From assembly GCA_018806915.1 (NCBI GenBank), contig JAGKQI010000059.1, positions 1,488,001 through 1,552,000 on the forward strand: a stretch of 64,000 nt of DNA, in the 5' to 3' direction. Made by a program: the position numbers and the translations under genes. The notes below the pieces were generated by a model. That model did no database searches. It was not told the DNA's origin and was given only the letters and a program-made list of their open reading frames with translations. Positions 1-64,000 of this stretch are shown here, one piece after another (the stretch's first letter is position 1; each line of letters starts with the position of its first letter). This DNA comes from Phytophthora colocasiae. Lineage: Eukaryota; Oomycota; Peronosporomycetes; Peronosporales; Peronosporaceae.

Positions 1-1
1 G

Positions 2-540
2 GACGAAGCGGCATTTTTTTTACAAGGCTATCTCCCGTGTATCGATGTGCCTTGGTGTCGCCCCTACACTCAAGCTGAACAAGGCCCGGATGACTTTTTT
101 GGTGGGATCTAATGCTACTGGAACCGAAAAACTACGCCTTCTAGTGCTCGGTAAGGCAAAGAACCCAAGGTGACTCCCTTCTAAACCTGACACTGTCGAC
201 TACACTGGAACTAGCAAGGGCTGGATGACGACGGCTGTCTTTCGAGAGTGGCTGGTGGAGCTGAATACCAAAATGCAAGCTGCTAAGAGGAAGATATTGT
301 TGCTGTACGACAATGCCCCGGTCCATACGGAGCCTGAGCAGGAGATGACGCACATTACAGTAGCAAGGCTGCCCAAGAATACGGCAGCAATGCTACAGCC
401 TATGGATCAGGGAGTGATTGCCTGGATCAAGAAGCGTATTCTAAACGACAGAACCGCTGCTGCTATTCTTCCTATAATTTTGTGCGAAGATGACCCCTAC
501 AAGATAGACACAGCAGACGCAATGGAGTGGCTCACTGAGG
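2..540 (+). pseudogene. Tigger/pogo-like DDE transposase fragment
   Basis: This is the catalytic core of a Tc1/mariner-superfamily (pogo/Tigger, DDE_1) transposase, which cuts and joins DNA at transposon ends. The three acidic positions are visible: DEAAFF at the very start, LLLYDNAPVH (Asp codon 309-311) and LQPMDQGVIAW (Asp codon 405-407), with 31 residues between the last two, as expected for the pogo type. The reading frame is broken: an extra T in the T-run at 14-21 shifts it and a TGA lies at 171-173, so only the part from 225 reads open. The 5' end is outside the window. The 3' end runs in frame into the neighbouring Gypsy sequence near 540, giving a chimeric 694-codon ORF (225-2309) that is unlikely to be a real gene. 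Confidence 0.8.
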
Positions 541-2979
541 CCCAACTGCCCTCTGCGAAAAGAGCGCGCCGGCCAGAATGGCCGCAACCCTGTCGCGGGT
601 CCCGCTTTGAGCTCTGCCCAGGGAAACGCCGGTTCCCAGTAGACGCGGGGTGGTCTACTGGGGAAGAACGGAGTTCTGCAGTGCGTGAGAGGCACTGGGG
701 CTCAGCCCCGAAGAGCTCCGTGCTCTTTAACACGGAACGTGTGAGCAAGCAGGGCTTGCTGGTCGTCCAAGTGGACGTGAAGGGCTTTGAGAAGCCGTGG
801 ATCGTGTTGATCGATTCGGGAGCGTCTGGCAACTACGTCAGACGCTCCACCGTTGAGGGTAGTCAGCAATATACTGAGGCGCTTCGAGCGCGAAGAGGTG
901 ACACAGTCACTGTCCGTCTAGCGACGAGCGTCCGTGTCACGGCGGCCAAGGTCCCTATGGACCTGCGGCTGAAGTTCCTGGACTTCGATAGCGTGGAACG
1001 CTGCTTGGTCCTGGACCTGGATTTGAGGTACGACCTCATCCTTGGCATGGCGTGGCTGGAGCGCCACGAGCCATGGATCGATTGGAGGTCGAAGACCTTA
1101 GGTGCTACGCACTTCTCTCCTAGTGGAGCTTTGGCGAGTCATGAAACCACCTCTGCTAGGAAGCAGAAGGGCTGTTGGCGCGAGCATCGAGCCGAGTCGG
1201 CTATGATGCTGGAAGTCGGTGTGTCCGAGTTAGTGGACAGCACCGAGTGCGAGGACCGCAGTCCTGTTGAGCGCGTAGCGATGGCTGACAGTGAGTCAAC
1301 GTGTGGGCAAAGCTCACGTAACCCCTGTGGAGCGGCACGTACTCCGTCGAGTGATACTGGTCGTGGACCAAGTCGATCGCTGAGTGTCTCTGACACTGGA
1401 CCTGGTACGGTCATTCATTGTGCAGCGGCACGTACTCCGTTGAGCGGCGTCGGTCGTCGACCGAGTGGATCGCTGAGTGTCACTGACACTGGGCCTGAAG
1501 GGGCCGAAACCTGTGCGGCGGCACGTACTCCGTCTAGTGACGTCGGCGGTAGACCGAGTCAGTCACTGAGTGTCACTGACACTGGGCCGGGCAAGGCCAA
1601 AACCTGTGCGGCGGCACGTACTCCGTCGAGTGGACGTTTGTCGGCTAGGCGACGACGTCGTAAGGCCCTATGGGCGAGACGCTCTGCGTCTGAGTCGTCT
1701 GTGACATCAAGAGTCAACGCACAGGAGAGCTGTGGGCAGCTATATACTCTGGTCGATGGAGTGGACGGCAGTGCCGAAGGCAGAGTCCGGCTGGACAGAC
1801 TGCCGAGTGTCGACAAACTCCTTGAGTTAGAGGAGATGTCATTCGCCGACTTTGGCGATGCCCTGAAGGCTGGCGAACTCGCCGAGGTGGTCATCGTTCG
1901 ACCTGAAGAAGAGTTAAACTCATCGTCCGTCGTGGACGAGTCCGTCTTGACCAGGGTCAAGAAGGCGTTGAACGCCAGGAGTGGATCGGAGATCCTCAAG
2001 AATCCCTTGGATCCCTTCTACTCCTTGATGAAGGAATATGGAGACGTTGTCTCGAAGGAACCACCGAGTGGCCCGCCTCCAGACCGAGGCGTGCGTCATG
2101 AGATCGACTTAGTTCCCGGAACTAAATACTGCGTAACCCGACAGTGGCCTCTTCCCAAAGAGCAATGCGACGTCATTGACGCCTTCTTCCGTGCGAAGCA
2201 CGCTGCGGGTCTTGTGCGCGAGAGCAAGTCTCCGCACTCCGCACTCCGCACCAACATTCTGTGTCAGAAAGCCGAATGGCAAATGGCGTATCGTTCACGC
2301 TTTCAATAAGCTTAACGCTGCCACGATTCCGGCACAGACGCCGATTCCTAGGAAGGATGTTCTTCAGAACAACATGGTGGGCTGCACCATGTATAGTGCG
2401 CTCGACTTAGTCGATGGCTACTATCAGCTGCTCATGCGAGCCAGTGACATCCCGCTTACAGCGGTGAGCACCCTGAGCGGTATGCTCTGGGAGTGGCTCG
2501 TAATGCCCCAAGGGCTCTCGAACGCGCCCGCGACGTTCAATCGTCTAGTGACGCAACTGTTCCGCCCCCTACGGGCATTCGCACAGACGTATTTTGATGA
2601 CGTTTTCGTCCACAGTCAGGCCGAACACGGCAAGACTGACGTCGAGGTGCACGTGGAACACGTGAGAGCGGTGCTCGAGTGCATGCGCACGAACAAGTTG
2701 TACGCCAACGCCGACAAGTGCGTCTTTGGCGCGGAAGAAATCCCTTTCCTAGGGTGCTTCATTGGGAAGCATGGCCTTCGTGCTGATCCAGCAAAGGTCA
2801 AGGCCATTGTGGACTGGCCGGTTCCCTTGAACCATAAGGACTTACGTAAGTGGCTTGGCTTGGCCAACTACTTGCACAAGTACAGCGAGAACTACGCTGA
2901 GTTGGCTCGGCCACTCTCGGATCTCCTTAAGAAGGATACCGGTTGAGTATGGCGTGATGAGCACGAGAGTGCGTTCACT
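541..2979 (+). pseudogene. pol: Family A Gypsy protease-reverse transcriptase remnant (copy A1)
   Basis: Polyprotein fragment of a Ty3/Gypsy retrotransposon. A retropepsin-like protease has its catalytic motif LIDSGAS near 809-829 and the second conserved motif LILGMAWL near 1036. A repeat-rich linker follows, then reverse transcriptase from about 2080, with WPLPKEQ, PTFCVRKPNGKWRIVHAFN, the substrate-positioning MPQGLSNAPATFN and the catalytic YFDDVFVHS near 2590. Three lesions are visible: a 7-bp tandem duplication near 2231-2251 shifts the frame between SPHSA and PTFCV; a TGA at 2944-2946 replaces an expected Trp codon after KKDTG; and the element is cut in the RNase H lead-in (VWRDEHESAFT) by the LTR at 2980. 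RNase H and integrase are absent. Confidence 0.88.
1326..1637 (+). repeat. 93-bp in-frame tandem repeat in family A pol linker
   Basis: Units start at 1326, 1419, 1512 and 1605, so the period is exactly 93 bp (31 codons) for about 3.3 copies. Each unit encodes a variant of CAAARTPSS...SLSVTDTGP. It lies between protease and RT, and unit length and phase keep the reading frame. Each unit carries the palindrome AGTGTCACTGACACT or a one-base variant. Confidence 0.9.
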
Positions 2980-3437
2980 TGATGGGTCTGCTTAGACCTA
3001 TTAGGTGGCGTACACGTGCGCTTACGTGTATGAGGAAGCGTGCAATTAGAATAGACTTAATTTAAGTATACTTATTTAAATAAGTATAATTAAATCAAAT
3101 ATAACTAAATTAAACTGCAAAATACCGTAAAATGAGAACTGTTATTGAATTTGGCATAAGCCAATTATGGACCTCCTAAAACTGTTTGTTATCTATTTCT
3201 AAAGGGTCTGCCAACGTGTGGTTGGCAGAAACTCTGCTCAGTGATTGGTAGAAATCCGTTACTTTCTACCAATAATATGCACAAATGCACACGAACCATC
3301 CAAATATGTGGTTCGCCCATGTATCCATTGGTGTGTACAGCACACCAAGGTCTGAGGCCCATTTCCAACCTCTAACAGTTATCCTAACTGTTAGAGTTAC
3401 AAGTGGTACAACCACTTGTACGTGTAACCCCGTTACA
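2980..3437 (-). repeat. Family A LTR, minus orientation (3' LTR)
   Basis: Read on the minus strand it starts TGTAACGGGGTTACACG and ends GGTCTAAGCAGACCCATCA, 458 bp, homologous along its length to the LTR at 29184-29643. A polypurine tract abuts its minus-strand start, so it is the 3' LTR of the minus-sense element to its right. Its left end lies inside copy A1, which it truncates. No target duplication can be tested because the partner LTR is missing. Confidence 0.85.
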
Positions 3438-3450
3438 CCATCCCCCCGTT
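3438..3450 (-). promoter_or_regulatory. Polypurine tract of family A
   Basis: On the minus strand AACGGGGGGATGG directly precedes the LTR start TGTAACGGGG. Such a tract primes plus-strand DNA synthesis in LTR retrotransposons. It fixes the sense direction of this element as minus and shows that the ORF at 3539-5083 is antisense. Confidence 0.75.
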
Positions 3451-3538
3451 AAGATTTGACGTATCGGTCTCGATACGTCAATCAACAGAACTTGACAAGA
3501 CCGTCAAGTTCCCGAGAGAAATCCGAGTTCATTTCGCA

Positions 3539-5083
3539 ATGAACTCGCCAACGCCCACGTCTCCGTCCGCTTCTGCGGACGCGCAAGCCTCACCTGCTGC
3601 CTCTGCAGCAGGAACAACGACTTCAGCAGTGCCCACTAGCACTGCTGCTTCCAGCGGTCCGACAGAGAAGCTCTCTGTCACCATGTACCATGCTCTCCAT
3701 AAGGAGAAACATGAGAAGAAGACTTCTTCTTCTTCTCTAGCAGAGATTAAGAATCCTGCTGTCCCTCTCAAAGAACTCTTTGGAGAGGACTACGAAGACA
3801 TCCTCGACTACGAGGATGTCGAGGAGGGGGAGGTTGATGTCAAGGCTCCCGCTCCCGTGTCTTCGTCCGAAGACACGCCCAACCCACCCGTGGGGTCTCG
3901 ACGACCTCGTGTTGAGGTCTCGGACGCTTCAAGCTCGAAGCGTCCGCGCAGTGATGGCGAAGCGTCCCCCATGTCGAGGGCGCTCACTGCACCGCGCACT
4001 GATCCGCCAGTGCGCACGCCATGGATGCCTACTGAGGCGGAGATCCATGACCGGTTCGGTGCTAGTTCACCACCGAACCCGATACTGTTGTACTCATGCA
4101 ACAGTATCAACGACGACGATGTCGCCGCTAAGGTTGTCTTTGAGTCCGAGACTCAAAGACGCGACTACTATATCGGGCTCTTTCACGAGCTCCGATACTA
4201 TGCAGCGAAGAAGACTTCGCGCAAGAGCAAAGTGCCAGAGTGGCAGGCACTTTGTCAGTCGTGGAACGCCTTTGTTGAAAACTTCAACAAAGACCCGAAG
4301 GCATATCGCGATCGCGTTGCTGCGGCTCGCGATCGCTACTACACTTACACTACACGTTGTAAGTGTGAACGCCTCCATGATCAGTCCATGGAAGCGGGGA
4401 TCCCATGTGCCGTTCCCTTTGGCACACCCTGTCCGTGTTGCCCACCCTTGGCAACACGCCTTACCGAAAGTGATCTCCTGGGGTACACGGTCGTCCGTGT
4501 ACCCGATCACATCAAGGAGCTCCGTGGTCGTATTGTGCCACGCGAAGCTCCGAGTGCTGTGGCTGACCGCAGCACTCCTCGTGCAGGGTTTACCCCTGCA
4601 AGTTATGGTGGGCTTCGTACGCCCTCACCATTTCCGGAACGTCCTCCATCAGGACGTTCCGCGGCTCCCATGTATCTCGATGGGGAGGAAATCCTCTCCA
4701 ACGAATACGAAAACGAACCCCTTGAGAGTTCGTTCTCTTACGAGCCACAATCCGCTCAACAATCCAGCGGATCGCTCCACGCGCGTCGCGCAACGGCGGC
4801 GGAGGGGGTGGGAACACTCCCTCCGCATGGTCAACGCTATGACCATGACGATCGTGCCCTGCACGATCGAGTTGCTGCGCTGGAGCAGACACAGAGCGCT
4901 GAGATAGCTGCTCTGAAGCAGGAGGTTCGTGTCCTCCGTGCTGAGGTCTGCGAGGCAGCTCAGACTGCCTCGAACCTCTCGTCCGGTCTTGGGACGAGAG
5001 TGAACCGGTTGATCGACCGTGTCGACGGTCTCGAGAAGGCCTTCCAGGCCTCTCGCACTCCTCAGTCGGACTACCAACCCTAG
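3539..5083 (+). CDS. Antisense ORF between pol and 3' LTR of family A (514 aa)
   Basis: An uninterrupted 514-codon ORF runs opposite to its element's gag-pol, starting about 100 bp from the 3' LTR and ending inside the integrase/chromodomain gene, which it overlaps by 494 bp. I do not recognise a named family. Visible order: a Ser/Ala/Pro/Thr-rich N terminus (1-45), an acidic stretch (EDYEDILDYEDVEEGEVDV, ~82-100), a likely nuclear signal (SSSKRPRSDGE), a globular centre (~165-290) with YYIGLFHELRYYAAKK and a Cys cluster (TRCKCERLH, CAVPFGTPCPCC), and a C-terminal coiled coil (AALEQTQSAEIAALKQEVR). The DNA is tiled with short perfect hairpins. The lack of stops, in a window where most coding regions are broken, suggests it was coding until recently. 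Expression from the 3' LTR is inferred. Confidence 0.7.
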   Translation: MNSPTPTSPSASADAQASPAASAAGTTTSAVPTSTAASSGPTEKLSVTMYHALHKEKHEKKTSSSSLAEIKNPAVPLKELFGEDYEDILDYEDVEEGEVDVKAPAPVSSSEDTPNPPVGSRRPRVEVSDASSSKRPRSDGEASPMSRALTAPRTDPPVRTPWMPTEAEIHDRFGASSPPNPILLYSCNSINDDDVAAKVVFESETQRRDYYIGLFHELRYYAAKKTSRKSKVPEWQALCQSWNAFVENFNKDPKAYRDRVAAARDRYYTYTTRCKCERLHDQSMEAGIPCAVPFGTPCPCCPPLATRLTESDLLGYTVVRVPDHIKELRGRIVPREAPSAVADRSTPRAGFTPASYGGLRTPSPFPERPPSGRSAAPMYLDGEEILSNEYENEPLESSFSYEPQSAQQSSGSLHARRATAAEGVGTLPPHGQRYDHDDRALHDRVAALEQTQSAEIAALKQEVRVLRAEVCEAAQTASNLSSGLGTRVNRLIDRVDGLEKAFQASRTPQSDYQP

Positions 5084-5465
5084 GTAGTCCGTGCTGCACG
5101 TACGGCTTCAACCGCCCGACGTAGAAGGTCGGGTGTAGCCTCATGCTGGACGGTATGTCCAGCCGGTACGCGTTACCATGCCGTTCAAGTACTTTGAACG
5201 GCCCAATGAATCTTGGAGCAAGCTTGCTTGCTCCAAAGTCAGACACTGCATGTTTAGGCAGGTTTTGTGTAGCTAACAAAACTAATGAACCCTTTTCGAA
5301 TTCATTTATGTTGCCCCTACCAACATTATCAGCGTTCAGCTTCTGTCGATCGACAGAAGCTGCGATAGCATCCTGGACAAACCGTATGACGGCTTGTCTT
5401 CGCTGGACAAAGTCTAGCGCACCCGAGCTGAATCCATTCAGCTTGTCGCCCTTGTCAGCAGCAGG
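4590..5465 (-). pseudogene. pol: Family A integrase C terminus with chromodomain
   Basis: The 3' end of a minus-sense Gypsy pol. It starts in the integrase C-terminal part (AVIRFVQDAIAASVDRQKLN), continues through the GPY/F-type module (FIGPFKVLERHGNAYRLD, HPTFYVGRLKPY), then a Pro/Arg/Ser-rich linker, and ends in a chromodomain (IVERIVARKRTNSQGVRF, IRWRGFPPHRDTWEP), which usually steers integration to chromatin marks. The stop is at 4590. The reading frame stays open to 5519, but bases right of about 5465 belong to the family B element, so the upstream part of pol is lost. Its last 494 bp are shared with the antisense ORF on the other strand. Confidence 0.85.
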
Positions 5466-7018
5466 CTCATATACACACCTGGTTCCAATTCCAGTTCTTC
5501 GTCCGAGACCTTCATACATTGTTCATACTCCATTCGTAACTTTTCCTCCGGCGTTCCTGGCATCCCCTGAATAGGGATACCCATGACTCATCTATCAGGT
5601 CTAACTCGTCTGTGGGTGACTCAGAAGTCTGAGGATCATCTCGGAGCACTCAGATTCTGAGTCTAGAACATCGACACTAGAGTTAACAGAGTTGCCACCA
5701 GAGCCTTTGTGCGAAACACTTACAGAGAACGTTTCCAGATCTCTGGTGTCTGTACTGACGTCCATGCTGCCCGTTGTTTTACTGCAACAACCATCCTTCG
5801 TCTGGGTGGATGCATCCAAGGCGAAACGTACTCGCTTCACGGCTGGTGGTGAGTCCGGTTTCACAAACTGCACCCGAGCGTTGTCAAACCTAGGACGTTG
5901 CAGTATCTCAGTCGGCCATGGGTAGTCTGGTCGATCTACACATGGGGGTTGCGGTATTAGGGCTTCTGATTCCGCCTCCCGTTTCATACGCCTCTTAGTT
6001 TCTGGTGACGGGGTACTTTCCAGAATCAAAACTTCCCAGTCGCGATACGCAGCAGAACCTGGACGTACAAAACGTCCATGTCTCGGAAAGAAACCATATT
6101 CTACGATCCTCGCGACATCAGAGAGCTCGTTTACCCAAGTGTTCTTATCAGAAATGTTAACCACGCGAACCGCCACAGACCACGAGCGAGCAGCATAGAT
6201 CAACTGTGTAACCCAGCGATCACCACGCCCAGCTCACACGACTTCCCGTTGCGGGTTAGTCGGTCCATAGTCAATCCTGACAACAAACTCTTCACCAAGG
6301 CTCAGGAGGACAGCCTCGCTCGGTCTGACAGACCTGTTACGACCTATATGGTCACCAGGTTCCCAATTACACATCATTACAACCACTTCGTCTGGTAACG
6401 ACACCAGACCCTCTCGAGCACTAATCCTCACTCCAGCGGCAAACGTGAAACTCATTCCCAGAAGCACATCAATCCCTTCACCGATATTCGCGACCCAAAC
6501 ATCCACAATATACACCACTCTTGGTCCAAGCGTCAACTTGATCTCGGCGCTGGCACCGATGTATGTAGGAACACCACCCATCCCTGATACCTTGGTGTGT
6601 TTATGCGACTTGAGTCTGAGTCCGAGCTTACGCGAAAAGTCGTAACTCAGAATATTTATCGTCGCACCCGTATCCAAGAGAATCTTGGTCCGATGATCGT
6701 TTACGGCACCATGCACCATCACCACATCTCGCTTTGAACGATCAGGGTAATTATCTTCCCACCAACCATAGCATTCGCCATTCTTCAGTCTGAACGACAC
6801 TGTATCATCCGGAGTCAAGTCGGCGTTTTCAGAGATTTCAGGCAACTTATTCCTTGAATATCCAGAAGGTATGGCTGATTCCTGGGCAAAAGTAGTCATG
6901 TATTGTTGGTTGTTATCTTGAGTCTTTCTCAGCTCCGGTCCTACACACACTAGAACACATAACTCTGGGATATTGCCTTGCCCGGCGCGTTTCGGATCCC
7001 CATCCGACGGGCACATTA
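5465..7018 (-). pseudogene. pol: Family B protease and pol N-terminal region (copy B-D)
   Basis: This is the start of the pol frame of a minus-sense family B Gypsy, matching 44673-46250 on the plus strand. It opens at the frameshift site (PSDGDPKRAGQG), contains a protease with ILLDTGATINILSYDF and DVLLGMSFTF, then a linker including VRVVNISDKNTW and RHGRFVRPGSAAYRDWEVL. One frame runs from 7016 to 5601 with a single nonsense codon at 6234-6236, a TGA where the paralogue has Trp (TNPQREVVW). After the TAG at 5601 homology continues in another frame to about 5465 (the ELELEPGVY region). The RT itself is missing; the break abuts the family A integrase. Confidence 0.85.
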
Positions 7019-7025
7019 GTTTAAC
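6979..7025 (-). promoter_or_regulatory. Putative -1 frameshift signal, family B (copy B-D)
   Basis: On the minus strand GTTAAAC (7025-7019) is followed by a nested hairpin: outer stem GCCCG/CGGGC and inner stem TCGGAT/ATCCGA around GGGG. The hairpin is the same as in the second copy at 44663-44708. In this copy the gag frame has drifted, so the heptamer is no longer in the expected register. It supports the site by conservation rather than by function. Confidence 0.6.
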
Positions 7026-7415
7026 GGCTTCCCAGAGTCTGCCTCATCCCCCAGGAGTTTTTCTCGTAGTTCGGCATGTCCTTAAGTGCGCTTTGACGGG
7101 CGAGTTGCTTGAGTGCTTCCAGAGTCTTCAGATCTTCACAAGGTTTTCCCAGGTGCACTCTTCCACAGACTTCACAGGGTGGCACCCGACACGTTCGACT
7201 CGGGTGTCCCTTTTCCTGACATCGATCGCACGTGATGTCCTTCCAGCAGCTTTCTGAGTGTCCTGAGCGCTGACATTTTTCACAGAACTTGTTCCAGTAA
7301 CCTCCACTTTCATGACGCCTCTGATGGAATCCTTGACCTGACGATCCCGGTGGGGATTGGGGCGGCGGACGCCATCCCATGTTATCCATTACTCGATATA
7401 CTTCATTCGTCAGGG
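7021..7415 (-). pseudogene. gag: Family B gag C terminus, zinc knuckles (copy B-D)
   Basis: The nucleocapsid end of Gag, which packages element RNA. Three Cys/His knuckles are visible: CEKCQRSGHSESC (one residue shorter than the paralogue), CDRCQEKGHPSRTC (CX2CX4HX4C) and CEVCGRVHLGKPC (CX2CX3HX4C). The upstream half of this gag is separated from it by the solo LTR at 7416-9309; across that insertion the coding sequence rejoins as ADWTQTLTNEVYRVMDNMGW. Confidence 0.85.
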
Positions 7416-7942
7416 TGACACGTTGCTAATTACGATTTTTCGAGTGGATATGGACGTTACGCTGTGATGTGATTGGATATACACTGGATTGTGGGAGAAA
7501 GGGAGATGTGGGACGAGGTTATGTCCCGTGCGACAATGATGGATCTGTGGAAGAAAACTGCTATATATATTAACCTTCACCTGTACTGCAAAGGGGCCCA
7601 AGAGATCAGAAGTGTTCCTCGGAAAAGTGCACAAACTCCGAGAGACAACAACACTCAGTCTGATCGCCGGACTTTCCCCGACGATGAGTGCCTAAAGGTT
7701 GGCAGAAAGTTTCTCAGAAGAATGTATCTCTGAGAGACCTCATCCCGTTGCCGTCCTGTGTGACGATGATGGTTCAAGGAATACAGTTATACCCACAAGA
7801 TACCAAGTATCGCGCACCGGACGTAGCGCACCCCGCGCATATCCCAACTGGACTTCGTGCGTTGTAGCATACGTGCTCCACACCCTGAAAACACTCATGG
7901 ATTTCTGGTATCACGCATGGAAACTCTGATATCACACCATGA

Positions 7943-8018
7943 AGTCTGACGTACATGAGTCCGACGTACATGAAGTCCGACGTACATGAGTCCGACGTAC
8001 ATGAGTCTGACGAACATG
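7943..8018 (+). repeat. 15-16 bp LTR minisatellite, 5 units
   Basis: Five tandem units of AGTCYGACGWACATG(A). The same array has 6 units at 39155-39245, 4 at 54638-54698 and 3 (inverted) at 34314-34358. More degenerate copies of the core continue to about 8225. Confidence 0.9.
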
Positions 8019-8047
8019 ATTCTGGTAACACAAGTCTGATGTGTCCG

Positions 8048-8059
8048 GCTTATATAAGC
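8048..8059. promoter_or_regulatory. Palindromic TATA element of the family B LTR
   Basis: GCTTATATAAGC is a perfect 12-bp palindrome. It is kept in every full-length ~1.9 kb family B LTR here (39275-39286, 54728-54739, 34273-34284). It reads as a TATA box on both strands. Promoter activity is inferred. Confidence 0.5.
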
Positions 8060-9309
8060 AATATTCCAGACATTGCCAGTTTCCGATGAACAGACTCCGA
8101 CGTACAAGACTCCGATGATCAGACCCAAGTGTCACGACTCTGGTATTACGACTCTGATGTACATGATTCCGGAGTACATGGTTCCGATGAACATGTCTCC
8201 GACGCACATGATTCCAGACCCTGATGGACAGGATACCAGACTCTGACACTCTGAAGTCCACCCCCATACTGAAACCAAGTGTACCCAACACGACCTCACG
8301 CAATCAAGTGAAACGCAACCCACTCATCCCTGTAATGACATCATTAAGTGTCGACTCGACAAGATCCGCTGTACCGACTACCATAGTGAGCCCAAGTGAA
8401 GATTCCTGAGTTATACTGAGACCAAGTGTATATGAGAATATGGAAGACAGAAGACAGAGAGATACGAGATAGATAACCAGAGTTCAATTTTCCCTGTTGT
8501 AACGAGTTCGATTTGCTTTGTTATAACGAGGTTGTCTGCCTGCTGCTTCTCGTAAGTATTAGGCCACGACAAAGCTTTGAGTCGTGTGATCTCTCACCTA
8601 TCAAGCCCCTTTAGGTGGAGATCAGCGTAACGTAGAGACCTGAGAGGACCCACCTATTCCATTTACTATTTGGGTCGTTTGTCTTGTCTCTAACGGTAGC
8701 CCATTTCATATTGTACGTTTGGACAGGTTTTGGGAGCTAGACAGTCGCTCTCAAGACGCTCGGTAGACTGTTATATAACTGATAGTGTATTGGTTTATTT
8801 TCCCTCTATATATTAGAGGGTGGTGCGCGAAGTTACGGGAATACCAGACAGACCAGGTGTCTGGTGAACATTTCCCTAGTTGACCTGGAGAACTAGCCCA
8901 CTGCTCAAGGGCCAGGAAAGAATAAGAGCAGCTACATATTTGTATATCGGAACTCTATATTGCGGTTATATCGGAAGTCTATTGACAGGACTTCCCTTTG
9001 TATTAATCTCTCTTCTGACTTCAGAAATCTCTGGTGTACACAAGTGTTCACCGGAAAACGTTTGACTCCCAATCGCTCCTGTGAGGACCAGAAGGACATC
9101 CGACGGTCTACCCAAGGAACCCTCACTCTCACACAAACTCTCACGACCCCGTCGAGGGTCTCACTACCAAGACAACGAACCTACGAGGACAGCACAAGGT
9201 AACACACGCCCACCTTGCTGTGCGACTCTGGTATCACTGCCGGTAGTCACACTTCCAGGTTCACTGTACGCCCCTGCACCGCGGTAAAAGTTGCACCGAC
9301 TTCGCGACA

Positions 9310-9744
9310 AGGGTCTGCGTCCAATCCGCACTTGGCGGGGCCGAGCTACTTGAGGAAGCTTGCGTAGTATTTACATCTCGAGTAGACTCTGAAGTCGCAC
9401 TTGAAGATCTGGAATCACTCGTCTGGTCTCTGGTATCCTTACTGGTTTTCTGGGATTCCTTATGGTTTTCAGAGTCTTCAGAGGCGTAGTCTTCAGAATC
9501 CACATCCCTCGCGACGTAAGTCCGATTCATACGCTTGGGCTTGAACTGTCCTCGTGGAATATTGTCGGCTCGGAAGTCCCGCGACTTGGTGGGGGTCATA
9601 TCTTGGTCACCAGTTCGCCAAACATCTTCATCTTGCAGTAGGGCATACTCCAAATCTGAAATCCGTCAAATTTCTGACCTTGCCGCGAGGTTTTCAGACG
9701 AGTGTCCTTCAGCTTAGTAATGAAACGCAATACATGTTTCTTAA
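9310..9744 (-). pseudogene. gag: Family B gag, middle segment (copy B-D)
   Basis: Segment of Gag between the capsid-like region and the zinc knuckles. It contains KKHVLRFITKLKDTRLK, YALLQDEDVWRTGDQD and RGQFKPKRMNRTYVARD, matching 43850-44260 of the plus-strand copy. Small indels near 9665-9700 disturb the frame. The right boundary is the TTAA at 9741-9744 where the piggyBac element entered. Confidence 0.8.
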
Positions 9745-9754
9745 CCCTTTCGCG
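9741..9754 (+). repeat. piggyBac left end: TTAA plus terminal inverted repeat
   Basis: TTAA followed by CCCTTTCGCG, the mirror of the right end at 15211-15224. Confidence 0.92.
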
Positions 9755-10257
9755 AGCCACCTACATTTTGTATAGTATAGAACGTGTTGTTAAACGGTGT
9801 TCAAATTGCACAATTTTCGCCCTTTGAGGAAAATACGGTACTATTGTCCAGTAAACAATCTTTTCAGATTCGTGATAGAAGCTTGCCTTGTATCCTATAG
9901 GGCACAAAATTCGTCCTTCCAGTGACCTACGGTACTCTTCATGCAGCAATGGTATTGGTCATTTCAGTGCGACTATACAAACTAGCGTGTAATTGGCTAA
10001 AAAGCATGGCGTATTTTACGCAGGATAAATTACTTCGCGGGAAGCGCAGCCTTTATGGCCATCCAGAACCTGTGCGGTCGCGCATTGTGATTTGATTGAA
10101 CGACCTACGCTGCTCAAAGAGCTATGCTTCAAGAGGTGTGCATCTCTTTTGTTCGAAGTATACTTGGCGTGCTCGGTCCAGTCGCTCACTAAGATTCTAC
10201 CGTGATATCAAATAACCTAAGTTTTATGCAACACATCAATTATCAAGTTAATATATT

Positions 10258-11653
10258 ATGTATACAATGGATACCTGTATGATTTTTCCGTTGTCTGTGA
10301 CCCTTCCGTTCTCGGCCACACAACCGAATTTAGCGCCCCATGAGCACGCGAAGACAGGAATCAAGGAATCAAGCGGGGGTGTGATACGACGGGCAGGAAG
10401 CGCAGGCGGTCGACGCGTACCTAGGGGAGTGCAGCAGAAAGCACAGGAACGCGGTATACTGCGGATCAGTTCAATTCGGCGTGGGAAAAATTGCGAAAAG
10501 CAGGATGGACGGCCAAACGACCGCCAGGGGGGAGCTTGGACAATCGCTACCGATATCTCCAACCAGGTGGTTCACTTCATGGGCGCGAAGGCGATGACTT
10601 CATTGTAGGTACCGACGCTGTCCTTCGGTTCGTACAGACGATGGTACCATCCAACATGGACGGGAAGTTAGAGTCAGGTTCGTGTGCAAGGTGCGATGAA
10701 ATGTAGCTGTGTGTGACTGACGGCGTGCTGTTGCTACCGTCCCAGGCGGTGAAGATGACGGAGAGCGAGGGCGTGTTGCCTCTCGTGGCCATGTGCATGG
10801 ACGTGGCCGAGGTGGCGCTCAAGCGCGTGGTCGCGGTCGGGGGGAACGTAATCCTGGAAAAAGACGAAGTACTACCGAGTCGCCGAGACCGGCAACCCCT
10901 CCCGCGCTGCTTCATGAAATGTATGTCGGAAAAAATGTGGCGTTTTCACCTGCGAAGGAAGCTTGGATGACGAAGTAGGCTTACAGCGTGGTCAGTACAA
11001 CTTATCTGGCTGGCAGAGTTTGTAGAAGGGCGAAGAAGGCCAAGGAGAAACTTCAAGTGCAATGGATAGACAGTCAATTCGGGAATTCCGTTGAGAATCT
11101 CGGTGTGGATACGATTCAAGTGGGTATTGAAAATTACAAAGGGTTGTCAACGGCTTCGTCGAACTGTGGATGGCGTAAGCTTCTTGAATGTGGTGAGTCC
11201 GAAGACATTGAGCTTGATGATGCATTGGATCTCCAAGAACTCACTACCGCCGCCAAAGCATGCATAGGAATCGAGGTGCGGCCTGAGCTGTGCGCTGCCA
11301 CTGAAACGCGCCTCGAGGCTTTTCGTTCTCAGTATGATCTCCTACGAAAAGTCAGCATGGTAGCGGTGGATGTGCAAGATGCAGCACTATCATCGAAGGA
11401 GCCGACATGTAAAGCCACACTGATATTTGCGAACAACTTATTGTTCGAGGAGTCAGCTAATCTGGTCATTTCTCGTGAACTGTGCAACATGCACGAGGCT
11501 CGTGTTGTTGCTGTCAGCAGCTTGTTCTGTCCAAGACATCGAGCTTCATGCAGGAGACCATTCTGCATGACATGGAAGTACGTACGGAAGTTGAAAGTTC
11601 CTTGTAGCTGGAAGGCAAAGTTGCATTGCATATTCATTTATGAACGTCAATGA
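10258..11653 (+). pseudogene. Converging piggyBac-associated N-terminal module, decayed
   Basis: Pieces in several frames encode FNSAWEKLRKAGWTAKRPPG, LDNRYRYLQPGG and GDDFIVGTDAVLRF near 10460-10640. A basic Gly/Arg stretch follows, then from 10988 an open 221-codon segment with LAGRVCRRAKKAKEKLQVQW and IDSQFGNSVENLGVDTIQVG. From memory of oomycete piggyBac proteins, modules like these usually sit N-terminal to the transposase. Here they are on the opposite strand and face it. Frameshifts separate the pieces, so I treat it as broken. The last ~100 codons (IEVRPELCAATETRLEAFRS onward) resemble nothing I can name. Confidence 0.5.
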
Positions 11654-12089
11654 TAAACATTTTTTTGTCGTATTGGGCTCACTGCATATGAAGTTGCAGT
11701 CCAAGAGAGGCCAAGAGCCCCTTTCAGCTGGTTCCTGAGGCGGGTTCTGCCACGAGCTGCAACGCGTCGTATAGTATAGGTCGCTGGTTAGCCACCGCGT
11801 CCGGAATTATCTCCTGGACGGTGATGTCGGCGCGAGCCATTATGCGCAATCCCTGGTGCCCCACACCGTCGTACAGGCTCTTACTATGCCTGTATGCGTA
11901 GCTGGGGGCCTGGCACTACTAGCGACCGTCATACAGCTTGGAGATGACGATACCCGTGTCGTCTGTCGTCCAGACGAAGCCGGCACTGACGACCATGAGC
12001 ACCTTGTATCGTGAATGCGCTCGTCTTGCTCCAGGATGGCGTTGAACGGGTCGTCCACGCTTGCCCAGCTGTTGTTTGCCTCGTTCTTG

Positions 12090-14285
12090 CTATACAAGTG
12101 CCGATGACATTGCAGCTACTACGGAAGTTTCAACTGGCTCCGTGCTGAACGGTGTCAACGCAGCATTCATATCGATTCGCCTAGCAGCAGCCGGCGGTAA
12201 ATCACTGGCAGTTGTTGACGTTGAGTCATTATCGGCAGTGATAGTACACCCGCTGGCGCCACTCAGTGCTAAGTCACTAGCAGCTGCACTTCGAAGCTCA
12301 TAAAGTCTCGATTTTCGTCTCACATTACCACTGGACGAGAACAACTTGTTTGGCAAATAGAAATCGTGAAATTTCCTCCAGCACGTCCAGGTACTATTTG
12401 GACAGCACCATTCCTCAGGGTCCTCTTGATGTACCACACTACACAAGGAGACAGAATGTGTATGGCAGTAATTGGTCACCTCCGTTTGACGCCGATTCTC
12501 CCACCGACAAACAGCACAGCGCCGGCGCTTCCGATTCCGATCCGCGAAAACTTGTCTTGACGAAACTGGGGTGCATTGGACAACTACAGGGTGTCGAGCG
12601 TGTGGACTAGCCACACTAGATGGAGTAAGACTTCCACCGCTGCGATATATTTCTTGTCCAGGCCTTCGGTAGAACATACGATCCTCAGGCCCGCTTGGTG
12701 CAAGCATCCACCGACCGCTAATAAGCTCCCCAACTAATTCCGTCATAAAATCTCTGTGAGGATCACGAGCGGGCGATTCTGAAGTTACAAGTCGACGCGT
12801 GAGATAAGCATTAGCCTGCGCAATATCGATGAGCGCAAGAGCTAGCTTTTTGTGCCAACGCTTGTAGCTGTGTCCATCGGCAATCGAAAAGCGACTTCTC
12901 ATTTGATCTAATCGATCTACACCTTGCATGTTCTGGTTGTATTCTTTCACACAGGTCGGGGCCGGAAACTCCTGTGCATTTGCCCCGACAGTTCTCTTCA
13001 CCGTAGATACGGTAGATGCGTCTGCATTCGACACCATGTTTACAATGCAACCATCACACCAAGAGGCAGCGATCATGCTGTGTTCGATAGAGACAGCCTG
13101 CAGCATATCACCACGAGAACACTTTTCGTCTTTGTTCAGCATGGTGTGACCTGGGAAGTGCTTGCTGTTGTTACGTATGGTTCCACGCCCATATAACCCC
13201 TTCAAATGCAGCGCCTGAAGCACCTGAATCGACGCGTAGTAATTGTCCAGGTTGACAACCCGGTTTGTTTTGAACAGAGGCTGCAACACCTCAAGGACAT
13301 GCTGGCGAATTTTAGATGCTGCTTCTAGCTCGTCACTAAGATTCTGCACCTCCTCCGTCCCAACGACACCTTGCAGTCGATCTTCCAGAAGACTACGATT
13401 GCAGTGTAGTCTGTAATTAAGCGAGATCCACGTGGTAGAGCAGCACACCATATACAGTCTGAAATGGTACTTGCCAGTAGGTTTAGTTGGGTTGAACACG
13501 ATCATGTGGCGTCCCTGTCGCGAGCGACACGCCACACTAGCCTCGTCCAGCGCCACATTTCTCCCCACCACCACGTACGTGTCGCCAGTAGGTTTTAGCA
13601 GATTCAACAGAGGGCGGATACGTGCAGCTGCATCTTTTCCTAGTGTTGTAGGCAAAGTGTTGAAGCTACGACATCTTCTCAGCAACTTGAATCGATTCAA
13701 AGTCATTATTCGATCAAACGACGTCGTCCTTCCACCAAATATAACGTCTTCTGGCTGCGTCCCCCAGCAATTGGCATACTCGCCCTTATCGTTCAAAGCC
13801 ATGAAGAACAGAATGCCAAGAAATTTCATCAACTCCTCCAGGGTAAACGGATTCGTGGTCCTGATCCTGTATGTCACACCATACACATTTGTTTCATGCA
13901 GTACCTGTCTCCAGAAATACAACGGTATGTACGCAAAGAAACTTGAGCTTGCCGAATGCTCGAAAATGTGTTTGTGCTCCGCTCGAAGATAGGTTTTCGT
14001 GGATCCATCGCTATGCCGGTACAAATCAGCCGGGGCCTCTGTTGATGCTTCCGGATTGAACCGCATACTTCGAACAGCCTCCACTTCTGCGAGACTGGTT
14101 GGTAGCAGCTCCATCGGTTCGTAAGCATCACATTGCCGATTCCTGCTCCAATGTCGAGAAAATGTCATTGTCGCGGACTGGCCCCATCGCGTCGAGTAGG
14201 TCGCCAACGCCAGCGGGAAGAACCTCTCCAGCGTTGCTGTGGACTTGGCCAGTATACTGGCGGACATCTCCTCTACTAACTCCAC
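12090..14285 (-). CDS. piggyBac transposase (DDE_Tnp_1_7), 731 codons
   Basis: Cut-and-paste transposase acting at TTAA sites. The catalytic acidic residues are visible: NVALDEASVACR (Asp ~247), VVNLDNYYAS (Asp ~347) and NQNMQGVDRLDQM (Asp ~456). A Cys-rich zinc-binding tail, common in piggyBac proteins, lies near residues 600-680 (CAVCRWENRR, YCHTHSVSLC). The open frame starts at 14285, but recognisable family sequence begins at about residue 52 (CDAYEPMELLPTSLAEVEAV); the first ~50 codons are probably read in the other frame as the end of the SANT protein. The core has no internal stop, so it could be intact. Confidence 0.88.
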   Translation of the reverse strand: MELVEEMSASILAKSTATLERFFPLALATYSTRWGQSATMTFSRHWSRNRQCDAYEPMELLPTSLAEVEAVRSMRFNPEASTEAPADLYRHSDGSTKTYLRAEHKHIFEHSASSSFFAYIPLYFWRQVLHETNVYGVTYRIRTTNPFTLEELMKFLGILFFMALNDKGEYANCWGTQPEDVIFGGRTTSFDRIMTLNRFKLLRRCRSFNTLPTTLGKDAAARIRPLLNLLKPTGDTYVVVGRNVALDEASVACRSRQGRHMIVFNPTKPTGKYHFRLYMVCCSTTWISLNYRLHCNRSLLEDRLQGVVGTEEVQNLSDELEAASKIRQHVLEVLQPLFKTNRVVNLDNYYASIQVLQALHLKGLYGRGTIRNNSKHFPGHTMLNKDEKCSRGDMLQAVSIEHSMIAASWCDGCIVNMVSNADASTVSTVKRTVGANAQEFPAPTCVKEYNQNMQGVDRLDQMRSRFSIADGHSYKRWHKKLALALIDIAQANAYLTRRLVTSESPARDPHRDFMTELVGELISGRWMLAPSGPEDRMFYRRPGQEIYRSGGSLTPSSVASPHARHPVVVQCTPVSSRQVFADRNRKRRRCAVCRWENRRQTEVTNYCHTHSVSLCSVVHQEDPEEWCCPNSTWTCWRKFHDFYLPNKLFSSSGNVRRKSRLYELRSAAASDLALSGASGCTITADNDSTSTTASDLPPAAARRIDMNAALTPFSTEPVETSVVAAMSSALV

Positions 14286-14949
14286 TGAATAGTGTAGACA
14301 TGACTTGAGTAGCTTCGTTCAGACCCAACAGGGCGCCTTCTGATCGTGGCGCACTCGTTGCGCAAGTTTCGACAGCGGATTTAGGCTGTCCTGGCGGAGT
14401 TGATTCCAGCTGGGGGCGTGGCGAAGAGCGCGACAGAAGCGGTGCCTCTTTGGCGCGTTCCACCCGAGTGGCATGCAATTTCTCGGTCAGTGGCGGCTTG
14501 GAATGGACACGCTCCTGCTCAACAACCATTGGAGACGTATTGGTGGAGCGATGCCAACTACGTTGCGTAGACCCGAGCAGTGTGAGGTGCCGGCCAGCCA
14601 CAATCGTGCGAGGTGTACTTGAGTGCTTGATATCTCCAAAAAAACACGGCGGAAACTCCCTCATCGTCTTGCCATACGTCCGCTTCAGACTCTTCAGCCG
14701 TAACCGCAGCTCTCCTGGTGTACGCTTTGACTTAGCCATCCACCGTGCCACGTAGCTCCATGTTATCCGTAAGCCTTCTAGCTCGAACTGAAGCGCAATT
14801 TGCGCTAGCTGCTTGTCCTCCCAGTCCTCGAAGCTTGTCCGCATGGTAATATTAGAGTGCATACATCTCAAGGTTTGTATGCAGTGTTTGGCAGGTAGTG
14901 GCGCATTCATTTTAAACTTTGTATGCCAGTTCTTCTGCATCAAGGCCAC
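14128..14949 (-). CDS. SANT/Myb-like protein upstream of the piggyBac transposase
   Basis: A 273-codon ORF with a Myb/SANT-like helical segment near residues 38-100 (SFEDWEDKQLAQIALQFELE, ITWSYVARWMAKSKRTPGEL), likely DNA-binding, then a basic Ser/Pro-rich linker. It overlaps the transposase ORF by 158 bp on the same strand in another frame. The two probably form one protein interrupted by a single frameshift near 14128, or are joined by splicing; I cannot tell which from sequence alone. Confidence 0.6.
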   Translation of the reverse strand: MALMQKNWHTKFKMNAPLPAKHCIQTLRCMHSNITMRTSFEDWEDKQLAQIALQFELEGLRITWSYVARWMAKSKRTPGELRLRLKSLKRTYGKTMREFPPCFFGDIKHSSTPRTIVAGRHLTLLGSTQRSWHRSTNTSPMVVEQERVHSKPPLTEKLHATRVERAKEAPLLSRSSPRPQLESTPPGQPKSAVETCATSAPRSEGALLGLNEATQVMSTLFSGVSRGDVRQYTGQVHSNAGEVLPAGVGDLLDAMGPVRDNDIFSTLEQESAM

Positions 14950-15210
14950 TCATTTATCACTGCAAGATATATTCAGGATGGAATTTCGCGTGCTATGTGC
15001 TGCAAGAAAAGAACGTGAGATCGTGAAAATGAAGAGAACGCCTGCACGAAAGCCACCTCTCAAGACTAGTTTGATCTGATTGGAAGAAATAAAACACGGT
15101 AGACTAAAACAGCTGTAGTGCCCGAAGGGCGATTTTCTCGCCCTTTTACCGGGTTGATCTCCACCTTGTTTTGTAATATGCCACAAATGGCGAAGAAATA
15201 GCCCTTTTAC

Positions 15211-15224
15211 CGCGAAAGGGTTAA
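15211..15224 (-). repeat. piggyBac right end: terminal inverted repeat plus TTAA
   Basis: CGCGAAAGGG followed by TTAA, the inverted partner of 9741-9754. Confidence 0.92.
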
Positions 15225-17083
15225 GACGCTTGGATGACTTTCTGAAATCAATGTCGGCTTTCCCAGCGGCAGAGTTGAGACAGTAGAAGAACTCGAGCGG
15301 AGTTTCAGAGTCTTTCATAGCCATTGTGAAATACCTTTCCGAATACGACGATCGAGCCTTGCAATAACGCCTCTTGAACGCCGAAGACAGCTCCTTCCAG
15401 TCACGGGACACACTCTTGGGGAGCTGGTTGAACCAGTCGCGTGCAGATACAGGAAGTTTCAACTTGAGTTCCTGGATGCGTGTCTTGGTCGACCATCCTC
15501 CTTGAGACGCCATATTCGTGAACCGTTCGCACCAGTGGACGCGTTCCCTAAGCGTAGCTCTGGGATCAAACTCTCCAAGGTTGTTAGAATTCACGAACGG
15601 CCTCAGTGGCACCAATGTAGTTCCAGCTTGAGCTTGGGTCGCTGCTGTCAGGTTCACCACTTCGCCTAGTTCAGAGTCGTCTGATGACGAGTTTCCAGAG
15701 TCTGAACTCTAGTCATCAGAGCGTCCACCTGAGTCTGGGGCTTTACCACGGCGTTTTTCTCTGCGTGGCGCTCCCCGGATCGCCTGCGGTCTTGTGTCCG
15801 CGGCGGGTCTCGTCTTGGAGTTGATGTACGTCTAGTATCTCCCTTAGCTTCCGTCACCGGGGCTGCTTGGGTTACCTTGGTTGTGGTAGGCGTCGTAGCG
15901 GCGTCGCCATTCCTCTCAGCCTTCACTCGCTTCGCCGCCGCGCTTCGTGCAGGAGCAGCTTGCTGGACGGTCGCAACCTCTCAGGGTGCAGTCTTGAGAG
16001 CCGGTGGGTGTGAGATGGGTGCAACCCTAACCCCATTTGCGTCACTTCTGATTTCTGATCTGGATGTTGGGTACATAGTTGCAACTTCAGGGTTCCCAGT
16101 GTTAAACACCGGGGTTGCAGTTGCTGAATCTGGGTGACCGACCCTTCGCGCCTCTTGAACTTGGGATAAAGTTGCTCGAAGATTTTTCAACTGGCCGGCT
16201 TGAAACCGCTGCATGTTCTGGGAACTCTCTTTCTTCCTGTCACGTTCAGCTTCCACGTCTTCATTCGCTGCTGTAAGGCTTCCATTTGAGAAATCCAGTC
16301 CCGTTTCATCTCGTCAGTCGCACGTGCACGTTCGGCCTCGGCTTCGGCCTCTCGCTGTTGCCGGCGATCGGCAAACCCTGATTCCAGACGTTGGTTTTCA
16401 GAGTTTCCAACTCTGCCGCGCTACGACTTCTGAGTTTACCTTCTGATACCAAACTTCTGCGTTCTTCAGCATCGTCAGCACGCCTTTCCGCCTCCAGTCT
16501 CGCATTCTCGGACTTCAACAAGCGGTCGGTAAGCGTCTGAATCTCGCGTCTCGCTTCCAGGTCGCGTTGCTCCCGACGACGATCACGTTCCATGGACTCC
16601 AAGTGAAAAGGTGTCTTCAGAAGGTCTTCACTCTCACACTCTGGCGGTAGCTTCGGTGGCTTGCGCTTTGACTGGAGACAGATACAGGTGGAAACTCGGA
16701 GGTGGACGGTCCGAAATCCCGTGAAGGACCTCCGACAGACTGGTTTTCAGACTTTACGTCCGACACCTCTGGTTTCTCTTCCGGCATGCCGATGTCTTCA
16801 GACGCTGGTTTCGCAGGTAACAACGTCCGCGTCACTTGGATTCCCATACCTCCAGAGACCATTCTTCTAACATCAGCGCCTTGCGCAATTAACGCCAGAC
16901 CTCCTACGGACAACGGCATGTGAGACGCCGCCCCTCGACTCATGGACACCAAGGACGAATCCGTAGAGCTTCCACGCGAAGTCTGAAATCCCGTCGACTG
17001 GTCATCAGAGGTTCCAATGACACTGGGAACTGGCACGTCCGTCATCCGAGTCTGAGAACTCACGACTTCTCTTGGATTTCCTA
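15225..17083 (-). pseudogene. gag: Family B gag, N-terminal and capsid-like part (copy B-D)
   Basis: Minus-strand Gag matching 41840-43850 of the plus copy. A low-complexity region (VPVPSVIGTSDD, SSTDSSLVSMSRGA) is followed by a long Arg/Glu/Gln coiled coil (MERDRRREQRDLEARREIQ at ~16600), then a basic linker and the retrotransposon-gag core (LRERVHWCERFTNMASQGGW, LKLPVSARDWFNQLPKSVSR). Several frameshifts and stops separate these parts. The left end is the piggyBac TTAA. The right end, near 17083, is an abrupt junction with the antisense protein gene, which in this family normally lies far away on the other strand. Confidence 0.8.
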
Positions 17084-19118
17084 GTTGGAATAATAGGTCC
17101 GTCATCAGAGTCGGAGTCGTCCTCAGACTCCCGTGGACGCTTAGAACCCGGACGTGGGTGATCTTCAGACTTCTTGCTTTTAGACTTCTGGTTCCCAGAC
17201 TTCTTGACTCCAGATTTGGTACTCTTGGACTTATCGCTTCCAGAATCGCTGTCGCCAAACTCATCGCTCGAAGCTTCGGCTTCGTCGCCATCCTCATCTT
17301 CGGATTCGGACTCGGCAACACCAGATCCTTGTAGTCAGGATCGTCCTTGAGATTGTCAACAGCGGATTCCACATCACTCTCTGGATAGTTAACGTGACCG
17401 TCCAGATCACCCTAAGTCGCGGGCTCGGTACCTGCCGAGACGTGGCGATCCACCACCTCGTCCGCCATCTGATAATAGACTTCAGGAACGTACTTGGCCC
17501 AAGGAGTGGAGTCCAGACGACGAGAGAACACCAGACTGACCAACATCTGGACGAGCACTGGACTGCTGAAGAGACTGTGGGCTTCCTTGTCTGTTGCCAA
17601 CCACGTCATGGCCGCTTGATACTCAACGCCAGACAGCAAAGCTTGACGGAGATCGGGACAAACTTCCTTCCAGACCACGTCGCCAGGGAGTTTCTTGTGC
17701 ACTTCAGATTTGGCCACTTGAGTTCTAGCGCTTGCCGAAAGCACTGAGTCTTCCACAGGCTTGTGTCCAGAAGGGCGACGCTGCAGGCTCTTGAGATCCC
17801 ACTTGAACGGCCGTTTAGGGGACAGCTTCAGAGCCTGAGACTTCGAGGGGTACGAGAGGTATCGTGGGCTCTCGCTTTTGGACTCTGAAGTCTGAGTGCT
17901 GGAGCGCGTGAGATCCAGAACTCTGGTAGCCTTCGCGGACGTCTCAGCAGCTTGACGAGCTCGTTCTTCAGAAAGTCGCTGCTTGAAATCCGGAATGGGC
18001 TTCTTTCGCGCGTCCACAGCCATCACGTTAATGACGGTCGTCCAGTTATCCGGAACGATGGTGTCCTCTTGATACGATACCAAAAGATCGTGAAGACGAT
18101 CCCAGTTTCCAGAAATGTCAGAGTTCTCTTGCAAGAACTCTGAAAGTCCCCAAGGATCTGTCGGCCGGACATCAGGGCGTGACTTCAGAATGGAAACTTG
18201 AGCTTGGAGGTCGGCGATTTGAGACTTCAGAGTTTCCTTGTCTGCTTTCAGGGCCTCCACTTGGTCCTGATAGTGGGCCTTGAGATCTTGAATTTCAGAA
18301 TTCATGCGATCTCCCATAACATCGGCGTCTTGCTGGGCGTTCTGAAGCTCATGCTTCCAATATTGACAGTTGAGGACCCACTCGCGCTTGATCTCTTCGC
18401 ACTCAGACCGTGCCGCCGCCGCATCTGAGCAACGCCGTTCTGGGAACCAACGCGTTCTCGGAGACGACGATGAGCGGCTGCCATGAGTTTCAGGCACCCA
18501 GCTGCCCGGAAGCCCTCTTAGCAAGCCGAGTAGGAGGGACGTGAGATAGCAGAGAACCCAGTTCGCGACGAGCTTCAACGGATGAGACGGCGGCGTCCAG
18601 AGTTCGTACGTTTGGAAGACACCAGGGGCGTCTTCAAAGAACTCGGGACCAGAACCTCATGAGTTGTCCACCGGTGAGGCACTGTCTGAGTCGGCCGAGC
18701 GTATGCCGCCACCACGGAGACCTTCGTTGAGACCATCGGCTGGTGTAGTCCCAGATTTCGGCACATGGGCTGGGGCGCTTGAGCTGCCACCTAGTGACGT
18801 GACTGAGCCGACATCACCACCCTGCGTCGCATTAGCAGTTGCCGTAGCAGGACCTGGGCCTGTGGCGACGCCTGCAGTGACTCTCGTGGAGGCACCCGCG
18901 CCTGGAGATGTGTTCGCGTCTTCGGACATGTCTGTGATGAAGTGAATTGGAATATGGCTGCCCGTTGGGCGAGTCAAGTTCAAGTTTCTGAGGCTGAGAG
19001 AGGAATCAGACTGGGCGACAGGGCACCAGAGACTCTGGAAACCAGGTAACTGACAAAGAGTTGCAGCTACACTACGCTCTGAAAACCGTCTATCAGAATG
19101 TCTGATGGACCTGGCCAT
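17083..19118 (-). pseudogene. Family B antisense protein, diverged copy
   Basis: A relative of the 722-codon ORF at 51890-54058. The start at 19118 (MARSIRHSD) leads into LPGFQSLWCPVAQSDS, a coiled-coil region (LKAHYQDQVEALKADKETLK), the conserved middle (VWKEVCPDLRQALLSGVEYQ, VLVQMLVSLVF), and an acidic/basic tail with GSKRPRESEDDSDSDDGP ending at PIIPTRKSKR, where homology stops at about 17083. Frameshifts near 18600 and 17370 break it. It begins 55 bp from the LTR at 19174, on the opposite strand to that LTR's sense direction. Confidence 0.75.
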
Positions 19119-19159
19119 GATACGCAGCTTGGAGAAAGTTCCGCACTGAGGGATCGTGA

Positions 19160-19173
19160 CCAGGAGGGGCGGT
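19160..19173 (+). promoter_or_regulatory. Polypurine tract before diverged family B 3' LTR
   Basis: The purine-rich tract AGGAGGGGCGG ends two bases before the LTR start TGACATG, the same arrangement as at 54113. It marks 19174-20499 as a plus-sense 3' LTR. Confidence 0.65.
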
Positions 19174-20499
19174 TGACATGATGCTATTTCCGATTTTCGA
19201 GCGACAGGTGGATATTACGTTACGTTGTGATTGATTATAGTATGGATTATAAGCGAAAGGGGTTTGTGGGACGCGGTCGCACCCGTGTGACGTCTATGGA
19301 AAATTATGGATAAACCTTCGCCTGACTGTAAAGGGACCCAAAGGACCAGAAGTGTACTTCAGAAGTGTGCACAACTCTGAAGGTCAAATACACTCTGTCT
19401 GGTCACCGGACTTTCCCCGACGATGAGTGCCTAAGTTCTGGCGGAAAGTCTCTCAGAAGAGCGTATCTCTGAGAGACCTCATCCCGTTACCGTCCAGCGC
19501 GACGATTGATGGTTCAAGGATTCACAATATTTTCCCGCAGAGACCAGGTATCGCGCGCCGGACGCCGTGCACCCGCACAACCCTCAAGATCTTCATGTAC
19601 GTTGAAGCATTGGTAGGACCTTTGGCGCTCCACGGCTGTTATCAACGGAGGAAGTCGACCGTCTCTTTAATCAAGGTCTAATAACACCTACAGATGTCCC
19701 GGTCACGGCGTTGGGGGACTCTGAGGTTCCCTAAAATTACGAACCAGAGGGCCGCGCATTTCTGGTGAGCACACCAGCGAGAGCTGAAGACTTCAGAAGG
19801 GGACGTCACATCGCAAATACCTACGGCGGTCCTTGTGTGCTCGTGGGGTACGAGGCATTAACTCATGAGGACCTTCGAGATCTGGAACGAGTGATCCCAA
19901 GCTTCCATCCTGACGAAGTCGTGACTCCGTATGCCCAGTCCCTCCGTACTCTGGTATTCAACTCAAGACTCTGGTATTTCCTGCTCTGAATGACCAAGAC
20001 TCTGAGAACCAAAGTGTTTTCAGACTCTGAAAACCAGGATACCAGACTCTGAAACCAACGAAGATCCAAGACCATACTGAAACCAAGTGAACCCAAGTTC
20101 AAGTCACGCATTCAAGTGATGACTGACCCGCACATCCCCCATAATAACGTCTCTACCTGTCAACCCATTGAGATCGGCTGCACAGACTGCATACTGAAAC
20201 CAAGTCAAGATACCTGATACATACAAGAACCAAGTATACCTGAGATACGAAGACTGATTGCATGAAGAACGCCAAGGACGACAAGAAGAAGAGAGTTACC
20301 AGAGACTTCTCTTCACAACACATTCTCAGACTCCGGCGAGGGTCATATTTCCGAAGACAACGAACCCACGAGGATACCGCAAGGTACCACACGCCAACCT
20401 ATCGTTATACGGCTCTGAAAACCACTTTTCAGTAGTCGTATAACTTGGGTTCACTATACGCCCCTGCTCCGCGACCAAAGTTTCACCGGCTTCGCGACA
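19174..20499 (+). repeat. Diverged family B LTR (subtype B2, 1,326 bp)
   Basis: Starts TGACATGATGCTATTTCCG and ends CCGGCTTCGCGACA. The ends and several internal blocks match the 1.9 kb LTRs, but it lacks the tandem 15-mer array and the palindromic TATA. Partial copies lie at 24052-24390 and 28189-29183. On its right it breaks the family A integrase at 20500. Confidence 0.8.
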
Positions 20500-22197
20500 T
20501 CTTAGCGTTTAATAAAACTTGGTCACCGACCTTAAATTCCCACACATTGGCTCTTCCTTTTTCATCAGCTTGTTCCTTTTGAACATCTTGGCTTTCAGCC
20601 ATCACGTCACGCACACGGCGTAATACGCTCAATCTCACCGAGAGGAAGTCATCGACTTGTTTACGCACGGCAAGAGGGCTGATATCAGCAAGCTCGGAGT
20701 CGAGCGACTGCACAACCTCTCCCCCACTAAGCCCGAGGCCACCACGTGGCGGAGTAAGCGGGACGCGCGGATGCGCAAGGCCGTTCACATAGAACGGGGT
20801 GAAGCCTGTTGAGGCATGCACCGCATTGTTTATTGAGAACTCAACGAGAGGAAGCATAGGCTTCGGCGTTTCAGCGCATACGCTGCGGAGGATGTCCTCC
20901 AGGACGCGATTCACGCGCTAAGTCTGACCATCGGTCTGCGGATGATCCGCCGTGGACATGTCCAGTCGAGTGCCAAGCACATTAAAGACGGACGTCCAGA
21001 AGTGATCCGTAAAACGGGGATCTCGATCCGAGACAATGGTCTCTAGCAGCCCAAGCTGGCGGAAGACCCGGTCGATAAAGATCGTCGCTGTACCAGCGCC
21101 ATCGACGGTGTCCGGCACAGCCGCTAGGTGAGCCATCTTGCTCAGACGGTCAACAAAGACCACAACGCCCGTGTTGCCTGCCGTATCCTTCGGCAGGCCA
21201 AACACAAAGTCCATACGGACTGCCACCACCCAGAGGGTACAGGCAAGCTTGTCAAAGGCGCCGCCGCATGCGGCGAGGGTTTAACCCTCTGACACGCCTC
21301 GCACGTGTGCACGTATGTGCTGACCCACTTGTACATCTTCGGCCACCTGTACATGGAGCTCACCGAGCCGTAGGTCTTCTCGCGACCGAGGTGGCCGCTT
21401 GTGGGCGTGTCGTGGGCATCATAGAGGATACGATACTTCAAGTCCTCATCGTGAGGAACCGCCACGCGTGGTGGGTCATCCTGACCCGTGCTGTAGTACA
21501 GCAGACCGCCTTCCAGGCTATAGCGCTGGAGTCTCGCCTTTAGGCGTCGTGACAGAGTCACCTTTGAGTCCTTAAACTCATCGCTCCCTAGAGCTTGAAG
21601 CAGCGCGACACAAGAGTCGTCCTGAGCGTACGCTGCTCGAACCATGTCCGTCACGGACGATGTCACCGACGTGACATGAGATAACTCATAGTCCGGGCGA
21701 CGCGATAATGCGTCGGCGAGGACGTTCTGCCTGCCAGGCTTGTACTTCACCTCGAAGTTAAACTCCGCAAAGAAGGAGAGCCATCGGGCCAACCTCTGCG
21801 AGAGGTGAGGCGACTGCGTCGCTGTGCGTAGTGACGCATGATTCGTGTAGATCACGAACGGCTTGGAGCCGAGCAGGTGAACCCTGAATTTGACGAGAGC
21901 GTACATCATCGCAAGTAGCTCCTTGTCATGAACTGGATAGTTCTTCTCAGCAGCCTTAAGCTGACGAGACTCAAACGCGATAACGCGTTCGCGCCCTTCG
22001 GCGTCCGCTTGCAACAAAGCACTGCCGATGGCAAAGTCCGAGGCGTCACAGACGACGATGAACGGACGATCAGGGTCTGGCAACGCCAGTATCGGTGCCT
22101 GAACCAGGCTATCCTTGATGCGAGTGAACGCACTCTCGTGCTCAGCACGCCATACCCAACCGGTATCCTTCTCAAGGAGATCCGAGAGGCCTTTAGC
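20500..22197 (-). pseudogene. pol: Family A RNase H-integrase segment (copy A-E)
   Basis: Minus-sense pol from the RT/RNase H connection to the integrase C terminus. RNase H shows VVCDASDFAIGSALLQ, FESRQLKAAEKNYPVHDKEL and TNHASLRTA. Integrase shows the HHCC zinc module (YDAHDTPTSGHLGR, CEACQRVK), then the DDE core in other frames (MDFVFGLPKD, VSDRDPRFTDHFW, TADHPQTDGQTN-like) and VEFSINNAVHASTGFTPFYV. There is a frameshift near 21200 and a stop at 20918. It is truncated at 20499 (KVGDQVLLNAK) by the B2 LTR. An internal deletion near 22197 joins it directly to gag. Confidence 0.87.
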
Positions 22198-22631
22198 TCG
22201 CCCCAGGTGGGGAAGGCCGCTTCCACCGACGTCCCAGACGTCAAAGCCCATTCTCGTGCTCGGCCTTCGAACTTAGAGATGGCAAACGCCACGCGTTGTC
22301 CCTCCAACTGGAGCATAGCGGCCCCCATGGCCATTTCGACCTCTCGGGTCCACAGCAGGAGTTTCTCCCCCTCCTGCCTGTGGAAGGTCTTCACGCTGAG
22401 CGTGACGGGCTTAGCTCTCGGAGCGGGGGTAACCCCTTTTACATTCCGTTGAATGTGCTCAACGAGAGCGTTCTCGTACGAGGCAAATGCCTCGAGGCGC
22501 GCGTTGACGGCCTCCGGCCCTTGAAACGCAAGGTGCGCCATACCTTCCTGGCCCAGCAAGGACGTAAGCTTATTAAGCGTGTCCCGATGACTCGGAGTCA
22601 AGTGAGCGTATGCTTCTGGCTCCATTGTCAC
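22198..22631 (-). pseudogene. gag: Family A gag N-terminal part (copy A-E)
   Basis: The start at 22631 (MTMEPEAYAHLTPSHRD) leads to the gag core (EGEKLLLWTREVEMAMGAAM, AISKFEGRAREWALTSG). It stops matching gag at about GELK (near 22197), where the RNase H region follows. Gag C terminus, protease and RT are therefore missing, which makes this copy non-autonomous. Confidence 0.82.
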
Positions 22632-22662
22632 AGAGAAACAGTCTTCAACTCAGGAGTTGGAT

Positions 22663-22680
22663 GGACTACAAGTGCTACCA
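22663..22680 (-). promoter_or_regulatory. Primer-binding site, family A copy A-E
   Basis: On the minus strand TGGTAGCACTTGTAGTCC begins two bases after the LTR end. It is the same site, one T shorter, as at 29646. Confidence 0.7.
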
Positions 22681-22682
22681 GG

Positions 22683-23095
22683 TGCAGTGGGGCTGCGTAG
22701 GTGTGCACCGCACAGAGGAAGTTTAGTTGACTCGTAGAGTCCTGCTTGCAAGGCACTAGCCTTCGGTTCTATACAAGAACCAAGTCGTCCACTAAATACG
22801 TGACTGTCACTATTAGTGTCCCTATAATAAAAGGACTAACACTAATTATGTAAAATGCAAACTGATTTTTATTGATTTTATTGCCCTAATCCTAAATGTA
22901 ACGGATTTAGTATCTAGCATACTAAATCCTAATCAAAATGCAATGTGACCATCTACGTATCTACTCGTGTGTGCCACACTATTATGTACCCACATAAATG
23001 TATCCATGAGTGTCACACACCATTATGTACCCACATAAATGTATCCACGTGTGTCACACACCAACGAGAAACATTCGTGTAACATCCCCGTTACA
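22683..23095 (-). repeat. Family A LTR subtype (413 bp), 5' LTR of copy A-E
   Basis: On the minus strand it runs from TGTAACGGGGATGTTACACG to ...CCCACTGCA, followed by CC and the primer-binding site. It interrupts the integrase of the element to its right just after PNDSD (23096). It contains three near-copies of a GTGTCACACACCA motif between 22970 and 23065. Confidence 0.82.
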
Positions 23096-24050
23096 GGAGG
23101 TCAGAATCATTCGGAACGGCAATGCGATCCGCATTGTCGTCTACTGCACTGTACAACAATAGGCCTTTGTGTACACGATAGCGGCACGAGCTCGAAGATG
23201 AGGGGTTAGCTTCCGACGTGGCACGTCGGAAGGTGCTGCGAGGAACTCCAGCAGCTCCTTCGCGCCTGCATCCTTTGCATACGCGTTATTCACGTCGTCA
23301 ACGTTGATTGACGACGGCACACTTGTCCTCACGACGCCAACGCAGTTGGCGTCGACCGTCTCCGCATAGTCGGGTCGACGCGATAACGCATCAGCCACTA
23401 CATTGAGTCTTTCGGGTTTGTCCACCCGGAAGTTGTACTCCGCGAAGAAGGACAACCATCTGGCCATACGTTGCAAGATGTGCGGCGACTTAATCGCCGT
23501 ACGCAATGATGCGTGGTCTGTATTGACCACGAACGGTCTACTCCCAAGTAGATACACTCGGAACTTTGCGAGTGCATACTTCATGGCAAGGAGCTCCTTA
23601 TCATGTACGGGATAGTTACGCTCAGCTGGCTTCAGCCGACGCGATTGATAGTAGACTACACGATCACGTCCTTCGTGATCGTGCTGCATCAATGCACATC
23701 CGATTGCAAAGTCGGATGCATCGCACACTACGTGGATTGGACGATTTTGGTCCGCCACGGACAAGATCGGCGCTTCAGTCAAGACCTGCTTGACTGCACC
23801 GAATGCCTCCTCGCACTCGGTCGTCCAAATCCACTCAGCTTCTTTTTTAAGAAGCTGGCGAATCTTGCACGCATAGTTCTCCACGTACTTGCACAAGTAC
23901 GTGGCAAGCCCAAGGAACTGCCTCCGTTCCTTCACAATGGATGACGTAGGCCACTCATTGATCACTCTGACCTTCTCTGGGTTAGGGCGCACGCCGTCTT
24001 TCCCCACGAGACACCCCAGCACGGGTATCTCGCTCGCCCCGAAGATGCAC
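23096..24050 (-). pseudogene. pol: Family A RNase H region (copy A-F)
   Basis: Continuation of the minus-sense element beginning at 27583. Visible: LGCLVGKDGVRPNPEKV (RT thumb), VVCDASDFAIGCALMQ with the catalytic Asp, RNYPVHDKELLAMKYALAKF, NTDHASLRTAIKSP and ALSRRPDYAE. The frame breaks near 23190, but sequence readable as VHKGLLLYSAVDDNADRIAV continues to the LTR at 23095. It is separated from its RT by an LTR fragment at 24052-24390. Confidence 0.87.
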
Positions 24051-24051
24051 T

Positions 24052-24390
24052 TCTGTTGTGAATTCGGTGAAACTTTGGTCGCGGAGCAGGGGCGTATAGT
24101 GAACCCTAGTTATACGACTACTGAAAAGTGGTTTTCAGAGCCGTAAAGCGGTAGGTTGGCGTGTGGTACCTTGCGGTATCCTCGCGGGTTTGTTGTCTTC
24201 GGAAATATCACCCTCGCCGGAGTCTGAGAGTGTGTTGAGAAGAGAGGTTAAAGTTCCCTTGGAGTCCGGTGTCGAAATTGAGGAAATCCTTCCAGGAATG
24301 TTCGGGAGTCGGAATCTCTGGGAACCAAGTTGGTTTCCAGGAAGTCGGCGGTCGAAAAGAGATTAATACATGAGAGAAATGTTTACTCAT
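24052..24390 (-). repeat. Family B2 LTR end fragment inside family A pol
   Basis: Matches the terminal ~210 bp of the LTR at 19174-20499 in reverse orientation (GTGAAACTTTGGTCGCGGAG...) and then diverges. It lies between RT (ending at LRKLLELM) and RNase H, replacing about ten codons. No clear target duplication is seen, so it may be a recombination patch rather than an integration. Confidence 0.65.
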
Positions 24391-26373
24391 AAGCTCTAGC
24401 AGCTTCCGGAGATACATCTTGTGCATCTCAATGTCCGTCTTACCGTTCACAGCCCGGCTGTGGACGAACACGTCGTCGAAGTAACTCGGTGCGAAGTTGC
24501 GCACCGAGCGCAATAGATACGTCACGCACCTATTGAACGTTGCAGGGCCGTTCTTAAGCCCCTGTTGCATTACGAGCCACTCCCAAAGCATACCGCTTGG
24601 AGTGCTTACCGCTGTGAGAGGGATATCCCTCTCACGCATGAGAATCTGATAGAATCCATCACGCAGATCTAGAGCACTGAAGATAGTGCTCATGGCCATC
24701 GAATCGATGATAACATCTTTTCGCGGTATCGGCGTCTGCGCCGGTATCATCGCATCGTTCAACTTGTTGTACGCATGAACGATGCGCCAAAGTTGTTTCT
24801 TCACACAGAACGTTGGGGCACTGTGCGGGGACTTCGATTCCCGCACTTGACCAGTAAGACGACGACTTTCAAAGAAGTCGTCGATCGCTTGAACTTGTTC
24901 ACGCGGCAGTGGCCACTGCCGTGTAACACAGTACTTAGTGCCCGGCACGAGATACGCCCTTGTCCTTCGGAAGCTCCGAAGGGATCTCGTCCGGGAGTAC
25001 ATCCTTGTACTCCCGCAGAATCTTGTAATAGGGACTCGACTTCAACGAGTCCCAACTCTGCTCCTCGAAGCGCTGCTTCTTGGTCTTCGCACTGAGGGGG
25101 TCATCGCCCTCAGTGATGCCATCGACGACGATCTGCTTCAGCTCTTCGGCTTTGCGATCCACTCTCTCGATATCCGAGAGAATGCACATTTGTTCGATGC
25201 GACCATCGTACAAGTCCCGCGCGAAGCGCTTCCAACTCATCGTTGGAAGTGCGGTCAACGCCGACGCACACGTCGGCGGATTCTCCAACCGCATCCTCTG
25301 GTACTGTAACTCAGTATCAGTACGTGTCAAGACGTTCAACGTCTCGACACTCGGTGTCTGCACTGCAGACACACCCTCCACAGTCACGGACTGGGACTCG
25401 CAAAGCTCTCTGAGCTTGCGCCGCGAAAGTCTGCCATGGAGCTCAGCTCCAGGCGCTTCACGTCCAAGGCGTCTCACCTTGGACTGGACTTTATCGCAAT
25501 CGTCAGCGGATTCCTTCCGCTGACTCGCACAATCAGGCCCGGCTTGTGTGCCGGTCAACACGTGCAGCGCTGCACATGAGCACGCAGGTTGTTCGGGTGC
25601 TGGACGTTTGCAACCGCCAGCCCTCCTGCCTCGCAGTCGGTTCCCTGAACCGCTGCGCCGCCATCCGCTCCTACGGATGAAGTGACCGCATCGTCGACTC
25701 CCGGAGTCGACGTCCTCTCGCTAGCTTCCAGCGCTAGCGAGTGTACGTATCAATCAGCTCCCGGGGCTGATGAACGATCGCTAGTTCCTGGAACTAGCAG
25801 CGAAGCGCCAGCGGCGTCAGCTCCCAGAACCGACGCACGTCTTTCGGTTCCCCGAATTTTATTTTCTTCATTAACTCCCAGAGCTGATGCGACGTCGTCG
25901 GCGCGACCCTTGGGGGCTTGAAGTACCTCCAAGGATGCCGGTAATACCGGTATAATACCTTCTCTCAGGTGAATCGCATTCACCTGACCATCACTCATGT
26001 GACAAACATCATTCAGATGTTTATGCTTCAGGTGATTCACATTCACTTGACCATCACTCATGTGACCGCGACCCTTCAGCTCCGATTTCTGAGTCGACAC
26101 ACATTTTCTATCAACGACTCCCTGAGTCGTTGGCGGTCGCCGGCGGCGATTGGAGGCAGCGTCGGGCGCTGCTGCCTCAACTGGGGGATTACATGCACCG
26201 CCCGGTGCATGTACAGCACTGACAGGGCCATCGCCCTCTGTCGCGCATGTGTTGTTGAAGCGGACGAGCGTACGTCTCTCCCAGCTGATCACCGGGTCAT
26301 GTCGCGGAAGCCATGGCATGCCTATCACTAAGTCGAACTTATCGTCTAGATCCAAGACGATAAGGGCTTCCAC
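24391..26373 (-). pseudogene. pol: Family A protease tail, linker and RT (copy A-F)
   Basis: Minus-sense. From the right: the end of protease (ALIVLDLDDKFDLVIGMPWL), a linker with repeated MSDGQVN segments and the repeated element S-APGAD/SVPGTS, then YYKILREYKDVLPDEIPSEL and RT (CVTRQWPLPREQ, MLWEWLVMQQGLKNGPATFN, catalytic YFDDVFVHS at about 24477). Frameshifts lie near 24950 and 25600. The linker DNA is dense in perfect hairpins. The expected KPNGKW motif is damaged (KKQLWRIVHAYN). Confidence 0.85.
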
Positions 26374-26759
26374 TAACGTCCTCGGTTGTAAGAGAAGCGC
26401 ACATGGACCACACGCTTCTCCCTCCTCACGGTGGCAGCTGTTGCCAACCGCACCTCCAACACGCCGCGAGGCGTGTCGGTCTCTTCGAAGTTAAGTCTTC
26501 GAAGACTTCCCTGTCGAACAAAGTTGATCGACGCGCCCGAGTCCACTAGGGCACGGAGAGAGTTCACTCTCTTCGACATCACGTTCAGGATGACAAGGCC
26601 TGGCTTGTCATCTTGCATCTCGCACCGAGAAACCTTCTCGCTGGGGGCAGCAGCCTTCAATGTCGCGTGTCCGAGTTCGACACGCGAGACTGCATTACCT
26701 GTAGGACACCCCGCGCCTACTGGTCCTTGGCGTTTTTTGAACGCCCGCCCGCCATGCAC
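26373..26759 (-). CDS. pol: Family A protease ORF (copy A-F)
   Basis: A 128-codon segment in the -1 frame relative to gag, entered through the A AAA AAC site at 26738-26732. It carries the retropepsin active-site motif ALVDSGASINFVRQ near residue 72. The protein is identical to the copy at 30605-30991 on the other strand. A stop at 26373 separates it from the DLVIGMPWL half of the protease, which continues in the next ORF. The same stop occurs in the inverted copy. Confidence 0.82.
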   Translation of the reverse strand: MHGGRAFKKRQGPVGAGCPTGNAVSRVELGHATLKAAAPSEKVSRCEMQDDKPGLVILNVMSKRVNSLRALVDSGASINFVRQGSLRRLNFEETDTPRGVLEVRLATAATVRREKRVVHVRFSYNRGR

Positions 26760-27583
26760 TCGTGTGCATAGTGACCGATGTTACCGCACTTGTAACATCG
26801 AACCTTTCCGTTCTTACGCTGCTGTTGACCAGAAGTCGTAGCACTCGAGAGGTCCATAGGGTTAGGACCTCCCGTCTTCACAACAGGACTCGCCGGCTTC
26901 AGCGCGTTCGCATGGAGTTTAGCTTGACGTCGGCTAAACTCCTCTTGCATCGCAAGGCTGATCGCCTCCTCGAGAGTATTTGGATACTCTCGGAAGAGAT
27001 ATGTTTTGACGGGACCATCTCTTAGTCCCTTCATGAACGTGACGACCTTGGTCGCCTCGTCGATCGGGTTGGCCACTATGTTCGATACTAAGTATCGAGC
27101 ACGCTGGGCAAAGGTGTGAACATCATCCTTGCCCTGCTGCAGATCGAGAAACTCCGCTCTCGATCTGAACTCGTTCTTCGGAGGCCCAAACGCAAGCTTG
27201 AGTTCCTCCTTGAACTCCTCGTACGTGCTGAAGCACGTAGGATCCGAGAGTCGGCGCCCATAGGCCCAACTCCTCCCACGTCCACCAAGGCATGACATTT
27301 CGAACGCGACCTTCGACATCGGGTCGACGATACGTCGAGCCCCAACGGCTGTGTCAAGTTCGACAAGCCAGCGAAGGAGGGTCTCGTCCTCCTTCCCCGT
27401 ATAGATACTCACGTGGAGTTTCAACGACTCCACGCGTGGCTTCGGAGAAGCCACCGAGGCAGCAACATCTCGTTGCTCCTTAACAATGTACCCCAGAGCA
27501 ACACCGTGTTGCTCTGTCGGCGATAGCGTACGAAGCATCGTCGCTACCGCTGCCTCTCCAATGACTTGCGAAAGTGTGGGCAC
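26717..27583 (-). CDS. gag: Family A Gag, 288 aa (copy A-F)
   Basis: An intact ORF for the structural protein that forms the retrotransposon particle. Gag core: KLHVSIYTGKEDETLLRWLV, FEMSCLGGRGRSWAYGRRL, FKEELKLAFGPPKNEFRSR. One zinc knuckle of CX2CX4HX4C form, CYKCGNIGHYAHEC, lies near the C terminus. It ends with TAG 15 nt beyond the A AAA AAC slippery site. It is identical in protein sequence to 29781-30647 on the plus strand. Confidence 0.9.
   Translation of the reverse strand: MPTLSQVIGEAAVATMLRTLSPTEQHGVALGYIVKEQRDVAASVASPKPRVESLKLHVSIYTGKEDETLLRWLVELDTAVGARRIVDPMSKVAFEMSCLGGRGRSWAYGRRLSDPTCFSTYEEFKEELKLAFGPPKNEFRSRAEFLDLQQGKDDVHTFAQRARYLVSNIVANPIDEATKVVTFMKGLRDGPVKTYLFREYPNTLEEAISLAMQEEFSRRQAKLHANALKPASPVVKTGGPNPMDLSSATTSGQQQRKNGKVRCYKCGNIGHYAHECMAGGRSKNAKDQ
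26732..26738 (-). promoter_or_regulatory. Putative -1 frameshift heptamer A AAA AAC, family A
   Basis: AAAAAAC on the minus strand lies in gag register as A|AAA|AAC. The protease frame is the -1 frame across it. The inverted copy is at 30626-30632. A weak GTAGG/CCTAC stem follows downstream. Confidence 0.65.
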
Positions 27584-27720
27584 AGTCCGTGCGCGTCACG
27601 GACATGTGTGGGGTCCCAGTGGATCCCTGATCCATTGGGGAGTTCTCGACCCCGCGTTCGTATGACTCCATACGAACGAATTGCAGTCGGTCGTGGGACG
27701 GACTACAAAGTGCTACCAGG

Positions 27721-27964
27721 TGTAATAGGTCTGCTTAGACCTATTAGGTGGCGTACACGTGCGCTTACGTGTATGAGGAAGCGTGCAAGTAGAATAGACT
27801 TAATTTAAGTATACTTATTTAAATAATTATAATTAAATCAAATATAACTAAATTAACTGCAAAATACCGAAAAAAATGAGAACTGTTATTGAATTTGGCA
27901 CAAAGTCAATTATCGGACCTCCTAAAACTGTTTAATCGATTTCTAAAGGGTCTGCCAACGTGTG
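27721..27964 (-). repeat. Family A LTR, 3' portion (copy A-F)
   Basis: Matches the last ~244 bp of the LTR at 29184-29643 in inverted orientation and is the inner end of the left arm of the large inverted repeat. The remainder of the LTR is disrupted by an unrelated ~80 bp stretch at 27965-28048. Confidence 0.85.
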
Positions 27965-28188
27965 GGTGACCTCCCTTCCATCAAACAGTATGCAGCCTCA
28001 CTTCGGGATGACAGCCACTCCTTGCCCTTCTTCGCCAGGAAAGGTGTAGGTTGGCAGAATCGACATTGTAACGGGGTTATACGTACAAGTACACCACTTG
28101 TAACTCTAACAATTGCGATAACTGTTAGAGGTTGGAAACGGGCCTCAAACCTTAGTGTGCTGTACACACCAATGGCGAACCCCATTGG
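27965..28188. repeat. Scrambled family A LTR pieces in the inverted-repeat spacer
   Basis: About 80 bp of unassigned sequence, then TTGGCAGAA and from 28067 a plus-oriented LTR start (TGTAACGGGGTTATACGTAC) that fades near 28188. It opposes the minus-oriented LTR portion just to its left. Confidence 0.6.
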
Positions 28189-29183
28189 CATAATGCTATT
28201 TCCGATTTTCGAGCGACAGGTGGACTTTACGTTACTATGTGATTGGTTATAGTATGGATTATAAGCGAAAGGGGTTTGTGGGACGCGGTCGCACCCGTGT
28301 GACGTCTATGGAAAATTATGGATAAACCTTCGCCTGACTGTAAAGGGACCCAAAGGACCAGAAGTGTACTTCAGAAGTGTGCACAACTCTGAAGGTCAAA
28401 TGCATTCTGTCTGGTCACCAGACTTTCCCCGACGATGAGTGCCTAAGTTCTGGCGGAAAGTCTCTCAGAAGAACGTATCTCTGAGAGACCTCATCCCGTT
28501 ACCGTCCAGCGCGACGATTGATGGTTCAAGGATTCACAATATTCCGCAGAGACCAGGTATCGCGCGCCGGACGCCGTGCACCCGCACAACCCTCAAGATC
28601 TTCATGTACGTTGAAGCATTGGTGCTCCGTACTCTGGTATTCAACTCAAGACTCTGGTATTTCCTGCTCTGGATGACTAAGACTCTGAGAACCAAAGTGT
28701 TTTCAGACTCTGAAAACCAGGATACCAGACTCTGAAACCAACGAAGATCCAAGACCATACTGAAACCAAGTGAACCCAAGTTCAAGTCACGTATTCAAGT
28801 GATGACTAACCTGCACATCTCCCGTAATGACGCCTTTTCCGATCCACTCATCAAGATCTGCTGCACAGACTGCATATTGAAACCAAGTCAAGACACCTGA
28901 TACATACAAGGACCAAGTGTACCTGAGATACGAAGACTGACTGCATGAAGAACGCTAAGGACGACAAGAAGAAGAGAGTTACCAGAGATATATGAGAGTT
29001 ATGAGAAAGATAAAAAATAAACAGAGTTCAATTCGCTTGCTACTGCACAAGTCCGCTTGAGAGGTATTCAGGCCACTGCGTCCAATACGTACGTCGTGTG
29101 ATCTCCACCAAATTCAATCCCCTTAGGTGGAGATCAGGTAACGTAGAGACCTGAAAGGACCCGCCTATTCCATATCCTAGTTG
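28189..29183 (+). repeat. Partial family B2 LTR
   Basis: Closely matches the 5' ~1 kb of the LTR at 19174-20499 from ATGCTATTTCCGATTTTCG, with a deletion near 28622 relative to it (the AGACTCTGGTATTTCC block follows sooner). It is cut off at 29183 by a family A LTR. Confidence 0.75.
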
Positions 29184-29643
29184 TGTAACGGGGTTACACG
29201 TACAAGTGGCTACACCACTTGTAACTCTAACAGTTGCGATAACTGTAACAGGTTGGAAAGGGACCTCAAACCTTGGTGTGCTGTACACACCAGTGGCTAC
29301 ATAGGCGAACCACAGCATTGGGTGGTTCGTGTGCATTTGTGCATGTTATTGGTAGAAAGCAATGGATTTCTACCAATCATGGAGAAGAGTTTCTGCCAGC
29401 ACACGTTGGCAGACCCTTTAGAAATCGATTAAACAGTTTTAGGAGGTCCGATAATTGACTTTGTGCCAAATTCAATAACAGTTCTCATTTTTTTCGGTAT
29501 TTTGCAGTTAATTTAGTTATATTTGATTTAATTATAATTATTTAAATAAGTATACTTAAATTAAGTCTATTCTACTTGCACGCTTCCTCATACACGTAAG
29601 CGCACGTGTACGCCACCTAATAGGTCTAAGCAGACCTATTACA
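29184..29643 (+). repeat. Family A LTR, complete (5' LTR of copy A-G)
   Basis: Starts TGTAACGGGGTTACACG, ends AGACCTATTACA, 460 bp, and is followed by CC and the primer-binding site. It is a chain of perfect hairpins, for example 29348-29358 with 29367-29377 (11-bp arms). Confidence 0.88.
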
Positions 29644-29645
29644 CC

Positions 29646-29664
29646 TGGTAGCACTTTGTAGTCC
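29646..29664 (+). promoter_or_regulatory. Primer-binding site, family A
   Basis: TGGTAGCACTTTGTAGTCC starts two bases after the LTR. It would pair with a tRNA ending ...GGACTACAAAGTGCTACCA. I cannot name the tRNA from sequence alone. Confidence 0.7.
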
Positions 29665-29780
29665 GTCCCACGACCGACTGCAATTCGTTCGTATGGAGTC
29701 ATACGAACGCGGGGTCGAGAACTCCCCAATGGATCAGGGATCCACTGGGACCCCACACATGTCCGTGACGCGCACGGACT

Positions 29781-30647
29781 GTGCCCACACTTTCGCAAGT
29801 CATTGGAGAGGCAGCGGTAGCGACGATGCTTCGTACGCTATCGCCGACAGAGCAACACGGTGTTGCTCTGGGGTACATTGTTAAGGAGCAACGAGATGTT
29901 GCTGCCTCGGTGGCTTCTCCGAAGCCACGCGTGGAGTCGTTGAAACTCCACGTGAGTATCTATACGGGGAAGGAGGACGAGACCCTCCTTCGCTGGCTTG
30001 TCGAACTTGACACAGCCGTTGGGGCTCGACGTATCGTCGACCCGATGTCGAAGGTCGCGTTCGAAATGTCATGCCTTGGTGGACGTGGGAGGAGTTGGGC
30101 CTATGGGCGCCGACTCTCGGATCCTACGTGCTTCAGCACGTACGAGGAGTTCAAGGAGGAACTCAAGCTTGCGTTTGGGCCTCCGAAGAACGAGTTCAGA
30201 TCGAGAGCGGAGTTTCTCGATCTGCAGCAGGGCAAGGATGATGTTCACACCTTTGCCCAGCGTGCTCGATACTTAGTATCGAACATAGTGGCCAACCCGA
30301 TCGACGAGGCGACCAAGGTCGTCACGTTCATGAAGGGACTAAGAGATGGTCCCGTCAAAACATATCTCTTCCGAGAGTATCCAAATACTCTCGAGGAGGC
30401 GATCAGCCTTGCGATGCAAGAGGAGTTTAGCCGACGTCAAGCTAAACTCCATGCGAACGCGCTGAAGCCGGCGAGTCCTGTTGTGAAGACGGGAGGTCCT
30501 AACCCTATGGACCTCTCGAGTGCTACGACTTCTGGTCAACAGCAGCGTAAGAACGGAAAGGTTCGATGTTACAAGTGCGGTAACATCGGTCACTATGCAC
30601 ACGAGTGCATGGCGGGCGGGCGTTCAAAAAACGCCAAGGACCAGTAG
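29781..30647 (+). CDS. gag: Family A Gag, 288 aa (copy A-G)
   Basis: An intact ORF 137 bp after its own 5' LTR. The gag core and the single zinc knuckle CYKCGNIGHYAHEC are as in the inverted copy at 26717-27583, with identical protein sequence. The A AAA AAC site at 30626-30632 sits in register and the stop TAG is at 30645-30647. Because LTR, primer-binding site, gag and frameshift site are all present and unbroken, this is the best-preserved 5' end of family A in the window. Confidence 0.9.
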   Translation: MPTLSQVIGEAAVATMLRTLSPTEQHGVALGYIVKEQRDVAASVASPKPRVESLKLHVSIYTGKEDETLLRWLVELDTAVGARRIVDPMSKVAFEMSCLGGRGRSWAYGRRLSDPTCFSTYEEFKEELKLAFGPPKNEFRSRAEFLDLQQGKDDVHTFAQRARYLVSNIVANPIDEATKVVTFMKGLRDGPVKTYLFREYPNTLEEAISLAMQEEFSRRQAKLHANALKPASPVVKTGGPNPMDLSSATTSGQQQRKNGKVRCYKCGNIGHYAHECMAGGRSKNAKDQ

Positions 30648-31389
30648 GCGCGGGGTGTCCTACAGGTAATGCAGTCTCGCGTGTCGAACTCGGACACGCG
30701 ACATTGAAGGCTGCTGCCCCCAGCGAGAAGGTTTCTCGGTGCGAGATGCAAGATGACAAGCCAGGCCTTGTCATCCTGAACGTGATGTCGAAGAGAGTGA
30801 ACTCTCTCCGTGCCCTAGTGGACTCGGGCGCGTCGATCAACTTTGTTCGACAGGGAAGTCTTCGAAGACTTAACTTCGAAGAGACCGACACGCCTCGCGG
30901 CGTGTTGGAGGTGCGGTTGGCAACAGCTGCCACCGTGAGGAGGGAGAAGCGTGTGGTCCATGTGCGCTTCTCTTACAACCGAGGACGTTAGTGGAAGCCC
31001 TTATCGTCTTGGATCTAGACGATAAGTTCGACTTAGTGATAGGCATGCCATGGCTTCCGCGACATGACCCGGTGATCAGCTGGGAGAGACGTACGCTCGT
31101 CCGCTTCAACAACACATGCGCGACAGAGGGCGATGGCCCTGTCAGTGCTGTACATGCACCGGGCGGTGCATGTAATCCCCCAGTTGAGGCAGCAGCGCCC
31201 GACGCTGCCTCCAATCGCCGCCGGCGACCGCCAACGACTCAGGGAGTCGTTGAGAGAAAATGTGTGTCGACTCAGAAATCTGAGCCGAAGGGTCGCGGTC
31301 ACATGAGTGATGGTCAAGTGAATGTGAATCACCTGAAGCATAAACATCTGAATGATGTTTGTCACATGAGTGATGGTCAGGTGAATGTG
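30605..31389 (+). pseudogene. pol: Family A protease, truncated (copy A-G)
   Basis: Protease in the -1 frame (active site ALVDSGASINFVRQ), TAG at 30989-30991, then the second half (VLDLDDKFDLVIGMPWLPRH) and the start of the linker (repeated MSDGQVNV). It ends at 31389 where an LTR-like sequence begins. RT, RNase H and integrase are absent. Confidence 0.85.
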
Positions 31390-32538
31390 TGTCAGGTCGC
31401 CTCCGGATGAGTACGCCTCTGCCTTTAGTGAAACCAAGTCTATTTTGCATGTTTAGCTTTACAACTGATAGTTATATATTAAAGAGAGTTCAATTTGCCA
31501 CCAAGGGCGCAAGTGGAAGAGCGGGAGGTTTCCCATAAGCCACCACTGTGAGCACTGCCGACCAGCCTCGAAGTCGAGGGCTCGGAGTCAGTGAACAAGC
31601 GTCAGGCCGCGTCGAATATCGTCACCGCCGCGTGAATCTCCGCCAGGTTAAGACCAAGTTGGGAAGGTGATCCGGGCGGCGATTCCCGGGCGTGACCCCT
31701 CCCATTTCATATTCCAGTTGGACATTCCAAACGGTCGTTTGGTTTGTACATTTCATATTACAACTGCGTTTTAGGAGGTTATTAGTAGTCACCCCTGAAA
31801 TTGATTGATTGACTGCTGTGTGATTGGACTGTATTTGTGTGTGTGTGTGTGTGTGTATTTTGGAGTGCTCTATAGTATTCCTGGTATATTTGGATAATTG
31901 TCTTCTGAGAATCCAAGTGGAATTGCCAGAAGTGGTGCGCTAAAGGACCCCGGGACTGTGCCAGTGTCCCGGTTGGAGTGTCCAACGTCGTACTGGCATT
32001 TGGAGTGCCCACCGCTCAAGGGCCGGAAAGAATAAGAAGCCTGAATATTTGCATTTAACTCTCTTGTATACTGGTTATCTGTTGTTGGAAGGCTTTGCTA
32101 ATAGTCTCTCACCTGCATTCAGACTCAACCACTGCATTTGGAAGTGCATTAGCACTCTACATCTAGATATTTTCGTGCTTATTTCAGAAAATGACAGTGG
32201 CGAAAAACTTGCTAGCTGTGCGCGCTAAGGGATAGGAAAAATACAATATCATACGGATTGGAGGCCTTCATCCAAGCCAATAAATAATTGAGTTATTGCC
32301 AATTTTTTCGACAATGTCAACCAAGTCAGTAAATTCAAGCTTTTGGAAGTAACTCATCCAGGTGGAACTCCTCGCGTTCGAAGACAAACGACACCTACGA
32401 GGGTAGTCACAAGGTCACACGCCAACCCTCTTTCCGGATACCCATTTGGATCCCGATTGGAGGTTCTGACTTTCGTTAGTCCGACCGGACATCTTTCCAG
32501 TCGGACTTATTTTCCGGATGTTCACCCACTTCGCCACA
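31390..32538 (+). repeat. Probable family C-like LTR with (TG)n tract
   Basis: Begins TGTCAGGTCGCC and ends CACTTCGCCACA. It shares blocks with family B LTRs in the same order (GAGTTCAATTTG, CTCAAGGGCCGGAAAGAATA, a CACGCCAACC region), but the rest is diverged. A (TG)11 microsatellite lies at 31836-31857. On its left it cuts family A protease, on its right family C integrase. I see no target duplication, so the exact ends are uncertain. Confidence 0.55.
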
Positions 32539-33019
32539 AACCACCGGGAATATATGATATCCGGATCCCGCAGTCTCCAACTTGATCGTGAACTCGTTGA
32601 TCTTTTCTGCTACTCGGAACGGACCGTGCCACAAGTGCGCCAGCTTGCGCGCATACCCCTCTCTCACCCGATCCAGATATAGCCAAACTCGAGATCCGGC
32701 TTCGATCTGGTGAGGATCAACCCCCTCGTTGTGCTGATCAGCCCGGTCTACGATCGCCTCCCGTAACTTGGTATTGACTTGTTCCCGCGACTGCTGATAG
32801 TACCTTTGGACCCTATATCGCCATTATCGAGGGTCACGATCATGGCGTCTGGTAGACCCAGCTGGGATCGTAGCTTCCAATGTCGATCTCGGATCCCAAC
32901 CATGAACTAAGTAATGAGGGGTATCTCCACGGATCCGGTCGTGCCGCAGTGTTGATCGCGAACGTCAACCGCTCAGCGTACTCATCCCAGTCTTTCTGAT
33001 CGAGATCTTGGACATACAT
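32539..33019 (-). pseudogene. pol: Family C integrase C-terminal fragment
   Basis: Minus-sense integrase remnant: MYVQDLDQKDWDEYAERLTF followed by AINTAARP, then in other frames a basic stretch and ARKLAHLWHGPFRVAEKINE, the GPF-type C-terminal module. It ends at GSGYHIFPVV against the LTR at 32538. Frameshifts are near 32830 and 32930. It may be the lost 3' part of the family C element at 55984-62276, but about 1 kb of integrase between them is missing. Confidence 0.75.
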
Positions 33020-34881
33020 CTGTCGCGAAGTCGGTGCAACTTTTACCGCGGTGCAGGGGCGTACAGTGAACCTGGAAGTGTGACTACCGGTAGTGATACC
33101 AGAGTCGCACAGCAAGGTGGGCGTGTGTTACCTTGTGCTGTCCTCGTAGGTCCGTTGTCTCGGTAATGAGGCCCTCGCCGGGGTCGTGAGAGTGTTGCTG
33201 AGAGTGAGGGTTCCTTGCGTACACCGTCGGATGTCCTTCTGGTCCTCACAGGAGCGCTTGAGAGTCGAACGTTTTCCGGTGAACACTTGTGTACACCAGA
33301 GATTTCTGAAGGCAAAAGAGAAATTAATACAATGGGAAGTCCTATCACTAGACTTCCGAGATAACCGCAATATAGAGTTCCGATATACAAATATGTAGCT
33401 GCTCTTATTCTTTCATGGGCCCTTGAGCAGTGGGCTTGTCCTCCAGGTCAACTAGGGAAATGTTCACCAGACACCTGGTCTGTCTGGTATTCCCGTAACT
33501 TTCGCGCACCACCCTCTAATATATAGAGGGAAAATAAACCAATACACTATCAGTTATATAACAGTCTACCGAGCGTCTTGAAAGCGACTGTCTAGCTCCC
33601 AAAACCTGTCCAAACGTACAATATGAAATGGGCTACCGTTAGAGACAAGACGAACGACCCAACTAGGAAATGGAATAGGTGGGTCCTCTCAGGTCTCTAC
33701 GTTACGCTGATCTCCACCTAAAGGGGCTTGATAGGTGAGAGATCACACGACTCAAAGCTTTGTCGTGGCCTAATACTTACGAGAAGCAGCAGGCAGACAA
33801 CCTCGTTATAACAAAGCAAATCGAACTCGTTACAACAGGGAAAATTGAACTCTGGTTATCTATCTCGTATCTCTCTGTCTTCTGTCTTCCATATTCTCAT
33901 ATACACTTGGTCTCAGTATAACTCAGGAATCTTCACTTGGGCTCACTATGGTAGTCGGTACAGCGGATCTTGTCGAGTCGACACTTAATGATGTCATTAC
34001 AGGGATGAGTGGGTTGCGTTTCACTTGATTGCGTGAGGTCGTGTTGAGTACACTTGGTTTCAGTATGGGGGTGGACTTCAGAGTGTCAGAGTCTGGTATC
34101 CTGTCCATCAGGGTCTGGAATCATGTGCGTCGGAGACATGTTCATCGGAACCATGTACTCCGGAATCATGTACATCAGAGTCGTAATACCAGAGTCGTGA
34201 CACTTGGGTCTGATCATCGGAGTCTTGTACGTCGGAGTCTGTTCATCGGAAACTGGCAATGTCTGGAATATTGCTTATATAAGCCGGACACATCAGACTT
34301 GTGTTGCCAGAACCATGTTCGTCAGACTCATGTACGTCGGACTCATGTACGTCAGACCTCATGGTGTGATATCAGAGTTTCCATGCGTGATAACAGAAAT
34401 CCATGAGTGTTTTCAGGGTGCGGAGCACGTATGCTACAACGCACGAAGTCCAGTTGGGATATGCGCGGGGTGCGCTACGTCCGGTGCGCGATACTTGGTA
34501 TCTTGTGGGTATCATTATATTCCTTGAACCATCATCGTCAGGACGGCAACGGGATGAGGTCTCTCAGAGATACATTCTTCTGAGAGACTTTCTGCCAACC
34601 TTTAGGCAGTCATCGTCGGGGAAAGTCCGGTGATCAGACTGAGTGTTGTTGTCTCTCGGAGTTTTGTGCACTTTTCCGAGGAACACTTCTGATCTCTTGG
34701 GCCCCTTTGCAGTACAGGTGAAGGTTAACATATATAGCAGTTTTCTTCCACAGATCCATCATTGTCGCACGGGACATAACCTCGTTCCACATCTCCCTTT
34801 CTCCCACAATCCAGTGTATATCCAATCACATCACAGCGTAACGTCCATATCCACTCGAAAATCGTAATTAGCAACGTGTCA
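33020..34881 (-). repeat. Family B LTR (1,862 bp), 3' LTR of a minus-sense element
   Basis: Reads TGTCGCGAAGTCGGTGC to AGCAACGTGTCA on the plus strand, the inverse of the LTR at 38627-40533. It carries the palindromic TATA at 34273-34284 and a 3-unit minisatellite at 34314-34358. Between it and the purine tract of the adjoining ORF region lie 20 bp (34882-34901) that come from the integrase gene. Confidence 0.88.
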
Positions 34882-34950
34882 GAAGGAGTTGTCAGAACGC
34901 CCCTCCTGGTCATAATTCGTCAGTACGGAACTTTCTCCAAACTGAGCATC

Positions 34951-37686
34951 ATGGCCAGGCCAGTACGTCAGAGGTCCCGTAAACATAGTGTAGCTGTGAC
35001 GCTCTCAAAACTTCCGGGGTTTCAAAGTCTCTGGTGTCCTGTCGCTCAATCTGATTCCATCAGACTCAGAAATAGCCAACTGTCGTATCCCACAAACTGC
35101 CACATCCCGATTTCCTTTCTGACGCACACTTCTGAAGAAGATCCTGCAGCCATGAGTTCCCCATCGGCTTCTACTATTGGCGACGCCTCGGGCACTGGGC
35201 CCGCTTCGGCATCCGTAGCATCGCGAGGTGGTGGTGACGGTACTCCATCACCTGGTGGCAGCTCAAGCGCCCCAGCCTCACAGTCGAGCGCGTCCGCCGC
35301 TCCGAAGCAGATGGCTGGCGCTCACCGTCGGCTTCGACTCCAAGTAGAGTCCCAGGGCGGTGCATCTCTGGTGGACACGGCCGCTATCCAGAACGAGTCT
35401 GAAGATCTCAAGCGTCAGTGGGTCTTCAACTGCCAGTATTGGCGTCATGAAGTGCTGGACGTCCGGCGTACTGCTGGTGAGATCGAAGATCGTGTGAATG
35501 CGGAGTCCAAGAACCTCGCGTCGCACTATCAGGACCAGATAGATGCCCTGGAGGCCGAGAAGTCGGCCTTGGAAGAACGCCTGGAAGACTCTCAAGCGGA
35601 GGTCCGGCTGCTGAAGGCACGCCCCACGACCACAGCCACAGACTCCTGGGGTTTCCTGGAGTACCTGTTTGAACACGGGGAGATGAATGGCAGCTGGGTG
35701 CGTCTTCGGGAGCTTCTGGTGAACTTCCAAGAGGGCAAGGCGCCGCCTGAAGACTGGGACACCATCATCAGTGTGACTGCGATGGATTAGCGCAAGGCGG
35801 AAATTCCTGACTTTTCCAAGCGTCTGGCGAGAATTCGCTTCGATCAAGCTGCGGAGGCCAAGAAATCAGCCAAAGTGCTGGATCTGACGGGTGCTGGCAG
35901 TGGAGTGAAGGTCTCCGGTGAACATGCTGGCGGCCCCGAGAAGTCAGACACTCGCCCGGTGAACAAGTCTGGGTCGCCCACCAGGTCGACTAAATCTTCC
36001 GGTTCTCCGCCGCTCAACCCTAACAGACCTTCTGGGAAACATCGGGTTCGTGTCCCTCAGGACCGCCCCAAGAATTACACGCCTGGTATCGATTCAGTGC
36101 GTCCGGCGAACGCCAAGTCTCCGGTGTCCAAGGACGCAGTTCACACCACGTTGCCGGCTGGAGTCGTCTGGGAAGAAGTTCGTCCGGACTTGCGCTTGGC
36201 TCTGCTCGCTGGTATTGCCTACGAGACTGCAATGAAGTGGCTTCGCACGGACAAGCCTGCCCACAGCCTGTTCACGGGGCGCCCCTTGGTACAAATGCTG
36301 GTGAGCATGACGTACTGGCGCAAGCTGAATCAGACCCCGTGGACCTCGTACGTCCCAGAGACGTACTACAAGATGGCTGAGGAGGAACTGCGCCGTCTTC
36401 AGAAGAACGATGTGGAGCCACCGGTCTGGGAGGCACTGGATGCTCACGTCCCGTATCCCATCAGTGAGCCTGAGTCCACAGAGGATGACCCTCAGAAGGA
36501 CTCGGACTTCAAGGAGTCTGGCGAACAAGAATCTGCATCCAGCGACAGTGAGTCAGACGACGAATAGTCGAGCGGCAACAGCGATGACTCTGACGACGAT
36601 GAGTCTGATGGTCATTCGCATGGCGTGTAACAAGCGTCCACGAGACTACGAGTCCTGCGATTCAGATGACTCGGGTCCGATAATCCCCACCAAGAAGTCC
36701 AAGCGGGGTAGTGTACACGAGGCATCCAGGTCCAAGTCAAGCAGTCAGAAGTCCGGTGGCACCTCCTCGTCAAGTCCCAAGAGCAAGAAGTCCGGTGGTT
36801 TTCCCAAGTCTAGTCCCAAGAACAGAAGTCTCAAGGCTCCAAGTCGTCTGAGAGTTCTTCGGGCAAGCGATCTTCTGGTAAACTTCGGAAGTCACGTCTG
36901 GTGTCCAAGTCGTACAAGTCGCTGACACCAAAGGAGTTGCTGACGATCGAGGCCCCGGACACACATTGTTCATCGTGGCTATACTACGGTATCCCGGTCC
37001 AGCCGACCAGTGATACCAAGACGGCCATCGGGCAGACTCCCGGGTTCCCAGACTTCGAGCCCCACAGACACAGTCTGGCACGCCTGAAGAAACGCTGGAA
37101 TTCCAAGAAATACCAAGCTCTGCTGGACGAAGTGCCAGCGCCCTGGGACGTTATGTACCAGAACCGCCGGACCGAGCTGTACTTTCACCGGCGTGAAGAC
37201 CTCTGTCCCTTGGTTCAGGCGGACATCGAAGAACTCGCGTCTCTCATGCGCAAGCACGCCCAAGCGCTGTGGGAACGCACTCACTGGGTGATAATGGATC
37301 CCGATGATGACCTGCTGTCCGGTGAACAGCACAAGGAACGTGGGCTCCGACGTGCGTCTCTACTACGCCAATATCGAGGGACAGTATCCAAGATTCTGAA
37401 GCACAAGGATTTCCCGGAGACGCTCATGTTCGAGCCTGGCATCTGGAAGATTCCGGACAAATATTGCCCATGGATCTGGCAGGACCCGCGTGCACGTGAG
37501 ATCGGAGGTCCCAAGTGCCTGAGCTTGCGCAAGCAACTTGAAGCAATCGACGCAACGGAACCGGCGCGCACGCAGTGGGCCACAGCGTCTTCCGACAAAG
37601 ACTGGATGCAATTCGTGCCATCCGATCTCCGGAAACAAGCTCTGACGCCCGCTGAACGCGCCGAAAATCCTGTCTCTCTGAAGTAA
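34951..37686 (+). pseudogene. Family B antisense protein (second copy)
   Basis: Homologue of 51890-54058 plus its C-terminal extension. The start at 34951 (MARPVRQRSRKHSVA) is followed by a Ser/Ala-rich stretch. Relative to the other copy about 184 codons are missing in frame between SAAPKQ and MAGAHRRLRL. Then come a coiled coil (AHYQDQIDALEAEKSALEER-like), the conserved VWEEVRPDLRLALLAGIAYE domain, an acidic tail, TAG at 36565-36567 (also present in the other copy), a KRPRDYESCDSDDSGP basic/acidic segment in another frame, and a C-terminal domain from 36901 (LTPKELLTIEAPDTHCSSWL to LRKQALTPAERAE). A TAG at 35788-35790 replaces CAG. Function unknown. Confidence 0.8.
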
Positions 37687-38070
37687 GTACGCCAGAAGTC
37701 TGGTGTACTCTTCACGACATCTCCGGGGGACTACACTTCTTCTTCCAGAACAACTTAGTCGTCTGCATATCGTAGCGTGGTAACAATTCCAAATATAGTT
37801 CCCCGACGACCTTCTCCTTTAACATCCTCATATGTCGTTCAGTAATCTTCTTCTCATAGCATCATCATAATCCATTCGTAAAATTCCATCATACACACAC
37901 AATCACAAAGTCATCTCCATACAAATTCACGTAATAATCACCATCTCTGGGAGTCACGTATCCCCGAAATCACATTTCCGAAAGACATGTCTCTCAGACG
38001 CCTCATCTCCGAAATACATCGTCTGGTGAACAGAGGTGTTCACCAGAGTTTTCAGAATAAGTGCTAGAGT
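37687..38070. other. Gap between antisense gene and pol 3' end, family B
   Basis: About 384 bp with no ORF, nearly identical to 49164-49547 in the inverted block. It separates two converging genes. It contains TCTGGTGAACAGAGGTGTTCACCAGA-type inverted copies of the family's 11-mer near 38020-38050. Confidence 0.7.
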
Positions 38071-38626
38071 TTAAACTCTGGGGTGATCGTCTCCAGCTTG
38101 CATTGCTTGGAAACGAGCTCGCTCTCGTGCGCTCTGATTGAACTCATGTAGAAAAGCGCCACAGTTCAGCTTTGACAAGGGTAGCCACTCTGTCTCATCG
38201 TAACCATTCCACTTGACCAGGTATTCGCGAAGTCTCTTGGAGGTTCTGGTACGCTTGCTCCACCGAGTGTCTAGTATTTTTTCCACTTCGTATTCATCAT
38301 TCTCGGCGTCAGGCTCCCAACTGTCTTCTGGTAACAGCGCTGCATCAAAGTCATCATCCTCATGGACATCGAGTTCCACAGTCGGTCTTCTGGGAAACAA
38401 GGCTCTCGGTTTCAGGCGACTTATATGAACCCAAGGGTTCACCCGATACCCGGTGTCCTCGACCTTCAGCTTCACACGAAAATCATCCAACATCTCTTCA
38501 ATCCGGAAAGGACCATGCCACATGTGTGCGAGTTTCCGACTCAACCCCGTTTGTACCTTGGGGATGTATAACCACACGGCATCACCGACAGCAAATCCAG
38601 ACTTCAGGCGTTCTGACAACTCCTTC
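38071..38626 (-). pseudogene. pol: Family B integrase C terminus with chromodomain, truncated
   Basis: Minus-sense end of pol: AVWLYIPKVQTGLSRKLAHM followed by WHGPFRIEEMLDDFRVKL, the linker HISRLKPRALFPRRP, an acidic stretch, and a chromodomain (EYEVEKILDTRWSKRTR, REYLVKWNGYDETEWLPLSK). It is 96% or more identical by eye to the end of 49548-50942. The upstream part is cut off at KELSER by the LTR starting at 38627. It converges with the antisense gene to its left. Confidence 0.88.
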
Positions 38627-40533
38627 TGACACGTTGCTAATTACGATTTTTCAATTGGATATGGACGTTACGCTGTGATGTGATTGGATATACACTGGAT
38701 TGTGGGAGAAAGGGAGATGTGGAACGAGGTTATGTCCCGTGCGACAATGATGGATCTGTGGAAGAAAACTGCTATATATATTAACCTTCACCTGTACTGC
38801 AAAGGGGCCCAAGAGATCAGAAGTGTTCCTCGGAAAAGTGCACAAAAATCCGAGAGACAACAACACTCAGTCTGATCACCGGACTTTCCCCGACGATGAC
38901 TGCCTAAAGGTTGGCAGAAAGTCTCTCAGAAGAATGTATCTCTGAGAGACCTCATCCCGTTGCCGTCCTGTGTGACGATGATGGTTCAAGGAATATAATG
39001 ATACCCACAAGATACCAAGTATCGCGCACCGGACATAGCGCACCCCGCGCATATCCCAACTGGACTTCGTGCGTTGTAGCATACGTGCTCCGCGCCCTAA
39101 AAATACTCATGGATTTCTGGTATCACGCATGGAAACTCTGATATCACACCATGAAGTCTGACGTACATGAGTCCGACGTACATGAAGTCCGACGTACATG
39201 AGTCCGACGTACATGAGTCCGACGTACATGAGTCTGACGAACATGATTCTGGTAACACAAGTCTGATGTGTCCGGCTTATATAAGCAATATTCCAGACAT
39301 TGCCAGTTTCCGATGAACAGACTCCGACGTACAAGACTCCGATGATCAGACCCAAGTGTCACGACTCTGGTATTACGACTCTGATGTACATGATTCCGGA
39401 GTACATGGTTCCGATGAACATGTCTCCGACGCACATGATTCCAGACCCTGATGGACAGGATACCAGACTCTGACACTCTGAAGTCCACCCCCATACTGAA
39501 ACCAAGTGTACCCAACACGACCTCACGCAATCAAGTGAAACGCAACCCACTCATCCCTGTAATGACATCATTAAGTGTCGACTCGACAAGATCCGCTGTA
39601 CCGACTACCATAGTGAGCCCAAGTGAAGATTCCTGAGTTATACTGAGACCAAGTGTATATGAGAATATGGAAGACAGAAGACAGAGAGATACGAGATAGA
39701 TAACCAGAGTTCAATTTTCCCTGTTGTAACGAGTTCGATTTGCTTTGTTATAACGAGGTTGTCTGCCTGCTGCTTCTCGTAAGTATTAGGCCACGACAAA
39801 GCTTTGAGTCGTGTGATCTCTCACCTATCAAGCCCCTTTAGGTGGAGATCAGCGTAACGTAGAGACCTGAGAGGACCCACCTATTCCATTTCCTAGTTGG
39901 GTCGTTCGTCTTGTCTCTAACGGTAGCCCATTTCATATTGTACGTTTGGACAGGTTTTGGGAGCTAGACAGTCGCTTTCAAGACGCTCTGTAGACTGTTA
40001 TATAACTGATAGTGTATTGGTTTATTTTCCCTCTATATATATGAGGGTGGTGCGCGAAAGTTACGGGAATACCAGACAGACCAGGTGTCTGGTGAACATT
40101 TCCCTAGTTGACCTGGAGGACAAGCCCACTGCTCAAGGGCCAGGAAAGAATAAGAGCAGCTACATATTTGTATATCGGAACTCTATATTGCGGTTATCTC
40201 GGAAGTCTAATTACTGGACTTCCCATTGTATTAATCTCTCTTCTGACTTCAGAAATCTCTGGTGTACACAAGTGTTCACCGGAAAACGTTCGACTCTCAA
40301 GCGCTCCTGTGAGGACCAGAAGGACATCCGACGGTCTACGCAAGGAACCCTCACTCTCAGCAACACACGACCCCGGCGAGGGTCTCATTACCGAGACAAC
40401 GAACCTACGAGGACAGCACAAGGTAACACACGCCCACCTTGCTGTGCGACTCTGGTATCACTACCGGTAGTCACACTTCCAGGTTCACTGTACGCCCCTG
40501 CACCGCGGTAAAAGTTGCACCGACTTCGCGACA
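38627..40533 (+). repeat. 5' LTR of the 17.4 kb family B element
   Basis: 1,907 bp, TGACACGTTGC to CTTCGCGACA. It holds a 6-unit minisatellite (39155-39245) and the palindromic TATA (39275-39286). It is nearly identical to the 3' LTR except for minisatellite copy number, a divergent block at ~39718-39787 and a few bases near the end. Confidence 0.92.
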
Positions 40534-40535
40534 AC

Positions 40536-40551
40536 TGGTGCGCGTGCCCGG
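40536..40551 (+). promoter_or_regulatory. Primer-binding site, family B
   Basis: TGGTGCGCGTGCCCGG starts two bases after the LTR. It fixes the sense strand as plus. The matching tRNA 3' end would be CCGGGCACGCGCACCA; I do not assign the tRNA. Confidence 0.7.
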
Positions 40552-40679
40552 ATCTTGGTATCGTGATATCACCGGATCTAAGAGAGTTTGAGAAGAGGGT
40601 TTCCTGTCAAGCGTCTATATTCAAGATGGCTTCACATGGAAGTACGAGAGGAGGACGTCGGTGACGCGGTGGTCGCAGC

Positions 40680-43600
40680 ATGGCGACACGTCAGTCGAAG
40701 CGTCTTCAAGGTCTTCCGCCTGACGAACAACCCGACTTGGATGCTGTTCATAAGGCGGCACGCGAGAAGAGGAAGGCTGCACGTGAGAAGGAAGCAGTTG
40801 AGGAGGTGAACGTCACGGAACCGGCGGTCGAAGACCAGCCTGCTGCGGAGCCTGAAGCCCAGGAGACACCCGATGTGTCTGGCGAACAAGGTTCTGAGGA
40901 GGGTCCGTCCGAAGCCGAAGCTTCTGGTGACGAGGTGGCCACTGCCCGTGAGGGCGGTGATGAGGCGTCTGAGGGAGGCGCCGATGTGGTTGAGTCCCCG
41001 GAGGTCATCGACTTGTGTTCTGAGTCGACGACTTCTGGGAAGTCCGTGGGGGAAGTGAAGACGGAACCCGGACTGGTTGATGAACGTGTCTCGAAGACTC
41101 CAAAGTCTGAAGACACTCCAATGTCCGATGACATGCCGATGAAGTCCGAAGATTCTCTGAAGACACCGTCTGATGAGTCTGGGAGGGCCGATTCGCTGGA
41201 TGGAGAACGTGCTCTGAAGTACGTACGCCGTGAGTTCCGCCGCTGGAGGGACATGGACGCTGGAAGAATTGTTCCGCCGATCTCGATGGGTACTCTGACG
41301 GCACCTGAATGCGTCGCTGTCCTTTAGACGATGCTGTATGCAGGATTTGAGTTCCAGAACCTGTTACCGAGGTGGTCTCAGACCCAAGCGTCTGCTATCT
41401 TCGAACCTCAAGTACGCAGTGTGGCGACGGAGCTTCAGAGCCGACTTGCTGAAGAACTGGTTGAGTGGGCCACTGTGACCGCCAGGTAACAAGTCAATCG
41501 ACTCCCAGAAAACACAAAGGTAGGCAACGAAGCACGTCAAGGCGAAGCTGATGGTATATTACGCGATGAGAAGGCTGACCTACAAGGACGACAGCTGATT
41601 ATGAGACTCCGGGTGACCGGACTCAGAGTCACACATAGTTCTGACGGGTCCAGCAGTGGAGAGCCGCCGCAGTCCAAGCGCCTGCAACATGGTCCGCCAC
41701 GCCCGCAAGTCTCGTCGACACCATCTGCACTGTCGACGCCATCGCTGAGTTCGCTGCCGGTATACGAGAGTCACTCTGATAGCACTCGCTTGGAGTCTGG
41801 TGTACCAATGTCGGAAGATCGAGGTAGCTCTCTGATGACTGATGCGCCTGTGCCAAGTGTCATTGGGACCTCGCGTACGTCTGATGACCACTCGTCGGCA
41901 CTCCAGACCTCTCGTGGAAGTTCCACAGACTCGTCGCTGATGTCCATGAGTCGAGGGGCGTCTTCGCATATGCCAGTGTCAGTTGGAGGTTTGACAATGA
42001 TCGCCCAAGGTGCTGATGCCGGAGGAATGCTCGCCGAAGAGTCTATGGGAATCCACGTGACACGAACACTGATGCCGGTGAAGTCGGAGCCCGATGACTT
42101 CGAGATGTTGGAAGAGAAGCCGGAGTTTCCAGAAGTGAAGTCCGAGAGACAGTTGTCTACCAGAGATTCTGTTCACCGGACGCCGGACGCTCCATCATCG
42201 TCCGTCTCGAGTCGTGGGAGAAGTCACCAGAGCAGACACCAGAGTCTGAAGAGCGAGGATCGCCAGAAAATGTCTTCCAGACGCCTGAGTTCCGTTGCGT
42301 CAAGCCACACACGAAGTTCCCAGAGATCAGGCCCAGCGCAGATCGAATTGAACGCTATGCGGCAGCAACAGGAATGGCAGCGTCGAATGGAACAGGAGCA
42401 GAAGGAATTTCTGGCCAGAGAACGTCTGGAATCCATGGAGCGTGAACGTCGACGTGAACAACGGGAATTTGACACGCGCCAGCAGATCCAGACACTTACC
42501 GACCGACTACTTGAGTCTGAGAGCGCCAGACTGGAAGCCCAGAGACGCGTGGATGACTTGGAAGAACGTCGGAGTCAAGCGTCAGATCCCAAGCCCAAGT
42601 ACCATTCGAAATCGTCTGAGAGACAGGTGTCCGACGAACAAGTTTCTGGTGAACAGTTTTCTGACGTACAGCGTCTGGAGACCGAGTTTGCAGATCGCTG
42701 GAAACAACGGGAAGCCGAGGCCGAAGCCGAACGTGCGCGTTGGGCAGACGAGCTGAAACGTGACTGGATTTCGCAAATGGAGACCTTACGACAGCGGGTG
42801 CACGACGTGGAGTCGGAGCGCGACAGGGAGCGGGAAAGTTCCCAGAACATGCAGCGTTTTCAGGCCGCAGAATTGAGGAACCTTCGTGCAACATTGTCCT
42901 AAGTTCAAGGGGTCGCCCACCCTGAAGTAGCAACTTCAAGTCGGATCTCCGGTGAACATGACCCTAAACCGGCAACCGGACTTCTGGTGGACAGTCGGGA
43001 TACGGGAGATTGCACACCTGGGGTTAGGGGATCAGAAGGAGTCGCCATTAGGGGTAGGGTTACACCCATTAAAACGACGGAGGCCTTCCATACGCCTCTT
43101 CCCCTACGGAGAACGACCGACACCAAGCGCGCGAAGGCTGGAAGGCATGGCGCGGCCACCGCGGCCGCTACGACGACCCAGACGGCTCAAGCGGCTCCCC
43201 TGACCGAGGTCAAGACCGAAGGAAGACGCCCAGCGACTCCCAGGCGCGATGGACACCGGAAACCCAGTGAAAGACGCTCTGAAGATGGCCGGGACGCTCC
43301 TCGAAGGCCTGGAAGACGCAGGAATGACCCAGACCCGGGTGGAAGCTCAAGTGACTCAAGCTCGGACTCCAGTAACTCGTCGTCTGATGACTTGGACCCT
43401 CCGGAGGTTGTTAACCTGACTTCTGCGTCCCATGGACAAGCTGGAGCGACTTTGCTAACCATGAGGCCCTATATAAACTCAAGTATCATCGGAGAGTTTG
43501 ATCCTCGAGCGACATTACGGGAGCGTGTTCACTGGTGGGAGCGCTTCGTGAACATGGCATCTCAGGGAGCGTGGACGAACAAGACCCGCATTCAAGAACT

Positions 43601-44672
43601 CAAGCTGAAGCTCCCAGTGTCTGCCAGAGATTGGTTTAACCAGCTTCCGAAGAGCGTTTCCCGTGACTGGAAATAATTATCGTCGGAGTTTCGCAGGCGC
43701 TATTGGAAGGCCCGGTCATCATACTCCGAGAGATATTTCACGATGGAAATGAAGAGTTCCGAGACTCCGTTGGACTTCTTCTATCGCCTGAACTCGGCCG
43801 CCGGAAAAGCTGAGGTGGACTTCAGAAAATCCTCCAGACGTCTGGAGAAACACGTTCTGAGGTACATCACCAAGCTGAAGGACGAGCGTCTGAAGATCGC
43901 GTTACAAGGCCGGAAGTTCAGGGGTATCTCGGACTTGGAATATGCTCTCCAACAGGACTAAGATGTCTGGCGAACTGCTGATCAAGATACTACGACCACC
44001 AGACATCGGGACTTCCGAGCGGACAATCTCCCACGCGGCCAGTTTAAGCCAAAGCGTATGGGGAAGACTTACGTCGCCCGAAAAGCAGACTCAGATGACT
44101 TGGAAGATGAAGACGCTGATGCCCGAACTCAAGAGAAGGACGCCAGAACCTCGGCGTCAGAGTATAACCGAGAAACGTCTGGTGTACAATCTTCGTCTGG
44201 TGTACAACCTTCGTCTGGTGTACAAGCTGCCTCTCAAGCACCTGGTGGTGCTGATTGGACTCAGACTCTGACAAATGAAGTCTACCGGGTCATGGACAAC
44301 ATGGGATGGCGACCGCCGCCCCAGTCTCCCAGAGGATCATCAGGTCAAGACTTCCAGCAGACACGTCGCGATAACCATGACTACTGGAACAAGTTCTGCG
44401 AGAAGTGTCGCCGCTCAGGTCACTCTGAAGAGAACTGTTGGCGAGACATCATCTGCGACCGTTGTCAGAAAAAGGGTCACCCGAGCAGGATGTGCCGAGT
44501 ACCGCCGTGTGAGGTTTGCGGAAAGGTGCACTCTGGGAGACCATGCGAAGACATCAAGACTCTGGAATCCCTCAAGAAACTAGCCCGTCAAGGTACACTG
44601 AAGGACCTGCCGGATCACCTACTGGAGAGACTCCTGGGTGACGAGGCTGACTCTGGGAAACAGTTAAACTAG
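40680..44672 (+). pseudogene. gag: Family B Gag, ~1,330 codons with five nonsense codons
   Basis: A single reading frame runs from ATG at 40680 (MATRQSKRLQG) to TAG at 44670-44672 with no frameshift, broken only by stops ending at 41327, 41489, 42902, 43676 and 43961. Where the other copy can be compared, 43674 replaces Glu and 42900 replaces Gln. Regions: an acidic Ser/Glu-rich N terminus with repeated SGE(Q)-type motifs, a long Arg/Glu coiled coil (~42340-42880), a basic linker, the gag core (~43480-43900; LRERVHWWERFVNMASQGAW, LKLPVSARDWFNQLPKSVSR) and three zinc knuckles (CEKCRRSGHSEENC, CDRCQKKGHPSRMC, CEVCGKVHSGRPC). This is unusually long for a Gypsy Gag. Confidence 0.85.
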
Positions 44673-44708
44673 CAAGCCCGTCGGATGGGGATCCGAAACG
44701 CGCCGGGC
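44663..44708 (+). promoter_or_regulatory. Putative -1 ribosomal frameshift signal, family B
   Basis: GTTAAAC at 44663-44669 lies in gag register as G|TTA|AAC and is followed immediately by the gag stop TAG. Six bases later a nested stem-loop starts: GCCCG (44676-44680) pairs with CGGGC (44704-44708), and inside it TCGGAT pairs with ATCCGA around GGGG. The pol frame is open in -1 across the site (KLASPSDGDPKRAGQG). G UUA AAC is a known viral slippery heptamer. The same elements occur in the copy at 6979-7025. Confidence 0.75.
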
Positions 44709-46043
44709 AAGGGACACCCCCAGAGTTATGTGTTCTAGTGTACGTAGGACCGGAGCTGAAAACAACCCAACCTAAAAATCAACATTGCATGACCGCTTTA
44801 GCTCAAGAATCAGCCATGTCTTCAGAAATTCCGCGTCTGAGAAACAGTTCATCGGACTTTCCGAGAGACTGTTCACCGGACTTTCCGAGAGACAATGAAC
44901 CGCCTCCGGACGACACAATCCAGTTTCGTCTGAAAGACGGAGAATGTTATGGCTGGTGGGAGGATCACTACCCTGATCCTGCAAAGCGTGATGTGGTTAT
45001 GGTACATGGCGCTGTCAATGATCATCGGACCAAGATTCTCCTGGACACCGGTGCGACTATCAACATCCTGAGTTACGACTTTGCGCGTAAGCTCGGACTC
45101 AGGCTCAAGTCACACAAACAAACAAGAGTGTCTGGGATGGGAGGAGTTCCGACGTACATTGGTGCCAGTGCTGAGATCAAGCTGACTCTCGGACCGAGAG
45201 TGGTTTACAATGTTGATGTCTGGGTTGCGAATATCGGCGAAGGTATAAACGTGCTATTGGGAATGAGATTCATGTTCGCCGCTGGTCTGAGGATCAGCGT
45301 TCGTGAGGGACTGGTATCTATGCCAGACGAAGTCGTGGTGATGATGTGCAGCTGGGAGCCTGGCGATCATATCGGCAGGAACAGGTCCATCAGACCAAGT
45401 GAAGCTGTACTCCTGAGGCCAGGTGAAGAATTTGTTGTTCGCATTGACTATGGTCCGACGAACCCACAACGAGAAGTCGTGTGGGCGGGACGTGGAGACC
45501 GTTGGGTGACCCAACTGATCTATGCAGCCCGGTTGTCCTGTGGCGGTGCGCGTGGTGAACATTTCTGACAAGAATACTTGGGTGAATGAATTTTCTGATG
45601 TTGCAAGGATTGTGGAGAATGGATTTTTCCCACGACATGGTCGCTTTGTACGGCCAGGCTCTGCAGCCTACCGTGACTGGGAAGTTTTGATTCTGGAGAA
45701 CACTCCGTCACCCGAAACGAAGAGACGTCTGAAGGCCGAAGCTGACTTGGATGATTTGATACCTCAGCCTCCGTGTGTGGATCATCCGGTGTACCCGTGG
45801 CCCACTAAGATCTTACAGCGCCCGAGGCTGAATAATGCTCGAGTACAGTTTGTGAGACCTGATTCGGTCCCACGAACAAAACGAGTTCGTTTCGCTTTGG
45901 ATGTGGCTACACAGACAGATGACTGGGTGGATGCCGGAAAAGAGGAGACTCGAGATACCGCTGTGGACACCGGAGATCTGGGATTGTCATCAGAGAAAAA
46001 CGACTCCGAAAGACTCTGGAACCACGTCTGGAATTCCGAGTAA
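44673..46043 (+). pseudogene. pol: Family B protease and linker
   Basis: The pol frame enters by -1 shift and contains a retropepsin-like protease (ILLDTGATINILSYDFARKL, INVLLGMRFMFAAGL) preceded by KDGECYGWWEDHYPD, and a downstream linker with VRVVNISDKNTWVNE and RHGRFVRPGSAAYRDW. A one-base lesion near 45530 (RLSCGG versus RSWSVAV in the other copy) and another near 46020 move the frame. Ser-Asp/Gly-rich repeats are common. Confidence 0.83.
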
Positions 46044-49018
46044 CATGGTCGAGGATGAAGTCACCCTGAGTGTTTCTGGTGAGCTGTTCATGGGAGATGA
46101 GGATCCGACAGACTGTTCATGGGACATTCCAATCCAGAGTATGCCAGGCACCCCTGTGGAAAAGCTCCGAGCCGAGTACGAGCGGTGCATGCGAGTCACG
46201 AATGAGGAGCTGGATCTGGAACCCGGTGTCTATATACGGGAAGGAACAGAGCTGCTCTCTCAAATACGTGACCAGCTGGTTATGTTACCTGAATTGGAAG
46301 ATTTGACTCCTGAATGCGACATCGACAAGGCTGACGTCGGAGTACCCGGGAAAACAACGCCGGAGATGGAGAGGAAACTCAGGGACATTCTGAAGTATCA
46401 TCGGAAAATCTTTCTGGGAGACGGCAAATCCGCACCTGCCCCGGCAAGGGGCGTGGTCTGTGACTTGGACGTGGGAGACGCTAAACCTGTTGCCCAACAC
46501 CCGAGGTCCGTCGCCCCTCACCTGATGATCAAGGTGTATGAACTTCTGAAGAAGCTCCTGGAGACTGGACTCATCGAGTACTCGACTTCGCCTTGGGCAT
46601 CACCAATAGTGATTGTTCTCAAGAAAAATGGTGTGGATATACGCATGTGCATTGATTATCGAGTGGTGAATGGTTTCATCCAGTTGTCGCGTTATCCGTT
46701 GCCCCTGATAGACGATCTGTTGATTGGTTTTGAGGCAGCACTGTGGTTTATGAGTCTGGATATGGCGAGCGGTTTTTGGGCTATTCGAATGACGGAGCGT
46801 GCAAGGCTGATCTCAGCCTTCATTTGCCCATTTGGACACTTCCAGTGGGTAAGAATGCCCTTCGGTCTGAAGAACGCCCCTCTGGTGTACCAGGCTATGC
46901 TGGATAACTGCCTGTGGGGGTTTGTGCGATTGTCACCTGAAGAAGAAGCCGACGTTGATCCTGATGTGTTAAAATTCCTGAAGTTAGAACCCCAGAACTC
47001 TGACGTACATGGTCTGATGTCTGGTGAACAACTTCAGAACTCTGATGAACACCTGCCAGGGGTTCCGGTGCTCACCGACCAAATGACTGTCTTTCAGAGG
47101 AACATCCCAGTCCCGTCCTTCATGGGACCGGTACTTGGTCGAAGTTCCTACATTGACGACATTGCTCATGGGACGCCCACCTGGGATCAACTCTGTGAAG
47201 ACCTGAACGCCTTGCTCTTTAGACTTAGATACTGGAATATTTCTGTGAGCCTGCCCAAGAGCGAGTTCGGGAAGCTAACGATTCCTTATCTGTCGCATGA
47301 GATCAGTGCTGAAGGACTGAGAGCCACGCCGAAGATCGTCAAAGGAGTAGAAGAATTACCGTTCCCTTTGACACTCAAGGGAGTACAGAGTTTCATGGGA
47401 AGTCTGAATTACTACAACAAGTTCATCGAAGACTTACCGGTGATCGCTGCTGTGCTCTACGAGTTGTCTGATGAACAGATTCGCGCCGGTCGAGATTTGG
47501 CTCGAGCTAAGGAAGCCTTTGAGATTCTGAAGCGCAAGATTGTCTCGACGCCGCTCCTCAGACATCCAGATCGCACCAGACCTTTCGTTATTATACCTCA
47601 TGCGAACCCGTGGGCTGCTTCAGCCGTCTTGGGACAGGAGTACAACGGAGTGATACACCCCGTACGGTTCACTGGACGTGTGCTGAATGAGGCAGAACTC
47701 CGGTATCATATCGCAGAGAAGGAAGTCATCGTGATCCTCAGGGTTCTGGAGAACTTTCGGGCTCTGGTAAACACGAGTCCCGTGATCATGGTGTACACCA
47801 GACATTCGGTGTTGAAGTGGCTCCTGTCATCCAATTCGGCTGATGGTCGAAACGTGAAGTGGGGATTGAAGTTGTCACATTGGAATTTGGAGATTCGCAG
47901 GATCCAGCGAGATGAAGATGGTCTCCCGGCTATTCTTGGAGCAGGCATCACACCCCGTGAACACCTCGATGAGGTCTCTGAAAACCTCATCCCCTTCAAG
48001 GGGCGAGTCAAGCCTCCAGCGCCCATTAGCGTGGAGATGTTAGAGGCTGACTACCGAGGTTGTGTTCTGAGCTTTGATGGTGCCGCCAAGACATCCACTC
48101 GCCTGGGAAGCTGCGGATGTGTGCTCTGGGAGCTCCCGGGGTGGAACATCCTGGGAGCCCAAGGGTTCGCTCTGAAAGACGTCACAGTGAACGACTCAGA
48201 ATACTGTGGTTTGATCAATGGATTGAAGTTGGCTTTGGAACGTGGTATCCGAGACTTAGTGGTTGTCGGAGACTCCCGTATCGCTATCCAGCAAGCTCAA
48301 GGTCTGATCAATTGTAATCAGCCGAACCTGCAGCGGAAATTGGCCGAGTTTGAGTCTCTGAAGATCAAGTTCCAGTCTCTGAAGCTAGTGCACGTGAAGC
48401 GTGAGTTCAACCAGGCAGCGGACTATTTGACGTCCAAGACCCTCGCTCTTGGCGAGTCTTGGCAGGTCCAAGACCCTGACGAACTGACTCATCTGAAACT
48501 GGTGTCCAAGATCCCAGAGAAGTTGATGAAGCCTCCCGAAGGGATGTCTTCTGAAGCTCCGGACGATGTTCACCAGACCTCTGGTGAACACGGTTGTACA
48601 CCGGAAATGGATGAACCAGGGCCAGAGTCTGCACCCCTGCCTCACGCTGCCAGGGTGCTTGCTGCCATCACTCGTGCACGCAATCAGGAAGAAGTAAACC
48701 TACCGGACGATGCAGAAGCTCGTGAACCCATGGGCCCATTGGAGTTTCAGGAAGAACGCTGGCGGCGGATCAAAGTCCACCAGACTCAAGATGTTCATCT
48801 GGCAGAACTCATCAAGTTCCTTAAGGGTGACGTGGAAGATCTACCACGACCCCGAGTAAAGGAAGCTTGCCAGGATTGCAGATGATTTCATCTTGGATTC
48901 CAGAGACGTTTTGTACCACCTCAGCCGTGCTACCAGGGAACGTCTGAGAGACATGGTTGATGAACTCAGACTTGTGGTTCCCAGAGACTTGCATGCTGAC
49001 ATGCTGCACTATGCAAGC
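46044..49018 (+). pseudogene. pol: Family B RT, two RNase H domains and integrase N terminus
   Basis: A long open frame (to 48885) with RT: ASPIVIVLKKNGVDIRMCID, MPFGLKNAPLVYQA, catalytic SSYIDDI (Asp-Asp at 47155-47160). About 70 residues of low complexity (46928-47139) are inserted before the YIDD strand. The first RNase H has His (47599-47601) where the catalytic Asp is expected (PHANPWAASAVL). A second RNase H follows with all four acidic residues: LSFDGAA (48076), DSEYCGL (48199), VVGDSRIA (48271), NQAADYL (48421). After a frameshift near 48880 the integrase N terminus (VLYHLSRATRERLRDMV) runs to HYA at ~49018, where the inversion begins. Confidence 0.88.
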
Positions 49019-49163
49019 AACTCGAAGCTATCGACTCAGCGGCGCGCACGCAGTGGGCCACAGCGTCTGCCGACACGGACTGGATGCAATTCGTGCCATC
49101 CGATCTCCGGAAACAAGCTCTGACGCCCGCTGAACGCGCCGAAATCCTGTCTCTCTGAAGCAA
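49019..49163 (+). pseudogene. C-terminal end of the family B antisense protein (in inverted block)
   Basis: Encodes the last ~45 residues (TQWATASADTDWMQFVPSDL, RKQALTPAERAEILSL) and the stop, matching 37520-37686. It reads plus here only because of the inversion. Confidence 0.8.
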
Positions 49164-49547
49164 GTACGCCAGAAGTCTGGTGTACTCTTCATGGCAACCC
49201 CGGGGAACTTCACTTCTTCTTCCAGAACAACTTAGTCGTCTGCATATCGTAGCGTGGTAACAATTCCAAATATAGTTCCCCGACGACCTTCTCCTTTAAC
49301 ATCCTCATATGTCGTTCAGTAATCTTCTTCTCATAGCATCATCATAATCCATTCGTAAAATTCCATCATACACACACAATCACAAAGTCATCTCCATACA
49401 AATTCACGTAATAATCACCATCTCTGGGAGTCACGTATCCCCGAAATCACATTTCCGAAAGACATGTCTCTCAGACGCCTCATCTCCGAAATACATCGTC
49501 TGGTGAACAATGATGTTCACCAGAGTTCTCAGAATAAGTGCTAGAGT
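49164..49547. other. Gap between antisense gene and pol 3' end (in inverted block)
   Basis: About 384 bp, nearly identical to 37687-38070. No ORF of its own. TCTGGTGAACA and TGTTCACCAGA face each other at 49498-49523. Confidence 0.7.
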
Positions 49548-50942
49548 TTAAACTCTGGGGTGATCGTCTCCAGCTTGCATTGCTTGGAAACGAGCTCGCG
49601 CTCGTGCGCTCTGACTGAACTCATACAATAAAGCGCCACAGTTCAGCTTTGACAAGGGTAGCCACTCTGTCTCATCGTAACCATTCCACTTGACCAGGTA
49701 CTCGCGAAGTCTCTTGGAGGTCCTGGTACGTTTACTCCACCGAGTGTCTAGTATCTTTTCCACTTCGTATTCATCGTTCTCGGTGTCGGGCTCCCAACTG
49801 TCTTCTGGTAACAGCGCTGCATCAAAGTCATCATCCTCATGGACATCAAGTTCCACAGTCGGTCTTCTGGGAAACAAGGCTCTCGGCTTCAGGCGACTTA
49901 TATGAACCCAAGGGTTCACACGATACCCGGTGTCCTCGACCTTCAGTTTCACACGAAAATCATCCAACATCTCTTCAATCCGGAAAGGGCCATGCCACAT
50001 GTGTGCGAGTTTCCGACTCAACCCCGTTTGTACCTTGGGGATGTATAGCCACACGGCATCACCGACGGCAAATCCGGACTTCAGACGCTCCGACAACTCC
50101 TTCCACTTTCGGGTCTGTTCTTCGGAACGCTCCCGCTTGGCCTTCTTCTGAAGTTCTTCAGCACAGGCTCGAGCGTAGCTGTAATCTCGTTGCATCTTCC
50201 GACGCCACTCATAAGCAGTACGCTCTTGTACACCAGAAGGCTTCGGACCAAGCATCGCGGACACAGTCCCATGAGCATCCCATCCGTGCACCAGAAAGAA
50301 AGGTGTTTCCAGACGGGTCGCATCAAAGGAAGTGTTCAACGCGAACATCAGACGTTCGGCGTGGTCATCCCAGTCACTTTGATCAGCTTCCGCGATGTAG
50401 GCCTTGATGGCGCGCACGACCGTCTGAACAGACCGCTCTTGCTGGCCGTTCGCCTGGGGGCGGTACGCCAGAGTCGCTCGCTGTCTGCTTCCCAGGAGGT
50501 CCCGGAAACACCTGAACACTTCACTCATGAACCGAGGGTCTTGATCATGGCGTATCAGGGAACTAGCTCCGAAGTTCCGGAAGACACGTTCCTCGTAGGC
50601 CTCAGCGACATCTTGGGCTGTAGTGATACTCATAGGCTTGCACATCACATAGCCTGAAAACATGTCTTGGAACAACAACAGGAACGTGTTGCCTCTGGCA
50701 GACTTTGGCATGTGCGTCACGAAATCCATGGACACCACTTCAAAAGGTTGACTGGGCTCAATGTTGCCGGGCGACGGTCCAGGATTCGGGGGACGCCCCT
50801 TGCCGCTAGCACAGTCCATACACTCCTTGACGAACCTTTCCACATCAGCGTACATACCAATCCAGTAGAACTCGGAGCTCAGCTTCTCGAACGTACGTTT
50901 GATTCCCTGGTGAGCACCCTGGTAATCCCCATGAGCAGGCAC
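49548..50942 (-). CDS. pol: Family B integrase with chromodomain, 464 codons (in inverted block)
   Basis: An unbroken frame. The integrase zinc-module end (GAHQGIKRTFEKLSSEFYWI, CMDCASGKGR) is followed by the catalytic core with the first Asp in VVSMDFVTHMPKSARG, the second in RHDQDPRFMSEVF and the Glu in YRPQANGQQERSVQ, then AERLMFALNTSFDATRLETP, the C-terminal WHGPFRIEEMLDDFRVKL module, HISRLKPRALFPRRP and a chromodomain (YEVEKILDTRWSKRT, REYLVKWNGYDETEWLPLSK). The enzyme inserts element DNA into the genome; the chromodomain probably directs it to modified histones. The first residues are fused to other sequence by the inversion edge, so this copy is cut from the rest of pol. Confidence 0.9.
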   Translation of the reverse strand: MPAHGDYQGAHQGIKRTFEKLSSEFYWIGMYADVERFVKECMDCASGKGRPPNPGPSPGNIEPSQPFEVVSMDFVTHMPKSARGNTFLLLFQDMFSGYVMCKPMSITTAQDVAEAYEERVFRNFGASSLIRHDQDPRFMSEVFRCFRDLLGSRQRATLAYRPQANGQQERSVQTVVRAIKAYIAEADQSDWDDHAERLMFALNTSFDATRLETPFFLVHGWDAHGTVSAMLGPKPSGVQERTAYEWRRKMQRDYSYARACAEELQKKAKRERSEEQTRKWKELSERLKSGFAVGDAVWLYIPKVQTGLSRKLAHMWHGPFRIEEMLDDFRVKLKVEDTGYRVNPWVHISRLKPRALFPRRPTVELDVHEDDDFDAALLPEDSWEPDTENDEYEVEKILDTRWSKRTRTSKRLREYLVKWNGYDETEWLPLSKLNCGALLYEFSQSARARARFQAMQAGDDHPRV

Positions 50943-51889
50943 TTGGGACCTCCGATGTCACGTGCACGTGGGTCCTGCCAGATCCATGGGCAATATTTGT
51001 CCGGGACCTTCCAGATACCAGGCTCGAACATGAGCGTCTCCGGGAAATCCTTGTGCTTCAGAATCTTGGATACTGTCCCTCGATATTGGCGTAGTAGAGA
51101 CGCACGTCGGAGCCCACGTTCCTTGTGCTGTTCACCGGACAGTAGGTCATCGTCGGGATCCATTATCACCCAGTGAGTGCGTTCCCACAGCGCTTGGGCG
51201 TGCTTGCGCATGAGAGACGCGAGTTCTTCGATGTCCGCCTGAACCAAGGGACAGAGGTCTTCACGCCGGTGAAAGTACAGCTCGGTCCGGCGGTTCTGGT
51301 ACATAACGTCCCAGGGCGCTGGCACTTCGTCCAGCAGAGCTTGGTATTTCTTGGAATTCCAGCGTTTCTTCAGGCGTGCCAGACTGTGTCTGTGGGGCTC
51401 GAAGTCTGGGAACCCGGGAGTCTGCCCGATGGCCGTCTTGGTATCACTGGTCGGCTGGACCGGGATACCGTAGTATAGCCACGATGAACAATGTGTGTCC
51501 GGGGCCTCGATCGTCAGCAACTCCTTTGGTGTCAGCGACTTGTACGACTTGGACACCAGACGTGACTTCCGAAGTTTACCAGAAGATCGCTTGCCCGAAG
51601 AACTCTCAGACGACTTGGAGCCTTGAGACTTCTGTTCTTGGGACTAGACTTGGGAAACCACCGGACTTCTTGCTCTTGGGACTTGACGAGGAGGTGCCAC
51701 CGGACTTCTGACTGCTTGACTTGGACCTGGATGCCTCGTGTACACTACCCCGCTTGGACTTCTTGGTGGGGGATTATCGGACCCGAGTCATCTGAATCGC
51801 AGGACTCGTAGTCTCGTGGACGCTTGTTACACGCCATGCGAATGACCATCAGACTCATCGTCGTCAGAGTCATCGCTGTTGCCGCTCGA
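50943..51889 (-). pseudogene. Family B antisense protein, C-terminal extension
   Basis: Continuation of 51890-54058 beyond a TAG that is also present in the 34951-37686 copy. It holds the basic/acidic NKRPRDYESCDSDDSG segment, a Ser/Lys-rich stretch, and from about 51556 the conserved domain LTPKELLTIEAPDTHCSSWL ... KYCPWIWQDPRARDIGGPKCL. Frame changes near 51600 and 51780 separate the parts. The last ~45 residues lie across the inversion at 49019-49163. With them the whole antisense gene would be about 1,080 codons. Confidence 0.72.
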
Positions 51890-54058
51890 CTATTCGTCGT
51901 CTGACTCACTGTCGCTGGATGCAGATTCTTGTTCGCCAGACTCCTTGAAGTCCGAGTCCTTCTGAGGGTCATCCTCTGTGGACTCAGGCTCACTGATGGG
52001 ATACGGGACGTGAGCATCCAGTGCCTCCCAGACCGGTGGCTCCACATCGTTCTTCTGAAGACGGCGCAGTTCCTCCTCAGCCATCTTGTAGTACGTCTCT
52101 GGGACGTACGAGGTCCACGGGGTCTGATTCAGCTTGCGCCAGTACATCATGCTCACCAGCATTTGTACCAAGGGGCGCCCCGTGAACAGGCTGTGGGCAG
52201 GCTTGTCCGTGCGAAGCCACTTCATTGCAGTCTCGTAGGCAATACCAGCGAGCAGAGCCAAGCGCAAGTCCGGACGAACTTCTTCCCAGACGACTCCAGC
52301 CGGCAACGTGGTGTGAACTGCGTCCTTGGACACCGGAGACTTGGCGTTCGCCGGACGCACTGAATCGATACCAGGCGTGTAATTCTTGGAGCGGTCCTGA
52401 GGGACACGAACCCGATGTTTCCCAGAAGGTCTGTTAGGCTTGAGTGGTGGAGAACCGGAAGATTTAGCTGACCTGGTGGGCGACCCAGACTTGTTCACCG
52501 GGCGAGTGTCTGACTTCTCGGGGCCGCCAGCATGTTCACCGGAGACCTTCACTCCACTGCCAGCACCCGTCAGATCCAGCACTTTGGCTGATTTCTTGGC
52601 CTCCGCAGCTTGATCGAAGCGAATTCTCGCCAGACGCTTGGAAAAGTCAGGAATTTCCACCTTACGCTGATCCATTGCAGTCACATTGATGATGGTGTCC
52701 CAGTCTTTAGGCGGCGCCTTGCCCTCTTGGAAGTTCACCAGAAGCTCCCGAAGACGCACCCAGCTGCCGTTCAACTCCCCGTGTTCAAACAAGTACTCCA
52801 GAAAACCCCAGGAGTCTGTGGCTGTGGTCATGGGGCGAGCCTTCAACAACCGGACCTCCGCTTGAAAGTCCGCCAGGCGTTCCTCTAAGGTCGCTTTCTC
52901 GGACTCCAGAGCATCTATCTGGTCCTGATAATGGGCCGCGAGGTTCTTGGACTCCGCGTTCACACGATCTTCGATCTCACCAGCAGTACGCCGGGCGTCC
53001 AGCACTTCATGACGCCAATACTGGCAGTTGAAGACCCACTGACGCTTGAGATCTTCAGACTCGTTCTGGATAGCGACCGTGTCCACCAGAGACGTGTTGC
53101 CCTGGGACTCAACTTGAAGTCGAAGCCGACGGTGAGCGCCGGCCATCTGCTTCAGATAGCCGGATGTCTTGTACACCCGCTCGGCGAGGCGCTGATGAGG
53201 GAGGTGCAGGAGGATTGCCGCCAATTCCCGGAGGACGTCAACGGATCCCATGTGTGCCTCAAGACTCATGCGGTTACGACTGTCCACGTGAGGAACGAGC
53301 ATCTGACTCTCGGTGAAATCGGGAATCACACGCTCAAGCTCCGAGACGTCTGCTGCCGTGAAACCTTCAAGGCCCACCAGAACGCTTGGACCACCATAAA
53401 TGTTTGCTATGTGGTTACCCACACGGAAGTCCTCGGCATACGCCGGGACACCAACCAAGAACGGCTGTCCTTCAGGCATTGGCTCGGGATCCACCCAGTT
53501 GGAAGGGACGTCAGACTTCTCTTCGACCAACGGTTGTTGCCCAGGCCCAAACAGATCGTCCACCTCGGTGGTGGAGAGAATGTGGGGGCCTCTGTGAAGC
53601 GAAGGCAAGACGCCAGGAGTCGAACTCGCAGTAGCGGAAGCTGTAGATGTGTCCGGCATGTGCACGTGCTCATCGCCGTCAGCAGCATCAACGCCCTGCT
53701 TCGGAGCGGCGGACGCGCTCGACTGTGAGGCTGGGGCGCTTGAGCTGCCACCAGATGACGCGGCATTGCCACTATCATCACCTCGCGATGCCGTGGATGC
53801 CGAAACGGGCCCAGTGCCCGAGGCGTTGCCACGAGTGGGAACCATGGGGGAACTCATGGCTGCAGGATCTTCTTCCGAGGTGTGCGTCACAAAGGAAATC
53901 GGGATATGGCCGTCTGTGGGATACGACAGTTGGCTATTTCTGAGTCTGATGGAATCAGATTGAGCGACAGGACGCCAGAGACTCTGAAACCCCGGAAGTT
54001 TTGAGAGCGTCACAGCTACACTATGTTCACGGGACCTCTGACGTACTGGCCTGGCCAT
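51890..54058 (-). CDS. Family B antisense protein, 722-codon ORF
   Basis: An intact ORF on the strand opposite gag-pol, starting 55 bp from the 3' LTR. No family is recognised. The N terminus has LPGFQSLWRPVAQSDSIRLR, then a Ser/Ala/Thr-rich stretch, VDDLFGPGQQPLVEEK, a module GNHIANIYGGPSVLVGLEGF, a coiled-coil stretch (YQDQIDALESEKATLEERLA), GFLEYLFEHGELNGSWVRLR, a basic linker, VWEEVRPDLRLALLAGIAYE ... PLVQMLVSMMYWRKLNQTPW ... VPETYYKMAEEELRRL, and an acidic end. No signal peptide or membrane segment. The basic patches and acidic tail suggest a nuclear, chromatin- or RNA-binding role, but that is inference. It would need an antisense promoter, perhaps the palindromic TATA in the LTR. Confidence 0.75.
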   Translation of the reverse strand: MARPVRQRSREHSVAVTLSKLPGFQSLWRPVAQSDSIRLRNSQLSYPTDGHIPISFVTHTSEEDPAAMSSPMVPTRGNASGTGPVSASTASRGDDSGNAASSGGSSSAPASQSSASAAPKQGVDAADGDEHVHMPDTSTASATASSTPGVLPSLHRGPHILSTTEVDDLFGPGQQPLVEEKSDVPSNWVDPEPMPEGQPFLVGVPAYAEDFRVGNHIANIYGGPSVLVGLEGFTAADVSELERVIPDFTESQMLVPHVDSRNRMSLEAHMGSVDVLRELAAILLHLPHQRLAERVYKTSGYLKQMAGAHRRLRLQVESQGNTSLVDTVAIQNESEDLKRQWVFNCQYWRHEVLDARRTAGEIEDRVNAESKNLAAHYQDQIDALESEKATLEERLADFQAEVRLLKARPMTTATDSWGFLEYLFEHGELNGSWVRLRELLVNFQEGKAPPKDWDTIINVTAMDQRKVEIPDFSKRLARIRFDQAAEAKKSAKVLDLTGAGSGVKVSGEHAGGPEKSDTRPVNKSGSPTRSAKSSGSPPLKPNRPSGKHRVRVPQDRSKNYTPGIDSVRPANAKSPVSKDAVHTTLPAGVVWEEVRPDLRLALLAGIAYETAMKWLRTDKPAHSLFTGRPLVQMLVSMMYWRKLNQTPWTSYVPETYYKMAEEELRRLQKNDVEPPVWEALDAHVPYPISEPESTEDDPQKDSDFKESGEQESASSDSESDDE

Positions 54059-54099
54059 GATGCTCAGTTTGGAGAAAGTTCCGCACTGACGAATTATGA

Positions 54100-54113
54100 C
54101 CAGGAGGGGCGGT
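54100..54113 (+). promoter_or_regulatory. Polypurine tract, family B
   Basis: AGGAGGGGCGG lies immediately before the 3' LTR start TGACACG, confirming plus as the sense strand. The same tract is at 19160-19173. Confidence 0.7.
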
Positions 54114-55983
54114 TGACACGTTGCTAATTACGATTTTTCGAGTGGATATGGACGTTACGCTGTGATGTGATTGGACATATACTGGATTGTGGGAGAAAGG
54201 GAGATGTGGGACGAGGTTATGTCTCGTGCGACAATGGTGGATCTGTGGAAGAAAACTACTATATATATTAACCTTCACCTGTACTGCAAAGGGGCCCAAG
54301 AGATCAGAAGTGTTCCTCGGAAAAGTGCACAAACTCCGAGAGATAATAACACTCAGTCTGATCGCCGGACTTTCCCCTACGATGAGTGCCTAAAGGTTGG
54401 CAGAAAGTCTCTCAGAAGAATGTATCTCTGAGAGACCTCATCCCGTTGCCGTCCTGTGTGACGATGATGGTTCAAGGAATACAGTTATACCCACAAGATA
54501 CCAAGTATCGCGCACCGGACGTAGCGCACCCCGCGCATATCCCTGGACTTCGTGCGTTGTAGCATACGTGCTCCGCACCCTGAAAACACTCATGGATCTC
54601 TGATATCACGCATGGAAACTCTGATATCACACCATGAAGTCTGACGTACATGAGTCCGACGTACATGAAGTCCGACGTACATGAGTCTGACGAACATGAT
54701 TCTGGTGACACAAGTCTGATGTGTCCGGCTTATATAAGCAATATTCCAGACATTGCCAGTTTCCGATGAACAGACTCCGATGTACAAGACTCCGATGATC
54801 AGACCCAAGTGTCACGACTCTGGTATTACGACTCTGATGTACATGATTCCGGAGTACATGGTTCCGATGAACATGTCTCCGACGCACATGATTCCAGACC
54901 CTGATGAACAGGATACCAGACTCTGACACTCTGAAGTCCACCCCATACTGAAACCAAGTGTACCCAACACGACCTCACGCAATCAAGTGAAACGCAACCC
55001 ACTCATCCCTGTAATGACATCATTAAGTGTCGACTCGACAAGATCCGCTGTACCGACTACCATAGTGAGCCCAAGTGAAGATTCCTGAGTTATACTGAGA
55101 CCAAGTGTATATGAGAATATGGAAGACAGAAGACAGAGAGATACGAGATAGATAACCAGAGTTCAATTTGACCGGTACCCCCGAGTTCAATTTTGCGTTA
55201 CAACCCCAAGGTCGATTCGTCGGTTCTTCGGAAGTGTAAGGCCACGACAAAGCTTTGAGTCGTGTGATCTCTCACCTATCAAGCCCCTTTAGGTGGAGAT
55301 CAGCGTAACGTAGAGACCTGAGAGGACCCACCTATTCCATTTCCTAGTTGGGTCGTTCGTCTTGTCTCTAACGGTAGCCCATTTCATATTGTACGTTTGG
55401 ACAGGTTTTGGGAGCTAGACAGTCGCTTTCAAGACGCTCTGTAGACTGTTATATAACTGATAGTGTATTGGTTTATTTTCCCTCTATATATATGAGGGTG
55501 GTGCGCGAAAGTTACGGGAATACCAGACAGACCAGGTGTCTGGTGAACATTTCCCTAGTTGACCTGGAGGACAAGCCCACTGCTCAAGGGCCAGGAAAGA
55601 ATAAGAGCAGCTACATATTTGTATATCGGAACTCTATATTGCGGTTATCTCGGAAGTCTAATTACTGGACTTCCCATTGTATTAATCTCTCTTCTGACTT
55701 CAGAAATCTCTGGTGTACACAAGTGTTCACCGGAAAACGTTCGACTCTCAAGCGCTCCTGTGAGGACCAGAAGGACATCCGACGGTCTACGCAAGGAACC
55801 CTCACTCTCAGCAACACACGACCCCGGCGAGGGTCTCATTACCAAGACAACGAACCTACGAGGACAGCACAAGGTAACACACGCCCACCTTGCTGTGCGA
55901 CTCTGGTATTACATCAGTAGTCGCACTTCCAGGTTCACTGTACGCCCTTGCACCGCGGTAAAAGTTGCACCGACTTCGCGACA
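54114..55983 (+). repeat. 3' LTR of the 17.4 kb family B element
   Basis: 1,870 bp, TGACACGTTGC to CTTCGCGACA, with a 4-unit minisatellite (54638-54698) and the palindromic TATA (54728-54739). The block 55170-55238 differs completely from the 5' LTR although both flanks match. Confidence 0.92.
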
Positions 55984-57700
55984 TTCTTCTTGTTGGACGA
56001 CAGCGTCCGACCTCATCCGAGCAGCCCGCGTAGTTACAGCTGACACTCGGACCACCCGATCCTCAGTCTTGGGGATCAGGACCTCGTCTAGTCGATTCAG
56101 GGTGACCAGATCCTGCTGATCCTCCTCGCCGCGAACATCGATCCCACCTTGGCGCTGTATAGCACCGCTCGCCAGGCTATCCGCACTTCAGTCTCTCTTC
56201 ACATGAACTAACTCATGATCGTTCCATCTCTTCAGGTGATCGAGTCTTTTCTGCTTCAGTATCGTTAACCCCGGCGCCTTGCAATCAATCTCGCCACGAA
56301 CTTGTCTGATTACGAAGTTTGAATCACCGCAGATCACCAGGCGACGGCGATCCCGACTCGTGAGCATATTGAGCCCTAAGAGAAGCCCGTTATATTCCGC
56401 CTCGTTGACCAAGGCTTTCGGCATAACCGGATCTAGCCTCGGTTACCTTCCAACCGGGTAGACTCCACACAATCGCGCTGAAAGCGTCCCCACCTTGTTT
56501 GACCCGAGCAGATCCGTCGAAGCTTAGCACCCATAATTCCTCATCTTGGCCCACCGTAGGTACCAGGGCCTGAATCCGGCGCTTGGGTTCCTTTCGAGGT
56601 GCGATCGCGATCAGGGCTTTATCGACCTCAGCCCTGGGCGTTATGCTGGCCGCGATCGCCCCCAGTATCTCATCTTCGCCCTTCGTACATTTCGTGATCT
56701 CGAGAGACCACGGGGATAGGAGTGCGGACCATTGACCCAGACGTCCTTGGAGGCCGGCTGATTTGAACAACCATGCAAGAGTAGAATGCCGGATCAAGAC
56801 CTTGATCTGGCGTCCTACCAACATGGTGTAGTACAGATCTAGGATCCGTAGTAGTGCCCATACCTCCTTCTCAGCGACATTGTAATTCAACTCGTTCGCT
56901 TTCAGGGTTCGACTGGCAAACGCGACCGGGTGGTAGATCTGGTCGTGTTCTTGCATCAACGCGGCGGAGATCGCCCAATCACTGGCGTACACGATCAATA
57001 CTGGTGATTTCGCCATATCAAAGTGACGAAGAATCGGAGTTGACGCGATCTTGGCTTTCAAAGTTGTGAACGCCTCGTGCGCTCTACTCCAACTCTCATC
57101 GCCCGTCTCGAGCCTTGTAGTGGTCTTGGGTCTGCTCGAACCAGAGGAAGGCACCGCCCCCAGGTCAGGGTCAGGGATGCTATCGCCCTCTTGAACCAAG
57201 ATGCCTCGCGATCTTTCCCGATCTGATTCCGGCTTAGTAGGATCGTGGGTGATCGGGTCCGTTCTGTCCATGATCTCCAGGAGATTCGGTCGCCTCCTTA
57301 GTTCTGCGAACTCCACTTCACGTAGTTCGTACAGAACCGATGCGTAGATCGCGTAATCCTCGATGAACCGACTGTAGTAGTTCATGCTTCCCAAGAAAGA
57401 TTGCATAGATCGGAGTGACCCTGGGAACGGTAGGTCCGTCAGGGATTTCAGATCCTTCGGGTTCGCCTCCAGGCCATCGATCGACACCTTGTGTCCAAGA
57501 TATTCCACCTTATCCATGCCCCAGAAGCGCTTTGCCACGCTGATCGAGAGGTTCCACTTATCACAAGCTTCTAGCAGATCTTTTACTCGTTCACACATCT
57601 GATCCCACGACCTCGACGTGATCAGGATATCGTCGATGTATGATTTTCGTCCCAGTACCGACGGGCGGCCTGGATCCTCCGGGGTCCCTGATTCGAACAC
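55984..57700 (-). pseudogene. pol: Family C RT C-terminal half and two RNase H domains
   Basis: Minus-sense pol. RT catalytic strand SYIDDILITSRSWDQM near 57635; KVEYLGHKVSIDGLEANPKD and SFLGSMNYYSRFIEDYAIYA follow. The first RNase H region reads VLIVYASDWAISAALMQ, with the Asp displaced relative to the usual VDAS. A second RNase H starts at LSFDGSARVKQGGD and continues in another frame after an indel near 56410 as NEAEYNGLLLGLNML, LVICGDSNFVIRQV. Its tail reads out of frame to 55984, where the family B LTR begins. The order mirrors family B, which supports a sister relationship. Confidence 0.85.
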
Positions 57701-58408
57701 ATCCGCAGAGTCTCCTGTGTCCCCTGGCTAAGAGATCTTCAGAAAACCATATAGAGCGTTATCTACGAGACGTTGGTAGATCTGGGGAGCATTCTTCAAT
57801 CCGAATGGCATACGATTCCACTCGAAGAGACCGAATGGGGTAATGAAAGCTGAGATTGCTCGAGCTCGGTCAGTCATCGACACAACCCACAATCCACTGG
57901 CCATGTCCAGTGAACAATACCAAAGAACTTTGTCGAGGTCTTCCAGCAGGTCGTTGATCAAGGGCATCGGGTAGACCATCAGTCTCGTGAGGCTGTTCAC
58001 CAGCCGATAATCAATGCACAGCCGGATGTCCACACCATTCTTCTTGATGATCACCACGATCGGTGATACCCAAGGCGAGGTCGATGGCCGGATGATCTTG
58101 GCGGCTAGGAGTCCTTTAATAAGATCCGATACTTTTTCGCGGAACTGCGGCGCCACCTTCCGGACTCTTTGTGCAATCGGTCTTGCGTCGCCAACATCGA
58201 TATCACACATAACGCCCTGGCCGCCGGAGGGAGCGCGTTTTCTTTCCCGATCAGGAGATGTCGTTTCTCCCAAATGATCTGTCGAAGCTTCTCGATCTCC
58301 TCCGGGGTAGCAGATCCTGGACTTCCCACTTGTAGATCCTCGATCCTGACTTCTTCCGTGGTAGAGATCTGGATCTCTGGTACTACCGTGAGGTTATCAG
58401 CTTGATCT
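57701..58408 (-). pseudogene. pol: Family C RT N-terminal half
   Basis: VMCDIDVGDARPIAQRVRKV, SPWVSPIVVIIKKNGVDIRL, CIDYRLVNSLTRLMVYPMPL, MPFGLKNAPQIYQRLV. A TAG at 57728-57730 falls in the low-complexity insertion just before YIDD; the frame on both sides of it is the same. A frameshift near 58280 separates this from the linker upstream. Confidence 0.85.
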
Positions 58409-59942
58409 TCAGCCGAAAATCACCACCTTCGTGCAGATGGGTCTGATCGGCGTTCTCGATCCCTTCGGGGGATATCGAATCCGGTTCATTCGCTGATGGA
58501 TCACGAAGTTTGTCGTCTTTGGTCGTCGGGATAGGGGTGTTTGTAACCGTGGGGCCGTCGTCAGTGTCGGATACATGTTCGATCTCGATTTTGAAATCTG
58601 GATTTCTGCTTTTGCTTCGATCCCTTCTTCACTTGTCCGATCTGTCTGGTCTGGGGCCTGATCTGGCAAGCTATCATTCGTCTCACCGCCCCCAGCTTCG
58701 CCACTCGGGGTCCTGTCCGAACTGATCGTGATCGGTGGAATGGCTACGGGATCCGGTTGTGGCTCGAGGAATGCGACCTTGACCTCGGCCGCACCGGTCG
58801 ATCGAGTTGGTGATCGGGGTTCCAATGTCGATATCGAGGCAGGATCAAGGTCGATCTTGGTCGTTCCACCTCGGCGGAGTATGGATCGCGGTGTAGCGTA
58901 AGTTGGTCGTTCGACCGACGGGAGCGAGGCTTCCACGGATTTCTGAGGCTCGGGTCTTGCGTCTACTGTCGCTTCCAGAGCCAGGTTCTGCCATTCCATA
59001 TAACGCCGCGATCCGACCGATACAAACCCGGGGTATCGAGGAACTTTTTCTTGATCCAGTACCATTCCGACATGTAATCGGTGATCTAGTCGTAGAATGT
59101 TCTCGCTCGGATTCGTGATCCCTAAGTACCGAGTCCGGCCAGGTCCTTCTGCCACAGTAGGTACCCATCGGTCGCCCCTGGTCACCCACAATTTTTCCGT
59201 CGCCGATAATTTTTCTCTTGACACGATCTCTTCAGATTCCCCAACTGGGATACTTAGATCTTCCTCCAGTCTCACCTATCTTACCTTCTCCCCATATAAT
59301 CTCTTACGACCATTAAGTGGGATTCCCACCTCATTAGGTAGGCTCATCGATCCCTTCGAGAGATCCATTCGTACTCCAGCCGGGATCATGAAGTCCATGC
59401 CCAAGATCGCGTCCTGTCCGGATAGGTCCACAATCCAAATGTCGAAAAAATAGACCAAGTATCCCGCAAGCGTGATCTTAATCCTCGTTCTCCCTTCGGT
59501 AGTATACACATTATCCCCGATCCCAACACACTCCTGTCTCTGACTAGTATCAAAGTGGCACCAACCTTACGAGCAAAGGCGATATCCAAGATGAATACCT
59601 CGGCGCCAGTGTCCAGGAGTAAGATCGCTCTTTCATGATTGATCTTGCCTGAGATCCTGGCTTGGCGAAACCATTTTCCTGGTGCGTGGTATTTCCAGTA
59701 CCCCCTGGATTCTCCTTCCTTGAGATCCAAGGCCACCTCCGCACCCGTTCGAGAGAACTCATCGACTCGGTGGAGACTCGCGATCCTAGCAGCATACGAA
59801 TGCAACTTACATGTATTACCGCGTAGATCCGAACCCTCCCTATCTTGATCCCTCGATTTCTTGTTCACGTATGCATAGATGCAGTACTCAGAACGCTCGG
59901 CTCGTACCGGATTCCAAACTGGCGAGCGTCCTAGTTTAACAT
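58409..59942 (-). pseudogene. pol: Family C protease and linker
   Basis: Entered by -1 frameshift from gag. The protease has ILLLDTGAEVFILDIAFARK and, after a frameshift near 59510, IWIVDLSGQDAILGMDFMIP. The linker contains LWVTRGDRWVPTVAEGPGRT and YPGFVSVGSRRYMEWQNLAL, then an acidic Ser/Pro/Glu-rich stretch with a frameshift near 58600. It is the equivalent of 44673-46043 in family B (same RGDRWV motif). Confidence 0.8.
59893..59940 (-). promoter_or_regulatory. Putative -1 ribosomal frameshift signal, family C
   Basis: On the minus strand GTTAAAC (59940-59934) lies in gag register as G|TTA|AAC and is followed at once by the gag stop TAG. Four bases after the heptamer ACGCTCG (59929-59923) can pair with CGAGCGT (59899-59893). 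The pol frame is open in -1 (VKLGRSPVWNPVRAERSEYC). Confidence 0.7.
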
Positions 59943-62276
59943 CTTCTCCACCTTCTCAGGGAACAACCCAGCGTGTTGAGTCGGGTCGTACCACTTGCGG
60001 ATCTGGTTGTAGAATTCCTCCATGGGACATTCCCCAGCCTCATGGATTTCCCCACAACCGCGACAGGTATATAGACAGCGGTCCGTTGGGTGACCTCTCT
60101 TCCCACACTTATCACAGGTCAGACGTCTCCAACAGTCCAGATCCGTGTGCTTCCGAGACCCACAGTGCGAACAGCGGCTCCGATCATGGTCCGGCGAGCT
60201 GCGACGATCCGAGATCCGGCTCCGATCTTGCGTGTTCGCATGAGATCGTAGTTGATCCACCTGGTGGGGAACGCCCCCAGTACCGATCTGCATTTCCTCG
60301 GACGCGGCGAGATAGATCCTTCGGAGATCTCCCTCAGAGTCGGAACCATCCGATCCTGAGACTTCTTCTGACTCCGAGCTTGGGTCGTGGGCTTGAATTG
60401 CACGCACCACAGCCCGAGCCGGCGCTGTTGGGGCGCTCGCGGGTATCTTCTGCCGATATTTCGAGCCAAATGCGGACTTACGTTGTCTGCTCTTCGCTCT
60501 TTCTCGTGCGCGAAGCACTTCCTCCAGCTCCTCGACGTCCGTGAGCCGAAGCAAGGTCAGCCGATCGGCTAGCTCGGGATCACCCAAGGTCTCGATATAA
60601 TGATCGACGTGTTCCCGACGAGCCTTGGGGCTCCCATCCTTGATCTTGAGTTTGGCCCGCAAAGCGGCCACGTTGAGTCGATAAAGGTAGTCAAGGGGGG
60701 TTTCTTCGGACCGTTTGCGAGCATGGTAGTATTGCCAAGCGACGGACATCCCCAATCCACAATACTGGGTTTGAAAACTATCCAGCAGATCTGTCCAGCA
60801 GGTCTTCGTGGTCCTGCTCAGCTGGCGGTACCAGTTCTTGGCCGGGCCGATCATCAGGTCCGCGAACGTGAGGCACTTCTCTTCCTCCGTGGCTTGATCC
60901 CGCTGAAACGCCGATTTAACTTTACTGATCCAGGCCCGAGCGCGATCTTCGTCTAGTTCCTTGCCCGCGAAATCCTTCAGATCCGAGATCGCTGAGATCC
61001 GGACCCGCTGGATCACCGACGATCCGCCTTGGCCGATCGCTGCAGACGCGACTGCGGCTCGGCTCGACCTGGATCGGCCCGAGTTCGGTATCCCCAAGTC
61101 GTCGGGGTCGTATTCCCAGGAGTCCGGATCCTTGGATGCGACCGATTCCATGTCCACATCGGACATTCTCCGGGCCGGGTTTTTCGGGATCATCCGGCTC
61201 TGCTTATTCAGGAACCTATCCATCGCCATCTGAAAGTATTGGTCCAGTTTCCCTTCGGATCCAGGGGGCTTGGCCGCCGGGGTAGCATGATCAGTTATGA
61301 TCTGTCGACTTTTTACGTGGTCGAGCATCTTTGGTTCCATCTTCAACTCCGTAGGTCGCTGATCCTGCTTCTTGACTCGCGACTTCAGGAACTTAGCTCC
61401 GGAGGGGCCCAGCGACATGCGTGAAGGACCTCTGGGGCTATCTGAGTCCGGTTCCGATGTGGCTGACGCATAATGCGACGATCCGGTCTGATATCCTAGC
61501 TCCGGCGTTTATGATCGTTCGCCGACCAGGATCTTGAGGGCATCGAATAGGCCTTGAGTCGCCGTCTGAATAGCTCGGAGTTCCATGTCGAACAGAGAGT
61601 TCGGATCGAACTCTCCTGCCACCAGACCCGCTTCTTGGAGTAGGTCTAACAGGACCTTCACCGCGCTCAAGCGGTCGATAGTGGTCGGAGGTCTCGACAC
61701 TGGGCCGGATAGCTCTCCGATCTGACGAGCCTGTATGATCGTCAGGACGGGGTCCTGAAGCAGGATCTCACTTAGCACCTTTCGGTAATAAGCCATCTCG
61801 ATTGCATCGCTAGCGATCATTGACCTTGACTTAACCACGTCTTCTGATCCTGAATCTGGGGCTTTCAACTTCGTTCGGGTGCTCCTGATCTTCTTCTTCT
61901 TCGTCGATCTTGAAGCCGCCGTGGATTTGGTGACCGAATTAGGTTTCGGTTTTGCCGATTCCTTATTGCTCGTTTGCGGATCTCGATTCTCATCGAGATC
62001 CGCGGTGGCCCCCGAAGGGGCCTTGGGAGGAATTCGAGGCTTTTCTTCGAGATCTGGGTCGTGATCCAGGTCTGTCTCGTGTCTGTCAGTAGAGATCCTC
62101 CCAGAACTCTGCTGACCCGTGGATCTTTCACTTTTCAGCTGTACCTCCGTCGATCCAACATTCGTAGGCACTTCTTCCCCTTGTTCTTCTTTTACCTTGA
62201 CATCTTCTTGGGACTCACGGTGATATCCAAAGTCACCAGAAGATCCAGGCACGCGCACCATTGTGGTGGAGCGCAT
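59931..62276 (-). pseudogene. gag: Family C Gag, ~780 codons with one nonsense codon
   Basis: One frame runs from ATG at 62276 (MRSTTMVRVPGSSG) to TAG at 59931-59933, broken only by TAA at 61509-61511. The N-terminal part is charged and Ser/Lys-rich (KSTAASRSTKKKKIRS) with a helical end (DRLSAVKVLLDLLQEAGLVA). After the stop come YDPDDLGIPNSGRSRSSRAA, the gag core (FAGKELDEDRARAWISKVKS, AKNWYRQLSRTTKTCWTDLL, RSEETPLDYLYRLNVAAL) and three knuckles: CSHCGSRKHTDLDC, CDKCGKRGHPTDRC and CRGCGEIHEAGEC. The three-knuckle layout, with a short third one, is the same as in family B. The DNA is very GATC-rich. Confidence 0.87.
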
Positions 62277-63502
62277 CTGCCAAAACCTCGTTAAGGCAGG
62301 TCTCGATCACCACTTGCGCCCAGACACCGACTAACGGAGGGGGTCCCCCGATGATCCGTGATCTAGCTGTGTGTAGTTTCACCTTGTGTACCCGTCGGTA
62401 GGCGGGTTACGCTCTTCTAGGTGACTTCTGAGGATGTCTTGAAGGTCGGAAGAAAGTCTTGTGGGGAGCAGGGGTTTGAGGTAGCGTGGATATGCTTCAC
62501 TATACCTCGGGGTACTTGATCCCGGTCGTAGGCGAGTTCTCGAGCCTTGATCCGGGTGCCTGGTCCTTGATCCAGGTCTTCCAATAGTCCAGTGTTCGGG
62601 ATTCGGTCCCTTCCTTTGTCGGCACTAATTCTTTATCGTGCGCAAATTTCCAACTCGAAGGGCGCTTGGGGTCACACGAGCAGGAACTAGGAACCACGTG
62701 TCACCAGGAGGACCCGGGAGGACGCTGTCCAGTAGAGACGGCTAGGGAGAAGACATTTTGTAGCAACCACGGACTCGGGGAAGTCCATAGTTTGTCCTCG
62801 TGCTAAACCCGATACAACATGTAATATACAAGTTTGCACCACCCTTCCTGTGTTCCAGGTAAGTACGTACAGTCAAGACACTATCAATAAGCGCCACAAC
62901 TACGTGGTTGCTAACCACGGTCCCCGCCACACTACCCATGCTGCTCCATCGTCGCACCTCAGAACTCTGCGCCTCCGAACGATTGCCAAAGGGTCCACGC
63001 CGACCTGTGCGTCGCAGAACGTGGCCGCTCCCTTAATGACCTTCTTCTGTTGTTGGGTGGAGACGATTCTCCACGCGTGTATTTCCAAAAGCTCCTTAAC
63101 TCTCCACAATCGCGCAGAATCGGAACTGAGAGATTCGACGGTCAGCCGCACGTCGAAGAGCCCTCCTAACTACCGTAGCCCCACCTATCCTCAGTATAGC
63201 GCTTGTCACCGTCAGGATCCTCCCTCGGCGACTCCTTGGATGTCTTCCTAGCCGTCCATTGCCTTGTGGCCACGTCGTCCAGCCTCTCTGGTTCCCTGTG
63301 TCCTTGTGTGGCTGGTGCCGTGTCATTCCTCCCATTGCGATCTTCGAAAGTCACTGATCTTCAACTTCAAGGTCTCCACTATCTTCCTGCAACTTCCGAT
63401 CGACTGGTGTCCGCGTCACTGTCGCCAGTGAGGTCAATTATCTCTGCTACCCGAACTTCTTCCAACGAAAATCGCCCTTCACGAATGAATGCTGACATTT
63501 GT
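62277..63502. other. Unassigned DNA right of family C gag
   Basis: No coding sequence or RNA gene I can support. The part next to gag (62277-62740) may be family C leader or LTR, but I find no second copy to compare with. TAGCAACCAC at about 62763 and GTGGTTGCTA at about 62905 form a ~10 bp inverted repeat around ~150 bp, a weak hint of a small transposon. Confidence 0.4.
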
Positions 63503-64000
63503 CTACACGCCATCCCCCGCCTGAAGATCGCCCCCGATCTTTCCCTGGTCAAACAGTGTCTCGAACTGCTGGGCTGTGAGCCAGGCTGGCACCACTGGTC
63601 CACCTGGGCGATCTTGGTACTCCACTCGGTACTGCGTCTCATACCTGCCAGCTTTGTTTCTGACTTTTCGTTGTCCTCGTTCAATAACGGTTCCAGCAGT
63701 AGCCTCCTCCATGATGGTCTTAGCTGCAGATGGCCATCGTGATTGTCCGTGTCCTCGGAGAGCTCGCGTAATTCCATCCCTTGGTGCTGCGTCACCGTGA
63801 CTAGTGCCCTCCGGGTCTTTTCCTGGTCGTTGTTGTTGTTCCTTAACTTCCCCGTTCGTTTTTGAGGTTTCCGTAGCACTTGGTATCCCACAATCTGCAT
63901 CTGGATCCAGCGTTTCGGCGTTTGTCTGCGTCGGTCGGTCACGAAGAGCACTCCGTTTCGCTGCTCGTGCTTCACGTGCCGCTGTCTCCGCACGTCGCTT
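63503..64000 (-). CDS. Partial ORF with chromodomain-like segment, unknown
   Basis: An open frame enters from the right edge of the window and ends at 63503. The N-terminal part is Arg/Ala/Glu-rich; from the Met at 63712 it reads TAGTVIERGQRKVRNKAGRY, ETQYRVEYQDRPGGPVVPAW, LTAQQFETLFDQGK. The spacing of hydrophobic and aromatic residues recalls a chromodomain-like fold, but I cannot assign a family. It could be the N terminus of another retroelement. Confidence 0.35.
   Translation of the reverse strand, partial: KRRAETAAREARAAKRSALRDRPTQTNAETLDPDADCGIPSATETSKTNGEVKEQQQRPGKDPEGTSHGDAAPRDGITRALRGHGQSRWPSAAKTIMEEATAGTVIERGQRKVRNKAGRYETQYRVEYQDRPGGPVVPAWLTAQQFETLFDQGKIGGDLQAGDGV

Follow-up and report, generated by a model that had tools for sequence, protein, structure and literature searches.

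A family of Ty3/gypsy chromodomain LTR retrotransposons in Phytophthora colocasiae (family A) carries short, perfect hairpins at a spacing of about one per 60–120 nt along its genes and LTRs. The hairpins depend on the choice among synonymous codons and are concentrated in this one family, and variants common to several copies are scarce in their arms. From these observations, we lean towards the reading that selection has made the nucleic acid of family A, wherever sampled (LTR, gag, pol, and an antisense gene), fold into short hairpins independent of one another, perhaps shielding its strands.

Hairpin tiling of a chromodomain Gypsy element

The window, meaning the whole stretch of DNA analysed (64,000 nt of contig JAGKQI010000059.1), holds three copies of family A, together 9,596 nt. 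The order of gag, protease, RT, and RNase H, an SH3_Tf2-1 domain with a chromodomain, and the LTRs identify family A as a Ty3/gypsy chromodomain element. Pfam matches comprised Retrotrans_gag, Ty3_capsid, RVP_2, RVT_1, and RT_RNaseH, giving a Ty3/gypsy-type gag, aspartic protease, RT, and RNase H in order; the aspartic protease match (RVP_2) was weak (19.8 and 20.6 bits, cut-off 20.3). The integrase C-terminal SH3 domain and the chromodomain both scored above cut-off on 5522–4590, and LTR sequence was found flanking copy 1 (3' side) and copy 3 (5' side). The features of the window to which we refer are as follows.

2982–3438, minus strand: LTR of copy 1 (3' LTR of a minus-strand copy), 91% identical to 29183–29639 inverted
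3067–3088, 3207–3229, 3244–3273, 3328–3348, 3370–3396, and 3398–3420, minus strand: hairpins in the copy 1 LTR (hairpin scan)
3539–5083, plus strand: antisense gene of copy 1, 514 aa, 23 hairpins (ORF conservation, homologues)
4081–4660, no strand: stretch for which seven hairpins had been listed beforehand
4590–5522, minus strand: C-terminal part of copy 1 pol, integrase SH3_Tf2-1 and Chromo (Pfam PF24626, 59.6 bits; PF00385, 44.8 bits)
23141–27967, minus strand: copy 2, LTR end and internal region, 40 hairpins (Pfam, LTR match, hairpin count)
27595–26717, 26490–25750, 25041–24208, and 24109–23141, minus strand: gag, protease ORF, RT, and RNase H of copy 2, respectively (Pfam)
29183–31410, plus strand: copy 3, truncated, 20 hairpins (LTR match, Pfam, hairpin count)
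29183–29639, 29769–30647, and 30874–31410, plus strand: 5' LTR, gag, and protease ORF of copy 3, respectively (LTR match, Pfam)
600–2946, plus strand: related element, untiled, 3 hairpins in 2.35 kb, 72% nucleotide identity to family A over 373 nt of RT (69% in another RT comparison)
21101–22700, minus strand: second related element, with RNase H and an integrase zinc-binding domain, untiled, 1 hairpin (domain match, hairpin count)

Across the genome, matches to a large share of the family A 5' part occur at about 40 places (a lower bound, with 40 of 797 candidates scored), and median pairwise identity among 28 copies was 96.5%. Among the best 120 of 627 gag homologues, identity ranged from 63% to 93%, the named ones were all from Phytophthora, and the top match was from Phytophthora citrophthora (93%). 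One scan of IMG/VR with the RT protein returned no relative.

Hairpins were defined as perfect Watson-Crick arms of at least 8 bp with loops of 3–12 nt, and were counted without overlap across the whole window. There were 124, whereas three dinucleotide shuffles gave 7, 11, and 7; for arms of at least 10 bp, the counts were 49 and 1, 0, and 0. Family A accounted for 96 of the 124 (10 per kb), leaving 28 in the other 54,404 nt (0.51 per kb). The original prediction, that family A coding DNA is tiled with perfect inverted repeats, was confirmed and is stronger than first stated. All 15 of the repeats it cited are real, including the seven within 4081–4660, and our scan bears out its count of five with arms of at least 10 bp in that stretch. 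The arm lengths given were correct for most, but some were one bp too short (4435–4457 extends to 4434–4458 with 9-bp arms, and 4636–4660 to 4635–4661 with 11-bp arms). Repeats do occur in the other family A copies, as claimed, but the one at 819–848 belongs to the related, untiled element. Within the window the tiling is, as proposed, confined to family A, with piggyBac and other Gypsy ORFs near shuffle level.

The typical family A stem is 8–10 bp of perfect Watson-Crick pairing, with a loop of mostly 3–7 nt. In 8,161 nt, with loops of up to 30 nt allowed, stem length peaked at 9 bp (45 seen versus 0.5 in shuffles), flanked by 41 versus 9.0 at 7 bp, 36 versus 2.3 at 8 bp, 24 versus 0.4 at 10 bp, and 10 versus 0 at 11 bp. 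Longer arms were poorer in G+C (rho = -0.25, n = 139, p = 0.004) and the outermost pair was G-C or C-G in 83 of 108 stems, both as a stability threshold predicts. By inspection, neither regular spacing (median gaps 18–34, range 0–250) nor a loop motif was evident (the commonest loop occurred 4 times in 108 stems), and hairpins had no clear preference for a codon register (12, 16, and 18 hairpins).

Dependence on synonymous codon choice

When synonymous codons were permuted within each ORF (mean of 40 shuffles), the hairpins all but vanished, in agreement with the earlier proposal that codon choice is bent by pairing. Counts fell from 10 to 0.28 in gag, from 47 to 1.30 and from 17 to 0.45 in pol pieces, from 5 to 0.17 in the RT piece of window copy 2, and from 23 to 1.15 in the antisense ORF, so that density across these five family A coding pieces was 6–16 per kb versus 0.2–0.7 per kb in codon-preserving shuffles. 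The same control gave 0 versus 0.17 for piggyBac, 2 versus 0.55 and 0 versus 0.23 for two other Gypsy ORFs of the window (45856–48885 and 56390–57727), 0 versus 0.25 for a repeat ORF of unclear kind (51890–54127), and 2 versus 0.33 for ORF 174–2309 of the related element.

Folding energy differences (MFED), computed in 240-nt windows against dinucleotide shuffles, were 40.0, 37.4, 36.4, and 31.9% on the sense strand of four family A pieces (lowest window 15.8%) and 39–50% on the antisense strand of four sampled pieces. Against codon shuffles, two pol pieces retained sense values of 34.7 and 30.7%. Five other sequences gave 1.9–13.8%, and the related element at 600–2946 was moderately folded (13.8%). 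The codon and dinucleotide shuffles together rule out an artefact of codon usage or G+C content. The contrast between sense and antisense folding energy was set aside as evidence, because base composition alone moves its baseline.

Tiling in other copies and related families

We assessed the pattern in a further 28 copies, taken from 30 loci after setting aside L001 and L002, which are the copies of the window itself. The LTR-gag-protease stretch held 26–33 hairpins per 2.2 kb in all 28, and the outer flank held 0–3 per 1.5 kb in 26; the exceptions were L024 (5 hairpins) and L008 (12), the flank of which includes part of another copy. Hairpins common to at least half of the 28 copies numbered 56 in 3.7 kb.

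Tiling is graded among related families, being strongest in family A and weaker in its nearest kin. Twenty Gypsy loci were sampled via the SH3_Tf2-1 domain. Fifteen had 0–1 hairpins per 2.7 kb (ten of these are copies of one family), and the remainder had 5 (L048), 8 (L034), 9 (L044), 12 (L045), and 13 (L046). These five were the best BLASTP matches to the family A integrase end, at 37–58% amino acid identity (a figure that varies with aligned length), compared with 30–35% for the other Gypsy loci. L045 and L046 belong, as two copies, to a single strongly folded family (the L045 family; sense MFED 29.6 and 26.7% in two pieces), to which the RT of the 600–2946 element is 79% identical, compared with 69% to family A. 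The stem excess of the L045 family simply declines from 6 bp upward, unlike the 9-bp peak of family A, and most hairpins of the two families lie at non-homologous places (Watson-Crick pairing 0.35–0.44, slid controls 0.14–0.39). In the codon-shuffle test, hairpins were in excess in L034 (6 versus 0.40), L044 (8 versus 0.55), and L048 (3 versus 0.65), despite which their overall folding was slight. The hairpin pairs of L044 were retained at 90% in L034 and 75% in L048, which is largely expected from DNA identities of 83 and 79%, respectively.

Constraint on hairpin arms

Hairpin arms are constrained while elements replicate, at silent sites as strongly as at coding ones. After leaving out alignment columns that were more than half gaps (644 of 4,364), variants found in at least four of the 28 copies occurred at 9 of 1,006 arm sites, compared with 33 of 287 loop sites, 26 of 319 sites in 3-nt flanks, and 108 of 2,108 other sites (p = 1e-10 for arm versus other, p = 4e-15 for arm versus loop); these copies come from one genome and share descent, so shared variants are not independent. 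Single-copy variants, probably post-insertion mutations for the most part, were equally frequent everywhere (0.163 per site in arms, 0.167 in loops, 0.169 in 3-nt flanks, and 0.172 elsewhere; arm versus other, p = 0.54). Since shared variants are depleted in arms and single-copy variants are not, the constraint operates during replication, and repair after insertion is ruled out.

At third codon positions, variants in at least three copies were found at 2 of 278 arm sites, 15 of 80 loop sites, and 87 of 658 sites outside (arm versus outside, p = 5e-12); at first and second positions, the counts were 8 of 544, 21 of 164, and 59 of 1,323. Ascertainment through common hairpins was checked as a source of this depletion, and the answer remained the same: with hairpins defined from any single copy, third-position variants reached 0.8% in arms versus 12.5% outside, and among 300 circular shifts the lowest value was 4.9% versus the 0.7% observed. 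For the LTR alone, the depletion had the same direction and was not significant (2 of 134 versus 13 of 304, p = 0.17). The depletion of shared variants, strongest at third positions and absent from single-copy variants, supports selection on structure, one of the causes suggested originally.

Synonymous covariation between copies had been proposed as a check on the original prediction. Compensatory changes, which usually serve to prove a pair, were almost absent within family A, and the case for pairing rests on conservation. Between families, some double changes were seen, for example in 5 of 60 pairs from L044 to L048 and 2 of 51 from L044 to L034, as raw counts. In gag proteins of other species (best 120 of 627 homologues, proteins alone, comparisons non-independent), arm-codon substitutions would cost 0.66 pairs versus 1.06 under the null (809 hairpin comparisons), a suggestive lean towards a pairing constraint. 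Gag amino acid identity was the same in arm codons (0.759) as elsewhere (0.762).

Wobble pairs and alternative explanations

Mismatches bear on which strand is under selection: were folding needed in the sense RNA alone, G-U pairs would be expected to be tolerated better than the other mismatches. In relaxed stems (at least 8 pairs, in at least half of the 28 copies), G·T occupied 12 positions (9 stems), A·C 28 (21 stems), A·G 16, and C·T 15, with an excess of A·C over G·T by positions (p = 0.006) and by stems (p = 0.017). Identical-base mismatches were surprisingly frequent in these stems (58 positions). Single-copy pieces of family A contained 23 G·T, 38 A·C, 23 A·G, and 15 C·T stems. A stricter rule, which required three pairs both before and after a single mismatch, gave 7 G·T, 6 A·C, and 9 other, and shared variants in a wider set comprised 19 G·T and 17 A·C. 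The first mismatch beyond the stem was G·T in 7 of 56 cases (7.2 expected), and shared changes occurred in arms (1,006 sites) relative to elsewhere (2,714 sites) at 0.33 when G·T-giving and 0.38 when A·C-giving. The A·C excess is thus modest, not firm, and absent under the stricter rule and among shared variants, and the consistent point is that G·T is not preferred. Exact complementarity, equal on both strands, seems to matter in family A, and because sense changes that leave G-U are as depleted as those that leave A-C, both strands would have to fold. The argument does not carry over to the L045 family, where G·T stems exceed A·C stems (14 G·T, 4 A·C, 11 A·G, and 1 C·T).

Repeated template switching in reverse transcription, whereby the nascent strand folds back and copies itself, would both make quasi-palindromes and keep perfecting them, with no need for selection; the analogous event in DNA replication is described as a route to perfect stems (PMC8794818). 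It would give exact Watson-Crick arms without G-U, and free loops, as observed. However, it predicts frequent double changes, and these were seen at 4 pair positions (5 cells) among the 28 copies. In the wider set, from which columns filled in fewer than 8 rows were left out, 4 double changes were kept of 30 listed, the others being dropped as mis-aligned (22 in L056, which has a deletion there, and 4 in distal L030, where about half of the sites differ). The loops meanwhile vary freely, single-copy arm variants stay unrepaired, and in 6 of the 10 minor hairpins listed, a single arm base separates the hairpin from its commonest imperfect form (the other four lie in the repetitive, gap-rich linker). 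Family A therefore shares its exact arms with template-switch hairpins but differs in that its arms are conserved rather than co-evolving, and restoration of complementarity in one step by multi-base or double changes is not its pattern. The original prediction had offered repeated switching as a cause, and as the maintaining process it is not supported and looks improbable to us, although template switching may have been the original maker of some stems.

Conventional genome-scale ordered RNA structure, acting on sense RNA only (through stability, packaging, translation pacing, or sensor evasion), would account for the extreme MFED of all family A pieces sampled, and the L045 family, with its surplus of G·T over A·C stems, fits it. 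In family A, however, sense G-U is not favoured over A·C, A·G, or C·T in relaxed shared stems, the single-copy and stricter counts likewise show no preference for it, and arm depletion is about equal for G·T-giving and A·C-giving changes. The RNA-structure cause put forward originally hence holds as regards selection on structure, but its sense-only version is incomplete, and we rate it as rather unlikely. Hairpins could act instead in single-stranded minus-strand cDNA, protecting it from nucleases or deaminases or ordering plus-strand synthesis. Short loops suit DNA hairpins, and a sense A·C is a minus-strand T·G, the better-tolerated class in relaxed shared stems; against this, the A·C excess is modest and disappears in two other counts, and we know of no deaminase pressure in oomycetes. 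While a role in cDNA is the main alternative for explaining strand symmetry, as a full account we give it little weight. Dispersed packaging signals, with Gag binding each stem-loop, would be consistent with many dispersed stem-loops of similar size, but the loops have the highest rate of shared variants and hardly repeat one another in sequence, which makes such signals very improbable.

A conserved antisense gene between pol and the 3' LTR

The interval 3539–5083, originally described as family A coding DNA, is indeed coding, but it is antisense to pol and not pol itself. The gene starts near the 3' LTR, sits between that LTR and pol, and overlaps the end of pol, and its protein is kept across copies and species. 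The ORF was open in all six copies compared (478–551 codons stop to stop, some bounded by the stretch fetched), and its variable columns were distributed 12:16:37 over the codon positions, with a third-position excess (p = 2e-4). Homologues at E ≤ 1 numbered 504 (best 7,999 candidates scored). The best 120 of these were 43–87% identical, and all named ones were from Phytophthora; 11 species were named among the homologues listed (P. citrophthora, P. oleae, P. idaei, P. cactorum, P. cinnamomi, P. sojae, P. ramorum, P. fragariae, P. nicotianae, P. megakarya, and P. palmivora). Pfam gave only weak matches, with none above cut-off (ANG-1, 17.3 bits, cut-off 28.5), and the PDB gave no sequence match. 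A low-confidence model (mean pLDDT 57) predicts a helical region in the centre of the protein and a long helix at its C-terminus. A long antisense ORF is also present in the L045 family.

Antisense additional ORFs between pol and the 3' LTR are described for the plant Gypsy elements Grande, RIRE2, and Retand, alongside retroviral antisense genes such as HBZ (PMC11963269). The plant ORFs resemble that of family A in their position and their conservation across species; the family A protein differs in being from an oomycete, in being without TRP28, in overlapping the pol end, and in lying in a hairpin-tiled element. Chronos (PMC5348765), an oomycete chromodomain Ty3/Gypsy element, resembles family A as a Phytophthora Gypsy with a chromodomain. 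By Pfam, the scanned pieces of family A copy 2 contain no second RNase H of another type, in which they differ from Chronos as described there, and the words hairpin and antisense are absent from the main text on Chronos.

Possible function and relation to ordered RNA structure

Whole-genome folding of RNA is known from RNA viruses. Family A is best read as a short-stem, wobble-poor form of such genome-scale ordered RNA structure (GORS). As in the positive-strand RNA viruses with GORS (such as HCV, HPgV, and FMDV), the excess of structure runs along coding regions, and, as described for HCV, it is lost when synonymous codons are reshuffled. Family A differs in being a retrotransposon, in that its LTR is tiled too, in its short perfect stems with a mode of 9 bp, and in that its helices do not show the tolerance of G-U that marks GORS. 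Published MFED values for HCV and three other structured virus sets are 7.7–12.0% (PMC7566573), and those of family A are about three times the highest of these (the methods are similar, the shuffling programs differ). Among the open-access papers listed, judged by title and the opening of the abstract, we found no report of hairpin-tiled retrotransposon coding regions.

On the reading we favour, the selected state would be folding of both strands, that is, of the genomic RNA and of either an antisense transcript or the minus-strand cDNA. The element would make antisense RNA for its antisense gene, and by folding on itself each strand would be kept from annealing to the other and to small RNAs. 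Short, perfect hairpins in both strands may hinder such annealing and targeting, and at about 9 bp their stems are stable but far shorter than a Dicer substrate. Two abundant Gypsy elements of P. infestans are reported to be covered by small RNAs in both orientations (PMC3522703). Shielding from sense-antisense pairing would be the most likely function, as we infer from the pattern. We also put forward, tentatively and as a possibility on the doubtful side, that strand-symmetric self-folding, with about one perfect, wobble-poor hairpin of about 9 bp per 60–120 nt embedded in the protein-coding sequence of both strands, would turn the sequence into its own defence against RNA silencing.

The tiled family A, in dozens of copies, shares its genome with Gypsy families that are unstructured. 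This amounts to a natural experiment, in which a single host allows tiled families to be set against untiled ones as to age, transcription, small RNAs, and silencing. Silent sites in hairpin arms are constrained at least as much as amino acid sites outside them, which matters for the dating of elements and for codon-based tests of selection. If strand-symmetric folding is true, the sense and antisense RNAs of the element (or its RNA and cDNA) would fold on themselves and be hard to anneal or target.

Hairpin organisation and variation in family A

Within the pol linker of family A, the Ty3/gypsy chromodomain LTR retrotransposon present in three copies in the window, the hairpins form a degenerate array with CTC-[CT]GG-GAG cores (aligned columns 2332-2630). 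Several of the centre spacings in this array are multiples of 9 nt (54, 36, 27, 45) and others are not, and the family A copies differ by gaps across the same columns. Among relaxed stems (at least 8 pairs, mismatches allowed, present in at least half of the copies), identical-base mismatches were frequent, occupying 58 positions compared with 12-28 for each other class, the identical-base class comprising four of the sixteen base combinations. Among sites at first and second codon positions, variants shared by at least three family A copies were found at 21 out of 164 in loops, compared with 59 out of 1,323 outside the hairpins. This difference in rate suggests that the loops may lie at protein-variable places, or may be prone to mutation.

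Hairpins and coding frames beyond family A

One 20-nt hairpin in the reverse transcriptase (RT) region is the same, without any difference, in family A and in the L045 family, a related and strongly folded Gypsy family elsewhere in the genome, even though the two families share 45% protein identity across an alignment of 667 codons. The hairpin is a candidate conserved element. Its locations, in two stretches taken from the same genome, are:

L058 1597-1616, RT hairpin
L059 2485-2506, reverse complement, RT hairpin

Two features of the window fall outside family A:

174-2309, + strand, single open frame with a DDE_1 transposase match and a retroviral-type protease match
19448-19477, 28460-28489, 34559-34588, 38921-38950 and 54407-54436, recurring GTCTCTCAGA...TCTGAGAGAC hairpin

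The open frame is perhaps a chimera produced by nested insertion. Of the 28 window hairpins outside family A, 5 are this recurring hairpin, carried by repeats that belong to a different family.

Antisense coding in the two Gypsy families

Long antisense frames occur in both families:

L065 705-2000 and L045 1-1053, + strand, adjacent on C47, long antisense ORF of the L045 family
Window 3539-5083, + strand, conserved antisense gene that overlaps the 3' end of pol in family A, a Gypsy element from an oomycete

The L045-family ORF spans 432 and 351 codons in the adjoining stretches, with the frame shared between them, and corresponds in position to the family A antisense gene; hmmsearch detected no resemblance between this ORF and the antisense protein of family A. 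Together with pol, the antisense gene at 3539-5083 constitutes ambisense coding in an LTR retrotransposon.
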